A stretch of DNA of 64,000 nt from contig NZ_CP011393.1 in the NCBI RefSeq assembly GCF_001644665.1, positions 766,001-830,000 on the forward strand. The letters are read 5' to 3'. A model generated the notes under the pieces. It had not been told where the DNA came from. It made no database searches and saw only the letters and a list, made by a program, of their open reading frames with translations. This DNA comes from Fervidobacterium pennivorans. GTDB lineage: Bacteria; Thermotogota; Thermotogae; Thermotogales; Fervidobacteriaceae. The position numbers were made by a program, and so were the translations under genes. Positions 1 through 64,000 of the stretch are shown one piece after another; position 1 is the stretch's first letter; each line of letters opens with the position of its first letter.

Positions 1-43
1 AGTAGAGCTTGGACAAAATTAAAAAAGTCAGGGAGGTATACGT

Positions 44-1180
44 GTGCAAAAGAAACACATCTTTTCACTAGAGAGCTTTGTCTTTTTGACTGTAGTAATT
101 ATCTTTTTCTGGGTATTTATATCTGTGATGGGTAGTGCCAACTTTTTTAAAACTCTTATGGCAACCGCTCATGACCTTTTGCTGAATACTGTCTTTTTTA
201 TAATGGCTGTGGCAGTATTAACAGGAGCTTTTGCTAGTTTGCTTTACGAGTTTGGAATTGTTCATTGGATTCACTTACTACTTGATAGACTTATGCGTCC
301 ATTGTATGGTCTTCCAGGTATCGCGGCAATGGGCATAATTTCTACATACTTTTCGGATAACCCAGCGATAATAGCGCTTGCCAAAGATAAATCCTTCATA
401 TCACATTTTGAAAAATGGCAGGAACCTTTACTTTGTAATCTTGGAACATCATTTGGAATGGGAATGATAGTGTCAACTTTCTTTATTGCCCAAGGTGGCA
501 AAGTTGGTGTTAATCTACTACCAGCTGTTATTATAGGAAACGTAGGAACAGTGATTGGAAGCATTGTGAGCGTTAGATTATTTTCGATATCGACCAAAAA
601 ACGTTTGGGAAGCGTTCACAAAGAAGTGGAAAAAAGAGTGTCTCATTTCAGAGATATTCGAGAAGGTAATGCATTCGAAAGGTTTTTAGAAGCTATGCTT
701 GACGGTGGCAAGACAGGAGTTGACATAGGTCTTGGCATAATCCCAGGAGTACTAGTGATAAGTACCTTAGTCATGATGCTAACATTTGGACCAAAAGACC
801 CTTCCATGGGCTACCAGGGGCTTGCGTATGAAGGTATCGCTTTGTTTGATAAACTTGGAAAACTCATATACTGGCCCATCAAGTTCCTCTTTGGGTTTGA
901 TAATCCTCAACTCATTGCATTTCCAATAACTTGTCTCGGTTCAACAGGAGCGGCACTTGCCTTGGTTCCAAAGTTTCTCGAGCATGGGCTTATCAAGCCA
1001 AGTGATATCGCTGTTTTTACAGCAGTTGGTATGACTTGGAGTGGATACCTTAGTACGCATGTTGGCATGATGGATGCTCTGGGTTATCGTTATCTTACAA
1101 GCAAAGCTATTCTTTCGCACACAATTGCAGGGTTAGTTGCTGGATTTTCGGCGAACATTCTCTACAGAATGTTCTTTTAA
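44..1180 (+). CDS. Multi-pass membrane protein with nucleoside-recognition (Gate) type fold
   Basis: A 378-residue integral membrane protein with about eight to ten hydrophobic segments. A conserved-looking central stretch (residues ~95-140: IISTYFSDNPAIIAL, then CNLGTSFGMG) resembles the family of spore-maturation/nucleoside-recognition domain membrane proteins that NCBI names after Clostridioides CD0519/CD1768. The transported substrate in that family is not established, so no transport reaction is assigned. The GTG start at 44 has a GGGAGGT ribosome site 6 bases upstream. A hydrolase gene follows 29 bases downstream on the same strand and may be cotranscribed. The sequence before base 44 is too short to show a promoter. 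Confidence 0.7.
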   Translation: MQKKHIFSLESFVFLTVVIIFFWVFISVMGSANFFKTLMATAHDLLLNTVFFIMAVAVLTGAFASLLYEFGIVHWIHLLLDRLMRPLYGLPGIAAMGIISTYFSDNPAIIALAKDKSFISHFEKWQEPLLCNLGTSFGMGMIVSTFFIAQGGKVGVNLLPAVIIGNVGTVIGSIVSVRLFSISTKKRLGSVHKEVEKRVSHFRDIREGNAFERFLEAMLDGGKTGVDIGLGIIPGVLVISTLVMMLTFGPKDPSMGYQGLAYEGIALFDKLGKLIYWPIKFLFGFDNPQLIAFPITCLGSTGAALALVPKFLEHGLIKPSDIAVFTAVGMTWSGYLSTHVGMMDALGYRYLTSKAILSHTIAGLVAGFSANILYRMFF

Positions 1181-1209
1181 GAAAGTTCTTTCAAAAAAGG
1201 GGGGATTCA

Positions 1210-1827
1210 ATGAACCGTGCAAAGCTTAGCGTTTCGCAGATTGAAGTACTTAAGACATCCGGAGAGTTCGAAACTAACACGTATAAATTCAATTTAGATG
1301 GCATAACTTACCTTGTAGACCCTGGGTTTGGTGTAGGCGAAAAAGTTAATAAAGATAGACAAGTTGACGTTATCATTACACATGGTCATTATGACCACAT
1401 TAGTGGGTTACCTGAAATTGATTTTGACAGAATATACATTTCTCCAGAAGACAGCATCGCGCTCACGGATCCAACATCGAACCTATCGGTATTTTTCACA
1501 GAACCTTTCGCTTTCGAGGTGGAGTGGTATAATATAGACGAATATTTCCAAACACTTGTTGCGCCTGGTCATACACCTGGCTCAAGGATAATAATCTTCG
1601 AAGGAGTCATTTTCACAGGTGATGTTGTGTTTTCCAATTCGATTGGCAGAGTCGACTTGTATGTGGATAAATCAGAACAAGTGCAAATGAGAAAACAAAT
1701 GACAGCAACGATAAAAAGACTGAGAGAACTTTTCAAAACGCTCCCACAAGATTGGTTTATCTGTCCAGGACACGGAGAGGTAGTGACTATAAAAAGATTG
1801 TTCGAAATAAATCCGTTCTTCAAATAA
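1210..1827 (+). CDS. MBL-fold metallo-hydrolase
   Basis: A 205-residue metallo-beta-lactamase-fold hydrolase of the small, glyoxalase-II-like type. The metal-binding signature THGHYDHISGL is at residues ~57-67 (HxHxDH). A second histidine is in APGHTPGS (~119-126), the bridging Asp in FTGDVVF (~136-142), and a final His in CPGHGEV (~186-192). These are all the ligands expected for a dinuclear metal centre, so it should be catalytically active, but the fold alone does not show the substrate. The ATG at 1210 follows a G-rich site (GGGGG). It is packed 18 bases before the next gene, consistent with an operon. Confidence 0.85.
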   Translation: MNRAKLSVSQIEVLKTSGEFETNTYKFNLDGITYLVDPGFGVGEKVNKDRQVDVIITHGHYDHISGLPEIDFDRIYISPEDSIALTDPTSNLSVFFTEPFAFEVEWYNIDEYFQTLVAPGHTPGSRIIIFEGVIFTGDVVFSNSIGRVDLYVDKSEQVQMRKQMTATIKRLRELFKTLPQDWFICPGHGEVVTIKRLFEINPFFK

Positions 1828-1845
1828 AATCCAGGAAGTGGTAGT

Positions 1846-2784
1846 TTGTCAAAAGTTTTTCGGAACGTGGATATATATGACCAAGCTTACTTGGAGCGAT
1901 TACGAAGCCTAGAAATCAAAAGAAAGGTTATTGTGGATATTTTGAAGAATTACAAGAACTTGGACAAAGCAAAGCTTGAAGTGCTTACAAAAAATTTGGA
2001 ACATCCCGACAAGCAAGGATTGAAAAAAGTCAATCCTATTATTTTTTCATTTTTACTCGATAGTATTTTTACAATCCAGGAAAGTATTGAGATAAAAATA
2101 TCTGAGTTTGAGAAAAATAAGCTTTCCCGATACATTCTTTTTGAACTTCTCTTTTGGTCAAAGCCTTCCGCGTATCCGTTCCCAGACGAAAAAGTTGAAA
2201 ACTACAAAGCTTTTCTTGCAAAAAAACGCCAAAAGCTCAAAGAAGCAAACTTGGAAAATTTCCTTCAATTGTATGCACTGGAAAGTATAGAAAAGGACAC
2301 ATTTTTGAGGGATGTAAAGGCAGCAATTTTCAAAGTCAAACCTGAAAACCTTGAAGAATACCTTTGGATAAGTGATTTTGTTGATTACCTCAACCCAATA
2401 GAAAAGAGCGAGATAAAAAACAAGGTACATCCATATGTATGGAAAGTGTTGAACTCAAAGTCAAAAACAATTCCAGTGGTTATAGATGGCAGCAACATAC
2501 TTCTTGCTTTTGAACTCAGAGGTCCAGAAAGAATAGATACACTTTTGGAATTAATCTCAAAATTGGACCAAACGTATTTCCCATTTTACCTGGTTTTCGA
2601 TGCAAATGCTAAATACAAATTTCATACGAGGTATTTTAACTACAAACGCACTTATTACCATTCACCAGCCGATGAGCTGATATTGGGACTTGCAAGAGAA
2701 GTCAAAGGTGTTGTGTGTTCAAAAGATAAGTTTAAAGATTACAATATGAGCATCAGAAATATCTGGTATGATTTGAGATTGTAA
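1846..2784 (+). CDS. Protein with C-terminal NYN/PIN-like nuclease domain
   Basis: A 312-residue soluble protein. The N-terminal ~200 residues are helical and charged with no recognised domain. The C-terminal ~110 residues start with VVIDGSNILLAFE (~206-218), the signature strand and Asp of NYN/Zc3h12a-like PIN ribonucleases. Further acidic positions follow in LVFDANAKYKF and DKFKDYN. By family this suggests metal-dependent RNA cleavage, but activity is inferred only from the motif. The start is TTG at 1846, preceded by AGGAAGTGG. The gene lies between the metallo-hydrolase and maf with short gaps (18 and 16 bases), so it is probably in the same transcript. Confidence 0.65.
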   Translation: MSKVFRNVDIYDQAYLERLRSLEIKRKVIVDILKNYKNLDKAKLEVLTKNLEHPDKQGLKKVNPIIFSFLLDSIFTIQESIEIKISEFEKNKLSRYILFELLFWSKPSAYPFPDEKVENYKAFLAKKRQKLKEANLENFLQLYALESIEKDTFLRDVKAAIFKVKPENLEEYLWISDFVDYLNPIEKSEIKNKVHPYVWKVLNSKSKTIPVVIDGSNILLAFELRGPERIDTLLELISKLDQTYFPFYLVFDANAKYKFHTRYFNYKRTYYHSPADELILGLAREVKGVVCSKDKFKDYNMSIRNIWYDLRL

Positions 2785-2800
2785 TCGGGGAGGTATATAT

Positions 2801-3442
2801 TTGATTATACTCGGGAGTTCTTCTCCAAGGCGTATACAGTTGCTCTCCTTATTAGGTTTGCCATTCGAGATTGTAAAACCAGATATCGCTGAAGACGTAC
2901 CGGATGGAAAAATCTACAATCCCGATGTTGTAGTTACAGAACTTGCCAGACAGAAATGTGCGGCTGTTTTCTATAAACTAACATCCGGTAAAGATGGATA
3001 TCATTTCAAGCTTAATGAGGTCGATGCCATCATCACAGCTGATACAATTGTATGGTTAGATGGGGAAATCTTTGGAAAACCATCCAATGAAAGTGAAGCT
3101 GAAAAAATGCTTAGAAGGCTTTCAGGAAATTGGCATAAAGTTTTTACTGGAGTCTGTGTTAAAATATCAGGTGAAGAGATAACATTTTTCGAAGAAACAG
3201 AAGTTAAATTCAGAGAACTTAGCAATTGGGAAATTTCATACTACATTTCAACAGGTGAACCATTAGACAAAGCTGGGGCTTATGGCATACAAGGACTTGG
3301 CAGTGTTTTTGTTGAAAGAATTATTGGTGATTATACAAATGTAGTTGGATTACCTATACCAAAGCTTTGGCAGGTTTTGTTGGATAGGGGGGTTATCCAA
3401 AAATATGCCACTCGAAAATGGTCCCAGGGAAAAATTACTTAA
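2801..3442 (+). CDS. maf: Maf-family nucleotide pyrophosphatase
   Basis: A 213-residue Maf/Ham1-superfamily nucleoside-triphosphate pyrophosphatase, proposed in this family to remove non-canonical or methylated nucleotides from the pool. The N-terminal SSSPRR loop is at residues ~6-11, the catalytic acidic motif ITADTIVWLDG at ~82-92, FGKP shortly after, and GDYTNVVGLP near the C-terminus. All match the family pattern, and the length is normal for Maf. The start is TTG at 2801 with GGGAGGT eight bases upstream. Its last 38 bases overlap the start of radC, a sign of translational coupling. Confidence 0.93.
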   Translation: MIILGSSSPRRIQLLSLLGLPFEIVKPDIAEDVPDGKIYNPDVVVTELARQKCAAVFYKLTSGKDGYHFKLNEVDAIITADTIVWLDGEIFGKPSNESEAEKMLRRLSGNWHKVFTGVCVKISGEEITFFEETEVKFRELSNWEISYYISTGEPLDKAGAYGIQGLGSVFVERIIGDYTNVVGLPIPKLWQVLLDRGVIQKYATRKWSQGKIT

Positions 3443-4061
3443 AGAGGGTCCACAAGCCCTCAGTACAGAAGAACTGCTTGCAATACTTTTGCGCACAGGA
3501 ACGAAAAACAAGGATGTGCTGACTGTTGCAAAAGAAATATTCGAACAAAACGGGAAAAGCTTATATAAACTATCGCGGGCCACGGTGCAAGATTTGAGAA
3601 AAGTAAAAGGTTTGGGAATGGTGAAGATAGTAACACTCATTGCCGCTTTAGAGATAGCAAAACGCTTAGCAAAAGAAGAGGTAAAGAATTCAGAAGGACC
3701 TTTAAATTCTCCAGAAAAAGTTTTTCAGTACTGCTTAGATATGCAGAACTTTCCTCAAGAAGTTGTGAGAGTTATATTCTTAGACTCAAAACTTAGAATC
3801 ATCGGTTCTTCCGATATTTCAAGAGGTACGTTAACGACATCAATTGCCCATCCACGTGATGTATTTCGAGAAGCACTTGCGAGAAATGCACATGGGGTAA
3901 TTATAGTCCACAACCATCCGTCTGGGGACCCTACTCCGAGCGCAGATGATATAGAAATTACCAAACGTCTGGTAGAGGCCGGTAAAGTCTTGGGTATAAC
4001 TGTCCATGACCACGTAATTATAGGAAGCACATACTACAGTATTGTGCAACGCCTGAAGTAA
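3405..4061 (+). CDS. radC: RadC-family JAB/MPN domain protein
   Basis: About 218 residues. The N-terminal part (MPLENGPREKLL, then LSTEELLAILLRTG) and a helix-hairpin-helix-like segment (LRKVKGLGMVK) are typical of RadC. The C-terminal half is the JAB1/MPN metalloprotease-like domain, with HNHPSGDPTPSADD as its metal-binding motif. The biological role of bacterial RadC remains unclear; the old DNA-repair assignment is disputed. The reading frame stays open upstream to 3345, but ATG 3405 matches the family start and has TAGGGGGG about 12 bases upstream, so it is preferred. It overlaps the end of maf by 38 bases in another frame. Confidence 0.93.
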   Translation: MPLENGPREKLLKEGPQALSTEELLAILLRTGTKNKDVLTVAKEIFEQNGKSLYKLSRATVQDLRKVKGLGMVKIVTLIAALEIAKRLAKEEVKNSEGPLNSPEKVFQYCLDMQNFPQEVVRVIFLDSKLRIIGSSDISRGTLTTSIAHPRDVFREALARNAHGVIIVHNHPSGDPTPSADDIEITKRLVEAGKVLGITVHDHVIIGSTYYSIVQRLK

Positions 4062-4087
4062 GTCTATTCAGAACAAGAGGTGATGAT

Positions 4088-5284
4088 ATGACTGGCGGTT
4101 TCGAAAACGAAGACGATAAGTTAAGAAACCTTATGAAACTTAAAGAGGAACTCGAAAAAGACTTGAAAAAGAAAGGGTTGCTTAAGGAAAAGAAGACAGA
4201 TAAGCAAAAGCCATCTACTGTTGACGAAGAAACTATCAAAAAACTTCGAGAAAGCGTAGTTACCACAGCTCATTTGTCCGAAGACAAAAGTCTAACGCTT
4301 TATGATATAAACTTTCAGGATTACGATGCAAGCATAGATGATGTACTTAAGACTCTCAAAACTTTCATGACGAGAGTCACAAACATTAATTGGAAGATTA
4401 TTTACGAAGGTTTAATTCGCTTACTTGAAGGAAATATATCACAGGCTAAAGAATCCTTCCAACAAGCAAGTGGAATCGAAGCGAACTATAACAGGCTTTT
4501 ATCAGCTATGTACAACGGAGAAGATATATCACAAGAGGCTATTACATTCTTAAAAAACAATCCTGAACAAATCTACCCGTTGTTGCTTTTACTTGAAAGG
4601 GAACTATTAAAAGGAACGTGCGATGGCATAGAGAAAATATTAACATTGTTAGCAAGAAAATCATCATTATGGAACCTTATTTACGAAATGTATCTTAACA
4701 AGGCAACAGAGGAAAGCTTAAACACTGCTGTGCGTGAAAGAGGATTTGCTACGTTGGTTGTTCTCTTAGGTGTTTACATTGACAGTAGCCGGGATTATCC
4801 TATCCAAAACCATACGTGTTTGAATGTTCACAAAGCCTATCTCAGAGGTGAAACTATAACTGCTCCTGAATGGTGTGTATTTGGTCAGTTGGCAATCGAG
4901 GCAAGGAAATTTCTAGCTGGGTACCAAGTTGACTTAAGCAAAATAAGAAAATTTGAAAAAAGCCCTGAAGGTAAGTTGTTTTTGGGAATGCTTTATTACA
5001 ATATGAACAATAGAACAATTGCTGAACAATATTTAAAAGCTTTTGAAGTTCAAGTCGGCGAATACCAAATTTACGCCAAACCATTAAAGCAGTCCAAAAT
5101 AGGTATGGAACAGTTCATTCACCTGCCAAGGGATTTTCAGCCAGTTAGTGAAAATAAAGGTATTTTAGATTTTATCGAAAAGAATCCAGGATATGATATT
5201 TACATAAGCTTCCGTAGTACTGAATTTGTAAGGCTAGTTTTCTCAGAAGAACATTGCAAAATTAACTATTCATCAAAACGATAA
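4088..5284 (+). CDS. Uncharacterised TPR-like protein
   Basis: A 398-residue soluble protein with no signal peptide. The N-terminus (~1-50) is a highly charged Lys/Glu-rich coiled-coil-like region. From ~110 onward there are alternating helical units such as YEGLIRLLEGNISQAKESF and LFLGMLYYNMNNRTIAEQYL, spaced and patterned like tetratricopeptide repeats. This suggests a scaffold rather than an enzyme; no catalytic motif is visible. The ATG at 4088 has AGAGGTGATG just upstream. It sits 26 bases after radC and 20 bases before the aminotransferase gene on the same strand. Confidence 0.55.
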   Translation: MTGGFENEDDKLRNLMKLKEELEKDLKKKGLLKEKKTDKQKPSTVDEETIKKLRESVVTTAHLSEDKSLTLYDINFQDYDASIDDVLKTLKTFMTRVTNINWKIIYEGLIRLLEGNISQAKESFQQASGIEANYNRLLSAMYNGEDISQEAITFLKNNPEQIYPLLLLLERELLKGTCDGIEKILTLLARKSSLWNLIYEMYLNKATEESLNTAVRERGFATLVVLLGVYIDSSRDYPIQNHTCLNVHKAYLRGETITAPEWCVFGQLAIEARKFLAGYQVDLSKIRKFEKSPEGKLFLGMLYYNMNNRTIAEQYLKAFEVQVGEYQIYAKPLKQSKIGMEQFIHLPRDFQPVSENKGILDFIEKNPGYDIYISFRSTEFVRLVFSEEHCKINYSSKR

Positions 5285-5304
5285 GGTCTTATGGAGGTGC
5301 TAAT

Positions 5305-6435
5305 ATGATTCCACTTTTCGATCTGACAAGACAGTATGGAAAAATAAGAAAAGAAGTCTTGGATGCGATCGACCAGGTTATTTTGGATGGAAGAGTTATA
5401 CTTGGACCAAGTGTTGAAAAGTTTGAAAAAGAACTTGCAGAATATTTAGATGTTAAACATGCAATTGGGGTAGCTAACGGTAGTGACGCGCTTGTTATTT
5501 CGCTCCATGCTATTGGAATAGAAAAGGGTGAAAAGGTTGTAACCACTCCTTACACTTTCTTTGCTACTGCCTCGTGTATTGTTCGCAACGGAGGTATTCC
5601 TGTATTTGTCGATGTTGAACCCGATACTTACAACATAGACCTGAACCAGGTAGAACAAGTGTTAAAGAAAGAAGAGATAAAAGTTGTAATCCCAGTACAT
5701 CTATTCGGTCGCACTGTTGATTTTGAAAAATTGGACTTCCTAAAACAAAAGTTTGGTGTTAAAATATTGGAGGATGCCGCACAATCTATAGGAAGCGAAG
5801 GGAAAATCGGCAATATTGTCAAAAAATCAGGAACCTTTGGCGATATTGGCATTTTTTCTTTTTTCCCAACTAAAAACCTTGGAGCTTATGGAGATGCAGG
5901 AGCGATAGTGACAAATGACGACCAGCTTGCTGAACGTGCACGAATGCTTAGACAACATGGCTCTAAGAAAAAGTATTATCACGAAATGATAGGCTACAAT
6001 TCAAGACTTGATTCAATTCATGCTGCAATACTTAGCATCAAACTTAGGCACTTAGAAGAATGGACCCAAAGGAGAATAGAAATAGCGAAAACATATCAAC
6101 GACTTTTTGAAGAAAAGAAACTCCCAATAAAGTATCCAAAGGTTGAAGAAAAAGGTTACAGAAGCCACGTTTACCATCAATATGTTGTTGAATTCGAAGA
6201 CGAAAAAACAAGAGACAGAGTCAGAGACCACCTAACGAAGAATGAAATTGGAACAGCACTTTACTATCCATTACCTTTGCATTTACAAAAATGTTTCGCT
6301 GAGTATGGGTACAAACAAGGTGATTTTCCTGTCGCAGAAAAATTATCTAAGACAACACTTGCGCTCCCGATATTTCCAGAACTTACAGATGAAGAAATTC
6401 AGTTTGTAGTAGAAAAGATAAGCGAGGTGTTATAA
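5305..6435 (+). CDS. DegT/DnrJ/EryC1/StrS-family PLP aminotransferase
   Basis: A 376-residue sugar aminotransferase-type enzyme. In this family PLP-dependent transfer of an amino group to a keto-sugar nucleotide is typical. Visible hallmarks are the N-terminal IPLFDLTRQY, GVANGSDALVISL (~54-66, phosphate-binding loop), EDAAQSIGS (~156-164, cofactor Asp) and FFPTKNLGAYGDAGAI with the Schiff-base Lys at ~190. The C-terminal half has the usual Y-L-P-L segment (YYPLPLHLQKCF). The sugar substrate cannot be read from sequence. ATG 5305 follows ATGGAGGTGC. The next gene starts one base after the stop, so the two are almost certainly cotranscribed. Confidence 0.9.
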   Translation: MIPLFDLTRQYGKIRKEVLDAIDQVILDGRVILGPSVEKFEKELAEYLDVKHAIGVANGSDALVISLHAIGIEKGEKVVTTPYTFFATASCIVRNGGIPVFVDVEPDTYNIDLNQVEQVLKKEEIKVVIPVHLFGRTVDFEKLDFLKQKFGVKILEDAAQSIGSEGKIGNIVKKSGTFGDIGIFSFFPTKNLGAYGDAGAIVTNDDQLAERARMLRQHGSKKKYYHEMIGYNSRLDSIHAAILSIKLRHLEEWTQRRIEIAKTYQRLFEEKKLPIKYPKVEEKGYRSHVYHQYVVEFEDEKTRDRVRDHLTKNEIGTALYYPLPLHLQKCFAEYGYKQGDFPVAEKLSKTTLALPIFPELTDEEIQFVVEKISEVL

Positions 6436-6436
6436 G

Positions 6437-6664
6437 ATGGCAGAAATTATTAGTGATGCACAGAAAGAACAATTTTTACAGACATTAGAGAACTTTGTTA
6501 GAAGATACCTGCGAGTCAAAGAAACCATAAAAGAACTCAACAAAGAGAGAAAGGACCTTGAAGACGCCATTATTCAAATGGTTGAAGGCACTGACATTGA
6601 CCATATAATAGTTGATGGCGTTGTTGTAGAGTTTGAAAACAGAACAAAAATTAAGTTGAAATAA
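6437..6664 (+). CDS. Small coiled-coil protein of unknown function
   Basis: A 75-residue acidic/basic protein, mostly predicted helix (LENFVRRYLRVKETIKELNKERKDLEDAII), ending in a short beta-like segment with VDGVVVEFENR. It has no recognised domain. It begins one base after the aminotransferase stop codon, with the GAGGTG ribosome site inside the end of that gene, so translation is probably coupled. Length and hydrophilicity fit a small structural or adaptor protein, but no function is proposed. Confidence 0.6.
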   Translation: MAEIISDAQKEQFLQTLENFVRRYLRVKETIKELNKERKDLEDAIIQMVEGTDIDHIIVDGVVVEFENRTKIKLK

Positions 6665-6677
6665 GTATAAAAACCAA

Positions 6678-6715
6678 GCTGGGAAACAGACAAAAAAAAG
6701 AAAAAGTTTCCCAGC
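6678..6715 (+). promoter_or_regulatory. Hairpin with A-rich loop upstream of the purine permease
   Basis: A perfect 10-bp inverted repeat (GCTGGGAAAC / GTTTCCCAGC) separated by an 18-base A/G loop, lying 13 bases after the upstream stop and 37 bases before the permease start. No T-run follows, so it is not a classical intrinsic terminator. It could be an mRNA processing or stability element, or part of a leader control region. The purine riboswitch core was looked for and not seen. Confidence 0.5.
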
Positions 6716-6752
6716 AAAAATTCCCAAAATCTTAGCGTGGGGGGAAAAGAGT

Positions 6753-8117
6753 ATGGAGAGTATCAACAGGTATTTCGGTATCTCACAAGCAGGTTCTACG
6801 GTTCGCAAAGAAGTTGTAGCCGGTATTACCACTTTCCTGACGATGGCATACATCGTCTTTGTCAACCCTTCCATCCTAGTTCAAGCAGTCCCAGGAGTTT
6901 TTGACCAAACAGGTAAGATTATTGACCAAGCTCTTTACAACTCATACTATGGTGCATTTATGGTTGCAACCATCGTAGGTGGTGCTATTGCAACACTCAT
7001 TATGGGACTTTACGCGAATTACCCATTCGCACTTGCACCTGGTATGGGGCTCAATGCGTATTTCACCTACACGGTTTGTTTAAAACTTGGAATTCCTTGG
7101 CAGTTAGCTTTAACAGCTGTCTTCATTGAAGGACTTATCTTTGTTTTTCTGACGGTTACAGGCGCGAGAGCATTTGTAGCGAGAGCCGTTCCACAACCGG
7201 TTAAGGCAGCAACAGGTGCCGGTATAGGCCTTTTTATAGCACTTATAGGTCTTAAAAACGCAGGAATCGTAATGCCTGACCCTGTGACTGCCGTCACACT
7301 TGGACATTTAAATAGACCTCATACATTATTGGCGATTCTTGGCTTCTTTATAACTGTAGTTCTTTTCGCATTAAACGTTCCAGGTTCGATTCTCCTTGGT
7401 ATCATACTTACAACTATAATTGGAGCTACTCCTCTTTTCAACGTAACTCAATATCAAGGAATAATAGGAAAGATTCCCGACATATCTCCTACATTCTTCA
7501 AACTGCAGTTCGATGCTCAAACCCTTCTTTCTGGAACCTTCTGGGTCGTTGTTGCCACATTCTTCTTTGTTGACTTCTTTGATACACTCGGGACACTAAC
7601 AGGTCTTGCTGAGGGAACAGGATTCACAAAGAAGAACGGAGAATTAGAAAGAGGCACAAGGGCATATCTCGCGGATGCTATAGGAACCGTTGTAGGTGCA
7701 CTCTTTGGGACATCGACAGTTACGACTTACATTGAAAGTAGCACCGGTATAGCAGTTGGAGGAAGAACAGGTTTAACGGCAGTTGTCGTTGCTTTACTCA
7801 TGCTTGCAATGTTATTCTTCTCACCACTTGCATTGACAATTCCAGCTGCTGCAACTGCTCCAGCACTTATATTCGTTGGTGTTCTTATGGTCAAAAGTTT
7901 GATGAGTATCAAGTGGGATGATATAACGGATGCAGTTCCTGCGTTTGTAACGCTTACGATGATTCCATTTACGTACTCAATTGCGAATGGTATAGCTCTT
8001 GGAATAATAACATATCCTATCGTCAAAACGCTTTCTGGAAAACGCAAAGAAGTGCATTGGTTCACATGGATGCTTGCAATTCTCTTTATTGCGTATCTAA
8101 CGTTCTTCAGAGAATAA
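6753..8117 (+). CDS. NCS2-family purine (adenine/guanine/hypoxanthine) permease
   Basis: A 454-residue inner-membrane transporter with about twelve to fourteen hydrophobic segments. The N-terminus (YFGISQAGSTVRKEVVAGITTFLTMAYIVFVNPSIL in overlapping pieces) and the motifs GMGLNAYF (~91-98), FFVDFFDTLGTLTGLAEG (~275-292) and GTSTVTTYIESSTGIAVGGRTGL (~320-342) are characteristic of the AzgA/GhxP-like branch of the nucleobase-cation symporter-2 family. The substrate is therefore probably hypoxanthine, guanine or adenine, taken up with protons. The ATG at 6753 has GGGGGGAAAAG just before it. A strong intrinsic terminator closes the transcript 25 bases downstream. Confidence 0.93.
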   Translation: MESINRYFGISQAGSTVRKEVVAGITTFLTMAYIVFVNPSILVQAVPGVFDQTGKIIDQALYNSYYGAFMVATIVGGAIATLIMGLYANYPFALAPGMGLNAYFTYTVCLKLGIPWQLALTAVFIEGLIFVFLTVTGARAFVARAVPQPVKAATGAGIGLFIALIGLKNAGIVMPDPVTAVTLGHLNRPHTLLAILGFFITVVLFALNVPGSILLGIILTTIIGATPLFNVTQYQGIIGKIPDISPTFFKLQFDAQTLLSGTFWVVVATFFFVDFFDTLGTLTGLAEGTGFTKKNGELERGTRAYLADAIGTVVGALFGTSTVTTYIESSTGIAVGGRTGLTAVVVALLMLAMLFFSPLALTIPAAATAPALIFVGVLMVKSLMSIKWDDITDAVPAFVTLTMIPFTYSIANGIALGIITYPIVKTLSGKRKEVHWFTWMLAILFIAYLTFFRE

Positions 8118-8141
8118 AGCAAATGCCCATTTATAAACTTT

Positions 8142-8170
8142 CCCCCCGACTTTTTGGTCGGGGGTTTCAT
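8142..8170 (+). terminator. Intrinsic terminator after the purine permease
   Basis: The 8-bp G/C-rich stem CCCCCGAC (8143-8150) / GTCGGGGG (8157-8164) with loop TTTTTG is followed by TTTCATTTTG. It is well placed 25 bases after the permease stop. Confidence 0.85.
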
Positions 8171-8241
8171 TTTGTTGAGAATGGTGTGATATACTAAAAA
8201 GTGAACGTAAACTAGAAATTTTGTCTTACCATTGTTTCGGG

Positions 8242-8630
8242 GATAGTGTTAACTTGTAGTGATGAAAGAGTGTAAGTGTGAAAGAATGAGATTGATATTA
8301 CCATTGTGCGTTTTCCAAAGATTCTTCACTACACAAAAACCTTAGATTTACCACAAGAAGTGCATTTGGGATAAGGGAAAGGGAAGTTTTTGTGTTTGTG
8401 AGAATGGGAAAGTTTGAAAGAATGATGGCAGGCTTTGCAAAGGAATTGTTGGTTACCGTATTTGTCATGACCGTTTTTGTACAAGCTGGTGGAACCGCAT
8501 TTGGGACAAGAGAGTGTTGAGTTGTTCATATCGGGATACCTCCTTTGTCGAGAGTTGGTTGGGGGGTGTCCCCTCTTTATAAGGATAATGCGGTTTTTGG
8601 AAAGTTTCAATACTTTTAGTTAACATTATC
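8242..8630 (-). mobile_element. 389-bp MITE derived from the IS at 33362 (inverted orientation)
   Basis: An internally deleted relative of the full-length insertion sequence at 33362-34420. Both ends are retained: right end GATAGTGTTAACTTG at 8242 and the inverse of GATAATGTTAACTAA at 8616-8630. The first ~270 bp and last ~110 bp of the IS are kept, joined by a short filler (TCTAAGG) that is also present in the copy at 55528. The shared junction means the deletion happened once and the short form then moved. Flanking GTTTCGGG repeats (8234-8241 and 8632-8639) are the likely 8-bp target duplication, offset by one extra C at 8631. Transposition was presumably driven in trans by the full-length transposase. 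Confidence 0.85.
8329..8529 (-). CDS. MITE-encoded zinc-ribbon peptide (truncated transposase N-terminus)
   Basis: A 66-residue open frame within the MITE, starting at the same ATG and AAGGAGGTATCCCGAT ribosome site as the full transposase. It keeps the first zinc ribbon intact (CPKCGS at ~8, CKACHHS at ~31) and half of the second (CTSCGK at ~56), then ends in KVFV and a stop at the deletion junction. The MITE at 55528 has an identical-length frame. If expressed it would be a DNA-binding domain without the DDE catalytic core and could compete for the element ends. Function is inferred; the frame could also simply be undecayed. Confidence 0.5.
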   Translation of the reverse strand: MNNSTLSCPKCGSTSLYKNGHDKYGNQQFLCKACHHSFKLSHSHKHKNFPFPYPKCTSCGKSKVFV

Positions 8631-8655
8631 CGTTTCGGGGATGGGGGAAATTTTC

Positions 8656-8811
8656 ATGAAAAAACGAAAAAATGCTCTATTCCTGAAATCATTAGAAAAA
8701 TTTAGAAACGGCAGTGTTCTTGTAGCGGTGCTCGTTATTCTTATTATAACTGTCGTAATACTTGGCAAATTATGGTTCCTCCTGGGACTTCGTTTGAAAG
8801 GTTATCCATAA
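8656..8811 (+). CDS. 51-residue single-pass membrane peptide
   Basis: The start MKKRKNALFLKSLEKF is basic, followed by one hydrophobic segment (residues ~20-36, VLVAVLVILIITVVIL), then LGLRLKGYP and a stop. The ATG at 8656 follows GGGGATGGGGG, a plausible ribosome site, 9 bases upstream. It has no recognised family. The MITE lies between this frame and its likely upstream promoter region (a TATACT hexamer at 8190-8195), so the insertion may have altered its expression. It is a real gene candidate because of the start context and clean signal-anchor pattern, but comparison to other genomes is needed. Confidence 0.45.
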   Translation: MKKRKNALFLKSLEKFRNGSVLVAVLVILIITVVILGKLWFLLGLRLKGYP

Positions 8812-8849
8812 GAACCGACAGTTTGAGAAGACTTCTTAAAAATGAAACA

Positions 8850-9815
8850 TCAAACGATATTAAGATGGGCATTTCGGTTTCGATTTTTGATAAGACAATC
8901 TCTCAAAAATTTCACACTTGCTCTACCGATGAACCTTCTAAACAAATATGATGACTTGTGACCAGATGGCACAGATATCTTTTTTGCATTTGGTAGTAAT
9001 CTGTAAAAACCATTAGAGGCTTGAGGCGGAATAACTTTATCAAACACCCCTGTGAACATTAAAACTGGTTGGTCGATAAACTTCGCATACGAAATTGGGT
9101 CGTAATGAAAGCACATCGGCGTAAGTGAGAATATCTCATCTATACTTTTCAGTGAGTGAACCTTTTTTCTACTTGCACTCCTTAGTTCAATGCATTTTTG
9201 CTCGTCCTTACATCCCCACTCGTTACTATATTTCGCATATCCTTCTCTAACAGGTTCCACATAAGGTGAATACCAGTTTATCCAACGCCAATCTCCACCA
9301 GAAAATGCAATAATACCTGCCTCCAATCGCTTATCCAAAGCCATACTCATTGCCGTTATCATACCACCGAAGCTGAATCCCAGAATTCCTGTTGGAAGAT
9401 TTTTCACATCCTCAAGCGTCTCAAGCAAATCAATAGTTCTTCTCACATCTTTAACCGCCTGATGAAATCTAACGACACAATGTGCTGGCGAATGATGGAA
9501 GAACGGTTCGCCACCATTCCAATCCGGTTTTGCACGTTGCATATGATATGGTTGAATCACAAAAAATGTTTCGATACCTTTCGAAGCAAAATACTCGCCA
9601 AACCACATCAGGTAAGGTATATGTCCGTTACCTATTCCATGTAAAAATATAACCTTTGCCCAAGGATTTGTTGAACGGAAACGATATGTGTAAATCCTCT
9701 TTGATTCGGGAATATCAGGTTCATACACCGTATCATACGACAACAATTCGTACTTTTCTGTTTTTTCTACCTTAAGGTTGAACGGTAATGTCCTATCATA
9801 CTCGTAAATGAACAA
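8850..9815 (-). CDS. Alpha/beta hydrolase
   Basis: About 321 residues. The alpha/beta-hydrolase fold shows an oxyanion-hole-like segment FLHGIGNGH (~56-64), the nucleophile elbow GFSFGGM (Ser in GxSxG, ~146-152), a likely acid in TGVFDKVIPP (~258-267) and a catalytic His in VPSGHKSS (~284-291). It resembles the ABHD18-type hydrolases of unknown substrate. The frame is open to 9842, but the TTG at 9815 has GGGGGTGAT six bases upstream and fits the style of other starts here, so it is preferred. The gene has no signal peptide and lies 46 bases after a PAP2-type phosphatase on the same strand. Confidence 0.75.
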   Translation of the reverse strand: MFIYEYDRTLPFNLKVEKTEKYELLSYDTVYEPDIPESKRIYTYRFRSTNPWAKVIFLHGIGNGHIPYLMWFGEYFASKGIETFFVIQPYHMQRAKPDWNGGEPFFHHSPAHCVVRFHQAVKDVRRTIDLLETLEDVKNLPTGILGFSFGGMITAMSMALDKRLEAGIIAFSGGDWRWINWYSPYVEPVREGYAKYSNEWGCKDEQKCIELRSASRKKVHSLKSIDEIFSLTPMCFHYDPISYAKFIDQPVLMFTGVFDKVIPPQASNGFYRLLPNAKKISVPSGHKSSYLFRRFIGRASVKFLRDCLIKNRNRNAHLNIV

Positions 9816-9861
9816 CTCTATCACCCCCACAAGAGGTCTCAAAGGTGAAGATTAATCGAAA

Positions 9862-10536
9862 TCAGTCACTTTTCGAATAATACAAAGAATATCCCGTTGT
9901 GTATCCAAGAAGAAATCCATAATAAACATCTGAAAACCAGTGGTTTTTTGACCAAAGTCGTTGAAGTGAGAATATTGTCGGAACAACGTACCAAAACTTC
10001 CCGAACCTTTCGGCAATAGGTGTAAATATCGCCCAACTTATCGCGGCGTGTCCTGATGGGAACGACTGGTAGGCGTTTTCCATTGAAAAGAATTTAAAAA
10101 GAAAAGGATTTCCATTAACAAAAGGTCTTGCACGCCCCACCAGAAATTTTATAGTTCCTGTTATAAGCACACTCACTGCAAAACTTTCGATAACAGTCCA
10201 CGCTGTGTAGCTATCAAATGGAAATATCAATCCCGATGCTATTATTGAAATTAATGCAAAATCAAAAATATCAATGTCATTCAAGACTTTGAAAAAATCC
10301 GAGCTCGGGAGACTCTCGTTAACAGTGCTGTCGAGTGCGAAGCTAAACGCTCCTAATGAGAACAGATAAATTTGCGAATCATTGGTCTTAAATAAAGACG
10401 ATAAGTCCACTTTCAACTCGTCAAAATAATCCGCACTACCGCAAGTTTGACCAAATGATAGACTGAAACTGAGCAATATTACTAGAGTCATTGCTGCAAA
10501 AATAACATTTATGTTTAAAAATTTTAACTTCCCCAT
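9862..10536 (-). CDS. PAP2-superfamily membrane phosphatase
   Basis: A 224-residue phosphatase of the phosphatidic-acid-phosphatase type 2 superfamily, expected to dephosphorylate a lipid phosphate at the membrane. An N-terminal signal/anchor (VIFAAMTLVILLSFSLSFG) precedes several hydrophobic segments. The three catalytic motifs are present: KFLVGRARPF (~132-141), SFPSGHAA (~158-165) and a degenerate third motif around SKNHWFSDVYYG (~195-206). The ATG at 10536 follows AGGAGTGAGATTGG. It is transcribed divergently from the gene at 10690 and probably together with the hydrolase downstream. Confidence 0.85.
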   Translation of the reverse strand: MGKLKFLNINVIFAAMTLVILLSFSLSFGQTCGSADYFDELKVDLSSLFKTNDSQIYLFSLGAFSFALDSTVNESLPSSDFFKVLNDIDIFDFALISIIASGLIFPFDSYTAWTVIESFAVSVLITGTIKFLVGRARPFVNGNPFLFKFFSMENAYQSFPSGHAAISWAIFTPIAERFGKFWYVVPTIFSLQRLWSKNHWFSDVYYGFLLGYTTGYSLYYSKSD

Positions 10537-10689
10537 CCAATCTCACTCCTGGCAGACCGCGTTCTAAAAAGATTATACTCTCAATCTATTACTTTTCAAC
10601 CAACCACAGCCCTAACTTCACACACTTGTTTGAAAAAAAGTAGTATAATAAAAACGAAGAAACACGATTTAAAAGTGAGGTGATAGGTA

Positions 10690-11964
10690 ATGAAAGGGAT
10701 TAATTTTACTATAATCTTCATAATTGCAGTATTCGTAATAGGTGGCATCGCCATTTATGCTTACGAGCACTTTCGTTACTCTCCATATGCTCTCCAAGTC
10801 GATTTAGGAGTTGTCATAGAATGGCTTAGAGACAGACATGTTGACCTCGTTGATGCCAAATTAATTTATGAATTAACCAACACAAAACTAACAATCGATA
10901 AACGTCAAACACCATACGAGTTTGCCCTCGCGGTTTACCCGTTACTTTCGATTTTTAAAGACAACACAACCCGTTTGGAAATACCACTAAAATCAACGGA
11001 CAAAGTATTACCCTTAAGGTTTAAGTACGTCGATGGAAAAGTCGTTGTTTCGATGAGCGAATGTGAAATACCCGTTGGTTCGACTATATTGTCGATAAAT
11101 GGTTATCCTATAGAGGATATCTTAGAAAAGTATAAGAATTTGTATCCCACGTGTGAGAACTTCCAACAGGTCTACTCCTTCGTAGATAAGCTCCTACCAC
11201 ACTATCCTAAGATAATTGATGCAAGTACTTTACAAATAAAGTATCAACTACCCAATTCATCTGCTCAGCGCACATCTTACATCAAAACCATTTCCTTTAA
11301 AGATTTTCAAAAAGATATGCATTTAACACCCGTTGAACTATACAACCTGGGACAATACACCATTGTGAAGATTAACACCTTTAATATTTCAAAAAAAGAG
11401 GATATGAAAGTCGTAGAAGATGTATTTCAAAAATTGTCAAACAAGAACGGAAGCATAATTTTCGATTTGCGTTACGCCTCTGATGGTGATGCTACCATCC
11501 CTTCAGCCATCATCTCAAGACTTATAGATGAACCAACTTATCTTTACCCGAAACTAATAACACGCTATAGATACCGTCAAGTAGAAAAGAAGCAAATTCC
11601 CATTGAACCAGACAGCGCCAGAATTTCCAAAGACGTTTATTTCATTGTAGACAGTTCTTGTTTTTACACACCCCACAAAATTCTGCTTTCTTTTGTTGCA
11701 ACTAATAAGATTGGGAAAGTGCTAACAACAGAGAATGAAACAAGCACACTTTTCTCAGACCTTTCATTCTACACAGACGAGTTTTGGAAGATTCTTCCAA
11801 ACACAAGAGCTTATATTGTAATGCCGTTATCAAAGGTAATCGTTGAAAACAATTTAGAAGAGGACCAGATTCAAATTGTTAATCTGACCTTTAATGAAAG
11901 TCTGCTGTTCGACAAAACGGCATACAAAGACTGGCTTAAAGAATTCATTTCTAGAATAAAATAA
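10690..11964 (+). CDS. Membrane-anchored S41-peptidase-like protein, probably inactive
   Basis: A 424-residue protein with one N-terminal transmembrane anchor (~5-24) and a large extracytoplasmic domain. A PDZ-like segment (VPVGSTILSINGYPIEDIL, ~128-146) is followed by IIFDLRYASDGDA (~256-268), which resembles the S41/C-terminal-processing-protease strand. VYFIVDSSCFYTPHKI (~316-331) sits where the catalytic Ser would be. That Ser appears to be replaced (FYTPH instead of the usual FSAAE), so protease activity is doubtful. The ATG at 10690 follows GAGGTGATAG; a TATAAT hexamer at 10644-10649 is a likely -10. The next gene starts 31 bases downstream on the same strand. Confidence 0.5.
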   Translation: MKGINFTIIFIIAVFVIGGIAIYAYEHFRYSPYALQVDLGVVIEWLRDRHVDLVDAKLIYELTNTKLTIDKRQTPYEFALAVYPLLSIFKDNTTRLEIPLKSTDKVLPLRFKYVDGKVVVSMSECEIPVGSTILSINGYPIEDILEKYKNLYPTCENFQQVYSFVDKLLPHYPKIIDASTLQIKYQLPNSSAQRTSYIKTISFKDFQKDMHLTPVELYNLGQYTIVKINTFNISKKEDMKVVEDVFQKLSNKNGSIIFDLRYASDGDATIPSAIISRLIDEPTYLYPKLITRYRYRQVEKKQIPIEPDSARISKDVYFIVDSSCFYTPHKILLSFVATNKIGKVLTTENETSTLFSDLSFYTDEFWKILPNTRAYIVMPLSKVIVENNLEEDQIQIVNLTFNESLLFDKTAYKDWLKEFISRIK

Positions 11965-11995
11965 AGTCAGCAAAAAATCTTAGGGTGGTGAGAGT

Positions 11996-13060
11996 ATGTT
12001 CTCAGAAGGGATATTAGAACATCTTCAAGAAACGAAAGTTGTAGATTTTCTTGATGAGCTAGAAATACCTGCGTACGTTGTAGATAAAAACCGACGTATC
12101 GTTTTTTGGAACAAGCAGGCTACAAAGTTAACAGGTTACGAAGCAAATGAAGTAGTTGGTAAATTTTGTGCTGAACAAGTATTGAACCATGTTGACAGAA
12201 CGGGTATTCCTGTGTGTAATACTGAGCTGTGTCCACTTTATCAATCAATCAAAAATGGTATCCCAGTTCAAGTACCATTTGCGGTGTATGGACTTACCAA
12301 ATCAGGAAAAAGGCGCCCGTTTTCAGTTGTTGGTTTGCCCATAAAAAAGGATAACGAAGTACTTGGTGCCATTGAATTATTCACTGATGTCGAAAAAATG
12401 GATGCAGATATGAGCCTTGCTATAAGAATTCAAGAAAGTTTTGTCCCACAAAACACCGAAAATATCGAATTCTTCTATCGTCCATCTACTGGACTTGGAG
12501 GGGATATGATATATTACAATCCACCTTGGGTAGGCATAATAGACATAAGCGGACACGGTATTGCGGCTGCGCTTGTAAGTATGCTTGTTCGTACTACTTT
12601 GGATACAATAATTGCGTTCGACCCTCCATTACAAGGTTTACCGTTCCTTCTGGAAAACGAACTCAAAAAATTCAGCTTTCAAAACATATACCTCACAGGC
12701 GTTATTGGTCAACTTAGCGAAGGGGTTTATAGATTCGTTAACATGGGACATCCTTCACCAATAAATGTGACCAAAAAAACGTTGATTGAAACGAAAAATG
12801 TAATACCTGTCGGATTCGGGTTCTCTGAAGAATACGATGAATCCGTCATCAACACTCACAATCTAAACGATGGGAACTTGCTGTTGTATACCGATGGATT
12901 AACGGAAATAAAAACAAAATCGGGAATGCTTACTAGTCAGGGGCTACTTGATATACTTTCACCAAATGATACTACGTCGACGATATATCTCAAAACATTA
13001 CATTTGCGTGCTCCAGGTTTACAAGAAGACGATATAACTATGATACTTTTCAAAAAATAA
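11996..13060 (+). CDS. PAS domain - SpoIIE/RsbU-type PP2C phosphatase
   Basis: A 354-residue soluble regulator. Residues ~15-130 form a PAS domain (PAYVVDKNRRIVFWNKQATKLTGY is its canonical core, with two Cys in a CNTELCPLY segment). Residues ~140-354 form a PP2C-type serine phosphatase domain of the SpoIIE/RsbU class, with GLGGDMIYY (~165), GIIDISGHGIAAAL (~178-191) and LLYTDGLTEI (~298-307), the metal-binding aspartates. Such proteins act in partner-switching networks that control anti-sigma or anti-anti-sigma factors. No partner gene is seen next to it. The PAS cysteines could hold a redox cofactor, but this is speculative. An intrinsic terminator follows at once. Confidence 0.85.
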   Translation: MFSEGILEHLQETKVVDFLDELEIPAYVVDKNRRIVFWNKQATKLTGYEANEVVGKFCAEQVLNHVDRTGIPVCNTELCPLYQSIKNGIPVQVPFAVYGLTKSGKRRPFSVVGLPIKKDNEVLGAIELFTDVEKMDADMSLAIRIQESFVPQNTENIEFFYRPSTGLGGDMIYYNPPWVGIIDISGHGIAAALVSMLVRTTLDTIIAFDPPLQGLPFLLENELKKFSFQNIYLTGVIGQLSEGVYRFVNMGHPSPINVTKKTLIETKNVIPVGFGFSEEYDESVINTHNLNDGNLLLYTDGLTEIKTKSGMLTSQGLLDILSPNDTTSTIYLKTLHLRAPGLQEDDITMILFKK

Positions 13061-13066
13061 TTAAGC

Positions 13067-13094
13067 GTCTGCCAGAAAAATGCAGGCTTTTTTT
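13067..13094 (+). terminator. Terminator after the PAS-phosphatase gene
   Basis: A short stem GTCTGC (13067-13072) / GCAGGC (13082-13087) with one G-T pair, followed by seven T. The stem is weak, but its position 6 bases after the stop supports it. Confidence 0.6.
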
Positions 13095-13244
13095 CGAAAA
13101 ACATTACTTGGAGTGCGTAAGCAAACTGTAAAACAGTTGGTTAAGCGATAAGTGAATTACTTTGCTCTACCCAGAGTAAAATAGGGGGATATTTTGTTTG
13201 CTGTATTTTTTTAATTGTAATAAATTCAATCAGGGGGTGAAGTT

Positions 13245-16200
13245 ATGAGGTTTTCTCTGAAATCGGGGCTTAAAATTTTACCTGTCATCCTAATCTTCTT
13301 ATCAATCTTGGCATTCGCACTCGACGTAAAAATTATCTCTCCTAAGAATGGGGGCTACGTTTCATCAGAGTTCCTAGTTGGTGTTTCAGCCAGCGACCAA
13401 AAGGGTATTAAATTAGTAGAGCTATACGTTAACGGTTTCAAAATTTCGGAAAAATCTAATGAACCTTATGATTTCCAAATTCCAGTTAACGTTGGTCAAC
13501 TCAAGTGGAAACTTCAAATTGGCAACTACATAGCATCTTCCCCGGCATTGACAGCTGATGGAACAATTTATATCGCGAGTAAAGATACTAATCTCTACGC
13601 CATATCCTCTGATGGAAAAATAAAATGGAAGTTTAAAACCGGTGGTGAGGTCTTTTCTTCACCTGCATTAGGACCGGACGGAACTGTATATATCGGTAGT
13701 TCAGACACATACCTCTATGCTATAAAACCAGATGGTTCACTGAAATGGAAATTCAAGACGAATGACCGCATCGTTTCTTCTCCATCCATAGGAAAAGATG
13801 GCACGATATATGTTGGAAGCTACGATGGGCATCTTTATGCTGTTACGAAGGATGGTAAGCTTGTATGGAAATTTAAAACCGGTGGCTGGATTTCCTCTTC
13901 ACCGGCTATTACAGAAAATGCAATATACTTTGGAAGTTCTGACGACTACTTTTACGCAGTCACCACCACAGGTAAACTTATTTGGAAGTTCAAGGCGAAT
14001 AACGATATAACCTCTTCGTCCGCAATTTCAAACGATGGTACAATTTACTTTGGAAGCCTCGACAATTTCCTTTATTCAATCAATTCTGACGGAACACCAA
14101 AATGGAAGTTTGAAACTGGTGATGACATCGTCTCTTCACCTGTTATAGGACCTGATGGAACGATTTACGCAACAAGTAAAGATGGCTATCTCTATGCGAT
14201 TTCTTCGGACGGAACACAAAAGTGGAAATTCAAAACAGAGAAAGAAATAACCTCCTCTCCACTAATAGGTGCTGATGGCAAAATTTACGTATCAAGTTCA
14301 GATAACATGCTTTATTGTCTATCTTCCGATGGCCAGTTATCCTGGAGCTTCAAAGCAGCAGCTGCTATTATCTCGTCGCCTGCTATAAATCTTGGTGGAA
14401 CGATTTACTTCACAACGGCAAATGGAATTATCTATGCAGTTCAAACTTCTTCGTTTGGACTTGCGAACAGTTCGTGGCCCAAGTTCAAAGGAAATGCCTG
14501 CAATACAGCACTTTTTGGTGACAAATCGGGAATCAGCTCATATTTGGAGCTTAAAGCAATTGCGTATAGCAAATCTGGTAACAAGGCACAGGAAGTTATA
14601 AAAGTCATTCCAGATTACGTGCCACCAGTTCTTTACTTCAAAGCTCCAAAGCATGGAGATTTTGTAAAAAAAGAGTTCACTGTAGAAACTGAAGCAAAAG
14701 ATGATAATGGTATCAGCAAAGTAGAATTGTATTTGCAAGGTCAGAAGATAGCAGAAAAACTAACTCCGCCATATACATTTGTTATCGACCTGAACACAGT
14801 TCAGATTCCAAAAATTGGAAGTCCAAACATAGAAAACGTAGGAAGAGAAATATGGAAGGCAAAGTTGAATACTGAAGTATGGTCAAGTCCTGCGCTGGCA
14901 AGAGACGGAACAATGTACATAGGAACTTACGATGGTTTTGTGTACTCGTTAACCCCTTCTGGACAAGTTAAATGGAAATTCCAAACAAACGGAAGAATTC
15001 ACGCTTCACCATCGATATCGAACGATGGAACCATATATGTTGCAAATCTCAATGGGTATTTATATGCGCTCTACCCGGATGGTTCCTTGAAATGGAATTT
15101 TAAAATTGGGGATGCAATATACTCATCACCAGCCATTAGCACAGAAGATAGTACTATTTTCTTTGGAAGTCGAGATGGATTCATATACGCTGTGAATGCT
15201 GATGGAAAACTGAAATGGAAGTTCCAAACAAAAGGTGAAATTCTTTCGTCACCAGCTATAGACTATAACGGGACAATTTATATCGGTAGTAAGGACGGGC
15301 ATCTGTATGCACTAACACCAACAGGTAAATTACTTTGGGAATTTAAAACAGAAGGTGAAATAGACACATCTCCAGCACTAGGCATTGATGGTAGCATATT
15401 TATCGCAAGTAGTGATAAATACCTTTACGCAATCACGTCCGAGGGAAAACTCAAATGGAAATTCCTGACACCTGATGGTATAAAGTACTCAGCAATAATA
15501 GGTCCAGATGGGACGATTTACATAGGCAGCGACAAACTCTACGCAATTTCACCAGATGGTAAGCTAAAGTGGGAATTTGAAACTGATAATCCTGTTACCT
15601 CATCTCCTACACTTGGCTTTGATAATTTAATCTACGTTACAGCTGGTAAGTATCTATATGCGATAACTGTTTCAGGTGAAAAGAAATGGGTTTTAGAACT
15701 TGAAGAAGATGCAGGAGTTTTAACGTCTCCAACAATCAGTGATGACGGTAGGTTATACATCTCAGGTTCAAATGGTTATTTGTTTGCAATTCAATCTTCT
15801 TCGTTGGGATTAGCAGCAAGTCCTTGGCCCAAGCTTGATAGAAATCTTGGAAATACAGCAAATATCGTCGATGAACTTGATTATTCTGGAATCATGCTGG
15901 AACTAACCGTAGTTGCTTACGATGTTGCGGAAAACAAAAAGAAACAAACACTATTTGTTAAAGTAGACAACAGTGAACCACAGGTTTATATTTCACCGTA
16001 CAATGACAAAGCCGTAGTCACTGGAAATGTTCAAATCACCATCTACGCATTCGATAAGAGCGGAATAGAAAAACTGGAAACATACTTTGACGAACAAAAA
16101 ATCCACGAAGGTAAAACAGGATTTGCCGTTTTGAACATCAACACTTCAGAATACAAAGAAAAACCATATACATTAAAAGTAATTGTGCAGGACAAGTATG

Positions 16201-17555
16201 GAAACACATCAGAAAAATACATAACCCTCATCATCGATAGAACTCCTCCGAAAGTATCATTTGTAGATTTGAGAGATGGTTCAAAAATAACAAAAGAATC
16301 GAGTATAGTTGTAACAGCAAGTGATGAAAACGGAGTTTCCAAAGTTGAATTGTACGTTGCCGGTCAGAAAGTAGGTGAGATAACCTCTGAACCTTACGAA
16401 TTCAATTTAAACCTCCTTGATGGTGTGCTCAAGTGGAAAATAAAAACCAATGGTGATATACTCTCAACACCAGCTGTGGCAGATGATGGAACAATCTACA
16501 TTGGAAGTCTTGATGGTTACCTATATGCAATATCACCTGATGGAAAAATCAAATGGAAATTCCCGACTGACTACGAGATTTGGTCATCACCTGCAATAGG
16601 CAACGATGGCACAATATACATTGGAAGTAGTGATAGTTATCTTTACGCTGTTACACCAGATGGTAAGCTAAAGTGGAAATTTAAAACTGGCTATGAAATC
16701 TGGTCTTCACCTGCTGTAGCTCCAGACGGAACAATTTACCTTGCGAGCAAAGACAGTTACGTATATGCACTCACACCACAGGGAAAGTTGAAATGGATAT
16801 TCCAAACTGGGAACTGGATTTACTCTTCCCCAGCGATTGGTAACGACGGCACTATATATGTAGGTAGCACTGATAAGTACTTATATGCAATTTCTCCCAC
16901 AGGAAAGCTCAGATGGAAATTCAAGATGGATGGCGAAATCTTGGCTTCACCCGCTATTGGAGCTGATGGCACAATCTACGTGGGATGCAAAGACACATAC
17001 CTTTATGCAGTCTCACCAGACGGAAAACTGAAATGGAAATTCAAAACAAACGGAGAAATACTTTCATGCCCAGTTATAGGACCTGACGACACTATTTATT
17101 TCGGTAGTACAGACAATCATCTCTACGCTATATCACCTGATGGAAAGTTGAGGTGGAAACTCAGAACAGGAGATTCAATAACTTCCTCCGCATTGATTGG
17201 CGCTGATGGTATTATATACGTAGGTAGCAACGATAACAACTTGTATGCGATAACTCCTGACGGAAAGTTCAAATGGAGATTCCAAGCCGATGAGGATATA
17301 GCTTCCGGTTTGGCAATCAGTAAAGACGGTGTAATATATTTCGGAAGTGATGACAACCACCTTTATGCACTTTACACAACATCATTCGGATTGGCTAACG
17401 CACCTTGGCCCAAAGACAGAGCAAATAACTTCAACACAGGAAGGTTTGGAGACAGGTATGGTGTATCGGACGGTGCAGTCACAATTAAGGCTGTTGCTTA
17501 CGACATTGTCGGAAATGCAACCGAATGTGTAATCCAGGTGTTTGTAAAATGGTAA
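13245..17555 (+). CDS. Secreted protein: three 8-bladed PQQ-type propellers nested in Ig-like domains
   Basis: A 1436-residue protein with a signal peptide (~1-26, LPVILIFLSILAFA). There are about 24 repeats of ~38 residues, each close to SSPAIGxDGTIYxGSxDxxLYAxxPDGKLKWKF, in three groups of eight: ~86-420, ~533-870 and ~1061-1395. Each group ends with the PQQ-quinoprotein-like closing segment (LANSSWPKF, LAASPWPKL, LANAPWPKD, followed by a NT). Between them lie halves of Ig-like domains: PKNGGYVSSEF...VELYVNGFKI...PYDF before a propeller and LELKAIAYSKSGNKA after it. Each propeller is therefore inserted inside an Ig-like fold; one Ig domain (~906-1000) is uninterrupted. No PQQ-binding catalytic residues were identified, so a structural or binding role at the cell surface is more likely than dehydrogenase activity. 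The ATG follows CAGGGGGTGAAG. Confidence 0.85.
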   Translation: MRFSLKSGLKILPVILIFLSILAFALDVKIISPKNGGYVSSEFLVGVSASDQKGIKLVELYVNGFKISEKSNEPYDFQIPVNVGQLKWKLQIGNYIASSPALTADGTIYIASKDTNLYAISSDGKIKWKFKTGGEVFSSPALGPDGTVYIGSSDTYLYAIKPDGSLKWKFKTNDRIVSSPSIGKDGTIYVGSYDGHLYAVTKDGKLVWKFKTGGWISSSPAITENAIYFGSSDDYFYAVTTTGKLIWKFKANNDITSSSAISNDGTIYFGSLDNFLYSINSDGTPKWKFETGDDIVSSPVIGPDGTIYATSKDGYLYAISSDGTQKWKFKTEKEITSSPLIGADGKIYVSSSDNMLYCLSSDGQLSWSFKAAAAIISSPAINLGGTIYFTTANGIIYAVQTSSFGLANSSWPKFKGNACNTALFGDKSGISSYLELKAIAYSKSGNKAQEVIKVIPDYVPPVLYFKAPKHGDFVKKEFTVETEAKDDNGISKVELYLQGQKIAEKLTPPYTFVIDLNTVQIPKIGSPNIENVGREIWKAKLNTEVWSSPALARDGTMYIGTYDGFVYSLTPSGQVKWKFQTNGRIHASPSISNDGTIYVANLNGYLYALYPDGSLKWNFKIGDAIYSSPAISTEDSTIFFGSRDGFIYAVNADGKLKWKFQTKGEILSSPAIDYNGTIYIGSKDGHLYALTPTGKLLWEFKTEGEIDTSPALGIDGSIFIASSDKYLYAITSEGKLKWKFLTPDGIKYSAIIGPDGTIYIGSDKLYAISPDGKLKWEFETDNPVTSSPTLGFDNLIYVTAGKYLYAITVSGEKKWVLELEEDAGVLTSPTISDDGRLYISGSNGYLFAIQSSSLGLAASPWPKLDRNLGNTANIVDELDYSGIMLELTVVAYDVAENKKKQTLFVKVDNSEPQVYISPYNDKAVVTGNVQITIYAFDKSGIEKLETYFDEQKIHEGKTGFAVLNINTSEYKEKPYTLKVIVQDKYGNTSEKYITLIIDRTPPKVSFVDLRDGSKITKESSIVVTASDENGVSKVELYVAGQKVGEITSEPYEFNLNLLDGVLKWKIKTNGDILSTPAVADDGTIYIGSLDGYLYAISPDGKIKWKFPTDYEIWSSPAIGNDGTIYIGSSDSYLYAVTPDGKLKWKFKTGYEIWSSPAVAPDGTIYLASKDSYVYALTPQGKLKWIFQTGNWIYSSPAIGNDGTIYVGSTDKYLYAISPTGKLRWKFKMDGEILASPAIGADGTIYVGCKDTYLYAVSPDGKLKWKFKTNGEILSCPVIGPDDTIYFGSTDNHLYAISPDGKLRWKLRTGDSITSSALIGADGIIYVGSNDNNLYAITPDGKFKWRFQADEDIASGLAISKDGVIYFGSDDNHLYALYTTSFGLANAPWPKDRANNFNTGRFGDRYGVSDGAVTIKAVAYDIVGNATECVIQVFVKW

Positions 17556-17618
17556 ATCTGAAACTTCACAAAAGCCATCCGTGAAAAGTAATATATCGAA
17601 TTTCCCATAGTTCATTCC

Positions 17619-17654
17619 GCACGGCTTCAGTCCTTCCTGAAGCCGTGCTTTTTT
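17619..17654 (+). terminator. Strong intrinsic terminator
   Basis: A perfect 12-bp stem GCACGGCTTCAG (17619-17630) / CTGAAGCCGTGC (17637-17648), six-base loop, then TTTTTT. It ends the transcript of the large propeller protein. Confidence 0.92.
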
Positions 17655-17863
17655 ATTATACCATCCCAATCTCGAAAATGAATCAAATCAAAGCATTACA
17701 TAAAGAATCTACGCAAATCAAAAGAATACAAAATACTTGCTTAGTGCGCAGATATAATAGCCAGGTTTTTAATACAATTAAATGGCTACTTTGATTATCG
17801 TAATACTCTATACTCAACTTCCAAGCAATTAAAACAAAGGGCACTAATTTTTATATTTCCTTA

Positions 17864-17892
17864 TTGATAATATTCGAATTTTCTTATATACT
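17864..17892 (+). promoter_or_regulatory. Promoter of the arsR operon with a palindrome in the spacer
   Basis: TTGATA (17864-17869) and TATACT (17887-17892) are separated by exactly 17 bases, a strong sigma-70-type promoter. The spacer carries the perfect palindrome ATTCGAAT (17872-17879). A repressor bound there would block RNA polymerase, and the first gene of the operon is an ArsR-type repressor, so this is the likely operator (inference). The first start codon is 40 bases downstream of the -10. Confidence 0.75.
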
Positions 17893-17931
17893 AAAAATGG
17901 AAAACAAAATTCCTTATGGAAGGTGGTCTAT

Positions 17932-18231
17932 ATGGAATTGGAAAATGTGGCTGAACTTTTGAAAATTATCGGTCACCCGACAAGATTAAAAATATTACAG
18001 CTTCTAAAACAAAATGGTGAATTGTGTGTTTGTGAACTTCTTCCTTTGCTGGAAGTAAGTCAACCTAACCTCTCTCAACACCTTTCAATTTTGAAATTGA
18101 GTGGATTGGTCGAAAATAACAAAGTGGGCAACACTATCAGATATCGACTTTCAGATAACAAACTATTGAACGAAATTTTAGAGATTGTAGAAAAACATAC
18201 TTATTCGGAGGTGAATCCAAGTGGCAAGTGA
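17932..18231 (+). CDS. ArsR/SmtB-family transcriptional regulator
   Basis: A 99-residue winged-helix repressor. LKIIGHPTRLKILQLL opens the ArsR fold, and ELCVCELLPLLEVSQPNLSQHLSILKLSGLV contains the recognition helix. The ELCVCEL motif (cysteines ~29 and ~31) is the classic metal/metalloid-sensing site on the alpha-3 helix of ArsR-type proteins, so the inducer is probably a thiophilic metal or metalloid. A GTG three codons upstream is in frame, but ATG 17932 is preferred because GGAAGGTGG lies 5 bases before it. Its last 11 bases overlap the permease start, and the gene probably autoregulates through the palindrome at 17872. Confidence 0.9.
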   Translation: MELENVAELLKIIGHPTRLKILQLLKQNGELCVCELLPLLEVSQPNLSQHLSILKLSGLVENNKVGNTIRYRLSDNKLLNEILEIVEKHTYSEVNPSGK

Positions 18232-19325
18232 GATTAAACTGTTTATAGCTATTCTTATTGTATTTTTAATTTTCTACTTCGTTCCATTTGATTTACCGAT
18301 TGTTAGTGAAAGCATTCTCAACGGTTTCAAGATGCTCAACGAATATGCACGTGAACATGTTCTTCTCTGCCTTGTGCCTGCATTCTTTATTGCAGGAACA
18401 ATCTCTGTCATGCTGAAGAAAGATGCTATTCTAAAACTCCTTGGTCCTGATGCAAAACGATACATTTCCTATCCGATTGCTGCAATCAGTGGCGCCATTC
18501 TTGCTGTGTGTTCCTGTACAATTCTTCCACTCTTTGGTGGTATATACAAAAAAGGTGCTGGAATAGGACCTGCAACGACATTCTTATTTGCTGGACCTGC
18601 GATAAATATCGCTGCAATATTCTTGACAGCACGCGTACTCGGTTGGGATTTAGGGATTGCCAGAATGATAGCAACAATTACAGCAGCGATAATAATAGGT
18701 CTTATTATGGAACTTTTATTCAAAGAAAAAGGCGTTGGTGGCTTTGTTCAGACAACCTCGGATGGTACAGATAACGTAAAAGCAATTGTTTTCTTCCTAA
18801 TACAACTACTCTTCATCATTGTCTCAGGACTAAAGATTAACCCAACCGTTAAATATTCAAGTTTGGGTTTTCTTGGACTTAGCATATTAACAATGGCGGT
18901 ATTTGGATTTGAAAAAGACCAAACAAAGAGCTGGATAGCTGAAACTTGGGACTTTGCAAAAAAAAATACTTCCATATCTATTTGTTGGTGTATTCCTTGC
19001 GGGAGTAATTACAAAACTATTGCCACAAGATGTAGTTGTTTACTTGCTTGGAAAGAATAACATATTCTCAACTTTTATAGCTTCCGTTATAGGTGCACTA
19101 ATGTACTTTGCAACCCTTACAGAAGTTCCTATAGTTCAAGCACTCACACAACTTGGAATGGCAAAAGGTCCTACACTTGCATTGCTCATGGCTGGAAACA
19201 CTCTTAGCTTGCCAAGCATGATAGTTATAACAAAACTTATCGGCAAAAAGAAAGCATTTACTTACTTCGGACTCGTTGTGCTTTTCTCGACTCTGTTTGG
19301 AATGATATATGGGCTGATAGCTTGA
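18221..19325 (+). pseudogene. UPF0718/ArsP-like permease, frameshifted at a run of nine A
   Basis: A multi-pass permease of the DUF318/UPF0718 family. The GTG start at 18221 is preceded by TCGGAGGTGAAT. The N-terminal 245 or so residues carry the family motif AVCSCTILPLFGGIYKKGAGIGPA with its CxC pair. The frame then goes wrong at the A-run 18958-18966: with nine A the product ends after a short tail at 19060, while with eight A it continues as DFAKKILPYLFVGVFL and runs to 19325, giving a normal ~367-residue permease. Both halves are otherwise undecayed, which suggests a recent indel, polymerase slippage at the homopolymer, or a sequencing error. The family members near ArsR and small thioredoxins are thought to export a thiophilic metal or metalloid. 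Confidence 0.8.
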
Positions 19326-19356
19326 TACAACCAAATTAATATGAGGAGGTAGTTGT

Positions 19357-19596
19357 ATGGCAAGGAAAATTGAAGTTCTCGGTGCAGGTTGTCCAAAATG
19401 CAAACAGACCATCAAAATCATGGAAATGGCAGTTCAGGAACTTGGAATTGACGCAGTTATCGAAAAAGTCCAAGACATCGACGAAATCATTTCCAGAGGA
19501 GTAGTTGCAACCCCAGCAGTGGCAATTGATGGAAAAGTAGTATTGAGTGGGAAGATACCAACGTTGGACGAGGCAAAAGCATTGCTAAGTAAATAA
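19357..19596 (+). CDS. Small redox-active disulfide (thioredoxin-like) protein
   Basis: A 79-residue thioredoxin-fold protein with the active-site motif GAGCPKCKQT (~9-18, CPKC) and the cis-proline loop VVATPAVAIDGKVV (~48-61). It belongs to the short MTH895/TM0996-like disulfide family often found beside DUF318 permeases. A role in handling thiols or metalloids for the permease is inferred from this linkage. The ATG at 19357 follows GAGGAGGTAGTT, 31 bases after the permease stop, and a terminator follows. Confidence 0.9.
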   Translation: MARKIEVLGAGCPKCKQTIKIMEMAVQELGIDAVIEKVQDIDEIISRGVVATPAVAIDGKVVLSGKIPTLDEAKALLSK

Positions 19597-19610
19597 GACA
19601 TTGTATAAAA

Positions 19611-19648
19611 AAGCTGAGCGGGACAATTTTCCGTTCAGCTTCTTTTAT
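19611..19648 (+). terminator. Terminator of the arsR operon
   Basis: An 11-bp stem AAGCTGAGCGG (19611-19621) / CCGTTCAGCTT (19631-19641), one G-T pair, followed by CTTTTATT. Confidence 0.85.
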
Positions 19649-19688
19649 TGTTCCACATATCTTCAAGCTTATTTAAATCTCTCAACCT

Positions 19689-20588
19689 TTACTCCTCTTC
19701 AAAATAGTCCGAATCAATCTTTTTAATCTCAATAACACTATCCACACGCACTCCGAGGTTGTATTTAATCATATAATCAAGCAACTTGTCACCATCGATA
19801 AGAACGACTTTTATGTCCTTTATATTTTCAGCATATTGCAGAGCTTCTTTGGTAAACGATGCGGTTGTGATGAATATACCCTTTCTTGCACCCTTGCCAT
19901 GAAGTGCGCCAACAAAGCTTTGGATTTCCTTTCTACCTATCGATTGTCCAGGATTGTATCTTTTCGCTTGTAAGTATATATTATCTAGCCCGAGAACGTC
20001 TTCTTTAATCACCCCATCAATACCTTCATCCCCACTTTTCCCAAGCACTTTGCTTGCTTCTTCGAACGACCCACCATATCCCATCTTCACAATCAATTCC
20101 AAAACAAGCTTCTCAAAAAAATGAGGACTCTTTTCAAGAATCCTTCGTCTTAATTCGTCTTTGAGCTTTGCTTTAAGAACCTCGAGTTGTTCAGATATTA
20201 TTTCTTCGGGTGGTTGTTCAGTTGGATCGCCAGTATTACTATCCTCTGGCTTATCAGCGAGCTTTTCCAAATCTTTGGAATAAATCACTTTAGGATTCTT
20301 TTTCAATACATCCAAGCCTCGGTGCGTTATTCTATAGACACCCCTATAGACACCCCTCTCATTCTCTGGATATTCTATAGCTGAGGCTCTCCTTAAATGA
20401 AAAATCGCCCATCTAACTCTATTAATGAAGATAAAATCATTACCACTTGCAAGCCTCATCCTTCTTTCTTCTTCTGTAACGTTAAAATACTTGGTTAAAT
20501 GTTCGATTATATCTTTTATCGTATGTTCTTTTCCATCTGCAAGAAGTTCGAGGATGGGTTTATAACATTCAAAAGTTTTTGGAATCAT
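19689..20588 (-). CDS. Mrr-type restriction endonuclease
   Basis: A 299-residue nuclease. The N-terminal winged helix (~1-100; ILELLADGKEHTIKDIIEHL to ITHRGLDVL) is the Mrr_N domain. The C-terminal ~170-290 is the Mrr catalytic domain with the PD-(D/E)xK core DEGIDGVI (~207-214) and IYLQAKRY (~223-230), then FITTASFTKEA. Mrr enzymes of this type cleave DNA carrying foreign methylation. A perfect 12-bp tandem repeat (20332-20355) duplicates the residues GVYR in the linker of the winged helix. The ATG at 20588 has AGAGGAAG about 10 bases upstream. It is the last gene of a five-gene series on this strand that includes a methylase. Confidence 0.85.
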   Translation of the reverse strand: MIPKTFECYKPILELLADGKEHTIKDIIEHLTKYFNVTEEERRMRLASGNDFIFINRVRWAIFHLRRASAIEYPENERGVYRGVYRITHRGLDVLKKNPKVIYSKDLEKLADKPEDSNTGDPTEQPPEEIISEQLEVLKAKLKDELRRRILEKSPHFFEKLVLELIVKMGYGGSFEEASKVLGKSGDEGIDGVIKEDVLGLDNIYLQAKRYNPGQSIGRKEIQSFVGALHGKGARKGIFITTASFTKEALQYAENIKDIKVVLIDGDKLLDYMIKYNLGVRVDSVIEIKKIDSDYFEEE

Positions 20589-20637
20589 TTTGGATATTCT
20601 TCCTCTAAACGTTAATACTTATAGAATAGTCTCTCAC

Positions 20638-21276
20638 TTACTTCTTAAGTAATCTGTTATAATATTCTCTTCCCTTTTCTGTGATTTCCCAAATACCCCG
20701 TGGAGAATTATCTGATAAAAAACCTTGTCTTACCAAATCAAATCTCACCCACTGTGCAGCATTTTCCCAACGTATTTCTCCTGAGCTTGGTAGTTTCTGC
20801 ATATCGTACCATGTTAGTTTCACTTTCATTTTCTCATAGACTCGTTTGAGAACTTGTCCTATTTCTCCTTTTCCACCAAGTTCTATTAGGGATTCTAGTA
20901 TTGGAATAACATATTCCTCTTTTGGAGTCCTCATCCCTTTCTTTAGTCTTTCTTTCGCTTTCTTGATGACACGTTGTACTGATTCAGAATTGATAAGTTC
21001 ATCATCGTTTTTCTGAGTGCTTGTTTCAAAAGTCTCATTTCTAATCTCTTCCCGTTCAAAAATCTCTTGCCATTTTTTCTTAAGTGCTATTACTTTTTCT
21101 TTGTATTCTTTTACCTTCTGCCCCACTTCAATAAGTGCTTTTGCTTTTTCAAACTCTTGCTGTTTAGATAGCTCAGCAATTCTTTCGCTAAGATCGTTAA
21201 TTGCTATGTCAATTTCTTCTTCCAGAATCTCAAACGCAACTTCCACACCCTTGCTCTTATCTTTGCCGTCTGCCAC
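20638..21276 (-). CDS. Coiled-coil plus Mrr_N-like winged-helix protein (copy 1)
   Basis: A 212-residue protein with two parts. Residues ~10-75 are a long charged coiled coil (EEEIDIAINDLSERIAELSKQ). Residues ~118-212 form a winged helix (RTPKEEYVIPILESLIELGG, then IRWENAAQWVRFDLVRQGFL and GIWEITEKGREYY) very like the N-terminal Mrr_N domain, but no nuclease domain follows. It is clearly paralogous to the next gene upstream (21330-21986). It lies 49 bases upstream of the mrr gene and reads in the same direction. A DNA-binding regulator or accessory subunit of the neighbouring restriction genes is likely by context, but this is inferred. Confidence 0.75.
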   Translation of the reverse strand: MADGKDKSKGVEVAFEILEEEIDIAINDLSERIAELSKQQEFEKAKALIEVGQKVKEYKEKVIALKKKWQEIFEREEIRNETFETSTQKNDDELINSESVQRVIKKAKERLKKGMRTPKEEYVIPILESLIELGGKGEIGQVLKRVYEKMKVKLTWYDMQKLPSSGEIRWENAAQWVRFDLVRQGFLSDNSPRGIWEITEKGREYYNRLLKK

Positions 21277-21329
21277 CCTACCGCCTCCTAAAAATACTCA
21301 ATGTTAAAATTTCAGCACATGGGTTCGCA

Positions 21330-21986
21330 TTATTCTGAAGTTTGTCTCACACTATTATTACTCTTCAACTTTTCAACATGTTGTAGGTAATACTCTCTTC
21401 CTTTATCTGTTATTTCCCATATGCCGTTAGGAGAATTGGGTTCTAAGAGTCCCTCTTTAATCATCATTTTCCTTGCCCATCTTGCTGTATTCCTCCAACG
21501 AATCTCACCCGCGGGAATCTTTTCCAGGTCGTAGGTTTTTAGTTTGTTTTTCATCCTTTCAAAGACTAATTTTAGCACCTCACTTACTTTTCCTTTACCA
21601 TCAAGCTCGATTAGTGATTCAAGTATCGGGATAATAAATTCCCGTTCAGGAGTTCTCATACCTGTCTTATTGTTTTGTTTCAATTCTCTAGGAGCTTGCT
21701 CTCTTGCTTCGGAACTACCGTTTTGAGAACTGATTTCAATCCGTGTGATGATAGCTTTCTCATTTCCGATAATCTTTCTCCACTCTTCTTTGAAAGCAAT
21801 TAACCTATTCTTATACTCTTTTATCCTTTGGGCTATGTCAATCAACTTTTTAGTTCTTTCGAAGTCCTGCTTTTTAGAGACCTCAGCAATGCTTTTAGCA
21901 AGGTTGTTAACTATTTTACCGATTTCTTCCTCAAGCATCTCAAATGCTATGTTTACACCTTCTCTGACATTAATCTTGTTGTTCAT
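21330..21986 (-). CDS. Coiled-coil plus Mrr_N-like winged-helix protein (copy 2)
   Basis: A 218-residue paralogue of the downstream gene. It has the same coiled coil (EEEIGKIVNNLAKSIAEVSKK) and the same C-terminal winged helix (RTPEREFIIPILESLIELDG, IRWRNTARWARKMMIKEGLL, GIWEITDKGREYY). The frame is open to 22046, but ATG 21986 is preferred: it has GGGAGTGACAAT upstream and yields a protein matching the paralogue in length. The pair has diverged in the linker (~85-115) much more than in the winged helix, so DNA contacts appear to be the conserved part. A heterodimer is possible. Confidence 0.75.
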   Translation of the reverse strand: MNNKINVREGVNIAFEMLEEEIGKIVNNLAKSIAEVSKKQDFERTKKLIDIAQRIKEYKNRLIAFKEEWRKIIGNEKAIITRIEISSQNGSSEAREQAPRELKQNNKTGMRTPEREFIIPILESLIELDGKGKVSEVLKLVFERMKNKLKTYDLEKIPAGEIRWRNTARWARKMMIKEGLLEPNSPNGIWEITDKGREYYLQHVEKLKSNNSVRQTSE

Positions 21987-22322
21987 ATTGTCACTCCCAC
22001 AAGGATTTATCAAGATATTTCTAAAAGATATTCTCGTTCGATTCATAACGACGAAAGTTTACTTTTAACGTATTTAAAATCGTTTTATAAATAACTCTAC
22101 TGGACAATCAAAAATATATCCAAAAGCCGTTTGATGTTCTTTTATTAAATTAGCCATCGCTCCGCTCTAAATTGTTCGAATTTTTTCTTCATTTTCATCT
22201 ACCATTACTTGGTCATTGACTCACATTTTCTTGTGAATTATTAACACCGAAGAGATCGACATGTTTTATTTTTATTTAGGTGTTAGCCTTTTAAGATAAT
22301 CCGATGAAATCTTAAATTTTTA
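21987..22322. other. 336-base intergenic region inside the defence cluster
   Basis: AT-rich sequence between the methylase stop and the winged-helix pair. No supported gene or clear terminator was seen. It probably holds the promoter of the winged-helix/mrr group on the - strand, but no hexamer pair with good spacing could be identified. Confidence 0.5.
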
Positions 22323-25300
22323 TCAGCCTTCGTTTGTTCTAGATTCTTCGATAATTTGGATTTCATCTTCTGTTAAGTTATAGAACTTATAAACAATCCT
22401 GTCAATTTGTTTCTCCAAATCAGCAGTTTGCCTTTCAGAACTGTTCATCTTCAAATCAATGATTTTTTCCACAAGCTCCAAAATTGTGATAAAATCGGCC
22501 TGGTCAAGTTTTTCGATTTCAGGAATCGGAAAACGTCCAATGAACTCACCTTTTATCTCACCTTCAATACCTCCACCCATATAAAACTTGTAGAATGCAA
22601 ATTCAAAAAGTTCTGAGTTCAAAATTCCTAAGATAAATTTTAAAATTCCTGTGATTTTTGGAGTCCCAGACAGAATATGAGTTATAAAGTGTGTTGTTGC
22701 TTCGCAGTACAGGACTTCTGATACTAATGCAAATTTTGGCGATTTAGTCACCCTTTGCCAAACAATTTTTTCCTTCTCGAATTCGGAATAGTAATCGCAA
22801 TGTCTGAGTTCCCACCAATAGTCTCCACGATCATCCCTTGTGAACAACCCCTTCTGCCTTCCACGAAACTCTACATTTGAGAATTCCATGAAGTAATTGT
22901 AAAGTGAAGGGAAAGTTTGCCTGAAGAACTCTTCGGGGTTTAACAATCCACGGTTTTGGTTTGTCCAACCAGCCGGAATAAGAATCAACCACATCCCTGC
23001 CCATTGGTAATAATACCTTCCTATATCCCTTCCCCTGAGGACTGGTTTTATGATTTCTTCTGTTTTTCTTCTCTCTTCTTCTGTTTTGCAGTTTTTAAGT
23101 ATCCTATTACGTGTCTCTGTGTCTATGATGAATGCTTCATTGTAACCGGTCAGCACTCCTCGATAAATCTTAACATCCCAATCTTTCAGAGGTTTACCAA
23201 TCTTTTCGATTTTTTCCTTTATTGCCAAAATCCTGTCATCAGCAAGAGTCCATGCACTGTCAGAAAGTTTCGACTGGGGCATCTTTTGCCAATTGTTTTG
23301 AATGAATTTTATCGAATCTTCGACGTCACTTTTTACCTCAACATACTTAAGTTCGTGATTTAAGCTTGGTTTCTCTTTTTTTAGAAGAATTATGTTCGTA
23401 TCTACCGTCTGTTCAAATACTCTGTATCCTCCAAAGTCAACAAGTTCTAAAATTTGTGCGTTCTCCTTTAAAAACCTTCGGAGCTTTTCTCCATACTTTG
23501 CTCTCATCCACTTGTTACTTGTTATATATGTTAGTATCCCTTTATCCTTAAGAAGGCGGTATCCTTTTTCGTAAAAATAGACGTAAAGATCAGCAGTGGA
23601 TGTAAAAACTTCGTAATTTTGCTTTTCAAGGATAGGTTTAAGAGGTTTTATTCTTTCTTGCCTTACATAAGGCGGATTCCCAATGACTATATCAAATCCA
23701 TCTTTGACACCAAACATCCATTCTGAGTCAAACCAATCAGCCGAAGCATTTGGATCGAACGGGTCAAAGGAAGCAATCTTCTCCGCCGATTCACTTGGGA
23801 ATCCGACGGAGATAAGGTCTTTCTTTATTTTCTCTCTTAGTTTCTTATCTTTCTCTTGCAGTTGCACTTTTTGTCTTCTTGTTTTTGCAGTGAAATATCG
23901 GTGCCTTAGCCTTCGAAGTTCCTCAGCATCTTGGTGTATCACGCTTTCTCCAAGACTTATTTGTGTTCCTTTTTCAAGTCCTATTAGTGTATTTGCTGCA
24001 ACAAATTTTGTTTCAAGGTTTGGTAAGGGTCTGATACCGAAGTTTTCTTTCGTTTTGTCTATTTTCTGGTCTAATATGAGTGATATAAAGAACCTTAATT
24101 TAGATATTTGAACAGCTATTGGCTGGATGTCTACACCGTATATTGAGTTCTCGATAATGTATAATTTTCTTGCATAGTCGGGGTAGTTTAACGATTCATC
24201 AAAAACCTCCTGAAGTTCCTTTAACGCACGCTTTATTTCTTCATCGGTTATTTCTTGATCCTGAAATACTTGCACTATTTCCTCTCTTATCTTTTTTCTT
24301 TGGAGTTCCCTCCAATGTATATTCTCTGGGTCCAGTCTCTCTATAATATGAACAAGTTTGTGTAATATACCCATAGGGAAAGCGCCAGAACCACAAGCAG
24401 GATCAAGAATCTTTATTTCATCAATTGCTTGGAGCAACTTTTCCTTTTCGTTTTCAGAAAACTCCGGAAGCTCGTCACTGTAAGAAATCAATAGTCTGAT
24501 TCGTTCTTCTTCGATTTCTGGAACCTTGTCTTTCAAGTATTCAACTAAGCTTTCTTCAACCATAAAGTCAACAATTTCTCTAGGGGTGTAGTAGCTTCCT
24601 GTAGCCTTTCTTGCCGATGCTGATGTTTCTGGGTTATACGAAGCTAAAAGGTTTTCAAATACTTTTCCAAGCAATTCTGGGTCCAGCGCAATTTCTTCAT
24701 CTATTGGAGATGCTTCATCGGTAGTCCAGTTGTAGTCACGAAAGATGTTAAATAATCCTCGCACCTTTTCATTTCTTGAAAGTCCATAAGCTGATAAATC
24801 GGCTATGATTTCCTTGTCATTAAAGAACAAATAGTCTGGTATTATCGCTTGCTTTGAAGGATTTCTTGAGAAGCCGTCTATATATACAACCTTATTGTTG
24901 TTCTCTGGGTCTTCTTTGTCGAGGCAATCAAACAAACCACCGTTCAGAAAAGGAATATCCCTAAAAAGTTCAAGAACTTCTTCTTTAGAGATGAGAAACT
25001 TGTCAGCATAGCGATAAAGGGTCTTCACTCCATAATGAGGATTGTAAGGTTTTCCACCTTCAGAAGCAAAAGCACGGTCTTTTTGCCTTTGATTCAGTGT
25101 TGCAAAGAATAAGTTTTGAAGGATAGCGTTGTAGTAGTTTCTGCTTTCTTCATTCACAAGAAAATCCTTGACAATGTGTTTAAGCTGGGATTCGTCGAAC
25201 AATTTTTCGGGTATTAGTTCTTTTTCCCTGAGAAACCAAACAAAAATTAGTCTTGTCAGCAACCTGATTAAATTTGTTGCGTTTCGGATTTCTTTATCCT

Positions 25301-25901
25301 TTTCTGGATCGTCTGAGAATCTGTAATCTTCAGGGAACTTGACCTTGTCCATTGCATAGAAGTACCAGGCCTGAAGTTCCTTGTAGAACTGCTTGGTAAG
25401 CGGTTGAACGGAGAATGCTTCTTTAATTTCTTTCAGGTTTTTCCAAGTGACATCTTTGAGTTGCGTAATGAATGTCTTAAACGGACGCTCTTTTGAAAGA
25501 AAGAATGTGTATCGTTTATAGTGAGAGTATTTTTCTTTTGTTCCAAAATATTGCTTGTAGACAAAAGAAATTCTAAAATTCCTATTCTCATCATGGAAGA
25601 AGAAGATTCCAGCATCTGCGAATTGGTTCGAGAGAATTTTCTTTGCAATCTCGAATTGCCGCTTCTTCGAACTTCTTTCCGTTATTGTCCCATCCATTTT
25701 CACCAAATAAAAATGTAGTGTGGCACTGTCGTCAAGTTCCAGAAGTCCAATTCGTATTACCGGCATTTCCAAACCCGGTAGTTCGACATATTCCAGCTCA
25801 CGTTGGAAATCAGGATTGCGTTCTTCAATGTAGTCAATAACAATATTTTCAATAGGCTCATTCGAATTTAGAAGTTTTTCGACAAAGACCTCCGTTTTCA
25901 T
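22323..25901 (-). CDS. Eco57I-type N6-adenine DNA methyltransferase, large
   Basis: A 1192-residue protein with adenine methyltransferase motifs: ILDPACGSGAFPMGIL (motif I, ~497) and NPPYVRQERIK (motif IV, ~739). A TaqI-like/Eco57I specificity region follows (GVLTGYNEAFIID, LRGRDIGRYYY, and a segment near ~1100 with YCEATTHFITH). The N-terminal ~400 residues hold a helical region without a recognisable PD-(D/E)xK motif, so it may be modification-only. Size and layout fit the large methylases of phage-defence systems (PglX-like) and type IIL/IIG enzymes. It starts at ATG 25901, 30 bases after the helicase gene, so the two form an operon. Confidence 0.8.
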   Translation of the reverse strand: MKTEVFVEKLLNSNEPIENIVIDYIEERNPDFQRELEYVELPGLEMPVIRIGLLELDDSATLHFYLVKMDGTITERSSKKRQFEIAKKILSNQFADAGIFFFHDENRNFRISFVYKQYFGTKEKYSHYKRYTFFLSKERPFKTFITQLKDVTWKNLKEIKEAFSVQPLTKQFYKELQAWYFYAMDKVKFPEDYRFSDDPEKDKEIRNATNLIRLLTRLIFVWFLREKELIPEKLFDESQLKHIVKDFLVNEESRNYYNAILQNLFFATLNQRQKDRAFASEGGKPYNPHYGVKTLYRYADKFLISKEEVLELFRDIPFLNGGLFDCLDKEDPENNNKVVYIDGFSRNPSKQAIIPDYLFFNDKEIIADLSAYGLSRNEKVRGLFNIFRDYNWTTDEASPIDEEIALDPELLGKVFENLLASYNPETSASARKATGSYYTPREIVDFMVEESLVEYLKDKVPEIEEERIRLLISYSDELPEFSENEKEKLLQAIDEIKILDPACGSGAFPMGILHKLVHIIERLDPENIHWRELQRKKIREEIVQVFQDQEITDEEIKRALKELQEVFDESLNYPDYARKLYIIENSIYGVDIQPIAVQISKLRFFISLILDQKIDKTKENFGIRPLPNLETKFVAANTLIGLEKGTQISLGESVIHQDAEELRRLRHRYFTAKTRRQKVQLQEKDKKLREKIKKDLISVGFPSESAEKIASFDPFDPNASADWFDSEWMFGVKDGFDIVIGNPPYVRQERIKPLKPILEKQNYEVFTSTADLYVYFYEKGYRLLKDKGILTYITSNKWMRAKYGEKLRRFLKENAQILELVDFGGYRVFEQTVDTNIILLKKEKPSLNHELKYVEVKSDVEDSIKFIQNNWQKMPQSKLSDSAWTLADDRILAIKEKIEKIGKPLKDWDVKIYRGVLTGYNEAFIIDTETRNRILKNCKTEEERRKTEEIIKPVLRGRDIGRYYYQWAGMWLILIPAGWTNQNRGLLNPEEFFRQTFPSLYNYFMEFSNVEFRGRQKGLFTRDDRGDYWWELRHCDYYSEFEKEKIVWQRVTKSPKFALVSEVLYCEATTHFITHILSGTPKITGILKFILGILNSELFEFAFYKFYMGGGIEGEIKGEFIGRFPIPEIEKLDQADFITILELVEKIIDLKMNSSERQTADLEKQIDRIVYKFYNLTEDEIQIIEESRTNEG

Positions 25902-25931
25902 TTTCTTATTCCTCCTTAATCGTTAAGATAT

Positions 25932-28900
25932 CTAACGGGTATTCTCTATCGATATCATAATCTCTATTTTTGGTTTTGAGAGCTGGACGTTCTCGAGGTA
26001 ATCTTTACCGCCGAGCTGGTTCACTATTTCGTCAATCCTCTCCTTTAACTTGTTGATTTCGCGAGATGATATTTCAGAGGAATTTTCAAAAACTTTTCCA
26101 ATTCTTTCTATCTCCTTCAGTGTGGCTTCCGGTAGCCCACCGAATGTTTCAATGTGTTTTATCAACAATTTGATTACTTCGTGGTGACTTTCAAGTTCTG
26201 GATGATTAAGTAGTGTTTTAAGAGCATTGTAGGCTTTCCTTTCATTTTTAGATATTTCCTTCGTGTGCTTTTCCAGAGATTTAAGATGTTCCTTTAGTTT
26301 ATTGTACGCTTCCCAAAATCTGTTGTTTAGCTTATTTGACCTACAGTTTGCATCACAGCGGATGTCAGAAAGTACATCAATTAAATCCAGTGTGTCTTCA
26401 ATTTCCTGTGTAGCATAGTTGTATCGGATTATAAAGAGACTGTTGTTTTTCTTGACAAAGAGTATTTGATTTTCGTTACCCTCACTCTTTTTCGATACCT
26501 TAACTCTAGGTGGCATGTTACTTATTCTTTCTTCTATATCTGGAATGAGTCTTTTCAAGTTATCGAATTCTTTCATAGCTATTGTTAGCGGGCTCTTGTC
26601 ACCTTCTGCTGTTCTCTCAATCTCATCGTAATTTGTAAGTTTACTGTAGAGTTTAGATGCACTTGGTTCTTCATCTTCTGAGAATATTTTTGCATCCTCA
26701 CCAAGGGCGTTATGGATAAGGAAAAGCTTTGTCTCAGCAATCTCGCGTTGTTTGATCTGTTCTTCACCTTTTTCAGTAGGGAAGAAATTGACTATATAGA
26801 GTTCGTCGTATATCTTTTGACCAATTCTATTAATTCTTCCAACTCTTTGAATGACCCTGACAGGGTTCCAGGGAATATCGTAGTTTATTACAACACCAGC
26901 TCTTGCCAGATTGAAACCCTCTGATAACTTATCAGTAGCTACAAGAACATTGTAGTCGTCTCTCCTCTTATCCTTTTTTACAGTCGCATCAAAGTTAGAC
27001 CTTATCTTTTCAAGTAGTTCATTTGTGAGATCATTGTCAACTGCCAGCAGTTTAAATTCTTGTGATAGGTGATCCCTTATGTACCTTACAGTATCACGAT
27101 ATTCTGTAAATACTATTATCTTTCTTGATGGGTTCTCGTTTATCAGTTCGTAAAGTGTAGATTTGAGTGTTTCTATCTTTGGATCGACCTCTGTCAATTT
27201 TAGGTCTTCCATTTCAATAAGAATAGACTGAAGGAGTTCCTGGTCATGCTTTATATGTTCTATGAATTCTTCTTTTTTCTTAAACTCAGATATATCGTAT
27301 ATTGAGTTTCTATCAACCTTGGAAGCTCCATTTAATCCCTCAGCCAATTTTTGTTCAATGAGCTCAAACACTTCATCATCTTCGAGCTCATCCATTTCTT
27401 CAAGGATTTTTCTATCAAACGTATAATAACCATATCTTTCTATGAACTCTAAGATTCTCTCACAATTTGTCATTATTGTTTTTACGGAATTTCTGAATGC
27501 TCCAAAGCTGCTTTCAAACCGTTTGACTAGTAATCTTCTTATTAAGTCCTTTAAATTTTTCTGACTTAAATACTCAAAGTTGGATTCATCGTTGTCAAAA
27601 ACACCTTCCCTGTAAAAGTAAGGGGTGTATATTGCACCTATGAATTTGCCAGGTTCTCCGAAGTAATCGTTTATGACTCTGTCGTAGAATTCTGATTGTT
27701 CTTTTGTTAGTTCATAGAATTTACCGATTGGATCTTTGACAATTGACATTTGACCAACTTCTTCTTTATATCTTGGGTTTTCTTTCAAATCAATTCTGTT
27801 TCTTCTGATTATCACAGGCTCGATAAACCTTCTAATCTCTTTGGATAATTTCTTTATTCGCTCTTCTACCTCGTTAATTTCTTCCTTACCAATAGAACTT
27901 ATCGTTTTCTTGAAAACCTCTTGATACAGTCGGACTAACTCGTCTTGCTTTTTTTGGAGTTTTGCGTATTTCTTAATTTTTAGGAGCTTTGAATACTCGG
28001 ATTGAAAACGCGCTATCTTCGATTCAATGTTTGGTGACAAGTCGATAGTGGAGTTCTTAGAGCTTTGGAAAAGCTTAATCAAAGAGAATATATCAGATGG
28101 TCTATTGTTAAATGGTGTTGCTGTCAGAAGGATTACTTTTCTTCCGAAGCAAACGTTGTAGAGTTTTTCATAACTCTTTGTTTTTGGATTCCGAAACCTG
28201 TGTGCCTCGTCAACAATAACCAATGAAACTTCGGGGTTTTCTCTCACGTATTCGAGCGGTTCATCAAGCTTACCAATGGAAAATACCTCCCAGTCATCCC
28301 TCATTCTGAACTGCTTGAGATACTCTTCCCACATATTTACCAAACCAGGAGGTGCAATTACTATACCTTTTTCCCTAAGTATCTTCGCAATCCCGAGAGC
28401 TATCACTGTTTTACCAAGACCAACAACATCGGCAAGGATAACTCCAGAATGGTTCTCTAATTTGGAAATAGCATCCTTTATAGCATCTATTTGGTATGTG
28501 AAAACTGTGTAATTATTCTTAGAAAGTAATTTTCTAAACTCATCTACTGGATGTTTTGGAATTGCTGAATCTATGTATGTTTTCAATATGTATGCATAGG
28601 CTTCAACAGGTGACACACTTTTTCCGGGATGGGTTTCTTGTGAAAGGATTCTAATAAACTTTTCCTTCCATTCTTGTTTCTCAGTAATTGGAATTGAACT
28701 ATTCCAGAGGTCTGAAAAGAATTTATATGCTTCTTGAAATCCAAAGTCAGAGATTTCAACATTGAACTCCTGCTGTTCATTTAGTCCTGCTTTTGTTAGA
28801 TTGCTACTTCCAGTAATGAATAGACCAGGTCTAATTGTTTTGTCGGCAAGATGGAATATATAGAGTTTTGAATGGTTTGGTTCCCTTGTTTTCCTCACCT

Positions 28901-29267
28901 GGATTTTTCCATCACTAATATATTCAATTAGCTTTTGAAAAAGTTTGTAAGAATCAGCATTATCCGTCATTTCATCGTTAAATGCAACTTTTATTGATTC
29001 AAAAAACTTTTCCACACTTTCACTTCTTGACTTGGTATCATTATAAGCAAATTCATATAGTAAGTCTTCATTCTTACCGACATCCAGACCTACGAGAATT
29101 CTCATGGTCAATTCAGGATTTTCTTCAATTGCTTTATGAATAAGATTGTAACCAGATAGATAAAAAAATCCGACAAGAATATCTACTTGCTTAGATACTC
29201 TGATAAGCTCATTAAGACGCTCGTTTAAGGTTTTCCCTTCATTCTCTCTATTGGTAATTATGTACAA
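25932..29267 (-). CDS. PLD-nuclease / SNF2-type helicase fusion
   Basis: About 1111 residues. The N-terminal ~160 residues are a phospholipase-D-type nuclease module with HSKLYIF (HxK, ~130) and GSSNLTKAG (~150). Then comes a superfamily-2 SNF2-like helicase: ADVVGLGKT Walker A (~281), VIVDEAHRF (~351), LLTATPFNN, and the C-terminal lobe SEGFNLARAGVVINYD and QRVGRINRIGQ (~780-815). The last ~250 residues are helical. A DNA translocase linked to a nuclease next to a methylase is what a restriction-type defence system needs. The frame extends to 29339, but the TTG at 29267 has GGGGTGATGAGT before it; ATG 29273 is the alternative. Confidence 0.82.
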   Translation of the reverse strand: MYIITNRENEGKTLNERLNELIRVSKQVDILVGFFYLSGYNLIHKAIEENPELTMRILVGLDVGKNEDLLYEFAYNDTKSRSESVEKFFESIKVAFNDEMTDNADSYKLFQKLIEYISDGKIQVRKTREPNHSKLYIFHLADKTIRPGLFITGSSNLTKAGLNEQQEFNVEISDFGFQEAYKFFSDLWNSSIPITEKQEWKEKFIRILSQETHPGKSVSPVEAYAYILKTYIDSAIPKHPVDEFRKLLSKNNYTVFTYQIDAIKDAISKLENHSGVILADVVGLGKTVIALGIAKILREKGIVIAPPGLVNMWEEYLKQFRMRDDWEVFSIGKLDEPLEYVRENPEVSLVIVDEAHRFRNPKTKSYEKLYNVCFGRKVILLTATPFNNRPSDIFSLIKLFQSSKNSTIDLSPNIESKIARFQSEYSKLLKIKKYAKLQKKQDELVRLYQEVFKKTISSIGKEEINEVEERIKKLSKEIRRFIEPVIIRRNRIDLKENPRYKEEVGQMSIVKDPIGKFYELTKEQSEFYDRVINDYFGEPGKFIGAIYTPYFYREGVFDNDESNFEYLSQKNLKDLIRRLLVKRFESSFGAFRNSVKTIMTNCERILEFIERYGYYTFDRKILEEMDELEDDEVFELIEQKLAEGLNGASKVDRNSIYDISEFKKKEEFIEHIKHDQELLQSILIEMEDLKLTEVDPKIETLKSTLYELINENPSRKIIVFTEYRDTVRYIRDHLSQEFKLLAVDNDLTNELLEKIRSNFDATVKKDKRRDDYNVLVATDKLSEGFNLARAGVVINYDIPWNPVRVIQRVGRINRIGQKIYDELYIVNFFPTEKGEEQIKQREIAETKLFLIHNALGEDAKIFSEDEEPSASKLYSKLTNYDEIERTAEGDKSPLTIAMKEFDNLKRLIPDIEERISNMPPRVKVSKKSEGNENQILFVKKNNSLFIIRYNYATQEIEDTLDLIDVLSDIRCDANCRSNKLNNRFWEAYNKLKEHLKSLEKHTKEISKNERKAYNALKTLLNHPELESHHEVIKLLIKHIETFGGLPEATLKEIERIGKVFENSSEISSREINKLKERIDEIVNQLGGKDYLENVQLSKPKIEIMISIENTR

Positions 29268-29363
29268 ACTCATCACCCCAACACGACATTTTAAAATATT
29301 CTCCAAAAAGTAATGAAATGACATTTCAACAAAGCACAAAAGTTTTTAGGTTCCTCATTTAAT

Positions 29364-29391
29364 ATTATACCTCACTTTCTTATTTACGTAA
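29364..29391 (-). promoter_or_regulatory. Candidate promoter of the helicase-methylase operon
   Basis: A perfect TATAAT on the - strand (29364-29369) about 95 bases upstream of the helicase start. The best -35 (TTACGT, 16-base spacer) is weak. Confidence 0.4.
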
Positions 29392-29409
29392 CACATCTTT
29401 TCGCAAAAA

Positions 29410-29446
29410 GAAAAAATTCCACAAGCGTTTTGGTGCTTTGTGGAAC
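29410..29446 (-). terminator. Terminator after the broken UvrD-type gene
   Basis: On the - strand the stem TTCCACAAAGC / GCTTGTGGAA (one bulge) is followed by TTTTTTCTTTTT. It is about 165 bases after the end of the helicase pseudogene. Confidence 0.65.
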
Positions 29447-29611
29447 TGATTAAGCTATTAGTAGTTTGTCGTTGTTTGGCTATTCTTAATTATTTTTCAC
29501 ATCTCTTTTTCGTCTAATTCTTTCCAACTTTACAAAACTAATATCAAAAAAGTTCAATTATGCCTATTATAACTATTGGCACCAAACACTTACAGCCACA
29601 CCCTATCAAAT

Positions 29612-31524
29612 CTAAACTTTCTCTATCAAATCATTCGGCAACTTCTCAACAAAATCAGGCAAGTCTTTATGTGGGTTATCTTCCCTTTTGTGCCATTGCG
29701 ATTGGGAGATATACAAAATTTCTTCCGCCCTCGAGATAGCTGTGTAAAGTATCCTCTCTTCTTCGTCGAGTAAGCTTTCTTGGACTGAGCGAGAGTCAGG
29801 AAAATCACCAAGATTAACTCCTAAGATAAAGATGATTTTCCACTCTTTACCTACTGCTTGGTGAACTGTTGAGAGGGTTATCGCATCTGTATTGGATATA
29901 TCAAGATTATCAGGATTTCCCAGTGACAATATATCTGAAGCCAACGTGATGTCGTCGATAAAGTCTTTGTTGGAAAAGTATCCACTTGCAAAGGTTATTA
30001 GCTTTTGTATGTTCCTATCGATTTCGCTGAGCTTGTTTTTGATTTCGTACTTTTGTGATATTGTGCTTTTACAGAAGTTTTCGTAGAAGGTCTTTAGTTG
30101 TTCGTAGTGTAATTTATCCATGGAGTCTTTGAACACCTGTTTTAGTAATGCTAAGTCGCAGTTACTTACACTCATTTCAAAGAATGCATCAAGCGGATTT
30201 TGAAAGTCTCTAAGCACGTTCATTACCCTAAACGCAACCTCATCGTCTATACCTTCGATATTTACAAGAATCCTATACCAAGCTATCGAATCAAACGGAT
30301 TTTGGAAGATTTTGAGAAAGGAAATCATGTCTTTTATGTATGCTTGGTCTTTAATTCTTTTATCTGAGTAGTTGACGTATGGAATTTGTCTTTTACGCAA
30401 TTTTCTTTGCACGTTGTAAAGGTAGTCGCTTTTTCTTGATAGCACAGCAATGTCTTTATATGTATATCCTTGCGCTGAATGTTTTTCTATTATTTGCACT
30501 ACCTTTTGTGCCTCTTCCTCGTCGTCTTTGGCAATAATAACTACTGGCTTTTGCGTCCCTTGTTGGGTAGCATTCAATTCTTTTGGAATTGCGCTTTTTG
30601 GTAGGAAAAAGTTGAGCAGTGTGACTATTTTGTCTGTGCTTCTGTAATTGGTTTTGAGTGTCAAAATCTTTGAGTCTTTCATGACATCTTTTAGGTTATC
30701 AAGCCTTGCTCCGGCAAAGGAATAGATGCTCTGTGCATCGTCGGCTGTGATGAAAAAGTGGTTATCTGATAAAAGTTTTTTGAGAAGTTCGTATTGGATG
30801 GGAGTTGTGGGCTGAAAATCATCGACAAAGAGCCATTTGTATTGGGATTTGATTTGAGAGCGGATAGTCGGTTTTTCGTTTAATAGTTTGATTGTTTTAA
30901 AAAGTAAGTCTTCAAAATCTAGTATGTTGCGCTTTGCCTTTTCTTGTTCGTAAGCGTTGTAAAATTTCTCAACAAGTGATTTGGCATTTGGCCGATTTTG
31001 GAATTGCTTTTCGATAAGTTAAGAAAGTGGAGTGCAGGTGTTGATTGAATCTGAGTACAGACTGTAGAGTATGCTTTCGTGGGCAAGGTAGTAATCTGTG
31101 TAAAATGCTTCGATATTTTTGTTTAAACTTAGTAGTTTCATGTACTCTTTTGCATCGTGTTGGTCGAAGATGGTATAGTTTGGTGATATATCTATTTCAT
31201 TTGCGTATGTTCTGAGCCAGGTGTTGCATATGGTATAGAACGTGCCGGAAAGAATTTTATTTTCACATAGGTTAATTTCTGTTATTTTTTCAACAGTAGA
31301 GATTATCTGCTTGGCGGATTTGTTTGTAAATGTGAAGAGCAAGATTTCAGAAGGCTTGACATCACTGAGTAATAGATAGGCAATCTTGTTTGCAATTAGT
31401 GTAGTTTTACCAGTCCAGGTCCAGCGAGGAGGATTGTTTTTTTATCGGACATTTTAATAATTCTTCGTTGGTATTCATCGAGACTCTTAAATGCCCAAAA
31501 CACTTTTGAGGTTTCTTTTTCCAT
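29612..31524 (-). pseudogene. UvrD/Rep-type superfamily-1 helicase, broken twice
   Basis: Reading from ATG 31524 the frame gives KTILLAGPG and is then lost by one missing base in the Walker A motif (near 31412-31418). The next frame restores TGKTTLIANKIAYLLL and FTNKSAKQI. An in-frame TAA at 31019-31021 follows, and the same frame continues with ILDFEDLL, WLFVDDFQPTTPIQ, DDAQSIYSFAGARL and NYRST, ending at 29612 with the C-terminal motif TLSTVHQAVGKEWKIIF and LYTAISRAEEILYIS. All helicase motifs can be recognised, total ~637 residues, so this is a recently inactivated small UvrD-like helicase rather than an ancient ruin. A ribosome site AAAGGATGA precedes the start. Confidence 0.82.
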
Positions 31525-31541
31525 AGTGACAATTCATCCTT

Positions 31542-31964
31542 TCAAAGCACTTCATATGATAATTTCTTTTTGACCAACTCCCCACTGCAGTGTAGCGGTA
31601 TTATCTGTTCAATTGGCAAGCTCTTAAGAATAGAGATAGTTTTATCAACCTTTTCCTCGGATGATTTGTAGAGATGAAATCCACCAATGAGGAGTTTGAT
31701 TTTCTTATCAAACAATTCAAGCGCATCTTGGGCTATGTTTATTATCCCTCTGTGTGCACATCCGGTTATGAGTACAATTCCATCTCCTTCGTCAATGACA
31801 AGGTTTAATTCTTCTTCAAAAAAGTCTCTAACCTTTTCGTTGTTCTTTATAATTTGGAAATTAGGGTCTGGTTCTTCAAATTTGTTCCTCATCCATGCAG
31901 GTCCAAAGGCATAAATAGAATTGGTTATTTTGATGAGTTTGTCTTTGGCAATAAGAAATTCAAA
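31542..31964 (-). pseudogene. 3' fragment of an MBL-fold hydrolase (partial duplicate of 34435-35232)
   Basis: This stretch repeats the last ~140 codons of the metallo-hydrolase at 34435 with about 15 differences in 400 bases by eye (for example FEEPDPNFQ against FEEPDSNFQ). Homology stops abruptly at AAATTCAAA (~31964) on one side, so the metal-binding HxHxDH half is missing and the fragment cannot be an active enzyme. The C-terminal tails differ (KKKLSYEVL here, KKKFGMLYTF in the intact copy). Together the two copies form direct repeats around the AlbA_2 gene and the insertion sequence. Confidence 0.8.
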
Positions 31965-31981
31965 TTGCGTCTTCTGCGCCT

Positions 31982-33337
31982 TTATTGCGTCTTCACTGCG
32001 CCTTTTGCTCCTTTAATAGTGTAGAAAGTGCCCTTCCCTGTTTTTCCAATTCTTTCCAAAATGTTTAATTTTACTAGCTCGTTCAACTCGTACCCAGCCA
32101 TTCTTTCTTTCACACCAGTTAATTCCTGGTATTCTTTGTTCGTTATTTTTCCAGTTCTTTGTACGTAAATAACTGCCATTATTTGTCTCTCATTTAGACC
32201 CATTTTTCTAAGTTTATCTTCAGTATACATGTCTTTGTATAGGTAAACAGAAAAACCTCCATTCTCTTCCTTAAATTCTGGTTCAGGTAAGCCTTGGTTT
32301 AGACAAGAGTCGATAATTCTGCTTGTTCCAGTTCCCCATTGTTCTATCATTCTGGCATAGTAAAATACTCTGGCGATAATTCTGTTCCTTGGTTTAGAAA
32401 TGTGTACAGAGTTTTTCAGATCCTCAACTCTTATTCCTTCAGGTAGTGTTCCGGGGTTCCAAAACCATATTGCATTGTCGAAGATTTTAATTTGCGTATC
32501 TTGTTGCACCGCGTAATCTCTGTGGACAAGCGCGTTTATTATTGCTTCTCGTATCGCAATAAGAGGATAGTCCCAAATTTCTTTTCGTTCAGTGGCATTT
32601 TCAAAGGAAAATCTGACATTTATATTCTTTTTAATAGCCTCGTAAACTATTTCGAGCTGTCTAAAAAGGTTACCAACAGCATCAACTGTATCAAGTATCG
32701 AATTACTCTTGCCAAATCTCCCTATACGCACCCAGGGAGCGTCTATTTGTCTTGATGGGTCTTTTCCGAATAATAAAACTCCGGCATTGTTCAAATACCC
32801 ATCTTCTGACATTAGTTCAAGATTGTAGAGTACTTTCTCAATCGAATCGTCCTCTGAAATAGCTGATAATCTTTCTTTTGCAAGTTTTTTGAAAAGTTCC
32901 ACAGTTGAAAGGTCAAGTTGATCGATGGTTACTGAAGTAGGAGATTTCTCCCAAGATTTTCCAAATTTCTTAAATATGAACCTTGTTAATTCTTGACCTG
33001 TGAGTTCTACTGTATTGCTTCCTGAACGTACATATATTTTTTCATCATAATAAACGGGAGTATCATATTGTTGGACAGAGATTACGAGTATGTTTTTACC
33101 ATCAACCACCTTAATCTCTAAAGATGGAATTATCCCAAGGGAGTTTTTTACTTTGTTTGGAATATATTCCAGCAATTTCTGAAAATTTTGAACACCGACA
33201 ACTTCATGGTTGTCTTTTATGCCGATTATCAGTTGTCCGCCTTTTGTATTTGCGAAAGCACACAAGGTTTTAAGGTATTCATCCTTCCAACTTGTTTTGT
33301 ATTCAATTTCTTCATTTTCAAACCTCAGGTCTTTCAA
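31982..33337 (-). CDS. AlbA_2/Schlafen-domain ATP-binding transcriptional regulator-like protein
   Basis: A 451-residue protein of the COG2865 type. The N-terminal AlbA_2 domain (~1-115; EEIEYKTSW, LCAFANTKGGQLIIGI) is the Schlafen-like nucleic-acid-binding fold. The middle (~250-360) is a GHKL-type ATPase-like region with AIREAIINALVHRDY, FWNPGTLPEGI and QWGTGTSRI. The C-terminus (~390-445) is a winged helix (LNERQIMAVIYVQRTGKITNKEYQELTG). Genes of this kind often accompany type I restriction loci. Start TTG 33337 has GGAGGGATAAAC upstream. An IS has landed 16 bases upstream of that ribosome site, cutting the gene off from its former upstream neighbour. A paralogue lies at 45860. Confidence 0.8.
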   Translation of the reverse strand: MKDLRFENEEIEYKTSWKDEYLKTLCAFANTKGGQLIIGIKDNHEVVGVQNFQKLLEYIPNKVKNSLGIIPSLEIKVVDGKNILVISVQQYDTPVYYDEKIYVRSGSNTVELTGQELTRFIFKKFGKSWEKSPTSVTIDQLDLSTVELFKKLAKERLSAISEDDSIEKVLYNLELMSEDGYLNNAGVLLFGKDPSRQIDAPWVRIGRFGKSNSILDTVDAVGNLFRQLEIVYEAIKKNINVRFSFENATERKEIWDYPLIAIREAIINALVHRDYAVQQDTQIKIFDNAIWFWNPGTLPEGIRVEDLKNSVHISKPRNRIIARVFYYARMIEQWGTGTSRIIDSCLNQGLPEPEFKEENGGFSVYLYKDMYTEDKLRKMGLNERQIMAVIYVQRTGKITNKEYQELTGVKERMAGYELNELVKLNILERIGKTGKGTFYTIKGAKGAVKTQ

Positions 33338-33361
33338 GTTTATCCCTCCTGCAGATTCACT

Positions 33362-34420
33362 GATAATGTTAACTAAAAGTATTGAAACTTTCCAAAAACC
33401 GCATTATCCTTATAAAGAGGGGACACCCCCCAACCAACTCTCGACAAAGGAGGTATCCCGATATGAACAACTCAACACTCTCTTGTCCAAAATGCGGTTC
33501 CACCAGCTTATACAAAAACGGTCACGACAAATACGGTAACCAACAATTCCTTTGCAAACTCTGCCATCATTCCTTCAAACTTTCCCATTCTCAAAAACGC
33601 AAAAACTTTCCTTTCCCATATCCCAAATGCTCTTCTTGTGGTAAAGCTATGGAAATTTACAAAGTCCGTCGCTCTTTCGTTGTCTTCCGTTGTAGAGCTT
33701 GTCGTACCAAAGATAGAGTACCTTTTAACCTCCCCGAACCAGTCACCCTTATTCCTGAGAAATTTAAATATTTCCGCTTCCCTATCTTTTTCGTCTTAAA
33801 GGCTTTTGTTTTGTATATGAAACACAATATGTCTTATCGCTCTCTTGCTCATTCTCTTAATATCAAAGTATCTCATGTCACCATATACAAATGGGTTATT
33901 AAATTGTGTACTTTATTCTCTGTACTTTTCCCAACATTTACCATCGAAAATGTTTTCTCAGTTCATGCTGATGAAACTGTTCTTGTGTTCAAAGAACAAA
34001 AGTACTATGTTTGGCTATTAGTTGATCACGAAACTAACTTAATTCTTTGTTGGCATGTCTCAAAGTATCGTGATATGGGACAAGTCAAAGTATTGCTCGA
34101 GAAGTTCTTTGGTAATTCAAAACCTAAAAACATTGAACTTATTACTGATGGACTTGGTGCATATGAAAGTGCAGTAAAGCTGTTGTTCAGAAATATCAAT
34201 CACGTAGTGGTACCGCTCGGTAAAAACAATCAATGTGAATCTAAGTTTTCATTGTTGAAAGACTTTTTCCGACTCAAGCGAGGGCTGAAGAATACGAAGA
34301 ACTTAGCGAAATATATTCAAGGATTTTGTGTAGTGAAGAATCTTTGGAAAACACACAATGGCAATATCAATTGCATTCTTTCACACTTACACTCTTTCAT
34401 CACTACAAGTTAACACTATC
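33362..34420 (+). mobile_element. Full-length insertion sequence, 1059 bp, with 8-bp target duplication
   Basis: Ends GATAATGTTAACT (33362) and the inverse of GATAGTGTTAACT (34420) form imperfect terminal inverted repeats (12 of the outer 13 bases match). It is flanked by perfect GATTCACT repeats at 33354-33361 and 34421-34428. One gene, the transposase, fills it. The 8-bp duplication and the DDE layout fit the IS6-like group. It is the only intact copy in the window and the probable source of transposase for the three MITE derivatives and two decayed left ends seen here. Confidence 0.93.
33463..34413 (+). CDS. IS6-like DDE transposase with N-terminal zinc ribbons
   Basis: A 316-residue transposase. 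Two zinc ribbons open it (CPKCGSTS / CKLCHHS and CSSCGKA / CRACRTK, ~8-85). A helix-turn-helix region follows (SYRSLAHSLNIKVSHVTIYKWVI, ~125-147). The DDE catalytic core has VHADETVLV (first Asp, ~175), ITDGLGAYES (second Asp, ~237) and NNQCESKFSLLKDFFRLKRGLKN (Glu, ~266). The ATG at 33463 follows AAAGGAGGTATCCCGAT. The stop codon is formed within the right inverted repeat. Fully open and with all catalytic residues, it should be active. Confidence 0.92.
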   Translation: MNNSTLSCPKCGSTSLYKNGHDKYGNQQFLCKLCHHSFKLSHSQKRKNFPFPYPKCSSCGKAMEIYKVRRSFVVFRCRACRTKDRVPFNLPEPVTLIPEKFKYFRFPIFFVLKAFVLYMKHNMSYRSLAHSLNIKVSHVTIYKWVIKLCTLFSVLFPTFTIENVFSVHADETVLVFKEQKYYVWLLVDHETNLILCWHVSKYRDMGQVKVLLEKFFGNSKPKNIELITDGLGAYESAVKLLFRNINHVVVPLGKNNQCESKFSLLKDFFRLKRGLKNTKNLAKYIQGFCVVKNLWKTHNGNINCILSHLHSFITTS

Positions 34421-34434
34421 GATTCACTTACCAC

Positions 34435-35232
34435 CTAAAATGTATACAACATTCCAAATTTCTTCTTGATTAATTCCCCACTGCAGTGTAGCGGTATTAT
34501 CTGTTCAATTGGCAAGCTCTTAAGGATCGAGATAGCTTTATCAACCTTTTCCTCGGATGATTTGTAAAGATGAAATCCTCCAATAAGGAGTTTGATTTTT
34601 TTGTCAAACAATTCAAGCGCATCTTGGGCTATGTTTATTATCCCTCTGTGTGCACATCCGGTTATGAGTACAATTCCATCTCCTTCGTCAATGACAAGGT
34701 TTAATTCTTCTTCAAAAAAGTCTCTAATCTTTTCGTTGTTCTTTATAATTTGGAAATTAGAGTCTGGCTCTTCAAATTTGTTCCTCATCCATGCAGGTCC
34801 AAAGGCATAAATAGAATTGGTTATTTTGATGAGTTTGTCTTTGACAATAAGAAATTCAAACGAGTCTTTTAGCGCTTCCCAGTCTGTTCCTGTGAATCTG
34901 TCATCACTGTATTTGGGTAAGAAAGCGTCTTGTCTAAGATAAACCTTGAACTTCTTGCCAAAAGAAGTCATATATTTCAACCCGCCTGCGTGGTCGTAGT
35001 GACCGTGGCTAATGACAATATACTCTACCTTGGTAAGGTTTTTACCAGTGGTACTTGCATTTTTCATGAATACATCAGTTGTACCGGTGTCAAATAGCAC
35101 GATTGGGTTGCCAGCTTTTTCAACCAGCAAAGAAAAGCCGTGCTCGGAGTGTAGTGGCGGTTGAAGAGTATCATCGCAAAGGATAGTCAAATTAGTAGAC
35201 CCAATGGTAATTGATGAACTGTTGTTTTGCAC
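34435..35232 (-). CDS. MBL-fold metallo-hydrolase (COG1237-like)
   Basis: About 265 residues. The metal-binding signature SHGHYDHAGGL is at ~75-85, with FDTGT before it and a third ligand in ITGCAHRGI (~190-198). The C-terminal IIPLHCSGEL is typical of the branch related to dihydropterin-ribofuranosyl-aminobenzene phosphate synthase-like enzymes; the substrate here is unknown. The frame is open to 35382, but that would cross a terminator hairpin, so the GTG at 35232 with AAGGAGGCTCAAAA upstream is preferred. The IS has inserted 14 bases past its stop. Its 3' part is duplicated at 31542-31964. Confidence 0.85.
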   Translation of the reverse strand: MQNNSSSITIGSTNLTILCDDTLQPPLHSEHGFSLLVEKAGNPIVLFDTGTTDVFMKNASTTGKNLTKVEYIVISHGHYDHAGGLKYMTSFGKKFKVYLRQDAFLPKYSDDRFTGTDWEALKDSFEFLIVKDKLIKITNSIYAFGPAWMRNKFEEPDSNFQIIKNNEKIRDFFEEELNLVIDEGDGIVLITGCAHRGIINIAQDALELFDKKIKLLIGGFHLYKSSEEKVDKAISILKSLPIEQIIPLHCSGELIKKKFGMLYTF

Positions 35233-35286
35233 TTTTGAGCCTCCTTGTATGTAGTTCACCTCTACAATTATACTACCTTTAAGAAT

Positions 35287-35312
35287 AATCGTGCCCCAGT
35301 CGGGGCACGATT
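35287..35312 (-). terminator. Hairpin terminator after the secreted-protein gene
   Basis: A perfect 11-bp stem AATCGTGCCCC / GGGGCACGATT with a 4-base loop. On the - strand it is followed by ATTCTT, a weak T-rich tail. Confidence 0.7.
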
Positions 35313-35372
35313 TGGTGAATTGAATATTTTGAATATAATGTAACTCAATGTTCCTTTTTGTCACTGGGTATA

Positions 35373-37106
35373 TTACTCCCAAGCAGGTTCAACGTACAGA
35401 ATAACACTTATTCTTCCGTTGATTATATCTGAGTAGATATCCTTGTCGTAATAGAGTATATCTACAATATTGCTTGGTTCGACATCGTATTGTGCGATAT
35501 CCATGTGGATAATAACGTAAACCGTTCCATCGTCCATGACAACACTTTTTACATCGAAGTAGTCTGGTATGTAATCGATATAACCGTAATCGTACAAATC
35601 TTCCAAAGTAACCTCTTGTGCTCCTTGGTCACGGATGTAATCAGCACATGCATTGAATATTTTGACTATTTCGTCTGCTATCTCGTATTCGAGCTCAGAA
35701 TAGCTAATTTCTTCTGTTGTTACTTCTTCTGTTGCTGTTTCTTCTGTCGTGTATTCTTCTTCATACTCTTCCTCATATTCTTGTTCGTAGTATTCTTCTT
35801 CGTGGTATTCTTCTTCATAGTATTCTTCGTCCCGTTCCTCTTCATATGTTTCTTCAAAATATGGTTCTACTACTTCTTCTAACTTTTCAAGGAACCAGGC
35901 TAAGTTATCAAACTCTCCAGTTATTGACAAATTACCATTGTCCAAAATTTCAGTTTTTATACTAAGTGTTGCCGAGCTTTCTTCATCAGAGTAGTTCATG
36001 TAGAGTATAAACGAAGCGTTTTCAGTTAGTGACTTTAGCAAGGTTTTGTCTATCTCGATTGGGAATACGTTTATTTTTTGATTTTCGACAACTACTTGAT
36101 ATCCCGTGCTTGAGAGTTGATTTTTTAGTATTGATGCTATAAATTTCGCATCTTGTTCGTTTTCGGGTTTGATTATACCAGAGAACGTGAAGTATCCATC
36201 AAAACTTGCAGAAAATGCAACTGATTTAAAGATGTCCAAGAATTCGAATATCTGTTGAAAATCTTCAAAAATATCTAAGTCCCAGTCACCGGTTCCGGTT
36301 AGTATGGAAGTGTCACCAATCTGACTTGTGTCTAAAGCGAGAATAAAGTTAGCTCCATCCAGATAGGAAAGTCCTTTCAGGATACCTCTTCTGGTAAGTA
36401 CTAGTTTTTTCTCGTAGTCAGAAAATGTTTTGTTAATTGTAATTTTGAAGCTATAGTTTTCGCCTTTCTTGGTGATAACAATTTCATCATAGATAGGAAT
36501 GCCAAAATAATCTCCAAACGTGTATAAGAGTTCGCCTATGAATGACTTTTTGTATGTCTTAAAGTAAGCTATAACGTCATCTTTTGTTAATAGAGATATA
36601 CTCGAAATCTTGGCATTTAGCATGTCTTTTGTGAACATGGAGATGTCCTTGTTAAAACACAGATAAATATTATCGTTTGAGCGTATGATACAGAGTTTTT
36701 TGTTATCAATTGTAACTATCGATGGTTGGTTGACCGTTAGTTTTGGGATTTGAATATTGGCATCAAACATATAATTAATCAAAAACTCTAAACTCTTGTC
36801 ACCAATCTTTCCTGGGAGCACTATACCTATTGGTGAACCGATCAAGACCTTAGGTGAAAAATCTTCGAGCTCATCAAAAATTGAAAGGCTTAGTGCACTA
36901 CCTAACGAAAATTTTCCATACACAGAGATTATTGGAGTTATGCCTGCTTCTTGAAGAATGGCTGTAAGTTCTTGGTCACCGATGTTATTGATGTTAAAGT
37001 ACATAACGAAATCGGAGTTTCCTGGAACGAATATGGTGATAGCGAATAGATAGAATGACGATAACAGCGTGCTCAAAACAACCAACAAAATAAGCTTTCT
37101 TGCCAT
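35373..37106 (-). CDS. Secreted protein with an acidic Glu/Tyr-rich linker
   Basis: A 577-residue protein with a signal peptide (~1-24, LILLVVLSTLLSSFYLFA). The N-terminal ~410 residues look like a large beta-rich domain (FVPGNSDFVMYFNINNIG, then KNQLSSTGYQVVVEN), reminiscent of DUF3352-type proteins. Residues ~412-475 are a low-complexity linker of Glu and Tyr (EEYYEEEYHEEEYY). The last ~90 residues form a separate small domain (EVTLEDLYDYGYIDYIPDYF). No enzymatic motif is visible; a surface or periplasmic role is likely. The ATG at 37106 follows AAAGGGGGTATC. Confidence 0.5.
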   Translation of the reverse strand: MARKLILLVVLSTLLSSFYLFAITIFVPGNSDFVMYFNINNIGDQELTAILQEAGITPIISVYGKFSLGSALSLSIFDELEDFSPKVLIGSPIGIVLPGKIGDKSLEFLINYMFDANIQIPKLTVNQPSIVTIDNKKLCIIRSNDNIYLCFNKDISMFTKDMLNAKISSISLLTKDDVIAYFKTYKKSFIGELLYTFGDYFGIPIYDEIVITKKGENYSFKITINKTFSDYEKKLVLTRRGILKGLSYLDGANFILALDTSQIGDTSILTGTGDWDLDIFEDFQQIFEFLDIFKSVAFSASFDGYFTFSGIIKPENEQDAKFIASILKNQLSSTGYQVVVENQKINVFPIEIDKTLLKSLTENASFILYMNYSDEESSATLSIKTEILDNGNLSITGEFDNLAWFLEKLEEVVEPYFEETYEEERDEEYYEEEYHEEEYYEQEYEEEYEEEYTTEETATEEVTTEEISYSELEYEIADEIVKIFNACADYIRDQGAQEVTLEDLYDYGYIDYIPDYFDVKSVVMDDGTVYVIIHMDIAQYDVEPSNIVDILYYDKDIYSDIINGRISVILYVEPAWE

Positions 37107-37205
37107 ACTGATACCCCCTTTCTATAAAGTTCGGAACTGACTTTTTGACGATTTGAAGCCATCCATCCGTTTATGGTTCAAATTGAAGCAAAACAGTGTA
37201 ACTTA

Positions 37206-37214
37206 ATTATACCA
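37206..37214 (-). promoter_or_regulatory. Extended -10 promoter of the secreted-protein gene
   Basis: On the - strand TGGTATAAT gives a consensus extended -10 element 100 bases upstream of the start. No good -35 is visible, as expected for that promoter class. Confidence 0.5.
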
Positions 37215-37261
37215 TTAGTTTTTAGGATTTTTTACGACTACCTTTGTAACTAAAATAACTA

Positions 37262-37288
37262 AAAATCCTGGGAAAAACCCAGGATTTT
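37262..37288 (-). terminator. Terminator after the AhpD-like gene
   Basis: A perfect 11-bp stem AAAATCCTGGG / CCCAGGATTTT with a five-base loop, T-rich on both strands, so it may act in both directions. Confidence 0.85.
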
Positions 37289-37310
37289 CGTTTGTTCTTG
37301 CTTCAGAACT

Positions 37311-37658
37311 TTATTTGTCTTCTTTTTCCTCAAACGCTTTAAGCGCTTCTAAAACGAGAGTTATGTAGGCAAGCGCTGGTCCTCCGCCCATTAAGCCCGC
37401 AACCTTTGCCGCTTCAAGAATTTCTTCACGAGTTGCTCCTGCATCAAGAGCATTTTTTGTGTGGACAGCAATACAATATGAACATCTCTCAGAAACGGCA
37501 ATAGCAACCGCTATCAATGCTTTTTGCTTAGCACTCAAAGCACCTGGTTTCTCCGCTTCCTTGAAAAAGTTCATGAAAGCATCAACATACGCCTTATCAG
37601 ACTTTGCAAGTTCTTTCATGGTGTTCATAAAGTCGTTCACTGATTTTCGTGCATCCAT
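37311..37658 (-). CDS. Carboxymuconolactone decarboxylase/AhpD-like protein
   Basis: A 115-residue single-domain protein of the AhpD-like fold. The motif ERCSYCIAVHTKNAL (CxxC followed by His, ~56-70) is the redox-active site seen in AhpD-type peroxidase helpers, and EEILEAAKVAGLMGGGPA follows as in the family. It probably acts in thiol-based peroxide defence or a related redox reaction. The frame is open to 37700, but ATG 37658 with GGAGGTATCAAG directly before it is the better start. Confidence 0.88.
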   Translation of the reverse strand: MDARKSVNDFMNTMKELAKSDKAYVDAFMNFFKEAEKPGALSAKQKALIAVAIAVSERCSYCIAVHTKNALDAGATREEILEAAKVAGLMGGGPALAYITLVLEALKAFEEKEDK

Positions 37659-37704
37659 CTTGATACCTCCAGTCTTTCGATTTGTGTTGCAGCCGTACAT
37701 GTTA

Positions 37705-37732
37705 ATTTTATCACAGATAATAGATTAGGCAA
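37705..37732 (-). promoter_or_regulatory. Promoter of the AhpD-like gene
   Basis: TTGCCT (-35) and TGATAAAAT (extended -10) on the - strand with a 16-base spacer, about 47 bases upstream of the start. Confidence 0.6.
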
Positions 37733-37850
37733 GACTAAGGTGGTTATTGTAGACTTATCGTAATACAGTCTTAAAAGCCTATATATTTGATTCTTTTATG
37801 GTAAAATAGTCTTTGCATGTGCCAATCAATAACCATTCTTGCAGGAGTTG

Positions 37851-38816
37851 ATGGTTGTGATAACAACAATTCTCGGAGGTTTACTGTTGTTAGGAAAAAC
37901 TATTATTCTTTTTGTTGTTACCATGTTTGAGTCGTTGAGGAATGAAGGATTGGGACTCATTTCACTACTGATTTTTCTTCTAACTGGTTTATTGGTATTT
38001 GAAGGGTACAGAGAAATTAGAAATAGGATAAGTTCAGATAAGGATAGGAAAAATAATGATACCGAAATGTGGTTACATAAGTTTGCTGATTTCCTGTCAG
38101 TAGTGATAGGTGCGGTAGTTACTTTCTATCTAAATAATCATATCGGACTGGGTGCGGTCGCTGCAGCTGGGATTGTTGGAATTCTTGGTTTTGTTGTTGC
38201 ATCAAAATATGAAGTGCCCATTTATTGTGGTAGCTTTGTAGGAATGAGTTCAGCAAATGTATATGACTTCGAACATCTGTTAATAGCTTCCGTACTTGCC
38301 GGGGTAATTTTTGTCATTACTAAGCGTATATTCAAAGGATTTGGAGGTAAGCTTGGGACTATAGCGCTCCTTGGTGCTGTTTTAAGTGCTGTTATCACTG
38401 GGCGAGAATTTACGAAAAGTTCGTTGCCTGAATGGGAAGTAGGGCTTTTGATAATGTTTTTTGCTATAATCGGAATTTTGGCAACTTACATATTGAATGT
38501 GAGGTTTGGAAAAAGTCCTGTGCTAAGTTCAGCAACAATTGGGCTCATCGGAGGACTTGTCTTACCTGAAATATTTCCAGAGATAGGTCAGATTTTGGCA
38601 TTGGTTGTTATCTGTGCTTCGTTTGCTGGGATGTCAAGTAAGGAGAGACTACCAAACGAGTTTTATGCGGTTATCGCTGGGATGTTTTGTGGTGTAATCT
38701 TCATTTTTAGTGCCCCGTATTTTGGAGGTGCGGGTGGAAAGCTTGGAACGATAGCTTTCGGAGCGGTTATTTCAGTAGCTGCACTCAGAAGGTTCGGAGT
38801 GTTGTTTAAAAAGTAA
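37851..38816 (+). CDS. Multi-pass membrane protein of unknown function
   Basis: About 321 residues with roughly ten hydrophobic segments. The sequence is rich in Gly and Ala, and a motif of the type FGGKLGTIALLGAVLSAVITG (~165-185) is echoed by GGAGGKLGTIAFGAVISVAA near the C-terminus (~290-310). This suggests an internal two-fold repeat, as in many transporters. No family was recognised. ATG 37851 is close to AGGAG (37843-37847), so GTG 37857 is an equally plausible start. It is divergent from the AhpD-like gene and ends at a bidirectional terminator. Confidence 0.55.
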   Translation: MVVITTILGGLLLLGKTIILFVVTMFESLRNEGLGLISLLIFLLTGLLVFEGYREIRNRISSDKDRKNNDTEMWLHKFADFLSVVIGAVVTFYLNNHIGLGAVAAAGIVGILGFVVASKYEVPIYCGSFVGMSSANVYDFEHLLIASVLAGVIFVITKRIFKGFGGKLGTIALLGAVLSAVITGREFTKSSLPEWEVGLLIMFFAIIGILATYILNVRFGKSPVLSSATIGLIGGLVLPEIFPEIGQILALVVICASFAGMSSKERLPNEFYAVIAGMFCGVIFIFSAPYFGGAGGKLGTIAFGAVISVAALRRFGVLFKK

Positions 38817-38840
38817 ATTACCGATGCCGTTAGTTAACAA

Positions 38841-38876
38841 AAAAGGTCTGGAAAAAACCCAGACCTTTTGTTTTTT
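38841..38876. terminator. Bidirectional terminator between convergent genes
   Basis: An 11-bp stem AAAAGGTCTGG (38841-38851) / CCAGACCTTTT (38859-38869) followed by GTTTTTT on the + strand and by TTTTTTGTT on the - strand. It ends both the membrane-protein gene and the oxidoreductase gene. Confidence 0.88.
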
Positions 38877-38885
38877 ATCTTTCGT

Positions 38886-40241
38886 TCAGCACTTTGTGCA
38901 TATTTTTACAAGTGCATCGAGTGCTGCTGCATTTATTGGGTAAGTTACAGGTGAAGCGGTCACGAGTGGATGAGTTGCGACTTGCATAGTGTTAAGTTCG
39001 TTTGCTGTTAGACCTTTTTGGATTGCAAGGCTTAGTATATTAATCATTTCCCCAACACTATCGCCTCCAACTACCTGAGCACCTATAAGAACTCCTGATG
39101 TTCTTGAGAAGATGAGTTTAACTTCGATTTTCTTTGCACCTGGTAAAGCCCCCGGATGTCTATCCATAGATACGGCTTTTCCAACCACGTAATCAAATCC
39201 ATCTTCTTTGGCAAATCTTTCGATTATACCAGCAACTCCATAAGTTTTATCAAATATCTTCGTAGAGAATGCACTTACAGTGCCTCTGTTCTCTCTGATG
39301 AACTTGATACCATACAGGTTAGCTGCTGCAATTTTTGCTTCCATAGCTGCAGTTGATGCAAGAAGTATTGGAACATGCCTGCTGGTGAAGAAGTCTCTTT
39401 TAAGTGCACAGTCACCAACAGCAAAGATATCTGGAGCACTTGTTCTCATGTATTCATCAACTACTATGGCACCTTTTCTTGTGAGGTCAAGTCCAAGCTG
39501 TTTTGCAAGCTCTGTATTTGGCGTGACACCCATGGAGAGTATGACTGCTTCTGCTTTAACTCTTTCCCCACTTTCAAATTCCACTTCTTCTACCTTGCCG
39601 TTTCCAAGAATTGCTTTGACTTTCGTTCCCAGTTTGAGTGTAACCCCGTGGCTTTCGAGGTCTTGTTCCGCAATCGCTGCAAATTCGTCATCAAATGCTT
39701 GCCAAAGTATCTTGTGGGCTATTTCAACAAGTGTTACGTGTTTACCAGCAAGCGCGAGTTGTTCAGCAAATTCTACACCAATAAAACCTCCACCAATTAT
39801 AACAACTTCATTAATCTCTTTGAGCTTACTGAGCATGTTTGAAAGATATTCTTCATCTTTGATAATTGGGAAGACGTTTTCAAGGTCGTGTCCAGGTAGC
39901 CACTTTGGAATAACCGGCAGTGAACCTGTTGCAAGAACAAGTTTGTCCCATTTGATTTCTTCACCACTCTTCAAAATCGCTACTTTTTTGTCTTTGTCAA
40001 TACTAATGACCTCGTCTATGAGTAGTTCAACGCCAGCACTTTTAACCATTTCATCATGAATTCTGTTCTTTGAGGTGTCATAGAGAGTACCAAATATGTA
40101 AGGAATCCCACAAGGAACCATAACTGTTTTATTTTTCCTTACCACGACGACCCTCTTGTCTGGATAGATTCTTTTTGCCGTGGTTGCTGTAAGTATACCT
40201 CCTGCACTACCACCGATAACTAAAATGTCTGTTTCAATCAC
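38886..40241 (-). CDS. FAD-dependent pyridine-nucleotide oxidoreductase, CoA-disulfide reductase/NADH oxidase type
   Basis: A 451-residue flavoprotein. ILVIGGSAGGILTA (~6-19) binds FAD, VVIIGGGFIGVEFAEQLA (~146-163) binds NAD(P)H, and DIFAVGDCAL (~271-280) is the second FAD motif. The VPCGIPY motif (~42-48) places a single catalytic cysteine as in CoA-disulfide reductases and NADH oxidase/peroxidase. The protein probably uses NAD(P)H to reduce a disulfide, sulfur species or oxygen. The GTG start at 40241 follows GAGGAGGAG. The decayed IS end begins 25 bases upstream of the start. Confidence 0.88.
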   Translation of the reverse strand: MIETDILVIGGSAGGILTATTAKRIYPDKRVVVVRKNKTVMVPCGIPYIFGTLYDTSKNRIHDEMVKSAGVELLIDEVISIDKDKKVAILKSGEEIKWDKLVLATGSLPVIPKWLPGHDLENVFPIIKDEEYLSNMLSKLKEINEVVIIGGGFIGVEFAEQLALAGKHVTLVEIAHKILWQAFDDEFAAIAEQDLESHGVTLKLGTKVKAILGNGKVEEVEFESGERVKAEAVILSMGVTPNTELAKQLGLDLTRKGAIVVDEYMRTSAPDIFAVGDCALKRDFFTSRHVPILLASTAAMEAKIAAANLYGIKFIRENRGTVSAFSTKIFDKTYGVAGIIERFAKEDGFDYVVGKAVSMDRHPGALPGAKKIEVKLIFSRTSGVLIGAQVVGGDSVGEMINILSLAIQKGLTANELNTMQVATHPLVTASPVTYPINAAALDALVKICTKC

Positions 40242-40266
40242 AAATAACTCCTCCTCTTTCTAGTAA

Positions 40267-40379
40267 GATAATGTAGACTAAAAATATTGAAACTTTCCAA
40301 AAACCGCATTATCGTTTAAATAGGTAACACCCCCAACTAACTCTTGACAAAAGCAGGTTTCCCAAGATGAATAACTCAT
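40267..40379 (+). mobile_element. Decayed left end of the IS (copy A)
   Basis: Similar to the first ~110 bp of the IS at 33362 (GATAATGTAGACTAAAAATATTGAAAC, then AAACCGCATTATC), but with many substitutions. The homology ends right at the stop codon of the YkvA gene. The same fusion occurs at 47763, so it predates the duplication of this segment. Confidence 0.7.
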
Positions 40380-40753
40380 CGTTTCCTTTCTTTATACCTA
40401 TCCAACTCAGCTCTAATTTGGTTTATTACTAGCGTAAATACAGCTGCATCATCCATCCAACCAAGAACAGGAATAAAATCTGCTATAGCGTCAATGGGAG
40501 TAACAAAATAAATTACTGCTCCCAAAATAGCTAAGATTGTTCCTGTTGAAACTTTATATGTTCCACTTAACCAATCGCCTAATAATCCAAACATAAGTTG
40601 AATATCATCCCATATTTTGTCTAAAGGCCCTTGTTTTTTAGCCTTTTTCGTAGCTTGTTCTAAAAGATTTCTGGTTTTCTCTCTATCATTTATATATTCT
40701 TCAGCTTTATTCCTATATTTTTTATATTCAGATTCGTATTCAGAATTGTTCAT
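40376..40753 (-). CDS. YkvA-family (DUF1232) membrane protein
   Basis: A 125-residue protein. The C-terminal half carries the DUF1232 signature AVIYFVTPIDAIADFIPVLGWMDDAAVF (~80-107) in two membrane-associated helices. The N-terminal half is charged and helical (YRNKAEEYINDREKTRNLL). The molecular role of this family is not known. The frame is open to 40771, but ATG 40753 with GGAGGTATTATTT upstream is preferred. The 3' end abuts a decayed IS end, and a second broken copy of the same segment lies at 47871-48070. Confidence 0.8.
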   Translation of the reverse strand: MNNSEYESEYKKYRNKAEEYINDREKTRNLLEQATKKAKKQGPLDKIWDDIQLMFGLLGDWLSGTYKVSTGTILAILGAVIYFVTPIDAIADFIPVLGWMDDAAVFTLVINQIRAELDRYKERKR

Positions 40754-40937
40754 AAATAATACCTCCTGCATAAATTGAATTATAGATATCTATAAAAACA
40801 GCTATATGATTTGCAGCGGTCAAGCCATTTTGTAACACTTTAACCTAACAGTCTTGCATAGGTATCTCTCCTTTCTTATCGGTTTATTACATCTATTAGG
40901 TTGATGTGTTACAACTTTAGTATACACTTTAATTATA

Positions 40938-40966
40938 TCATAATCGTCCTCGTCCGAATATTTCAA
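40938..40966 (-). promoter_or_regulatory. Promoter of the YkvA gene
   Basis: TTGAAA (40961-40966) and TATGAT (40938-40943) on the - strand with a 17-base spacer. The same elements are kept in the diverged copy near 48160-48190. The leader of about 180 bases to the start is also partly conserved. Confidence 0.55.
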
Positions 40967-41182
40967 ATACTTTATTTTTTCTTTCTTTACATTCAACCGA
41001 CTTTTTAGACCTTTCAACGCTTTTACTTTGCTGTCGAACCACTTCGTTTTTACCTATCTTTCATCCCCTGAAATGCATAGGCTTTAGATGTCATTTTTCA
41101 AAGATTCAAAAAGTTGTTTTTTAGCTGCTAAATTGAGTCTCATTCCCATCACCTCCAAGTGAATGCGTACTACGAAACAAAA

Positions 41183-41206
41183 AAGCCCTGGAATAAACCA
41201 GGGCTT
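41183..41206 (-). terminator. Terminator downstream of the helicase-nuclease gene
   Basis: A 9-bp stem AAGCCCTGG / CCAGGGCTT with a 6-base loop. On the - strand it is followed by TTTTTTG. Confidence 0.7.
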
Positions 41207-41528
41207 CGTACATTATCTACTCAGATGTTTTGTCTTTGGGGGATGATATTGATACAATAAAAGCATTATTATTTTAAGTTGTTAATAGATTAAAGTTTTC
41301 TACACATTTCTCATAAATAACATTAGCTAATTTTTTTGCCTGTAGGTTCCCCACTAATCGAAGTTTTCTTAATTCTACTAAAGAGAATAGGTGCTATCTA
41401 ATAGCTTAGTCTTTGACACCTACTTGACAAAAAACCAGAAGGGTTAGTATTCCTATTGAACACCTTCAAATAGATACAATAAGACTTAAACTAAAAAATA
41501 GATTCAAGAATAATACCAAACAGATATT
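41207..41528. other. AT-rich gap with no supported gene
   Basis: 322 bases between the terminator and the end of the helicase-nuclease gene. No reading frame, promoter or repeat could be supported. Confidence 0.5.
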
Positions 41529-44500
41529 TTAAGCAAATGCCTCTATCATATCTTTCAAAAATCCTTCTATTTCATCTATTTCCCTTTGAGGGTTTTCCCA
41601 CCAATCTCTACTCCAAATTCTTATTATGTTCCATCCTCTTGACTCTAAAAATCTCTGCCTATGAATGTCCCTTTCTCTTGCAGATTTTGAACTGTGATAA
41701 GTTGCACCATCACACTCTATTCCCAATATATATCTTGATGTATTAGGGTCATAAATAGCTAAATCTATCCTATATCCCGCCACACCAACCTGCGTGTCTA
41801 CATGGTATCCTCTTTCAACTAAAGCGTCATACACCTCCTGTTCAAAATCACTATCAAATGTCTTTTGAGTGTTTGGTGATAAATCGGAATCTAAAATGCT
41901 GTTTAAAATAGTCTCAACCATCTCTTTATTTCCATTTGAAACTTCCCTTGCATATTGTAAATATTTTTTTAGAAGTTTTGGCCCGTTATTTTTAGTTGAA
42001 TCTACATTTAATTCCTCAGGTTCAATTGAGGTAACAACATATATTTTTTTCTTTGCTCTACTTATTGCTACATTTAATCTATTTTCTCCTCCATCCACAG
42101 ATAAAGAACCAAAATTTGCTAAAATCTTACCATTTTCATTTGGTGCATACCCTATAGAGAATATAATTATATCCCTCTCATCACCTTGTACATTCTCTAT
42201 ATTCTTTACAAATAAACTCTTGTCCTCTCCGTTTTCTAACCTATCCCTTTCCTTTAAAAGAAGCTGTTCAAAATACGGATCATTAGATGCTTCATTATCA
42301 AGCATTTCATCTATTAAATCCCTTTGTGTAATATTGAAGGTTATTATACCTATAGTTTCGTTTTCTTTTCTATTCTTTAGTATATCTTTAACCAACTCAA
42401 CAACCTTTTCTGCTTCTTCTATATTAGTTTTCTTAATCCATCTTCCATTTACCTTTATTCTCTCTATCGGCTTAAACTTAGATATATCTGTTTTTTCTAC
42501 ATTAGGTGAAATTTTTAATCTTCCGCCGTAAAAAGCATAGTTTGAAAAATTAATTAACTCTTGATATTTAGAACGATAATGGTAAATTAAATGAACAGAA
42601 TCATATTTAACCTTAGCTAAGTCTAACAAACTTTCCTCTTCTAATGCTGCTGCTACCTCTAAATCTTCATATTCTTCGTCATCATCAAATCTTACTTTAA
42701 ATACAGACGTAGGTCGTAATTGTTTATCATCTCCTGCTATAACAACTCTTTTACCTCTATATATTGCAGGTATTGCATTTTCAACAAATATTTGAGAAGC
42801 CTCGTCAAATATTACGATATCAAATAATCCATTTACTAAAGGTAAAACTTCGGATGCAGTTTCTGGGGTTAAAAGCCAACATGGAAATAAATCAAATAAC
42901 ATATCTTTGAATTCGTTTGCATACTGTCTAATAGGCCAAAGCATCTTTTTCTTTTGTGCTTGTCTTTCAAATTCTTTATATCTATTAAAATCTCTGTTTC
43001 TAGTGTTTATAAAAATACTGTCCCATTTCTCGACTATATATTGCGCAATCAATTCCCTTTTACGAGCCATATATTTTTTGCTGTCTCCTACTAAGTCATA
43101 ATATTTTCCATACAATGTGATTTTATCCTTTTCTTGATTCTCTATCTTATTTATATTGTACAAAATAAAGTACTCCTCAATATCGTTCACTATTTTGCGA
43201 GCGTGGTTTAAATCATTTGTTATCTCATACACAAAGTCTAAGATGTTTTTCTCTTTATCTGAAAGCCAATTTAGTCTAGCAATTGTTTTCATGAAATCTT
43301 CGTATATACTCAAGCCATCTATCAATTTATCGATATATCCACTTAAATCTTTTAAATCATATATGCTTTTTATTAATTCTTCGTATTCATCTTCCACTAC
43401 TATATCTCTTATAAAGTCAAATTTCTTTTTAAATGCATCTATCTTTTCTTTATCATTTAAGAGCTTTTTATATATTTCTTGTCCCCTTCTTTCGTATTCC
43501 TTTTTATTTTCCATTTCTATTTTCTTATTTTTACTATAATTTAACCAGTAAATAAGGCTCCACCATCTACCATTGTTTAATTTAACTAAAAGTTCTCTAT
43601 TACTCTCTTTATTTATAGCTTCACTTAAAGCAGTTATATCGTCTGGCAGCACATTTTGTTTTTCTTTATAAAGAATTAAAAGCTTATCCTTACAAATTTC
43701 ATCTAAATCCAATTTAATCTCTGCGTTACTATAATCATTTTTTATACTGGTTAATTTATCGATATAATCATCTATATCGAAACGATCTAAACCTTCTCTT
43801 ATTTTCAATATCATACTATTATTAGAAACGTATCTTTTGTATTTAAAATAATCTTCCAAAACACCTTCTTTAAGTATGTTTTCAACGCTTGATTTTACAT
43901 CATCATACTTATATGCTTCAACAAAATTACACGTTTTAAATTTCCTAAATATTTCATATCTAGCATCTTCCTTTGAAACAATCTTTTTAGACATTGAGTA
44001 CATCTTTTGTAATGATAATCCAAATTCTCTTTCCTTGTGAAGGAAATCTGCAAGTTCCTCTAATTTCGAAATATTGTTATCTACTCTTTCAGAATATTTC
44101 TTTATTTCGCTTAATGTATTTATCTTTCTTCCATATGATGTTTGTATATAGTTATCCTCTATATTTTCCAAAGCGTTTTTAACCTTTTCATAAAAATTCT
44201 TTTTATCTTTATTAGAATCATGCAGAAGAACTATCTTTGAATTTATTTTCGCTAATCTGTTATATATAACATCAAGAGCAGCCCTTTTTTCTGAAACCAT
44301 AAGCACCTTTTTTTCTTTAGATAATGCATCAGATATTATACTTGCGATAGTTTGCGATTTACCTGTACCAGGCGGACCATAAATTACAAGCTGTTTTGTT
44401 GAATCAGCCATTTTAACAGCCTTTTCCTGACTAAAATCTAATTCTGTCAAACAATAAAAATCCTCTTCTTTTATTTTTTCAGATTCATCACTAAATAAAT

Positions 44501-45512
44501 AACCAGTATCTCCATTATCTCTTACACCTTCATTAGTCAATAGCTTTTTAACCAACTCATTTTCTTCATCAGCTTTTTCTAATCTTAAATAATCAACATA
44601 TATTGAATTTGCTATTGGAAAGCGTCCTAATATCAAATATGGCTTTATTACCAATTCCCCTATTGCGTAATCAGTTACTCTATCTGTATCTGCCTTTATT
44701 TCGATAAATCTTTGAACTTCTGTTCTTTCCGACATTTTTAACTCTATACCCATCTTATTTAAATAACTTACAATATTGTTTAAATCATCAAACCCTAAAC
44801 TTGATAATTCATCAAATTCATTTTCTATTTCTTCATTTAATTGTACACCATTGAATTTAGAAAATGCCACTAACAATACTTTATTTATCATTACATTCTC
44901 ATCTAAAATATTTTCAAGAAACCATTCATCTCCCATTTTAAATATCTTTACAGGAAAAAGCAAAAGTGGAGCCCTTACAAATGTTTCGTCCTTTAAACAT
45001 CCTTCAACAAAAGGGTATCCAATATACATTTCGTATCTACCTGTTTCCTTTTCAGTAGACAATATCTCTTTATTTAGGTAATTTAATGAATTTGAATAAG
45101 TTATAAGTGTTTCTGCTTGTGCTTCTATTCTTCGCTTTTCATTTTCGAATTTTTCTTGATATTTAAATTTTATCTTCTGTTTTTCTTCTTCTAACTTCAC
45201 CTTATCTGCTATTTGTAGTTTTTCTATTGCTTCCTTAATTTGATTATTTATATTTGTTTGAAGAATAGCTATTTGTTGATTTTGCCAAATATATGGGTCT
45301 TGTAGAATCTTAATTCTTCCTTTATTTCTAGAGAAAAGAAATCTCAAGATATCTTTATCTATATTATCTTGAAAGTTCTTTAATAGATACAAATCAAATG
45401 AATGCTTTTTATATATCTTTTTCATCACCAAACTTCTGTTTCTGCCGCTTAAATTAACCAACCTTTCTTTATATTTTTTTAAATATCTCTTGCACTTTAC
45501 CACCCGCCACAA
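41529..45512 (-). CDS. DUF4011-like superfamily-1 helicase with C-terminal Vsr/MTES_1575-type nuclease
   Basis: A 1327-residue protein. The N-terminal segment (KERLVNLSGRNRSLV, ~14-28) is typical of DUF4011-like helicase families. The helicase has IYGPPGTGKSQT (~370-381), DIVIFDEASQI (~893-903), AGDDKQLRPTS, and NVAISRAKKKIYVVTS near ~1160. The last ~105 residues are a Vsr/MTES_1575-type nuclease (FEQEVYDALVERGY, YRIDLAIYD, GIECDGATYH, RDIHRQRFLESRGWNIIRIWS). Single proteins of this make-up occur in catalogues of phage-defence genes (the Hhe group, from memory). The start is uncertain: TTG 45512 lies only five bases from a MITE end, and GTG codons at residues 4-5 are alternatives. Base composition is more AT-rich than the flanking core genes. 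Confidence 0.78.
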   Translation of the reverse strand: MWRVVKCKRYLKKYKERLVNLSGRNRSLVMKKIYKKHSFDLYLLKNFQDNIDKDILRFLFSRNKGRIKILQDPYIWQNQQIAILQTNINNQIKEAIEKLQIADKVKLEEEKQKIKFKYQEKFENEKRRIEAQAETLITYSNSLNYLNKEILSTEKETGRYEMYIGYPFVEGCLKDETFVRAPLLLFPVKIFKMGDEWFLENILDENVMINKVLLVAFSKFNGVQLNEEIENEFDELSSLGFDDLNNIVSYLNKMGIELKMSERTEVQRFIEIKADTDRVTDYAIGELVIKPYLILGRFPIANSIYVDYLRLEKADEENELVKKLLTNEGVRDNGDTGYLFSDESEKIKEEDFYCLTELDFSQEKAVKMADSTKQLVIYGPPGTGKSQTIASIISDALSKEKKVLMVSEKRAALDVIYNRLAKINSKIVLLHDSNKDKKNFYEKVKNALENIEDNYIQTSYGRKINTLSEIKKYSERVDNNISKLEELADFLHKEREFGLSLQKMYSMSKKIVSKEDARYEIFRKFKTCNFVEAYKYDDVKSSVENILKEGVLEDYFKYKRYVSNNSMILKIREGLDRFDIDDYIDKLTSIKNDYSNAEIKLDLDEICKDKLLILYKEKQNVLPDDITALSEAINKESNRELLVKLNNGRWWSLIYWLNYSKNKKIEMENKKEYERRGQEIYKKLLNDKEKIDAFKKKFDFIRDIVVEDEYEELIKSIYDLKDLSGYIDKLIDGLSIYEDFMKTIARLNWLSDKEKNILDFVYEITNDLNHARKIVNDIEEYFILYNINKIENQEKDKITLYGKYYDLVGDSKKYMARKRELIAQYIVEKWDSIFINTRNRDFNRYKEFERQAQKKKMLWPIRQYANEFKDMLFDLFPCWLLTPETASEVLPLVNGLFDIVIFDEASQIFVENAIPAIYRGKRVVIAGDDKQLRPTSVFKVRFDDDEEYEDLEVAAALEEESLLDLAKVKYDSVHLIYHYRSKYQELINFSNYAFYGGRLKISPNVEKTDISKFKPIERIKVNGRWIKKTNIEEAEKVVELVKDILKNRKENETIGIITFNITQRDLIDEMLDNEASNDPYFEQLLLKERDRLENGEDKSLFVKNIENVQGDERDIIIFSIGYAPNENGKILANFGSLSVDGGENRLNVAISRAKKKIYVVTSIEPEELNVDSTKNNGPKLLKKYLQYAREVSNGNKEMVETILNSILDSDLSPNTQKTFDSDFEQEVYDALVERGYHVDTQVGVAGYRIDLAIYDPNTSRYILGIECDGATYHSSKSARERDIHRQRFLESRGWNIIRIWSRDWWENPQREIDEIEGFLKDMIEAFA

Positions 45513-45516
45513 ATTT

Positions 45517-45741
45517 GATAATGTTAACTAAAAGTATTGAAACTTTCCAAAAACCGCATTATTCTTATAAAGATGGGACACCCCCCAACCTACTCTTGAT
45601 AAAGCAGTTTCACCGATATGAACAACTCAACACTCTCTTGTCCCAAATGCGATTCCTCCAGCTTGTACAAAAACGGTCATAAGGTTTTTGTGCAGTGAAG
45701 AATCTTTGGAAAACGCACAATGGTAATATCAATCTCATTCT
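45517..45741 (+). mobile_element. Decayed MITE with a second internal deletion and missing right end
   Basis: It begins GATAATGTTAACTAAAAGTATTGAAAC like the IS and keeps the start of the zinc-ribbon frame (ATGAACAACTC at 45618). It jumps from ACGGTCA to TAAGGTTTTTGTG, so it derives from the MITE form by a further deletion at a GGTC. Homology ends at CTCATTCT, and the last ~40 bases with the right inverted repeat are lost. It lies directly against the 5' end of the helicase-nuclease gene. Confidence 0.75.
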
Positions 45742-45859
45742 GTTGTTTAAGCATTAGTGCCACTCCTCGATATGGTTTTGCATTCTCATTAAACATTTTT
45801 TCTACATAAGCATTATACAATCGCCACAATCGCCAACTAAATGCCAACAAATCGCCAAT

Positions 45860-47170
45860 TTATTTAAGAATGTAATGAGTATTCCTTCCTTTCCCAACAG
45901 GCAACAGCAATCCTTTTTCAACTAAAACGTTTATATCCTTTCTTGTACCCTCATCAGAAAGCCCTGTCAGTTCCCGATATTCTCTGTTGGTAATCTTCCC
46001 TTTCTCCTTTACATACATAACTGCCTTTATCTGCCTTTCATTTAACCCAAGCTTGGCTAAATGCTCTTCTGTGTATATGTCTTTGTAAAATTCGACCACG
46101 AAACCGCCTTCTTCTTTAAACTCAGGTTCTGGCAGTCCTGCTTTCCTGCAAAGTTCAACCATTCTTTTTGTACCGCTTCCCCATTTTTCAATCAATCCTG
46201 CGAGGAAAAATACATAAGCAATATGCCTGTTGCGTGGTATTGATCCATGATCTTGTTTTAGCATCTCAATTGTTATTTCTTCTGGAAGCTTACCCGGATT
46301 GAAAAACCAAATTTTATTATCATAAATCTTTATTTGAATGTCCGCAAGGCTTAAATAATCCCTATGAATTAATGCATTTATTACTGCCTCTCTTATAGCT
46401 TCAAGAGGATAATCCCATATATCTTCTCTTTCTATCCCTTTTATTTCAAATCGAACATTCAAATGTTTTTTAATAGCTTCCATTAATCCATCAAGCTGTT
46501 TGAAAAGATTTCCACTAACATCTATGGTATCAAGTATGATGGTTGGAGTTTTAAATCTTCCAACACGGGCACCTGCACCGTGGATATACTTTTGAGGTTT
46601 TTTACCAAAAAGCAACAATCCTGCATTTGTAAGTTTATCCTCTTTTACAAGTTCAAGGTTTTTGAGAATCTTTTCGATGGAATCTTCTTCGGATATTTCG
46701 GGCAGTCTCTTCTTTGCCATCCTTTTAAACCTTTCTATTGTTTCGATGTCTACTTCGTCAACGCCTGCCTCAGAAGGTAATGAATCCCACGAAATTCGTT
46801 GTTTTTTTAGCATAAATCTCACAAGTTCATTTCCGCTAAGTTGCTGAATGGTCGAACCTGTCCGAATGTAAAACTTACCGTCATATGAGATCGGCACTTC
46901 TGACTTTTCCACTTTTATTTTTATTACCTCCTGCCCTTTTACGATTTCAACATCAACATCTGCAATAACTCCAAGTTTGCTTAAAATTTTATTTGGTATG
47001 TCTTCAAGGAGTTTATCTATATTGGCTATTCCAATAGGATTGCCTTTATCATCTACACCTATGTATATTATTCCACCTTCTGAATTAGCAAATGCACAGA
47101 TTGTTTTAAGATGTTCGTCGTTCCACTGTGCTTTAAATTCCACTTGTTTAGACTCTCTCATAGTATCCAA
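45860..47170 (-). CDS. AlbA_2/Schlafen-domain ATP-binding protein (paralogue)
   Basis: A 436-residue paralogue of the gene at 31982. It has AlbA_2 at the N-terminus ([26 protein letters not shown]), the ATPase-like middle ([35 protein letters not shown]) and a C-terminal winged helix ([29 protein letters not shown]). Its start overlaps the end of the hsdM remnant by 23 bases, a typical arrangement in type I restriction loci, where such genes lie between hsdM and hsdS/R. It was therefore probably carried in with a type I system that has since been lost. Confidence 0.82.
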
Positions 47171-47735
47171 GTTCCTCCAAAAATTTATTTAACTTACTGA
47201 CTTCCTGCTCTCGTTCCTTTAAAAAATGCTCAAGGAACACATGATGCTTATGCCAAAGATTTTCAAAAATCTTTATCAGTTCTTTTTTCTCTTCATTTAT
47301 TAGGTCAATAAGCTGCTGATCTTTTAGTCGGGTTTTTCCCTTTACTGCGTTAAAATCTATGTGTTTCAAAACTCCATCAAGCTCTGGATTTGCTTCTTCT
47401 AAAGCGCTCAGGGCTTTATTTAGTTGATTTCCTACATCCTCTTTTAATTTCAAAATATTTTCCCACCTTGCCCTTTCGGGTATAAAAAAGGCATCGCCAT
47501 AAGAGGTTGGATCTTCTAAGAGTTCATGTATTTGCTCTTCAGAAAATCCCAAGAGCTTATAGTTATCTTTTAACTCCTGTCTTTTTTCCTCAAAGACATC
47601 TGATGCATATTTTAGAAAAAGCATACCAAAAATATATTCTTTATATTCAGAGGCGTCCATCTTACCTCTGAGTATATCAGCTGCTTTGAAAAGATGTGTT
47701 TCAAGCTGTCTTAAGGTTATTTTGTCACCAGCCAA
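47148..47735 (-). CDS. Type I methylase subunit HsdM with the catalytic core deleted in frame
   Basis: A 195-residue open frame. Residues 1-~150 match the HsdM N-terminal domain ([60 protein letters not shown]). The last ~45 residues match the extreme C-terminus of HsdM ([36 protein letters not shown]). The whole methyltransferase core, with its DPACGSG and NPPF motifs, is absent, yet the frame is kept. A normal HsdM is about 500 residues, so roughly 300 have been lost. It cannot methylate. The TTG start at 47735 follows GGAGGGATCGAT. It may be an undecayed relic or a domesticated fragment. Confidence 0.8.
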
Positions 47736-47762
47736 ATCGATCCCTCCAATTAATAAATTTAT

Positions 47763-48310
47763 TATAATGTTTATTAAAACTATTGAAACTTTCCAAAAAG
47801 CACATTATCCTTTAAATATGAGACACTCACAAACAACTCTTGAAAAAGGTAGGTTCGCAAGATGAATAAGTCATCGTTTCCATTCTTTGTATCTATCCAA
47901 CTCAACTCTAATTTGGTTTATTATGAGCGCAAATACATCCGCATCATTTGTTATGCCAAGAGAAGGAATGCCATCTGGTAGGGCATCTATGGGATTAACA
48001 AAATAAAGTACTACTATCACAATAGCTAAGTTTGTTTTAAATGAAACTCCATATTTTCCGCTTAACCAATTAACCTAATATTCTTGCATAGGTAGTTGCC
48101 ATTTCTTATAGATTTATTCTATCTGTTGATATGTTACAACTTTAGTATTCTATTACAATTATATCATATCGTTACCGCAAAAACATTTCAAATACTTTCT
48201 TTTTTCTTTACATTCAATCAACTTTTTAGACCTTTCAACGCTTTTGCTTTGCTGTCGAACCACTTCATTTTTCACCTTATCTTTGTTCATCCTTTAAAAC
48301 GCATAGGCTT
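47763..48310. repeat. Direct repeat B flanking the accessory island
   Basis: A diverged, internally deleted copy of 40267-41090. It holds a decayed IS left end (47763-47871), a 3' fragment of a ykvA gene and the same leader/promoter sequence. Confidence 0.75.
47871..48070 (-). pseudogene. 3' fragment of a ykvA (DUF1232) gene
   Basis: Aligned with the last ~65 codons of the gene at 40376 but with substitutions, and cut off at CTTAACCAAT, where about 265 bases of the 5' half and ribosome site are missing. It cannot be translated as in the intact copy. Confidence 0.7.
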
Positions 48311-48355
48311 GATTTCTCAAGGCTCATATCCATCGCATCAATATGTTGTTAAATC

Positions 48356-48399
48356 TGGTGGAGCCGATGGAATTCGAATCCATGGCCTTTATCGTGCGC
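48356..48399 (-). other. Fragment of tRNA-Ala (3' half)
   Basis: 44 bases match the reverse complement of the tRNA-Ala at 53000-53075 from its CCA end into the anticodon stem (TGGTGGAGCCGATGG exact, then six substitutions, ending at CGTGCG). It is a relic of a tRNA gene or of an integration site. It lies just outside repeat B. Confidence 0.7.
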
Positions 48400-48416
48400 T
48401 GTATAATTAATAATGT

Positions 48417-48713
48417 ATGCGAAGACATACTCCTTCATCTAATGTGGGAGGAAACAGAGGGAAAAACTTTGGTTTTTTAATCACACTTTTGGTAGCATTT
48501 ATTGTCGTATTGATTATTAGCAGTGTTTTTTGTGAACTCAAAATCAATTTGCAGAAAGATGTTCACTTCGAAGATACCGTTGCGTATGTTGAAAAAGCCT
48601 CCCTGTCACAAAGACCATTTACGATAACAAAAGGTGCCTTGCAAATATGCTACCAAGATTACGAGATTGCCCCTTACTTAACTGGTATGCCAATCTTCGA
48701 AATTCCATTTTGA
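48417..48713 (+). pseudogene. Internally deleted DUF3298-type gene remnant
   Basis: A 98-residue frame with one hydrophobic anchor (FLITLLVAFIVVLIISS), whose end (RPFTITKGALQICYQDYEIAPYLTGMPIFEIP) closely resembles the end of the intact gene at 49935 (RAFTITKESLQIYYEDYEIAPHSTGLPVFEIP). The middle ~130 residues are missing. Confidence 0.75.
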
Positions 48714-49934
48714 AAACTTGAAACCTGTTTGAGATATAAATTTCATTAGTGCTCATATTGTTACTTAGTATATCTATCATGATTACCATGACACAATTTA
48801 GTATGCCAATAGCAAGTAACGGCGCTTAACCACACTGTATATATCTTGACTACTTTATTATGCCTGACAAATGTACTTTTCTTATATATTATTTTCTTAG
48901 TCAGAACTGTGTAATTTCTACCATAGATATAACATAGCTATACCTAAGTTATATGGTCTTCCCTTATTCTTAGGCTCTTAAATTCACATTTCGTCAGTAT
49001 TTATCTTACAGACAAATAAGAAAACAGAGTACGGTCTTACAGTCGTCTATTATCGTATTAAATACTATCCTTCGCACCGCACTTCTCAATTGTTTGTATG
49101 CTAATCACATAACATACCGCGCAACAAATAGTATAAATAAAAGTTTTTGAACGCCACCCTTGTAAAATGCCCTATAACACATTCAAAAACGAGAAGATAT
49201 ATTAAGAATTATCGGCTGTCATGAAATGCTTTATAGGTCAAATAAAAAGGATGGTGTTTTAAATCGGCTTGAAATAATCTCAAATTAATTGTTTATATGA
49301 AGATTGACATTGGGAACAAAAACTGCAATATAAGAAACCTTATATTGCATTTTTTGACTTTTCTGAAAAAAGGTATAAGAGAACCTTGTTTCAAAGAGTA
49401 CTTCAAACGTCTACCATTCCTTCGTTCTTTTTATTTGGCTTATAACACATTCTGTGAGAAGATTACGATACTTTTATTAAACCCGTCGTGCAAACAACTT
49501 TGTAAACCGTTTTAAAGGTACATGTTCAAAGTATATTTATTTATTATATTCTCAGAACTCTATATTAAACAACTCGTATTCGTGTTCCTAGTTGAATCCT
49601 ATAGACGTTAGAGTGTAGTAGATTTTTGTAAAACCATTAAACGAGCTAAGGACGTAGTTGGTCTGGGCTTTTGTGGGTTATCTATCCTTTGAAACAGAAT
49701 GATAACTCCGGTGCAAGGTATGTCTTTGTAGCGTATAGATGTAGTAAAGACTAAATTTATTCTTATGTCAATGTAGAAGTAGCACATCTGTAGGAAATTA
49801 GTAAACTCTAAATCTATCATATTATCCTTACACATATTTATGAAACATAGTATATAAGTAGTGTATGAGTGTAGATAGTCTAACCTGGGTTTGTATGGTA
49901 TAGGTCTTACAGTTAGGTCATAAGAGTATGTTGT
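48714..49934. other. 1.2 kb of decayed, AT-rich DNA
   Basis: No supported coding gene. Two small frames (49297-49515 and 49608-49835) lack ribosome sites and family features. A promoter-like pair and a strong hairpin with a T-run are described separately at 49269-49355. Confidence 0.6.
49324..49355 (+). terminator. Perfect terminator-like hairpin in the decayed region
   Basis: A perfect 11-bp stem TGCAATATAAG / CTTATATTGCA with an AAAC loop and six T. A TTGAAA-N17-TTTATA promoter-like pair lies at 49269-49297, only about 30 bases upstream. Confidence 0.6.
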
Positions 49935-50645
49935 TTAGTCAATTCTAACTCGAAGACAAGGCTTAAGAGGAGATAGTGGGATTTCAAACACTGGTAATCC
50001 TGTTGAGTGTGGTGCAATTTCGTAGTCCTCGTAGTAAATCTGAAGAGATTCTTTTGTAATAGTAAACGCTCGTTTGGATATATCGTCATTGTTGATATAT
50101 TCAACGGCTTCTGGGAAGAATTCTTCTTTTCGACTGATTATCTGCTTAGTGATAAAATCTTTAATCGTTTTTTCGTAATTGCATGTTTCAGAGAAAATGT
50201 CCTTCAGCGTAAGGAGTTGTGAATTTTTTAGGTCAATGTTGTACGAATCGAACGTGGTAATTCCATGTGCACCACCTGTAAATGTGTAGTAGTATATTAC
50301 CAAGCTCACAAAGTCTTTTGATTTAAACTTCATCTCTGTTGAGATATAGACTTCATGTTTGGTTCGCAGTGTTCCATCCTCTGCGGCTTGGTGCGCAGCT
50401 GCTTTAACCTCTTCGATTATATTTCTGACTTTTTCTTCTATCTTACTGTTCAAACTGTTTTCAAAGTCAAGATTTTTTGTATTTCGAAACCTAGGAATTT
50501 GTATGTGGATTTTTACAAATTCGGTCTCTGTCTTAGTCTCCACAAGTTCGACAACTTCGGCTCTCATTCTGAGTAAATAAACAGTAATTGCCAATAGGAA
50601 TAAGAGTGCTAAAACTATTAGCCTCGAATCAAACTTGTTTTCCAT
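49935..50645 (-). CDS. Membrane-anchored DUF3298-type (RsiV-like) protein
   Basis: A 236-residue protein with an N-terminal anchor (~8-24, LIVLALLFLLAITVYLL) and an extracytoplasmic domain with the motif YYTFTGGAHGITTFDSYNID (~118-137) and LLTLKDIF. This motif is typical of DUF4163/DUF3298 domains found in anti-sigma factor RsiV and other lysozyme-binding or cell-wall proteins. No adjacent sigma factor gene is seen, so the role is not assigned. The ATG at 50645 follows AAAGGGGGGAACGTAT. A broken, inverted relative lies at 48417. Confidence 0.75.
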   Translation of the reverse strand: MENKFDSRLIVLALLFLLAITVYLLRMRAEVVELVETKTETEFVKIHIQIPRFRNTKNLDFENSLNSKIEEKVRNIIEEVKAAAHQAAEDGTLRTKHEVYISTEMKFKSKDFVSLVIYYYTFTGGAHGITTFDSYNIDLKNSQLLTLKDIFSETCNYEKTIKDFITKQIISRKEEFFPEAVEYINNDDISKRAFTITKESLQIYYEDYEIAPHSTGLPVFEIPLSPLKPCLRVRID

Positions 50646-50758
50646 ATACGTTCCCCCCTTTAAGTATTTTGTTCATCTTATCTACTACACATTGTTCCTC
50701 GGGTGTTATGACAACTGATGGATGTGAAACCGCGCTTCTGTTTAAGAAAAGTAAAAGA

Positions 50759-50778
50759 GCAGGCTGAACTCAGCCTGC
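50759..50778 (-). terminator. Terminator after the 667-residue membrane protein gene
   Basis: The stem GCAGGCTGA / TCAGCCTGC is followed on the - strand by TCTTTTACTTTTC. Confidence 0.65.
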
Positions 50779-50817
50779 CTCGTGTTTTAAGATTGTGCCC
50801 TCACTTGAATACAAAAA

Positions 50818-52821
50818 TTAGAACTGTCCATACTGCGGTGTTGTTGGCTGTTCTTGAGGTTCTTCTGGTTTCACATTTGCAGGTTGTTCTATCGTTGTTT
50901 CTTCTGAAACTGGTTTTGCGTTCTCTCTTTTTGTTTCTATTGGTTTCTGTTGTATTTTCTGTTGCGGTTGTTCTAAGGATGTGAGGCTTCCACCGTTTTC
51001 AAGTGTTTTTAACACATCGTAAGACCTTGTTGTCCAGTTTTCGCCGTTGTAGAAAACTTGAACAACTTTTATCTGACCAGCTGGTTCTACCGCAAATATT
51101 ATTTGCAAGTTGTCACTTGTGTAGAGGACTCTATCATTGTTTCTATCAATTTTCCAACCCTTTGGTCCAAGTATCTCTTCGTATGTCTTCGATATGAAGA
51201 TGGAATTTTTTACAAGTTCAACTAAGTTGTTACCTAAAGTGTCGACTTTGAAGATTTTGGAGACTATATAGTCTGATACTTCGTCGATAACAGTGATTCC
51301 GTCCATATACATATTTTCGAGAACAGGTTCTCGACCAAAATAAAGGTCAAAAACGAATGTAAAGTTCCAGTTCCTCGTTCCGTATTTCCCAACACCTGTC
51401 AGTATGACTCTGTCTTTTTCTTTATCATATGACCATGTGGGATTTTTCAGATAACTTCTGAAAGCTTCTTCGTTGTTTGTAAAGCTTGAGTACTTGACTA
51501 TCGTGCCTGATTTAACTTTTTGCACCTTGTCGACTCCTTCCGCGCTTATACCTTCTTGCACGGGAGTACTTTCCACAACTTTTCCACTTGCAAGTATCTT
51601 GGCGGTTAAGACGTCAAATTTCTCTTCCACATCGTTGAGCATAGACTTGGCAAGATAAACTCCATCTTTTTTTAAGATGAACTCCACATAAAATTTATCG
51701 TTCTTTGCGGTTTGTGCTGTAACAATTAATTTTATACTGTCGATAGCGTATTCTATATTCCATTGGTCATTCTTAGAATATTCTGTGAACAGTTCTCCAA
51801 ACGTTTTTGTTGAATTCGGAATCTTTGTTGAGAATATGATTTGTTTGTACTTGTAAATATCTTTGTTCTTATCAAGATTGGAGTATCTGCTATACAAATA
51901 TGATACTAAGTAAGGTATACTCTCCTTATCCACGTCCTGACCGTTCAGCAAGGCATAAGAAACAATAATTTCTCCGTTTTCGTCTATCTTGAAACCAATG
52001 GTTATAACAGTCTCTTTGCCTTCTATAACGTCCATTCCGTTAAATTCTACCATCTTTCTACTTTCGTCTTTTATCGTCCACCTTACGTTGCTTAGTTTTG
52101 AAAATACCTCACCGATTGATACTCCGGGATAATCTTTCAAAAAACTATTTTTTACAACCTCGAGAAGGTCATGCTCTATTGATTTCTTGTACACCTTGGC
52201 AAGGAAAATCCTCTTTTCAGCATCATTCAGTAACTTGCCATTCACGAAGACTTTTTCAGCAATTATTCTTATTTTGCCGTTGACTTTGCTGATGTTGTAC
52301 ACGATTTGTACCGCGTTCCCAGGCTCGTCCTTTCCAATCAAAACAACATACTCCCGCCCGTTATCTTGGAAATAATCGTAGCTAATATTGTTTAAATAAC
52401 TCAACACACTCTTCGGATCCGAAGTTTCAAAGTCTGCGATGGGTTGGTTTAAGGCCAGGTTATAGAACGCTTTTGCGTAGATTGTTTTATACATCTCTTC
52501 AGGATTTTGGCTAATTTGGTTACCAACAGCGATACTTATCAAACCCTCTTTCGTTACACGGGCAGTGTATACGTTACTCATTTCATCTATAGCTGTTATA
52601 GTGACTACCCCAAAACCAGAAGGTTGAATTGACACGTTCTTGAAGGCATTTTCGAAAGCTTCCCTGATTGTAAGTACTTTAAAATCACCGTAGTACCTTT
52701 CAACAATCTTTTTAAGTGAATTGTAGTAGACTAAAGCTAAGAGCATAACAACGACGATTCCTATTAAAACTATCGATAAGAACGTATACCTATTTCGCTT
52801 TTTAATATTGTACCTTCTCAC
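50818..52821 (-). CDS. Membrane-anchored extracytoplasmic protein with internal repeats
   Basis: A 667-residue protein with a basic N-terminus and one anchor (~15-33, LSIVLIGIVVVMLLALVYY). The extracytoplasmic part seems to hold about five related units of ~100-120 residues: a leading helix such as IREAFENAF, IGEVFSKLSN, FGELFTEYSK, EEAFRSYLKN or YEEILGPKG, a W-containing strand (VRWTIKDES, QWNIEYAI, TWSYDKEK, GWKIDRNN), and a beta-rich rest. The C-terminal ~60 residues are rich in Gln, Pro and Glu. No known family was recognised. It is transcribed toward the DUF3298-type gene. The GTG start at 52821 follows a G-rich GGGGGTATGATAC. Confidence 0.55.
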   Translation of the reverse strand: MRRYNIKKRNRYTFLSIVLIGIVVVMLLALVYYNSLKKIVERYYGDFKVLTIREAFENAFKNVSIQPSGFGVVTITAIDEMSNVYTARVTKEGLISIAVGNQISQNPEEMYKTIYAKAFYNLALNQPIADFETSDPKSVLSYLNNISYDYFQDNGREYVVLIGKDEPGNAVQIVYNISKVNGKIRIIAEKVFVNGKLLNDAEKRIFLAKVYKKSIEHDLLEVVKNSFLKDYPGVSIGEVFSKLSNVRWTIKDESRKMVEFNGMDVIEGKETVITIGFKIDENGEIIVSYALLNGQDVDKESIPYLVSYLYSRYSNLDKNKDIYKYKQIIFSTKIPNSTKTFGELFTEYSKNDQWNIEYAIDSIKLIVTAQTAKNDKFYVEFILKKDGVYLAKSMLNDVEEKFDVLTAKILASGKVVESTPVQEGISAEGVDKVQKVKSGTIVKYSSFTNNEEAFRSYLKNPTWSYDKEKDRVILTGVGKYGTRNWNFTFVFDLYFGREPVLENMYMDGITVIDEVSDYIVSKIFKVDTLGNNLVELVKNSIFISKTYEEILGPKGWKIDRNNDRVLYTSDNLQIIFAVEPAGQIKVVQVFYNGENWTTRSYDVLKTLENGGSLTSLEQPQQKIQQKPIETKRENAKPVSEETTIEQPANVKPEEPQEQPTTPQYGQF

Positions 52822-52944
52822 GTATCATACCCCCTTGCATGGAACTAAAACATTACTGACTCCCAAGTTATATTATACACTTGTTCGTTGAATTTTTAAC
52901 TAGCACAATTTGAATATACAATTTCCCTTCTGTTGATGACCCTC

Positions 52945-52973
52945 TTGAAAAAATAAAACTTCTGTGTTAAAAT
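52945..52973 (+). promoter_or_regulatory. Promoter of tRNA-Ala
   Basis: TTGAAA (52945-52950) and TAAAAT (52968-52973) with a 17-base spacer, 27 bases upstream of the mature tRNA 5' end. Confidence 0.75.
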
Positions 52974-52999
52974 TTCGAAGGTACAAAGATATTATTTGT

Positions 53000-53075
53000 G
53001 GGGCCGTAGCTCAGCTGGGAGAGCGCTACCTTCGCACGGTAGAGGCCGTGGGTTCAAATCCCATCGGCTCCACCA
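53000..53075 (+). tRNA. tRNA-Ala, anticodon CGC
   Basis: 76 bases that fold into a cloverleaf. The acceptor GGGGCCG pairs with CGGCTCC (one G-T pair), D-arm GCTCAGCTGGGAGAGC, anticodon stem CTACC/GGTAG with loop TTCGCAC (anticodon CGC, reading GCG), and T-arm GTGGGTTCAAATCCCAT. CCA is encoded at the 3' end. A terminator hairpin starts 5 bases later. Confidence 0.95.
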
Positions 53076-53080
53076 AAATT

Positions 53081-53107
53081 AAAAGCCCTGGAAATCCCAG
53101 GGCTTTT
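53081..53107. terminator. Bidirectional terminator between tRNA-Ala and kamE
   Basis: An 11-bp stem AAAAGCCCTGG (53081-53091) / CCAGGGCTTTT (53097-53107), T-rich on both strands. It ends the tRNA on one side and the lysine operon on the other. Confidence 0.85.
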
Positions 53108-53124
53108 CTCTTTTCTTTTTGATT

Positions 53125-53928
53125 TCATTTCTTATTTCCGAACCTTCTAACCCACTCTTGCGCAATGAATGCGGCAACATCTTCGGCAAATGTTCCGGGG
53201 CCAAACCCGGCATCGAAACCAAGTTCTTTTGCAAGCTCGTGGGTAATTCTTGGCCCACCTACAATAGCTATGACTTTATCTCTGATTCCTTCCGCCTCAA
53301 GTAGTTCTATGAGGTGAGTAAGGTTCTTTATATGTATGTTTTTCTGTGTTACGGTTTGTGAAACAAGTAAAGCATCGGCTTTCACTTCTATAGCCTTCGC
53401 AACGAATTCTTCGTTTGGTACTTGACTTCCCATGTTGTATACTTCAAACATTCTGTATCTTTCAAGTCCGTAATGACCTGCAAAACCTTTCATGTTAAGG
53501 ATGGCATCGAGCCCAACTGTGTGTGCGTCTGTTCCTGTTGTTGCACCGACGACTACAAGCTTTCTTCCAATGTTTTTCTCAATAAACTCATCTATTTCTT
53601 CCATGGTCATTTTGTGAACCTCTACCTTTGGCACCTTAATAGCGGTGAAATCTACAGTGTGTACACAGTCACCATAACCTATGAAAAACGTGAACCCTGG
53701 TGTGAGTTGGTAATGGTAAACAATCATTGGGTTGTCTAATCCCATTTTTTTCATGAGTTGCTTTGCCGCTTCTACAGCTTCATCACCATCTGGAACGGGT
53801 AATGTAAAGCTGACTTGGACTTTACCATCGTTCATTGTATCTCCGTATGGTTTTATAGCTTTTAAATTCAATGTTTTATCGAAATCTTTCCTCTTAAGTG
53901 AGTAGAGTCCTCCACCCATCTTTTCCAC
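53125..53928 (-). CDS. kamE: Lysine 5,6-aminomutase beta subunit (B12-binding)
   Basis: A 267-residue subunit. The C-terminal half is the cobalamin-binding domain with VVVGATTGTDAHTVGLDAI (DxHxxG, ~130-150, His giving the lower axial ligand) and IVGGPRITHELAKELGFDAGFGPGT (~215-240). The N-terminal part (~1-100) forms the dimerisation/PLP-contacting region. With KamD it moves the epsilon-amino group of beta-lysine, giving 3,5-diaminohexanoate, using adenosylcobalamin and PLP. The start lies one base after the kamD stop, so the two are translationally coupled. It is the last gene of the operon. Confidence 0.92.
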   Translation of the reverse strand: MEKMGGGLYSLKRKDFDKTLNLKAIKPYGDTMNDGKVQVSFTLPVPDGDEAVEAAKQLMKKMGLDNPMIVYHYQLTPGFTFFIGYGDCVHTVDFTAIKVPKVEVHKMTMEEIDEFIEKNIGRKLVVVGATTGTDAHTVGLDAILNMKGFAGHYGLERYRMFEVYNMGSQVPNEEFVAKAIEVKADALLVSQTVTQKNIHIKNLTHLIELLEAEGIRDKVIAIVGGPRITHELAKELGFDAGFGPGTFAEDVAAFIAQEWVRRFGNKK

Positions 53929-53929
53929 C

Positions 53930-55501
53930 TCACAGGTCTAATTGTTTTTTGAGCATCTTTTCAACGAACGGGTTGTAGTAATGTTTTCCTTTTTCGAAAA
54001 CCCCGTCAAGCCCTTTTCCACCTTTTATCGAACGTTTTGTGTTAGCAAAGACACCTTTTTCGAGTGATTTGAATAAACCATCTTCTCTCATCTTTTCCAA
54101 CAATTCTATCGCTTGTTCGAGCACTTGCTGAGCCCTTCTTTGAATTATTCCACCGGGCTTGAAAATAACTTCATCGCCGATGTTACGCATGTTGTTGAAT
54201 ATGTACTTTGCTGTGTCGATAGCCACGTATCTGTCTGAAAGGAACGGTGTATGTATAGCTTCCGTCATCATTCCAAGTAGTTGGATGCCTTGTTTTGTCC
54301 AAATACCAACGACGTTAAACATGGCATCCTGGACAAGACCGCGGAAGATGTTGCCGGTCATGAATCTTGTTGGGGGCATGTATTTAAGAGGCGCTTTCGG
54401 GAAAAGCTCTCTTGATAACTGTGCTTGAGCTAATTCGTACAAAAATCCGTTTTCCAAAGATGGGTCCATCTCAAATGCATGTCCAAGTCCCATCTGCTCC
54501 TCGGGAATACCTGCAAGTAACGCGAGTTGTTCATTGATGAGTTGTGAGGAGATTACAGTGTAACCTTGTTCGTAGGCATCTGCGGTTGTTAGGTAGTTAT
54601 CTTCACCTGTGTTGATAATAATCCCAGCATACCCGAGTATGATTCTAGAAAAGTACTGGTCAATCATTGTTCTTATCATATTTATATCTCTAAATAGAAT
54701 ACCATACAGCGCATCGTTCAGCATTACATCAAGTCTCTCCAGTGCACCAAGTGCTGCAATTTCTGGCATACATAGACCTGAACTATAATTCGTTTGTCTG
54801 ATGTATCTTTTTACCTCTCTCGCCACTTCGTCAAGTGCTTTTCTCATTATCCTGAAATTTTCCTGTGTCGCGTATGTCCCACCGAATCCTTCTGTTGTTG
54901 CTCCGTAAGGCACGTAATCCAGCAAACTCTGAGCAGTTGACCTAATAACTGCAATGATATCTGCTCCCTGTCTTACCGCTGCCTGCGCTTGTACAACATC
55001 TTCGTATATGTTTCCAGTTGCGACGATAACGTATATGTACGGTTGTGGTGGGTCTCCCAGTTCTTCAAGCATCCTTTGTCGTTCAGCTTTTTTCTCGTCG
55101 ATAATTTTAATTGCCTTGTCAGCCAACTCATCTGTAACTCCTTTGATATCATCAATGTTGTGCATCGGTAATTTTGTGAGATCAAGTTTATCAGCAGCAA
55201 TGGCTTCGGCAATTTCTTGAGGTGTCATACCGCTCTCAAGTACAGCATTACCGATGTATAACGCAACACCATTTTCCAAAGCCCCTTTTTCTTTCAGATG
55301 GTCAACAACAACATTTGGTAGTGGCACGCCTTCCTCGCTAATTCCATCTATTCCAAAGAACCTACAAATGGTTCTTTCAACACTAACAGTCGAGTATTTT
55401 CGAACAAAATTAACAACATCAACAGCAATATCTTTTGCCAGTTGTCGGGCTTTTTCCACCCTTTTCGGATCTATCCCCAGTTTGCTTTCAAAATACTCCA
55501 T
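53930..55501 (-). CDS. kamD: Lysine 5,6-aminomutase alpha subunit
   Basis: A 523-residue catalytic TIM-barrel subunit, the partner of the next gene. The N-terminus (LGIDPKRVEKARQLAKDIAVDVV), the central YVIVATGNIYEDVVQAQAAVRQGADIIAVIRSTAQSLLDYVP (~154-196) and the C-terminal PGGIIQRRAQQVLEQAIELLEKM match KamD proteins. The ATG at 55501 follows GGGAGGGGAAAATCG. A MITE ends 26 bases upstream of the start, between the ribosome site and kamC; the ribosome site itself is intact. Expression now depends on transcription through the element. Confidence 0.93.
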   Translation of the reverse strand: MEYFESKLGIDPKRVEKARQLAKDIAVDVVNFVRKYSTVSVERTICRFFGIDGISEEGVPLPNVVVDHLKEKGALENGVALYIGNAVLESGMTPQEIAEAIAADKLDLTKLPMHNIDDIKGVTDELADKAIKIIDEKKAERQRMLEELGDPPQPYIYVIVATGNIYEDVVQAQAAVRQGADIIAVIRSTAQSLLDYVPYGATTEGFGGTYATQENFRIMRKALDEVAREVKRYIRQTNYSSGLCMPEIAALGALERLDVMLNDALYGILFRDINMIRTMIDQYFSRIILGYAGIIINTGEDNYLTTADAYEQGYTVISSQLINEQLALLAGIPEEQMGLGHAFEMDPSLENGFLYELAQAQLSRELFPKAPLKYMPPTRFMTGNIFRGLVQDAMFNVVGIWTKQGIQLLGMMTEAIHTPFLSDRYVAIDTAKYIFNNMRNIGDEVIFKPGGIIQRRAQQVLEQAIELLEKMREDGLFKSLEKGVFANTKRSIKGGKGLDGVFEKGKHYYNPFVEKMLKKQLDL

Positions 55502-55527
55502 CGATTTTCCCCTCCCTGCCAGTAATT

Positions 55528-55915
55528 GATAATGTTAACTAAAAGTATTGAAACTTTCCAAAAACCACATTATCCTTTAAAGAGGGGACACCCCCCAACC
55601 TACTTTCGACAAAGGAGGTATCCAGATATGAACAACTCAACACTCTCTTGTCCCAAATGCGGTTCCTCCAGCTTATACAAAAACGGTCACGACAAATACG
55701 GTAACCAACAATTCCTTTGCAAGCTCTGCCATCATTCTTTCAAACTTTCCCATTCTCACAAATGCAAAAACTTCTGTTTCCCTTATCCCAAATGCCCTTC
55801 TTGTGGTAGGTCTAAGGTCTTTGTGTAGTGAAGAATCTTTGGAAAACGCACAATGGTAATATCAATCACATTCTTTCACACTTACACTTTTTCATCACTA
55901 CAAGTTAACACTATC
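55528..55915 (+). mobile_element. 388-bp MITE inside the lysine operon, perfect 8-bp target duplication
   Basis: Same structure and same deletion junction as the copy at 8242 (GGTAGGTCTAAGG, then TTTGTGTAGTG). The ends GATAATGTTAACT and AGTTAACACTATC are intact. It is flanked by perfect CAGTAATT repeats (55520-55527 and 55916-55923). It is oriented against the operon. It contains no promoter that could be recognised with confidence. Confidence 0.92.
55628..55828 (+). CDS. MITE-encoded zinc-ribbon peptide
   Basis: A 66-residue frame identical in length to that at 8329, with the same AAAGGAGGTATCCAGAT ribosome site. It holds CPKCGSS / CKLCHHS and CPSCGRS. Ending in KVFV, it is a transposase N-terminus without the DDE core. 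It is antisense to the operon. Confidence 0.5.
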   Translation: MNNSTLSCPKCGSSSLYKNGHDKYGNQQFLCKLCHHSFKLSHSHKCKNFCFPYPKCPSCGRSKVFV

Positions 55916-55959
55916 CAGTAATTTCTAATGTATTCTAAGGCGCATATAATTGTCTTCTG

Positions 55960-57453
55960 TTATTTGTGCTCTTTGTGGTGTCTGTCTAAGAGTTTTAAAG
56001 CTTGAGATACTATATCCTTGCTCACGCCTAATAAATCCATCACTCTTATGGCTTCTTTTGGAACGGTTTTTCCATCATCGGGAATGAGTTGATAATCCAT
56101 CAATTCTTGTATATCATTTATATCATTGACCGATTGGATATTTTTCAGCGCATCTTCCTTTAACCCCTTTACTCTGAAACGCGTATGGCATTCAACATCG
56201 TCGAAATGAGTAACTATGACCACGAAGTTTTTTGTCTTTTCAAAACATTCTACAAGTGCGTTGACTATTGCCGTGCCTTCGTATGGATTTGTTGTTCTTG
56301 CTGGCTCGTCTATCAGTATGAGTGCAGAGGTATTCTGAGAATATCTGTAAGCGCTATCTATTAAAGTTATCTCTGAAGCGAACGAAGAAAGTCCACTCAA
56401 TGGACGCTGAAAATCTTCAGTTACAAGTGCTATGAGCTCCAAAAACGGAAGTTCCGCACGTTTTGCCGGTACAAAAAATCCCAAGAGTGCCATGTATTGG
56501 ATTAATGCAACAGTCCTTAAAACCACACTTTTACCTGACATATTGGCTCCAACAATCACAGTGACCCCGCGTTTAATCGTTACGTCAACAGGTTGATAGG
56601 TTTTGCCACGTTTCGCAAGCTCGTCTTTCAGTTGAGGGTTAAACATTCCAGTTATTTGTATGTTTTGAAGCTCATGGGCTTTACTATACAGAATTGGCTT
56701 TGAAAGTTCTAACTCTATTGCCAACTTAGCCTTCGCGAGGATGATATCGAGATATCTAATCTTTTGAATAGCTTCTTCTAGTAATGGTGCAAATTCCCAA
56801 AGTTTTTTAGATAGCCTTTCTAATACTTCGTTTTCTACACTTCTTTCCTGCTCTGTTAATTGAAGAACAACATCTTCAATACTTTCTGATTCTTTTAAAT
56901 TATCATCCTTTGCATTTTTCTTTTGTAATTGTAATATCTCTCTTTTCTTTTTCCTGATTTGAGAAAGACGTTCGTCGTAAACATCGTAAATGTAAAATGT
57001 GGGGAGTCTGAGATGTTCAGGGTCAAGAAGGTCTATTACTGCTTCCAAATCGGGTAACGAAACACGTTCATGGTTAGAAAACACCTGCTGGGTTTTATTT
57101 CTGATTTCCTGTGCAACAAGGACAAAATTCTTCAATTCAAATAGTTCAATCTCATCAAGGATTTCGTTGTTTGTTATTTTTTCTATCGTTCTCGAAACAT
57201 CAAGGATGCATTCTAAATCGTGTTCAACATCGGCAATTAGTTTATCTTCACGTTCAATCAAGCGCACAACAAACGCAGTGTCATCAAAGTGCTCAAGTAT
57301 ACGCTCATAATTCAACGGTTGAATGTGTTTAAAATATTTTTGTCCCATATGTGTTTTGGGATTAAGTCTGCTTTTAATATACTCAAACCCCGTTAGTCTT
57401 TCAAAATCTTCCCTTTTGGAAGGAATTGTTTTAAGTGACATCAGATAATTCAC
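55960..57453 (-). CDS. kamC: MutS-like ATPase, lysine 5,6-aminomutase reactivase subunit
   Basis: A 497-residue protein with a MutS-type P-loop ATPase at the C-terminal half: VIVGANMSGKSVVLRTV (~310-326, Walker A) and ALILIDEPARTTNPYEG (~380-396, Walker B with the MutS-like D-E-x-R-T-T). The N-terminal half is helical with a coiled coil (QIRKKKREILQLQKK). It has no mismatch-recognition domain. MutS-like genes in lysine-fermentation clusters are named KamC and are thought to reactivate the B12-dependent mutase by exchanging damaged cofactor. It lies 13 bases after kamB. Confidence 0.85.
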   Translation of the reverse strand: MNYLMSLKTIPSKREDFERLTGFEYIKSRLNPKTHMGQKYFKHIQPLNYERILEHFDDTAFVVRLIEREDKLIADVEHDLECILDVSRTIEKITNNEILDEIELFELKNFVLVAQEIRNKTQQVFSNHERVSLPDLEAVIDLLDPEHLRLPTFYIYDVYDERLSQIRKKKREILQLQKKNAKDDNLKESESIEDVVLQLTEQERSVENEVLERLSKKLWEFAPLLEEAIQKIRYLDIILAKAKLAIELELSKPILYSKAHELQNIQITGMFNPQLKDELAKRGKTYQPVDVTIKRGVTVIVGANMSGKSVVLRTVALIQYMALLGFFVPAKRAELPFLELIALVTEDFQRPLSGLSSFASEITLIDSAYRYSQNTSALILIDEPARTTNPYEGTAIVNALVECFEKTKNFVVIVTHFDDVECHTRFRVKGLKEDALKNIQSVNDINDIQELMDYQLIPDDGKTVPKEAIRVMDLLGVSKDIVSQALKLLDRHHKEHK

Positions 57454-57466
57454 CCACTTCGACTGG

Positions 57467-58522
57467 TCAAATATTCTTAACCGTTTCTAATTTCACATCG
57501 ATTACCGGAACATCAACGTGCTTCTTAAGCTCTTCGATAATTTCAGGTGAATTCAATACATACCCTACCGGTGAAAATGGGTTAACTGTTATACCTATTA
57601 TACTTGCACGTTTCAATACTCTTATTGTCGGCTTGTACTTTATATAGTTTTCATACGAAACAAAAATCTTTGTGAAATCCCTAACTATAATTTCGTTAAC
57701 ACTCTTGGTGCTTACAAATCTTAAGACGTTATCAGTAAGTGCCCCAGGAATGTATATCTTTTTAACACCCTCATCTAAACTCGTTTCAAAGACTTTACTA
57801 AGCTGGAGTGCTGATTCTATACCCAAATCTTTCCAGTTACCGCTTTGGAATATATGAACGGTAGTAGCCAAAACCAATTTTTCTTTGTCTTCCATGCTTA
57901 CTTCAGGTAACTGACAGAGTGAGTAAATGTATCGGGTATGCTTTACTATCTCCCTTTTATCCAAAGAATAGGCCGCTCCAGTTGCAAGAACTATCCCATC
58001 AGCGATAAATGGTGTTGCCTGACTAAAACGAGAGAGAGCGCCATCAATGATAACAATGTCTGAGTATTCTTTCAATAGCCTTACAGTTTCTTCCATCCAT
58101 GCAGCTGTCGGTGGTCCTGAGAGCACGACTTTTCCAGGTTCTAATGCTTTTGCAATGATGACACGTCCTGTTGGTGTATGTTGATGTGAAACATGGATGA
58201 TTTCTGAAAGCACTGTCCTTTTTTTGAAAAATAGCTCGGTTGTTGTGTAGACGAAACCATAATCCACATATACAGATGGTTTAAATGTGCCAAAAACTAA
58301 GTCCTTCTCCTCTCCATCTGTACCTATCGATGTTAGCGCTAATCTCTTCTGAGGGCTTACATGCTTCACAATAAAGTTCAGCGTTTCTGTTTTGCCTGTG
58401 TTTTTTTCAAGCCCAATGATAGCGATGACTTTCCTTTTTAGGATTTCGTTAATTAGCTTTTCAAAATCATTTTCGTGTTCTTCTACTCTTTCTATCCCAA
58501 ACATATCATCACATATCATCAT
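57467..58522 (-). CDS. kamB: P-loop protein, lysine 5,6-aminomutase reactivase subunit
   Basis: A 351-residue protein with an N-terminal P-loop (AIIGLEKNTGKTETLNFI, ~33-50) and IVIIDGALSRF (~155-165), and no other known domain. Its position between the hydratase and kamC, in the order found in other lysine-fermentation clusters, points to KamB. Its start codon overlaps the stop of the preceding gene (TAATG), so it is translationally coupled. The role as partner of the MutS-like KamC is taken from the naming of the family. Confidence 0.8.
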   Translation of the reverse strand: MMICDDMFGIERVEEHENDFEKLINEILKRKVIAIIGLEKNTGKTETLNFIVKHVSPQKRLALTSIGTDGEEKDLVFGTFKPSVYVDYGFVYTTTELFFKKRTVLSEIIHVSHQHTPTGRVIIAKALEPGKVVLSGPPTAAWMEETVRLLKEYSDIVIIDGALSRFSQATPFIADGIVLATGAAYSLDKREIVKHTRYIYSLCQLPEVSMEDKEKLVLATTVHIFQSGNWKDLGIESALQLSKVFETSLDEGVKKIYIPGALTDNVLRFVSTKSVNEIIVRDFTKIFVSYENYIKYKPTIRVLKRASIIGITVNPFSPVGYVLNSPEIIEELKKHVDVPVIDVKLETVKNI

Positions 58523-58923
58523 TAAATCTTTACCAGAGCCTCACCTTCGATAGCATTTTCACCATTTTCTTTTACAACATAGGTTTCCAATAGCACCCTT
58601 CGTTTTTCTCTATCAACTTCTTTGACTATCAACTTTACAGTGACTTCTTCTCCAATATAGACAGGTCTCCTAAACTTGGCATTTTGCATCAAGTAAATTG
58701 TCCCTGCGCCTGGAAATTCCATGCCGAGTACAGATGAGATAATTCCAAGTGAGAGAATACCGTGCGCTATTCTCCCACCGAAGATGGTATTCTTGGCGTA
58801 TTCTTCGTCAAGGTGCACAGGGTTTTTATCACCGGTAGCTTCCGCAAAGAGTTTAACCATTTCATCTGTTACAATCCTTTTCACCTCGTAAACCTGACCA
58901 ATGTAAATATCATCAATGTTCAT
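58522..58923 (-). CDS. MaoC-like (R)-specific enoyl-CoA hydratase
   Basis: A 133-residue hot-dog-fold hydratase. The motif LFAEATGDKNPVHLDEEYAKNTIFGGRIAHGIL (~24-56) has the catalytic Asp and His of the MaoC/PhaJ class. It could hydrate crotonyl-CoA or the reverse, linking the lysine pathway to butyrate or to 3-hydroxybutyryl-CoA. The frame is open to 58977, but ATG 58923 with GGAGGAACAGAGA is the natural start. It overlaps the end of kamA by 11 bases and kamB starts in its stop codon. Confidence 0.85.
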   Translation of the reverse strand: MNIDDIYIGQVYEVKRIVTDEMVKLFAEATGDKNPVHLDEEYAKNTIFGGRIAHGILSLGIISSVLGMEFPGAGTIYLMQNAKFRRPVYIGEEVTVKLIVKEVDREKRRVLLETYVVKENGENAIEGEALVKI

Positions 58924-60196
58924 TCTCTGTTCCTCCTTTTTTCTCTTTCCATTCCTTAATTCTTTCATGTCTTTCAAGATGTGCCGGTTCGATACTTATC
59001 TTTTTGTCTGTAAATAGACTTGCAACACCTGAGAATTTGTACTTTGCCCTGTATTCTGAGTCATCAACGTCACTAGTGGTATCTTCAGGTTCGTGGTAAG
59101 CAACGATGACACCTTCGTAGTTTCTCAATATGACCGTATGGTCGGACATGGATATGACGTAGTTTGGCATGACTCTTATCTTTCCACCACCCGCTGGTGC
59201 ATCAACAACAAAGGAAGGAACACAAAAGCCGGATGTGTGACCTATGAGCGCTTCCATTATTTCTAAACCTTTCTTTATTGAGGTTCTGAAATGTGTTAAT
59301 CCCATAGATAAGTCACATTGGTAAATATAGTATGGCCTGACCCTTATTTTTACAAGCTGGTGGACCAGTTCCATCATGATGTATGGACTGTCATTAATGC
59401 CTCTCAAAAGCACAGTCTGGTTACCTAACGGTATACCTGCATCAGCTAACATCTCACATGCCCTTGATGATTCAGGTGTTATTTCTTTCGGATGGTTGAA
59501 GTGTGTATTTAACCAAATTGGATGATATTTTTTAAGCATGTTGGTTAGTTCCGGGGTCACGATTTGTGGTAAAACGACCGGTGCTCTTGTCCCTATCCTT
59601 ATAACTTCAACATGTTTGATTTTTCTGAGTTCTTTAAGAATGTATTCGAGCATTTCTACTCCAACCAGTAGGGCATCTCCACCGGACAAAAGCACATCTC
59701 TTACCTGAGGTGTTTCCCTAATGTACTCAATCATGGCATCGATTTCCTGCTTTGTTCTTGCTCGGTCGTGTTGACCTGCGAATCTTCGACGTGTACAGTG
59801 TCTACAGTACATTGAGCACATATCGGTAATAAGCATCAAAACTCTGTCAGGATACCTGTGAGTAAGACCAGGCACAGGTGAGTCCTCATCCTCGTGGAGC
59901 GGGTCTGTCATATCCCATGGGGATACGTAAAGTTCTTTTGCAGTTGGAACAGCTTGACGTCTTATTGGACATTTTGGATTATCTGGGTCCATTAAACTCG
60001 CGTAATAGGGTGTTATCGCCATTCTCAGAGTTTTCAAAGCGTTCCTTACACCTTCTTCTTCCTCGGGTGTAAGGTTTATAACTTGCTTTAGTGTATCGAC
60101 GTCCATTATCCTGTTTCTTAGCTGCCACTTCCAATCATTCCATTCTTCTTCCGTAACGTTTTTCCAAAGTGGAATTTCTTTAAAATACCTTGCCAT
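58913..60196 (-). CDS. kamA: Lysine 2,3-aminomutase
   Basis: A 427-residue radical-SAM, PLP-dependent enzyme that converts L-lysine to beta-lysine. The cluster motif CSMYCRHCTRRRFAG (CxxxCxxC, ~121-135) binds the [4Fe-4S] centre. DVLLSGGDALL (~163-173) and VVDAPAGGGKIRVMPNYV (~320-337, the latter with the PLP-binding Lys) are as in KamA. The frame is open to 60238, but ATG 60196 with GGGAGGTATCCTAAAG is preferred and matches known KamA N-termini (MARYFKEIPLW). Confidence 0.95.
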   Translation of the reverse strand: MARYFKEIPLWKNVTEEEWNDWKWQLRNRIMDVDTLKQVINLTPEEEEGVRNALKTLRMAITPYYASLMDPDNPKCPIRRQAVPTAKELYVSPWDMTDPLHEDEDSPVPGLTHRYPDRVLMLITDMCSMYCRHCTRRRFAGQHDRARTKQEIDAMIEYIRETPQVRDVLLSGGDALLVGVEMLEYILKELRKIKHVEVIRIGTRAPVVLPQIVTPELTNMLKKYHPIWLNTHFNHPKEITPESSRACEMLADAGIPLGNQTVLLRGINDSPYIMMELVHQLVKIRVRPYYIYQCDLSMGLTHFRTSIKKGLEIMEALIGHTSGFCVPSFVVDAPAGGGKIRVMPNYVISMSDHTVILRNYEGVIVAYHEPEDTTSDVDDSEYRAKYKFSGVASLFTDKKISIEPAHLERHERIKEWKEKKGGTENEH

Positions 60197-60218
60197 CTTT
60201 AGGATACCTCCCGTCATA

Positions 60219-61256
60219 TTAGACATACAATTTCTCAAACAGTTCTCTTATCTTCTTTGATTCCCTGAGTATATTCAACGCCACTTCTGCATGACCTTTT
60301 GTGTAACCATTTCCTATTATCATCGTCACATCTTTTCCTACACCTTCAGCACCGAGTGCAGCTCTTGTGAAAGATGTTGCCATACTGAAGAAGTAAACAA
60401 TACCTTCGTCCTTTGTGATAAGAATTGAGGACATCTCGGTAGCTGGTACGTTAACGTTGTTAATTACCACATCACAGTATTGCCCACCAGTAACTTCCAT
60501 GACTTTCTGATAAACTTCAACTGGCTTCGTGGCATCCGCTATGATAACATGGTGCGCAAGACCGAGCTCTTCTACCCTTTTTGCATTTTCTGGTGAGTAT
60601 TCAACAACTATAACTTTCCCTTCTTCACCAACAGCTTTCATCGCTTCATATGCGCAAAGTACACCTGATTTTCCTCCACCACCGATAATACAAACTGTCA
60701 TTCCTGGTTTGACCAACTTACGTGTTTGGGCTGGAGCACCTGCTACGTCTAAAACTGCTAACGCGAGTTTTTCTGGAATATCATCAGGCAACTTAGCGTA
60801 TATACCACTTTCAAACAGGATCGCTTTACCTTCTATATCCACTTGGTCGGTATCAACATTTACATTAAGTATCTTATCTATCCTCAAAGGGGTAAGCGAT
60901 AAGGAAACGAGTGTCGCTATCTTGTCTCCAATCTTTAGGTCTGTTGGAAAGTCTGGACCTATTTCTTCAACAACACCTATCAACATACCACCTGAACCCG
61001 TCACTGGATTCTGCAATTTTCCACGTTCGGCAACGATTTTTAATATAGTATCCTTGATACACTCTACATTCCCATGGCATGATTCTTTAATCTGCGTGAA
61101 ACTGGCAGAATCTACGTTTAGGGTTTTGACATCTATCAGTAATTCGTTGGTGTAGATTTCCATAGTGTTATCAATTTTTGTTGCTGCCTGAGGAAGAGTC
61201 CCTTTTGGTTCAATAACCCTGTGCGTTCCAAATGGACATCCTTTAATGTTTTTCAT
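60219..61256 (-). CDS. kdd: 3,5-diaminohexanoate dehydrogenase
   Basis: A 345-residue NAD(P)-dependent dehydrogenase with Kdd features: the N-terminus GCPFGTHRVIEPKGTLPQAA, a Rossmann loop VCIIGGGGKSGVLCAYEA (~171-188) and VVINNVNVPATEMSSIL. It oxidises 3,5-diaminohexanoate to 3-keto-5-aminohexanoate with release of ammonia. ATG 61256 follows CAGGAGGTATCGGT. It lies 22 bases upstream of kamA and 27 bases after kce. Confidence 0.92.
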   Translation of the reverse strand: MKNIKGCPFGTHRVIEPKGTLPQAATKIDNTMEIYTNELLIDVKTLNVDSASFTQIKESCHGNVECIKDTILKIVAERGKLQNPVTGSGGMLIGVVEEIGPDFPTDLKIGDKIATLVSLSLTPLRIDKILNVNVDTDQVDIEGKAILFESGIYAKLPDDIPEKLALAVLDVAGAPAQTRKLVKPGMTVCIIGGGGKSGVLCAYEAMKAVGEEGKVIVVEYSPENAKRVEELGLAHHVIIADATKPVEVYQKVMEVTGGQYCDVVINNVNVPATEMSSILITKDEGIVYFFSMATSFTRAALGAEGVGKDVTMIIGNGYTKGHAEVALNILRESKKIRELFEKLYV

Positions 61257-61283
61257 ACCGATACCTCCTGAAAATCTATTCGG

Positions 61284-62102
61284 TTATTGTTTCTTAATAC
61301 CCAATATTCTTCTTGCTTCATCAGGTGTGGCAATTTCCCTATCAACTTCTCTCGCTATCCTCACTATCCTTTCAACAAGCTGTGCATTACTTTTTGCAAG
61401 TTCACCTTTTCTGTAATAAATGTTGTCCTCAAAACCTACTCTTACATGTCCACCCATAACTATTGCATGGACAGCTAGTGGAAGTTCGTACCTACCAATT
61501 CCCGCCACCGACCATGTGCAACCCTCCGGTATTTTTTTGACTAGAAACAACAAATCTTCAATAGTTCCGGTCATTGCACCAGGAACACCCAAAACGAAAT
61601 CAAAATGCAGTGGTAGTTCCAACAAGCCTTTTTTAACAAGCCTTAAAGCGTTTTCTATCATACCTGGTTCGAATATTTCTATCTCTGGTTTGATGCCTTT
61701 TTCTTTCATAGTCTTGGCAAGTAATTCCATGAATGCTGGGGAGTTCATGAATACATCGTTTCCAAAGTTGCAAGAACCAGCAGAAAGCGTAGCCATTTCT
61801 GGCATAGCATCTAAACATTGGATTCGCTCTTCAGGTGTGTGCCATACAGCTCCACCCGTTGAAAACTGTATGATTATGTCACATTTTTCTTGGATTTTTC
61901 GTTTAATCTCAGCGTAGACTTCTTTTGATTGAGTAGGAGTTCCATCCGGTAATCTCGCGTGTATATGTGCAATAGATGCCCCGGCTTGCCAGCATCTGTA
62001 AACTTCTTCTGCAATTTCGTCTGGCGTTATCGGCAGGTTAGGTTGTTGTTCTTTCGTCACTTCAGCTCCAGTAACTGCAACTGTAATAATTAACTTTTCC
62101 AC
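61284..62102 (-). CDS. kce: 3-keto-5-aminohexanoate cleavage enzyme
   Basis: A 272-residue BKACE-family (DUF849) enzyme. The metal-binding HIHAR (~46-50) and the second-site HVRVGFEDNIYY (~225-236) are typical, as is FSTGGAVWHTPEER. With acetyl-CoA it cleaves 3-keto-5-aminohexanoate to acetoacetate and 3-aminobutyryl-CoA. GTG 62102 is preceded by CGAGGTGAAAGCC. The position between kal and kdd is as in other kam clusters. Confidence 0.92.
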   Translation of the reverse strand: MEKLIITVAVTGAEVTKEQQPNLPITPDEIAEEVYRCWQAGASIAHIHARLPDGTPTQSKEVYAEIKRKIQEKCDIIIQFSTGGAVWHTPEERIQCLDAMPEMATLSAGSCNFGNDVFMNSPAFMELLAKTMKEKGIKPEIEIFEPGMIENALRLVKKGLLELPLHFDFVLGVPGAMTGTIEDLLFLVKKIPEGCTWSVAGIGRYELPLAVHAIVMGGHVRVGFEDNIYYRKGELAKSNAQLVERIVRIAREVDREIATPDEARRILGIKKQ

Positions 62103-62177
62103 AGGCTTTCACCTCGCATGTTAACTGATTAACTGATTGACTAAATTGAGGAGGTTTTGTTCTTGTTTGCTTTCTCA

Positions 62178-62612
62178 TCATTCATCATGTTTAAATCTCT
62201 GTTTATCTTTTGGAACAACACAAGTTCCGCTTGCTTTACAAACAAGAATCGGTTCATCCAAAACCTCAGCCGCACTATCGTTTATATCTGGTCTCGAACG
62301 AATGACTTTGTAAGCTTCAAACTTCATCTTTCTTGAAGTGCGACCGACCTCCACAATTTCCCCGTAGGCTTCGATATAGTCACCGGCAAAGACAGGTGCG
62401 AGAAACTCTATACTGTCATACGCTCTAAAAAGTCCTTCATCTCCATCGTATCTGATTAAGAGTTCAGTGGCTACATCTCCAAAAAGTTGCAAAATTCTAG
62501 CACCGTCAACTAAGTTTCCTCCATAGTGTGCATCCGCTTGGCTCATACGAACTCTAATCATTGCTTTCGGCAACTGTGAGTTTTTTGCATTTTCCATTTT
62601 CTCATCCTCCAC
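62178..62612 (-). CDS. kal: 3-aminobutyryl-CoA ammonia-lyase
   Basis: A 144-residue hot-dog-fold lyase. The segment [43 protein letters not shown] (~20-62) is typical of Kal. It removes ammonia from 3-aminobutyryl-CoA to give crotonyl-CoA. It lies 13 bases downstream of the CoA-transferase B gene and 75 bases before kce. Confidence 0.9.
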
Positions 62613-62625
62613 AGCAAATCTTTGA

Positions 62626-63276
62626 CTAAAACCTCTTTAAGTTTTCGGAGACTATCAATTTCGCTTCCGTCAATTTCAGTACTTCTTCAAGTGTCGTTTC
62701 TTCAGCTATTTCTTCAAGTACGAGCCCTTCATCGGTTGGTCTGATAACGGCAAGTTCTGTCACAATGAGGTCAATTCGTCGGATAGAAGTTAATGGCAAC
62801 GTGCACTTTTTAACTATTTTCGGTTCTCCCTTTGCTGTATGGGTCATAGCAACGATAACTCGTTTTGCACCTGTAACTAAGTCCATTGCACCACCCATGC
62901 CCGGTATCATTTTGCCGGGTATCATCCAGTTCGCAAGGTGTCCTTCTTCATCAACCTGTAGGCCTCCAAGAACAGTTACGTCCAAATGACCTCCTCGAAT
63001 CATTGCGAATGAAAATGCACTATCGAAAGTCATCGCCCCGGGTAGCGCGGTAACAAAACCTGCACCAGCGTTTGTTAAATCTTTATTCTCAAATCCTTTT
63101 TCAGGTTCTGGTCCCATTCCAATTATTCCATTCTCACTCTGGAAAAAGACATGCACGCCTTTTGGGATATAATTAGCTACAAGTGTTGGAAGTCCGATAC
63201 CAAGGTTTACAAGGTCACCTTCTTTTAATTCTTGAGCAACTCTTCTCGCTATCTTTTCTTTTGGATCAACTGCCAT
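62626..63276 (-). CDS. CoA-transferase subunit B
   Basis: A 216-residue beta subunit of a class I CoA-transferase (SCOT/AtoA type), with the catalytic Glu in [12 protein letters not shown] (~44-55) and [17 protein letters not shown] (~128-144). In lysine fermenters it transfers CoA between acetoacetate and butyryl-CoA. It starts one base after the A subunit stop. Confidence 0.92.
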
Positions 63277-63277
63277 A

Positions 63278-63940
63278 TTACTTCACCCCCTGAGAAACTA
63301 CGACGTAATCTACAAGAACTCCAGGTGTTCTTATCTCATTGGGTGCCAAGGCTCCAACAGGCACTATTTCCTCAACTTCAACGATTACAATTTCAGCAGC
63401 CATAGCCATCAGTGGGTTGAAGTTCTCGGCTGTAAAGTTGTAAACAAGGTTACCGTAATAGTCACACTTCTTAGCTTTGATTAAGGCGATATCTGCCTTT
63501 AAGGGTAATTCAAGCAAATATTTCTTCCCTTCAATTTCAATAACTTGCTTGCCATTCTCAACAACAGTTCCCACACCGGTAGGCGTAAGTATACCACCAA
63601 GACCTGCCCCACCCGCTCTAATACGCTCTGCCAAGGTGCCTTGCGGCACGAGTTCCACTTCCAACTCTCCTGCTATCATCTGCCTCTGCGTTTCTGGGTT
63701 TGTTCCTATGTGTGATACTATGACTTTCTTGCACAGTTTGTTTTTAACAAGTTTTCCAACTCCGCGGTCTTCAAAAGCAGTATCGTTGGCTATTATCGTG
63801 AGATTCCCAATGCCTTTTTCAACGATTTTGTCTATGATCCCTTCTGGAGTGCCTACTCCTAGGAATCCTCCAATCATAACTGTGCTACCAGGCTTCACAA
63901 ATTCAACTGCTTCATCAAATGATATTACCTTCAAGTCCAT
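63278..63940 (-). CDS. CoA-transferase subunit A
   Basis: A 220-residue alpha subunit, the partner of the previous gene. [20 protein letters not shown] (~20-39) and [31 protein letters not shown] are typical of AtoD-like proteins. ATG 63940 lies just after GGAAGGGGGG; a TTG two codons later (63934) and an upstream frame to 63958 are alternatives. It is the first gene of the operon visible in the window. Confidence 0.9.
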
Positions 63941-63982
63941 TCCCCCCTTCCAAAACATGAAGTGATAATTTTCTCAATATTC

Positions 63983-63988
63983 AGTATA
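63983..63988 (-). promoter_or_regulatory. Candidate -10 of the lysine operon
   Basis: TATACT on the - strand, 43 bases upstream of the first gene. The matching -35 would lie beyond the window, so this is only a candidate. Confidence 0.3.
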
Positions 63989-64000
63989 TCATTCTTAAGA

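Follow-up and report, generated by a model that had tools for sequence, protein, structure and literature searches.

Can a single protein carry three propellers inside its immunoglobulin (Ig)-like domains, and if so, how might such a layout have arisen? The question is raised by one open reading frame, at exactly 13245-17555 (+), in the window, a 64,000-nucleotide stretch (positions 766,001 to 830,000 of contig NZ_CP011393.1) of the complete, 2.06-Mb genome of the thermophile Fervidobacterium pennivorans. An earlier note, made from the sequence alone, had described the encoded 1436-aa protein as comprising three propellers of eight PQQ-type repeats, each breaking an Ig-like domain at the same place, with the split halves re-forming an Ig domain around each propeller.

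Protein layout

Pfam analysis assigned the propellers to PQQ-type families and the Ig domains to four copies of Big_7 (PF17957), while a count of the W-x-F motif yielded 24 blades in three groups of eight, so that both the propeller count and the splitting of Ig domains at a common place, as first described, are borne out. Tandem W-motif blades of ~40 aa, eight per propeller, and family scores far over the cut-off identify the propellers as PQQ-like beta-propellers (PF13360/PF13570). The parts are arranged in the order signal peptide, Ig1 N-half, propeller 1, Ig1 C-half, Ig2 N-half, propeller 2, Ig2 C-half, intact Ig3, Ig4 N-half, propeller 3 and Ig4 C-half, as follows.

13245-13319 (+), signal peptide, residues 1-25 (...LSILAFA/LD), from sequence; no cysteine
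13320-13490 (+), Ig1 N-half, strands A-E, residues 26-82; Big_7 positions 3-57, 42.5 bits
13491-14450 (+), propeller 1, eight PQQ-type blades, residues 83-402; Pfam, W-motif and AlphaFold2 strands
14451-14534 (+), propeller 1 tail (FGLANSSWPKFKGNACNTA...), residues 403-430, mostly low-confidence linker (pLDDT <50); non-nested propellers end in the same tail
14535-14627 (+), Ig1 C-half, strands F-G, residues 431-461; intact-Ig HMM positions 65-85, splice test
14628-14798 (+), Ig2 N-half, strands A-E, residues 462-518; Big_7 positions 1-59, 43.5 bits
14835-15794 (+), propeller 2, eight blades, residues 531-850; W-motif, AlphaFold2
15795-15881 (+), propeller 2 tail/linker, residues 851-879; tail comparison, AlphaFold2
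15882-15977 (+), Ig2 C-half, strands F-G, residues 880-911; intact-Ig HMM positions 57-90, splice test
15978-16250 (+), Ig3, uninterrupted Big_7 serving as internal control, residues 912-1002; Big_7 positions 6-70, intact-Ig HMM 1-91
16251-16415 (+), Ig4 N-half, strands A-E, residues 1003-1057; Big_7 positions 1-58, 48.1 bits
16419-17378 (+), propeller 3, eight blades, residues 1059-1378; W-motif, AlphaFold2, VIA-align to Cake8 (6tjg)
17379-17459 (+), propeller 3 tail/linker, residues 1379-1405; pLDDT mostly <50
17460-17552 (+), Ig4 C-half, strands F-G, residues 1406-1436, protein end; intact-Ig HMM positions 60-86, pLDDT ~87
17619-17648 (+), terminator-like hairpin 3' of the gene, a 12-bp stem followed by a T-run

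Since the signal region contains no cysteine, the 1436-aa protein is not a lipoprotein, and reading the sequence by eye revealed no obvious membrane segment or anchor beyond the signal peptide. The uninterrupted fourth Ig domain (residues 912-1002), which lies between modules 2 and 3, had not figured in the earlier description.

Sequence evidence on the split Ig domains

The Big_7 profile spans 70 positions and has a Pfam gathering score of 24.1 bits, which all four domains of the protein surpass (48.1, 43.5, 42.5 and 33.7 bits). A Big_7 domain is usually contiguous in the chain, although contiguity is not strictly defining. Here three of the four domains are discontinuous, with matches over positions 1-58, 1-59 and 3-57 only, each ending at 57-59 of 70 with the remainder located after the propeller; Ig3 matches over 6-70. 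We then scored the halves against an HMM derived solely from intact Ig domains (11 domains, from three other proteins), in which the N-halves matched from position 1 or 3 to 54-57 and the C-halves covered the complementary positions 65-85, 57-90 and 60-86. Splicing each N-half to its C-half gave scores of 68.0, 73.5 and 84.0 bits, vs. 53.8, 52.1 and 55.7 bits for the N-half alone. None of 3000 controls, consisting of random propeller segments or shuffled C-halves, reached the observed splice score, thus excluding chance; the margin was narrowest in module 1, where the best shuffle attained 67.1 vs. 68.0 bits for the splice. As judged by where the N-halves end and the C-halves start in the intact-Ig HMM, the cut falls in the E-F loop in all three domains, at the equivalent Big_7 position (~58 of 70). 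The three break sites thus coincide as originally proposed, but their place is between strands E (PYxFxL) and F (AYDxxGN), one strand further along the chain than the earlier note had it. These comparisons support the view that each propeller is nested at one equivalent point of a Big_7 domain whose halves would reconstitute a complete Ig, and we consider the nested architecture, as described here, highly probable.

Predicted structure and alternative readings of the layout

Structure prediction, which the earlier note had suggested as a check, was carried out with AlphaFold2 on shallow alignments (22 and 14 rows for the two models). For residues 905-1436, where the alignment comprised nested and propeller-only relatives and included no intact Ig of a non-nested protein, the mean pLDDT was 88.4, with strands in identical order in Ig3, which is intact, and Ig4, which is split. 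In Ig4, strands F and G, of 10 residues each, were predicted with pLDDT ~87 after a linker of <50, and the lengths of F, G and the F-G turn equal those in Ig3. The model of residues 24-913 had a mean pLDDT of 81 and a pTM of 0.49, with pLDDT values for strands F and G of ~86-88 in Ig1 and ~69-75 in Ig2; confidence in the split Ig is accordingly high for modules 1 and 3 and only moderate for module 2. The models agree in strand order and confidence with the splice scores and complementary positions, in keeping with the proposal that the halves re-form an Ig domain, and they support split halves that are structured, with the strand pattern of an intact Ig. From the same models, we infer that the two halves would be hydrogen bonded across the propeller. 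As for the propellers, propeller 3 was superimposed on the designed propeller Cake8 (6tjg) with a Z of 53.8 and an rmsd of 0.7 over 320 residues (VIA-align). The closest structures in the fold search were designed repeat propellers and YxaL, with BamB and PQQ-family propellers also among the structural neighbours; as the search listed propellers only, it is uninformative on the Ig part.

Three other readings of the layout were weighed against this one. That separate proteins have been fused by an error of frame, assembly or annotation might be entertained because some nearby genes are broken in one or other genome, so local errors are possible, but the orthologue refutes it, as an uninterrupted 1443-codon frame with the same layout occurs in two separate genomes at 94% identity, and the gene has its own terminator-like hairpin; the likelihood of such an artefact is negligible. 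A subtler proposal is that a C-half (strands F-G) pairs with the next N-half (strands A-E) as a circularly permuted Ig between propellers. This is topologically conceivable once, where the Ig1 C-half adjoins the Ig2 N-half (residues 431-518), but intact Ig3 sits between the Ig2 C-half and the Ig4 N-half, so that permutation would serve only one of the three pairs while leaving the Ig1 N-half and the Ig4 C-half partnerless. In addition, the G-to-A linkers are of normal Ig-Ig length, whereas a domain-crossing linker would presumably be needed, and both halves of Ig4 are well predicted in the 905-1436 model, in which almost no Ig2 half is present. We thus find a permuted Ig very unlikely, and hold much the same opinion of halves that never rejoin, with the C-half acting as a beta-hairpin cap or linker and the N-half as an incomplete Ig. 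The linker ahead of each C-half is indeed largely disordered in the models, and pairing across the propeller is deduced from those models; against this, the C-halves in all three modules retain Ig F-G sequence at profile positions that exactly complement those of the N-halves, their pLDDT is ~87 in two modules, and the three pairs have been kept in both species.

A candidate stalk with pendant propellers

Given reconstituted Ig domains, the question becomes how they would be arranged. The joints DYVPPV (Ig1-Ig2), DNSEPQ (Ig2-Ig3) and DRTPPK (Ig3-Ig4) resemble the DNTPPS of relatives' uninterrupted Big_7 arrays, showing that, at the level of sequence, the linkers between stalk domains are ordinary (DNSEP/DRTPP-like). 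The chain enters the propeller through a linker of ~7 aa (counted from one predicted strand to the next) in modules 1 and 3 or ~19 aa in module 2, and leaves it through one of ~30 residues, which includes the WPK...NTG tail that also ends non-nested propellers. Overall, the protein probably consists of a chain of Ig domains from whose side the propellers project. We envision a protein that is secreted without lipidation, resides in the envelope or outside the cell and has a branched "comb" layout: four Big_7 Ig domains, joined head to tail, would make one unbroken stalk, and three of them would each hold, in the E-F loop, a complete eight-bladed PQQ-like propeller together with its usual C-terminal tail. 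Each propeller would be pendant beside the stalk, attached by a short entering linker and a long leaving one, and with the propellers out of line the four Ig domains would make up one ordinary tandem stalk. Each propeller may be self-closing, the first strand completing the last blade, which would bring its ends near each other and so enable a loop to accept it.

Distribution and probable origin of the nested layout

A second species of the genus has an orthologue that is 94% identical, with an identical layout. We ran a model of the propeller tail plus Ig C-half, along with a head model, on 103 Thermotogota genomes. Full-length matches to the nested tail were found at 6 places, all in this genome and the sister species; in other genomes, matches were confined to one of the model's two parts, the propeller tail or the Ig C-half. 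Likewise, an N-half joined directly to a propeller (294-339 bp) was detected by the head model only in these two genomes; the match in G008, another genome of the genus, spans 387-405 bp, ~30 residues longer, because an intact Ig C-half intervenes. The nested layout is thus present in 2 of 103 Thermotogota genomes, and a profile search of genome contigs for nested relatives elsewhere found, by the HMMs used, only propellers without Big_7 halves. No publication describing it was found in the literature searched either, and the earlier remark that no named family is known to have this layout is consistent with these results. Two sets of candidate relatives were set aside: plasmid matches from Deinococcus, Haliovirga and Haloplanus lacked a Big_7 half by the same HMMs, and the multi-propeller proteins of G050 and G044 (L083, L085 and L086) lacked Big_7 in Pfam, their propellers accompanying fn3 or other Ig-like domains.

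Two other species of the genus, represented by G008 and G007, encode proteins of 834-856 codons in which 3-5 intact Big_7 domains precede a single C-terminal propeller. These serial proteins (L091/L032, 856 aa; L090, 838 aa; L093/L042, 834 aa) have the Big_7 domain, the propeller type and the WPKF..NTG tail in common with the nested protein, from which they differ in having every Ig intact, a single propeller after the array and a lipobox-like signal (LLSC/LSSC in L091 and L090). The nested gene is flanked by a gene for a PAS-SpoIIE phosphatase and by an ArsR-permease pair, neighbours that lie next to each other with no such gene between them in G008 and G007, the element upstream of ArsR being conserved. 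No flanking direct repeats of at least 10 bp were found as a trace of gene insertion. In the tree, the three nested propellers group together, with one long-branch, distant Verrucomicrobia row inside; the test of a strict single origin (p-AU 0.067) neither establishes nor rules out their monophyly. The simplest reading is that a propeller was inserted into an Ig of a serial ancestor, a Big_7 array plus propeller of the form still present in the genus, with an old duplication of the nested unit to follow; the empty locus in G008 and G007 may instead reflect gene loss. On balance, we lean toward an Ig stalk with three pendant propellers that arose in one lineage by E-F-loop insertion and multiplication as a nested unit, such that the serial form and the empty locus kept by other species would amount to a before-and-after record of nesting.

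Age of the repeats and exchange between species

How old is this duplication? The earlier note had regarded the 24 repeats as very similar and recently expanded, neither of which agrees with our data. Mean pairwise identity among blades is ~0.49 at the aa and ~0.57 at the DNA level, and the modules are 46-52% identical. Where two blades have an amino acid in common, its codon is identical in both 38.5% of the time, vs. 38.6% predicted by codon usage; synonymous sites thus appear saturated and the repeats old, consistent with the finding by Tandem Repeats Finder of no array within the gene. Moreover, all 24 blades are collinear with those of the orthologue, each matching its own counterpart, which together with the codon result led us to reject recent blade amplification. 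As for homologous recombination, which had also been suggested, no blade shuffling relative to the orthologue was seen, but exchange between the two species is apparent from a mosaic of DNA identity: 96.7% in propeller 1, 99.2% in propeller 2 and ~87% from residue ~850 to the end, with the gene's 3' third at the level of the local background between the two species (~86-90%) and the flank at 9.9-12.6 kb back to 99-100%. This is the pattern expected from recent exchange between the two species, with propeller 3 outside the exchanged tract.

Possible function

No catalytic signature was found in the protein (no lipobox, no vicinal cysteines and no other domain), nor does its neighbourhood contain a gene partner that explains it or suggests a ligand. 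Our best guess, held tentatively and at slightly less than even odds, is that the protein serves at the cell envelope as a scaffold or in multivalent binding (adhesion, matrix or ligand capture), by analogy with nested adhesins such as RrgA and with the propeller-plus-Ig adhesin BapP. Competing roles would be those of an outer-membrane assembly factor akin to BamB or of a quinoprotein enzyme, given that the PQQ_2/BamB families and TIGR03300 score above cut-off and that BamB and PQQ-family propellers are structural neighbours. BamB has a lipoprotein signal with a lipobox Cys, and quinoprotein (PQQ) alcohol dehydrogenase a vicinal Cys-Cys disulfide at its active site; here the signal region is without a lipobox Cys, and no CC pair occurs in 1436 aa. 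The TIGR03300 score (377 positions) is summed across the 24 blades in 11 separate stretches, the best covering positions 64-174 (111 of 377), with no single propeller matching the whole model, and the closest structures, as noted above, are designed repeat propellers and YxaL. We therefore deem such a role unlikely and return to binding or scaffolding as the preferred guess.

Discussion

That new multidomain proteins can arise by domain insertion is recognised; to our knowledge, close relatives in both nested and un-nested states are seldom available together. Taken as a whole, we put at about 0.7 the probability of our best explanation, i.e., a comb layout that originated by insertion and serves in multivalent binding or as a scaffold. 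Single propellers with the same blade motif and eight-blade fold are well represented by the Cake/Bagel designs (6tjg, 8prj), YxaL (7dxn), 3hxj of M. maripaludis and BamB, all of which, unlike the nested protein, stand alone without an Ig host. In RrgA, an extracellular pilus adhesin of Streptococcus pneumoniae, D2 houses D3 as an insertion and D1 likewise houses D2/D3, the D2 host being described as non-Ig-like and stabilised by an isopeptide bond (PMC5333627). The nested layout is as here, but the likeness is one of analogy only, as RrgA is built of other domains in a single nested stack vs. three parallel insertions in the Fervidobacterium protein. BapP, a biofilm adhesin of Pseudoalteromonas tunicata, combines a beta-propeller and many Ig-like beta-sandwich repeats in one surface protein (PMC12153261); its propeller is five-bladed, N-terminal and in series, in contrast to the eight-bladed, nested propellers described here.

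With the serial form, the nested form with its uninterrupted sibling Ig, and the empty locus all within one genus, the steps we postulate, namely propeller insertion at a single loop, duplication of the nested unit, divergence and interspecies exchange, are directly testable. The E-F loop of Big_7 would also suit the engineering of large insertions into thermostable Ig scaffolds. For the genus itself, sister species that carry the same parts end to end would make this protein a clean example of how nested proteins arise.

The PAS-SpoIIE phosphatase gene on one side of the nested-propeller gene is intact in the window's genome, unlike the copy in the sister species (G004), which adjoins the nested-propeller gene there and is interrupted (L092:9769-10865, reverse strand). 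On the other side, an imperfect AT-rich palindrome of 40 bp lies upstream of the ArsR gene (17862-17903), with 83-85% conservation in two genomes without the nested gene; it is probably the ArsR operator. In the window's genome, the permease gene downstream of the nested-propeller gene (18221-19325) consists of two separate frames that overlap; the same permease is a single frame of about 367-391 codons in three other genomes of the genus. Two tracts, 9900-12600 and 14400-15600, are 99-100% identical in DNA to the sister species vs. about 88% in the surrounding local background, a sign of recent exchange between the species.

Outside the window, the same genome carries a remnant of a PQQ propeller (locus L006, G000:C1:1884062-1884277) comprising the last blade and the propeller tail, decayed with stop codons, and a similar relic is found in the sister species (G004 C1:1239466-1239786). 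Elsewhere in Thermotogota (G050 and G044), ORFs of 1465-2010 codons combine several propellers with fn3/Ig-like domains (L083, L085, L086). The position of the tail motif, W-P-x-F-R-x-N/D-x-x-x-T/N-G, varies among loci: it precedes the propeller in L009, L013 and L018, from some phyla, and follows it in L011 and the Thermotogota loci. Judged by motif order, the propeller family looks as if it had been circularly permuted about this tail.

What the first reader, a model, noticed from the sequence alone, without database searches (positions are those of the whole stretch)
19689..29273. Five-gene defence-type cluster: PLD-SNF2 helicase, large methylase, twin winged-helix proteins, Mrr nuclease
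Five genes run head-to-tail on one strand. Seen directly: PLD HxK plus SNF2 motifs, adenine methylase motifs, two paralogous coiled-coil/Mrr_N-like proteins, and an Mrr PD-(D/E)xK core. Known: methylases with helicase-nucleases form restriction and DISARM/BREX-like systems, and Mrr cuts foreign methylated DNA. Inference: this may be one layered system in which the methylase marks self, the PLD helicase attacks unmarked DNA, and Mrr plus the twin winged-helix proteins attack wrongly marked DNA or regulate the set. None of the BREX or DISARM marker genes (pglZ, brxC, drmB) is present, so this does not match a named system I know.
Basis: partly seen in the sequence, partly recalled or inferred. 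Interest (0 to 1): 0.8.

Follow-up and report, generated by a model that had tools for sequence, protein, structure and literature searches.

The report
Helicase-methylase restriction pair plus loose neighbours
Two of the five genes (a nuclease-helicase fusion and a DNA methylase) form a widely conserved restriction-modification-like pair, while the twin winged-helix genes are a recurring accessory of several such systems and the mrr nuclease is an independent neighbour in the same defence hotspot.

Summary
The genes are real and correctly described: PLD-SNF2 helicase (25932-29273), Eco57I/TaqI-type adenine methylase (22323-25901), two paralogous coiled-coil + Mrr_N winged-helix proteins (WH1 21330-21986, WH2 20638-21276) and Mrr (19689-20588), all on the minus strand. 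They are not one five-gene system. The helicase-methylase pair is the unit: the methylase lies within 3 kb on the same strand in 38 of 43 informative loci from many phyla (27 adjacent, many with a 4-nt overlap), with no obligatory third gene. It most likely works as a minimal ATP-dependent restriction-modification system: the methylase marks self, the PLD-SNF2 protein translocates and cuts unmarked DNA. The WH family joins such pairs repeatedly, and also sits beside type III R-M, DUF499 and Dnd-like/methylase genes, so it is an accessory shared by modification-based defences. Mrr is the weakest link: a decayed mrr fragment occupies the same site in a congener whose block is a type III R-M system without the other four genes. 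A 336-nt gap also separates the pair from WH1-WH2-mrr. Marker domains of BREX, DISARM/ARMADA and DUF499 (BR) systems are absent from the genome. All functional claims are inferred.

The parts
25932..29273 (-). PLD-SNF2 helicase: N-terminal PLD nuclease domain (HxK, GSSN, E) fused to a SNF2/SF2 helicase; predicted translocase-nuclease of the pair (ORF open to 29339)
   Evidence: H156/K158/N180/E191 and helicase motifs invariant in 8 aligned sequences
22323..25901 (-). Adenine-specific DNA methyltransferase, Eco57I/N6_Mtase core with C-terminal TaqI_C target-recognition domain; N-terminal ~430 aa without an invariant PD-(D/E)xK site
   Evidence: CamA, BseCI, BrxX are the nearest solved structures
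21330..21986 (-). WH1: two-helix coiled-coil hairpin + Mrr_N winged helix, no catalytic domain
20638..21276 (-). WH2: paralogue of WH1 (50% identity); AlphaFold model: helices 3-38 and 42-86, then winged helix (mean pLDDT 86.5)
19689..20588 (-). Mrr-type (type IV) restriction endonuclease, Mrr_N + Mrr_cat with GxDG...QxK
21987..22322 (-). 336-nt gap without a recognisable gene that separates the helicase-methylase pair from the WH1-WH2-mrr block
   Evidence: no relic of a known gene found
29361..29459 (-). Element just 5' of the helicase gene, 88% identical in a congener (L183 7510-7609), where it precedes a type III R-M block: shared hotspot boundary
19913..20163 (-). Part of mrr that is matched (83%) by a decayed mrr fragment at the same site in congener G004 (L183 17335-17604)

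Best explanation
The core is a two-gene ATP-dependent restriction-modification-like system. The methylase recognises a site through its C-terminal target-recognition domain and N6-methylates an adenine, marking self. On unmethylated DNA the PLD-SNF2 protein, probably recruited to the methylase, uses ATP to move along DNA and cuts it with its PLD nuclease. The twin winged-helix proteins are a separately evolving, DNA-binding accessory that modification-based defence systems recruit repeatedly, probably a subunit or reader that works with the methylase complex, less likely a transcriptional regulator. Mrr is a stand-alone modification-dependent (type IV) nuclease resident in the same hotspot: a second layer that may cut wrongly modified DNA, but not a part of the pair. 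Shown: gene content, domains, intact motifs, linkage. Inferred: methylation, translocation, cutting, recruitment and the role of the WH proteins.
For: Pair linkage: 38 of 43 loci with at least 2.5 kb on both sides have an Eco57I-type methylase within 3 kb on the same strand, 27 directly adjacent, many overlapping by 4 nt; two further loci have one a few kb away. Catalytic motifs are invariant in helicase and methylase. Other operon genes are diverse, no family in more than 8 of 87 loci. WH joins the pair: PLD-MTase-WH (L133), MTase-WH-PLD (L144), PLD-MTase-caspase-Mrr_cat-WH (L030), PLD-MTase-GmrSD-WH (L044); in L139 the WH overlaps the methylase stop by 4 nt. In the same 400 Chloroflexota genomes the helicase is in 13, WH in 21, both in 4 (0.68 expected, p 0.003; 0.018 without the seed genome). 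WH forces at least 4 changes on the helicase tree, so joining looks repeated. WH also lies beside type III R-M (L021, L136, L192), DUF499 (L137) and DndE-HerA with a methylase (L148). Mrr independence: mrr relic at the same site beside a type III system in G004.
Against: No activity has been measured for any member. Some loci (L052, L075, L100) have the helicase without a methylase within 3 kb. The methylase partners are diverse (Thermus-type ones are shorter and match weakly). About half of the WH loci have no recognisable modification system nearby. The mrr relic in G004 could also mean that the whole five-gene block was once there and was replaced.
Confidence: 0.7

Rival explanations
1. One integrated five-gene system: methylase marks self, PLD-helicase attacks unmarked DNA, Mrr plus twin winged-helix proteins attack wrongly marked DNA or regulate the set.
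For: All five genes fill the interval between two flanking elements shared with a congener, on one strand; WH adjoins the pair in other phyla and in one case (L030) together with a different Mrr_cat protein.
Against: The exact five-gene set was found nowhere else; 36 of 38 genomes with the pair lack WH; no other locus has this Mrr; mrr relic at the site beside type III R-M; 336-nt gap between the blocks.
Confidence: 0.12
2. Five unrelated defence genes thrown together in a hotspot; even WH has no functional tie to the pair.
For: The site is a hotspot: G004 and G008 carry another block, a type III R-M system in G004, between the same flanks; WH occurs without a recognisable system in about half of its loci.
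Against: Pair linkage is far too tight; WH follows the methylase with gaps of -4 to 36 nt in L133, L139, L144 and L191, and co-occurs with the helicase above chance.
Confidence: 0.15
3. The WH twins are transcriptional controllers (C-protein or BrxR analogues) that time expression of the methylase and nuclease or of mrr. (Compatible with the best explanation for the pair.)
For: Winged-helix fold; WYL-domain regulators are known to co-localise with diverse defence systems (PMC9122601, title and abstract).
Against: In the compact loci WH lies behind or between the enzyme genes, not upstream; no shared motif above chance between the two upstream regions (8 matches against a mean of 4.1 and up to 14 in shuffles).
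Confidence: 0.3
4. The PLD-SNF2 protein is a modification-dependent nuclease like SauUSI and the methylase only an adjacent orphan.
For: Same PLD + helicase order as SauUSI (PMC12707154).
Against: No SRA or other reader domain detected; methylase linkage and 4-nt overlaps across phyla.
Confidence: 0.08

Closest known systems
Type-2 BREX-related (BR) systems, DUF499-centred (NAR 2026, PMC12839542; the DUF499 operon is also noted in PMC7641849)
   Same: HKD/PLD nuclease fused N-terminally to a Swi2/Snf2 helicase, with an N6-methylase; proposed R-M-like mode.
   Different: They have a DUF499 ATPase, a DUF1156 methylase with nested TRD, and DUF3780; none was found here. This methylase is Eco57I/TaqI_C type with a C-terminal TRD.
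DISARM class 1 (DrmD + DrmMI) and ARMADA (PMC12458937)
   Same: A SNF2/RapA-like helicase next to a large Eco57I/PglX-like adenine methylase.
   Different: Both also have a YprA-like helicase (DrmA/ArmC); DISARM has DrmB. No MZB (PF09369) match in this genome. The helicase here carries its own PLD nuclease; DrmD model score 140 against cut-off 610.
SauUSI (type IV, PLD + helicase + SRA)
   Same: PLD nuclease fused to an ATP-driven helicase in one chain.
   Different: No SRA reader; paired with a methylase.
Type IIG enzymes and the methylases CamA and BseCI
   Same: Eco57I core with TaqI-like TRD.
   Different: No invariant N-terminal PD-(D/E)xK nuclease site in the alignment.
E. coli Mrr (type IV)
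   Same: Mrr_N winged helix + Mrr_cat with QxK.
   Different: The Mrr here is an ordinary member; WH1/WH2 differ from it in having the winged helix with a coiled-coil hairpin and no nuclease.
PADLOC C3a139 'HKD+Snf2' and PLD_Helicase; NCBIfam phospholipD_antiphage
   Same: Nuclease-helicase profiles of the same domain order.
   Different: Weak matches (117 and 82 bits; 132 bits against a cut-off of 1100).

Membership tests
BREX | PglZ | tested here: not met
   no PF08665 match in the genome (controls ring in 2 genomes)
BREX | PglX-type methylase above cut-off | tested here: not met
   94 bits against 500 for BREX-1
DISARM | MZB/DUF1998 protein (DrmB; YprA-type DrmA) | tested here: not met
   no PF09369 match in the genome (controls ring in 8 genomes)
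DISARM | DrmD helicase above cut-off | tested here: not met
   140 bits against 610
ARMADA | YprA-like helicase beside the BrxHII-like helicase and methylase | tested here: not met
   none among the cluster and neighbour proteins scanned; MZB absent from the genome
BR (DUF499) Type-2 | DUF499 ATPase | tested here: not met
   no PF04465 match in the genome (control rings in Thermotoga maritima)
BR (DUF499) Type-2 | HKD/PLD-Snf2 helicase | tested here: met
BR (DUF499) Type-2 | DUF1156 methylase | tested here: not met
   no DUF1156 in the methylase
BR (DUF499) Type-2 | DUF3780 protein in the locus | tested here: not met
   none among the cluster and neighbour proteins scanned
Type III R-M | N6_N4-type Mod and ResIII-type Res | tested here: not met
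   methylase is Eco57I/TaqI_C and the nuclease is PLD; true type III genes for contrast in L021 and L183
ATP-dependent R-M in the broad sense | linked methylase and helicase-nuclease | tested here: met
ATP-dependent R-M in the broad sense | protective methylation and restriction activity | not testable with these tools
   needs methylome and restriction assays
Mrr type IV nuclease | Mrr_N + Mrr_cat with intact QxK motif | tested here: met
Mrr type IV nuclease | cleavage of methylated DNA | not testable with these tools
   needs an assay
SauUSI-like type IV | SRA or other modified-base reader domain | tested here: not met
   no such domain detected in the 1135-aa protein
Type IIG enzyme | PD-(D/E)xK nuclease in the methylase chain | tested here: not met
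   no invariant acidic D...ExK set in the N-terminal part of 16 aligned methylases

The most novel reading that the evidence does not exclude
The coiled-coil + Mrr_N winged-helix family is a general plug-in subunit of modification-based defences (PLD-SNF2/methylase pairs, type III R-M, DUF499 and Dnd/HerA-type systems) that binds the methylase complex and reads DNA modification state, so that one small protein tunes many unrelated systems.
Probability: 0.3. Interest if true: 0.65.

Novelty: new variant of a known kind. Interest (0 to 1): 0.45.

Why it matters
The pair looks like a stripped-down form of the helicase-plus-methylase core that DISARM, ARMADA and BREX-like systems share, with the nuclease fused on. 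If two genes suffice for restriction, it is a tractable model for how those larger systems choose targets. It is spread over many phyla, including cultured thermophiles, yet none of the annotation libraries used here names the pair. The winged-helix accessory would be a testable case of one protein serving several defence types.

Tried and rejected
Viral contigs gave no WH relative. A shared operator between the regions upstream of the helicase and of WH1: no signal above shuffles. A relic of a type III res gene in the 336-nt gap: none. Promoter and terminator scans gave no more than shuffles. Structure of Mrr from one sequence: low confidence (pLDDT 53), not used. The PDB has no sequence relative of WH, and fold matches are generic winged helices (best E 0.003). 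PADLOC labels such as PglX, DrmMI, GajB or pAgo on these proteins were rejected as superfamily matches far below family level.

Full report
OBSERVATION. Pfam confirms the domains and the motifs are intact. The helicase keeps the PLD set H156, K158, N180 and E191 and the SNF2 motifs in all eight aligned sequences. The methylase has DPACGSGAF-type motif I and NPPY conserved in 16 aligned sequences and a variable C-terminal target-recognition part; its N-terminal 430 residues show no invariant PD-(D/E)xK set. The nearest solved structures are CamA, BseCI and BrxX. WH1 and WH2 are 50% identical and consist of a two-helix coiled-coil hairpin, a low-confidence linker and a winged helix. Gaps along the transcript are 30, 336, 53 and 49 nt, so the layout is a pair plus a trio. 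WH1 should start at 21986.

THE PAIR. A scan of one genome per species with an eight-sequence helicase alignment kept 80 loci from many phyla. In 38 of 43 loci with enough flank a methylase lies within 3 kb on the same strand, and in 27 it is adjacent; many pairs overlap by exactly 4 nt. L058 and L070 have one a few kb away. Order is mostly helicase-methylase (44) and sometimes the reverse (13). Other genes in these operons are diverse: AlbA_2 in 8 of 87 loci, GmrSD in 5, Bro-N, TIR, Fic and AAA genes in a few. So two genes are the conserved unit. This linkage, with intact motifs in both, is what supports a restriction-modification mode; activity itself is not shown.

THE WINGED-HELIX TWINS. 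The family is rare: 5 of 103 genomes in the phylum have any match, several of them only to Mrr_N-like parts; 21 of 400 in the phylum of G106 (Chloroflexota); 3 of 345 in the phylum of G117. It adjoins a PLD-helicase/methylase pair in L030, L044, L133 and L144, overlaps the methylase by 4 nt in L139 (whose PLD-helicase lies 3.4 kb on), and stands between an Eco57I methylase and a PLD protein at a contig edge in L191. In the same 400 Chloroflexota genomes the co-occurrence is 4 against 0.68 expected, p = 0.003, or 0.018 without the genome the search was centred on; not all four are adjacent (G260 is not). On the helicase tree the WH-bearing loci fall in separate places, at least 4 changes being forced. 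WH also lies beside type III R-M genes (L021, L136, L192), a DUF499 gene (L137), a DndE-HerA gene with a methylase (L148) and a methylase with an 820-aa protein (L149, L150). By my count that is 14 of 27 WH loci examined, or 11 of 24 if the window and the two loci found through the helicase are left out; the others have no recognisable system nearby. The count rests on seed proteins and selected Pfam scans, so it is a lower bound. Because WH follows or splits the enzyme genes in the compact loci, a subunit role is somewhat favoured over autoregulation from upstream; this is inference.

MRR. No other helicase-methylase locus has this Mrr. L030 has a different protein with an Mrr_cat domain, and G018 has an Mrr relative on another contig than its pair. 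Flank comparison shows a hotspot: in G004 and G008 the same flanks (permease and, in G004, a thioredoxin-like gene on one side, a metallo-beta-lactamase-fold gene on the other) enclose a different block, a type III R-M system in G004 and a similar gene set in G008. In G004 a decayed mrr fragment, 83% identical to window 19913-20163, lies at the same position beside the thioredoxin-like gene, and the element 5' of the window helicase (29361-29459) is shared at 88%. Mrr is therefore at least separable from the other four. The alternative, that the whole block was once in G004 and was replaced, is not excluded.

MECHANISM. Best supported: methylase marks self; PLD-SNF2 protein moves on ATP and cuts unmarked DNA; WH is a recruited DNA-binding accessory; Mrr is an independent modification-dependent nuclease. 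The combination can still act in layers, because Mrr may cut what the pair would spare, but nothing shows that the genes depend on each other. Gene composition is uniform (G+C 0.356-0.378) and neither supports nor excludes separate arrival.

COMPARISON. The closest described system is the Type-2 BREX-related system (PMC12839542; its DUF499 operon is also noted in PMC7641849), which has an HKD-Snf2 helicase and an N6-methylase but also DUF499, DUF1156 and DUF3780. DUF499 is absent from this genome and the methylase is of another type. DISARM class 1 and ARMADA share a helicase-methylase pair but have YprA-like proteins (PMC12458937); the MZB domain is absent here, and so is PglZ. SauUSI has PLD and helicase but an SRA reader and no methylase (PMC12707154). 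I found no paper in the open-access library that names the two-gene pair; subscription papers and REBASE were not searched, so it may be catalogued there. A GajB-like UvrD helicase next to the pair recalls ARMADA's ArmD, but it is broken and no YprA helicase was found.

VERDICT. Observation confirmed; single-system reading not supported; a conserved two-gene R-M-like core with a recurrent accessory and an independent Mrr. New variant of a known kind, interest 0.45.

Noticed in passing
window 29612-31342: Broken UvrD/GajB-like helicase: UvrD_C ORF 29612-30682 and an N-terminal fragment 31019-31342 (UvrD-helicase, E 3e-10).
   Followed up: partly
window 31542-31892 and 34435-35382: The 3' part of a metallo-beta-lactamase-fold gene is duplicated on either side of an AlbA_2/Schlafen gene and an IS transposase, suggesting an insertion with partial duplication.
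   Followed up: partly
window 18221-19325: A permease gene is split in two frames here but is one open frame of about 367 aa in congeners: frameshift or sequencing error.
   Followed up: partly
L183, L185 (congeners G004, G008): The same hotspot carries another block: in G004 a type III R-M system with an extra helicase and an SMC-like ATPase upstream of mod; PMC8259958 reports an extra helicase-like gene 5' of mod in some m4C type III systems.
   Followed up: partly
window 41529-45512 and 45860-47735: AT-rich (28% GC) 1327-aa DUF4011/AAA helicase with a C-terminal MTES_1575 nuclease, followed by a second AlbA_2 gene and a lone HsdM_N fragment: a second defence island, perhaps recent.
   Followed up: no
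L005, L006, L026, L039, L042, L055, L087, L101: AlbA_2/Schlafen-like genes lie beside or between the PLD-helicase and methylase genes in 8 of 87 loci; this window has two AlbA_2 genes nearby.
   Followed up: no
L152 (G163): Four tandem matches to the winged-helix domain in one GC-rich stretch: a possible tandem-domain member of the WH family.
   Followed up: no
L030 16846-17997: A caspase-like (Peptidase_C14) gene sits inside the PLD-methylase-Mrr_cat-WH operon, a possible cell-death arm.
   Followed up: no
window 22078-22161: Short ORF in the 336-nt gap (MANLIKEHQTAFGYIFDCPVELFIKRF) without a relative in the fetched loci.
   Followed up: partly

Follow-up and report, generated by a model that had tools for sequence, protein, structure and literature searches.

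Two neighbouring genes of Fervidobacterium pennivorans, one for a PLD-SNF2 protein and one for an N6-adenine methylase, raise the question of whether two proteins can provide both restriction and modification and, if so, which of them cuts the DNA. Within the analysed stretch of 64,000 nucleotides (the window), translated ORFs show both frames open on the minus strand, and the spacing of 30 bases given in the sequence-only reading is exact (Table 1). The helicase ORF (25932-29339) counts 1135 aa from its first TTG, and start sites in relatives suggest the ATG at 29273 as the probable start of a 1113-aa protein. The earlier length of about 1111 aa, counted from a TTG at 29267, is accordingly corrected by two codons upstream. 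Pfam recognizes PLDc_2, RE_NgoFVII, SNF2-rel_dom and Helicase_C in this protein, and the motor residues K310, D377-E378, R835 and R838 are invariant among the aligned relatives. On the methylase the Pfam matches are Eco57I, N6_Mtase and TaqI_C, with no nuclease family among them, and both the length of 1192 aa and the TaqI-like specificity region stand as first described. Searches of the whole genome (a single contig of 2,061,852 bases) found no other methylase relative at E ≤ 0.001 and no match to Methylase_S (PF01420), so the absence of a separate specificity subunit holds genome-wide; as had been proposed, specificity is built into the methylase chain.

Table 1. Features of the PLD-SNF2/methylase locus in the window and of its three-gene relatives
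Feature	Position	Strand	Basis or remark
PLD-SNF2 (HKD-Swi2/Snf2) translocase-nuclease gene, predicted	25932..29273	-	translation, Pfam, start from relatives
PLD nuclease domain, residues about 23-235 of the 1135-aa frame	28635..29273	-	Pfam, relatives
Active-site set H156-x-K158 ... G177-S-S-N180 ... E191	28767..28874	-	invariant 16/16 and 54/54
SNF2-type motor with insert, residues about 270-885	26685..28532	-	Pfam, alignments
Intergenic gap of 30 bases with AAGGAGG ribosome-binding site before the methylase ATG	25902..25931	-	sequence
N6-adenine methylase, Eco57I/TaqI type, 1192 aa, ATG start	22323..25901	-	translation, Pfam
Methylase N1 domain, residues 1-140, proposed dock	25482..25901	-	fold models, alignments, covariation
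AdoMet motif DPACGSGAF, methylase residues 500-508	24378..24404	-	translation, alignments
Catalytic NPPY, methylase residues 742-745	23667..23678	-	invariant 54/54
TaqI_C-like target recognition domain, methylase residues 952-1126	22524..23048	-	Pfam
Three-gene Thermaceae relatives	L161:4578-11363; L160:3837-11378		specificity gene between methylase and PLD-SNF2 helicase

The pair recurs in other genomes. A helicase search across 103 genomes of the phylum gave matches in 70, often through nothing but the shared motor, and 18 helicase loci were examined with their neighbours. A methylase relative is directly adjacent in 14 of these 18, mostly a few bases away or overlapping, and no third gene is conserved among the 14 paired loci. 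Two loci (L047 and L049) have a helicase without an adjacent methylase, L008 holds the first 136 codons of the methylase at a contig end, and L046 is cut off. When the methylase alignment was run against named genomes, 80 loci from many bacterial phyla came up; a PLD-SNF2 gene lies in the flank at 58, seven with full flanks lack it and 15 are truncated, which amounts to pairing in 58/65 assessable loci and absence of the helicase from the examined flank in 7/65. Given such recurrent adjacency the gene arrangement is not a matter of chance, and the description of the pair as a self-contained two-gene unit is borne out. The N-terminus can be compared in 18 of the 22 methylase loci that come without a helicase, and all 18 resemble a paired N-terminus.

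The distribution of catalytic residues bears on the site of cleavage. The set compared consists of 54 pairs, namely the window, 13 phylum loci and those 40 of the 80 named-genome loci in which the methylase and helicase ORFs both exceed 1000 aa; its division into groups A and B follows a distance cut-off of 0.81 to the window helicase, chosen by the analyst. The PLD set HxK...GSSN...E (H156, K158, G177-N180, E191) is invariant in all 54 full-length helicases, as are the checked motor residues and the methylase NPPY in all 54 pairs; seven complete helicases missed by the initial pattern do carry the PLD motif. The helicases of L111 and L148, which are split or short frames without the PLD motif, lie outside the 54. 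In the methylase N-terminus an [EDQ]xK pattern occurs in only 8/54 members (2/30 in group A, 6/24 in group B), and the window methylase has K-M-D at the aligned positions. A nuclease of the methylase's own was therefore rejected, no catalytic pattern being found by Pfam, alignment or fold comparison. A nuclease motif in this N-terminus was the finding named beforehand as the one that would overturn the earlier reading; the pattern is absent, while an endonuclease-like fold is possible. Because the methylase N-terminus has no catalytic pattern here and in most relatives, sequence comparison places cleavage most likely in the helicase, in agreement with the proposal that it has shifted to the PLD domain.

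The same residues weigh against a decayed locus, in which the methylase would survive as an orphan regulator after the loss of restriction, as proposed for B. subtilis DnmA (PMC9973331, excerpt). Besides that precedent, the locus has UvrD-like fragments and short Mrr_N proteins as neighbours, which represent broken or partial genes; both frames of the pair, however, are full length and retain every conserved catalytic residue that was checked, which makes decay decidedly unlikely.

The N-terminus of the methylase was modelled with AlphaFold (pLDDT 90 for residues 1-400 and 95 for residues 1-159). The model runs helix, three strands, helix, strands, an order that agrees over residues 1-140 with the α-β-β-β-α-β core of the restriction-endonuclease-like fold. 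For the small model the top VIA match, over residues 1-157, is DrdV 4-143 (7lvv), with Z 7.3 and rmsd 4.8 over 122 residues, where unrelated entries reach Z 5; the second is Cas4 SSO0001 (Z 6.4). The DrdV stretch is, we assume, the endonuclease domain of that enzyme. Further matches of this model include HsdR, FokI, a Holliday-junction resolvase, SPARDA and tRNA-splicing endonucleases, and the listed nucleases, Cas4 included, presumably share the restriction-endonuclease-like fold. Racemases and pyrophosphatases reach Z about 5 in the same comparison, and proline racemases, family II pyrophosphatases and pieces of acetyl-CoA carboxylase rank similarly to the nucleases in Foldseek and VIA. No Foldseek match has an E-value below 0.001, and the N-terminal alignment profile gave chance matches only against PDB sequences. 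In the larger model, residues 138-398 match MmeI (Z 8.6). Residues 1-140 may thus adopt a restriction-endonuclease-like fold without its catalytic pattern, an assignment that is suggestive only, given how unrelated folds score and how weak the Foldseek E-values are. The missing catalytic pattern is a firmer fact than the fold.

In Type I and Type ISP enzymes the methylase and the translocase must communicate, and the methylase part responsible is usually found only by structure determination. Here, covariation over the 54 pairs points to one domain of 140 residues, distinct from those for catalysis and specificity. Distance matrices were compared after dropping one near-identical member (53 non-redundant pairs). 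Methylase residues 1-140 (N1) follow the helicase with r 0.94, and the correlation falls along the chain to 0.45 for residues 141-300, 0.32 for the core (426-700), 0.11 for residues 701-870 and 0.06 for the specificity region (871-1150); label shuffles for residues 1-300 set the 95% limit at 0.06 for the whole set. Within the helicase itself, the PLD part and the motor part correlate at r 0.93-0.95, as tightly as N1 does with the helicase. Within group A the N1-helicase correlation is 0.90, with a lower rank correlation of 0.70, and within group B it is 0.95 (rank correlation 0.93). Single pairs illustrate the same pattern. The window and L045 share 23% identity in the helicase and 17% in N1, against 52% in the core (426-700); L035 and L098 share 57% in the helicase and 39% in N1, against 25% in the core and 13% in the specificity region; and L035 and L044 share 33% and 24%, against 62% and 55%, respectively.

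In most pairs the end of the helicase gene adjoins the methylase N-terminus, so linkage might by itself produce such covariation. Five pairs of the set depart from the order helicase-then-methylase, four with the methylase first (L043, L121, L122, L146) and one divergent (L084), and N1 keeps r 0.87-0.93 in each, so gene contiguity was rejected as the cause. Saturation of the core is an unlikely cause of its low correlation, because the core shows the stronger conservation of the two (mean distance 0.60-0.70 vs 0.89 for N1). From these alignments we read N1 as the portion of the methylase matched to the helicase, the core and the specificity domain being exchanged between systems, and a physical contact between N1 and the helicase may be presumed. 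A stronger form of this proposal, to which we give roughly even chances, is that residues 1-140 are a nuclease-dead endonuclease domain serving as a docking plug and that the rest of the methylase is an interchangeable cassette, open to acquisition by a single motor lineage from systems only distantly related. Titles and abstract openings of open-licence papers yielded no description of the N1-helicase covariation.

The same data bear on whether the methylase might be a self-sufficient Type IIG enzyme with the PLD-SNF2 gene as an independent neighbour. PADLOC does place the methylase in REase_MTase_IIG, and its N-terminus resembles the DrdV endonuclease domain by position and, weakly, by fold; yet that N-terminus has no catalytic pattern, the helicase accompanies the methylase at 58/65 assessable loci, and N1 tracks the helicase, which together render this explanation highly improbable. 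PADLOC lists the two halves separately, as C3a139 (HKD+Snf2) and REase_MTase_IIG. The C3a139 model aligns with one group B helicase almost from end to end (424 bits). Full-length matches to PDLC03596 of REase_MTase_IIG come from the methylases of L038 (1428 bits) and L159 (1394 bits), each of which has a PLD-SNF2 partner gene. The window proteins match much more weakly, with 117 bits for the helicase (C3a139) and 379 bits for the methylase (PDLC03596). "Type IIG" calls on some large Eco57I-like methylases may name the non-cutting half of a two-gene system.

It is likely, in our judgement, that the pair forms an ATP-dependent restriction-modification system in which the functions of a Type ISP enzyme are shared between two proteins and the methylase docks through N1. 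This two-protein reading is based on the domains, the conserved catalytic residues, the recurrent pairing, the lack of a second specificity gene and the N1 covariation; from these we infer a complex, recognition by the methylase for both functions, translocation, cleavage and a role in defence. Several observations weigh against it: the seven assessable methylase loci without a helicase, the lower rank correlation of N1 in group A, the additional genes in group B and in Thermaceae, and the lack of phage protection by the conserved DnmA-YeeB-YeeC locus of B. subtilis (PMC9973331). The C-terminal specificity domain of the methylase would recognize an asymmetric site, and N6-adenine methylation by the same protein would protect the host DNA. 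The N-terminal 140 or so residues would recruit the PLD-SNF2 protein, whose motor would translocate on unmethylated foreign DNA, and paired PLD domains would cleave the two strands, either at the site itself or at a distance from it. Pairing of the PLD nuclease for cutting both strands is probable by analogy with the SauUSI dimer (PMC7913695, excerpt).

If N1 is indeed the dock, target specificity could be exchanged without disturbing the motor interface, a property useful for building restriction specificities. Should the cassette proposal also hold, the family would constitute a modular two-part restriction platform, and many enzymes filed as stand-alone Type IIG would be half-systems.

Two genes are not the universal form, because a further gene is found in group B and a third in Thermaceae. 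Plasmids of Allomeiothermus silvanus and Thermus oshimai carry a full-length helicase relative (about 38% identity) after two genes, the first for a methylase of 787/744 aa with N1 and the core, and the second for a protein of 327/412 aa that aligns with the specificity end of the methylase profile. Specificity is thus split off onto its own gene, as it is in Type I systems. A frameshift or annotation effect may lie behind this split, since the two Thermaceae frames overlap slightly. The statement that there is no separate specificity subunit is thus valid for the present genome and not for these two plasmid-borne relatives. The two-gene form also occurs on a plasmid, in Parabacteroides distasonis. 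Group B loci often include a further gene of about 550 aa, and the three such genes that were scanned encode two SMC/AAA-type ATPases and one TIR-TPR protein. In L088 (9710-11371) and L102 (7482-9149), both of group B, an SMC/AAA_15-like ATPase gene directly follows the methylase, and this ATPase may have been added to the system in that branch. L084 has two methylases of the same family (3939-7466 and 9627-12776) next to just one PLD-SNF2 gene in divergent orientation, an arrangement that would suit a motor shared by two specificities.

In the window the locus sits among other defence-like genes (Pfam, PADLOC), all but one of those described here on the minus strand. Three Mrr-related genes lie in tandem just downstream of the methylase (19689-22046), encoding two short proteins that end in Mrr_N and one with Mrr_N and Mrr_cat (PADLOC mREase_IV); these may be Type IV restriction genes that are duplicated or incomplete. 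Directly upstream, a UvrD/GajB-like helicase in at least two pieces (29612-31342; C-terminal 356 aa, N-terminal 107 aa) is probably a broken gene, and PADLOC found no GajA among eight neighbours. Farther along are two proteins with Schlafen AlbA_2 and HATPase_c_4 domains (31982-33337 and 45860-47170) and, on the plus strand, a transposase (33382-34413) with an IS6-type DDE domain and an InsA/IS1595-like zinc ribbon that scores below the NCBIfam IS6 cut-off. A protein of 1327 aa with DUF4011, an AAA helicase and REase_MTES_1575 (41529-45512) resembles what we take to be a known single-gene antiphage helicase-nuclease.

Whole-genome searches also separate the pair from several known systems. There is no match in the genome to DUF499, to PglZ, which sets the pair apart from BREX, or to MZB/DUF1998 (PF09369), which we take to mark DrmB and whose absence distinguishes it from DISARM. 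The separate HsdS (PF01420) of Type I systems is lacking as well. The absence of DUF499, PglZ and MZB/DUF1998 argues against a BREX-, DISARM- or Pgl-like exclusion system, in which the methylase would mark the host and the helicase-nuclease, possibly aided by partners encoded elsewhere, would stop phage from replicating but make no site-directed cut. The helicase does cross-match DrmD, BrxH and HmaA (NCBIfam, PADLOC), and the BREX-related (BR) Type-2 systems of Hma relatives join an N6 methylase to a Swi2/Snf2 helicase with an N-terminal HKD nuclease (PMC12839542, excerpt), the same fusion as in the window. Those systems, of which a DUF3780 gene is a further feature, differ by their DUF499 ATPase and by a DUF1156 helical domain that Pfam does not find on the present methylase, and a third gene is not conserved in the paired phylum loci. 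Exclusion is, on balance, rather unlikely, and restriction by a docked methylase-translocase pair is the reading retained.

Type ISP enzymes such as LlaGI and LlaBIII are defined by a nuclease, an ATP-driven translocase, a γ-methylase and a C-terminal specificity domain (PMC3874165, excerpt). The same four activities are predicted here, likewise without a separate S subunit. However, Type ISP enzymes are one polypeptide, whereas a stop codon and the intergenic gap divide the two frames here; their nuclease is Mrr-like (PD-QxK/ExK) instead of PLDc_2/RE_NgoFVII, and the present methylase has an additional N-terminal domain. ATP-driven translocation and cleavage of unmethylated DNA by collision further characterize Type ISP. 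With Type IIG/IIL enzymes (Eco57I, MmeI, DrdV) the methylase shares the order N-terminal domain, helical connector, γ-methylase and specificity domain, the last two on one chain (Eco57I, N6_Mtase, TaqI_C), but it has a PLD-SNF2 partner in place of a PD-(D/E)xK cleavage pattern of its own. SauUSI and NgoAVII/CglI combine a PLD nuclease with an SF2 motor, the PLD domain being dimeric with HxK (PMC7913695, excerpt). SauUSI, of Type IV, differs in reading methylated DNA with its own SRA domain, and NgoAVII/CglI in having a motor subunit distinct from the one that carries both PLD and B3 specificity. In the DnmA-YeeB-YeeC locus of B. subtilis the neighbours of an MmeI-like methylase without a nuclease motif are a helicase gene and a gene for a putative nuclease, and the locus is conserved, yet gives no phage protection in B. 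subtilis; YeeC is a separate gene of T5orf172/GIY-YIG type, and the excerpted account reports no PLD-SNF2 fusion (PMC9973331).

No description of a two-gene PLD-SNF2 and Eco57I-type pair was found in the titles and abstract openings of open-licence papers. The pair is not filed as Type ISP, Type IIG, BR Type-2, BREX, DISARM or Type I, because a defining feature of each is lacking. The division of labour that the sequence-only reading called unusual is less so in the light of the related systems already published (PMC12839542 and PMC9973331, excerpts). As far as those excerpted accounts go, the pair is a variant of a design type already represented by the BREX-related Type-2 systems, DnmA-YeeB-YeeC and SauUSI.
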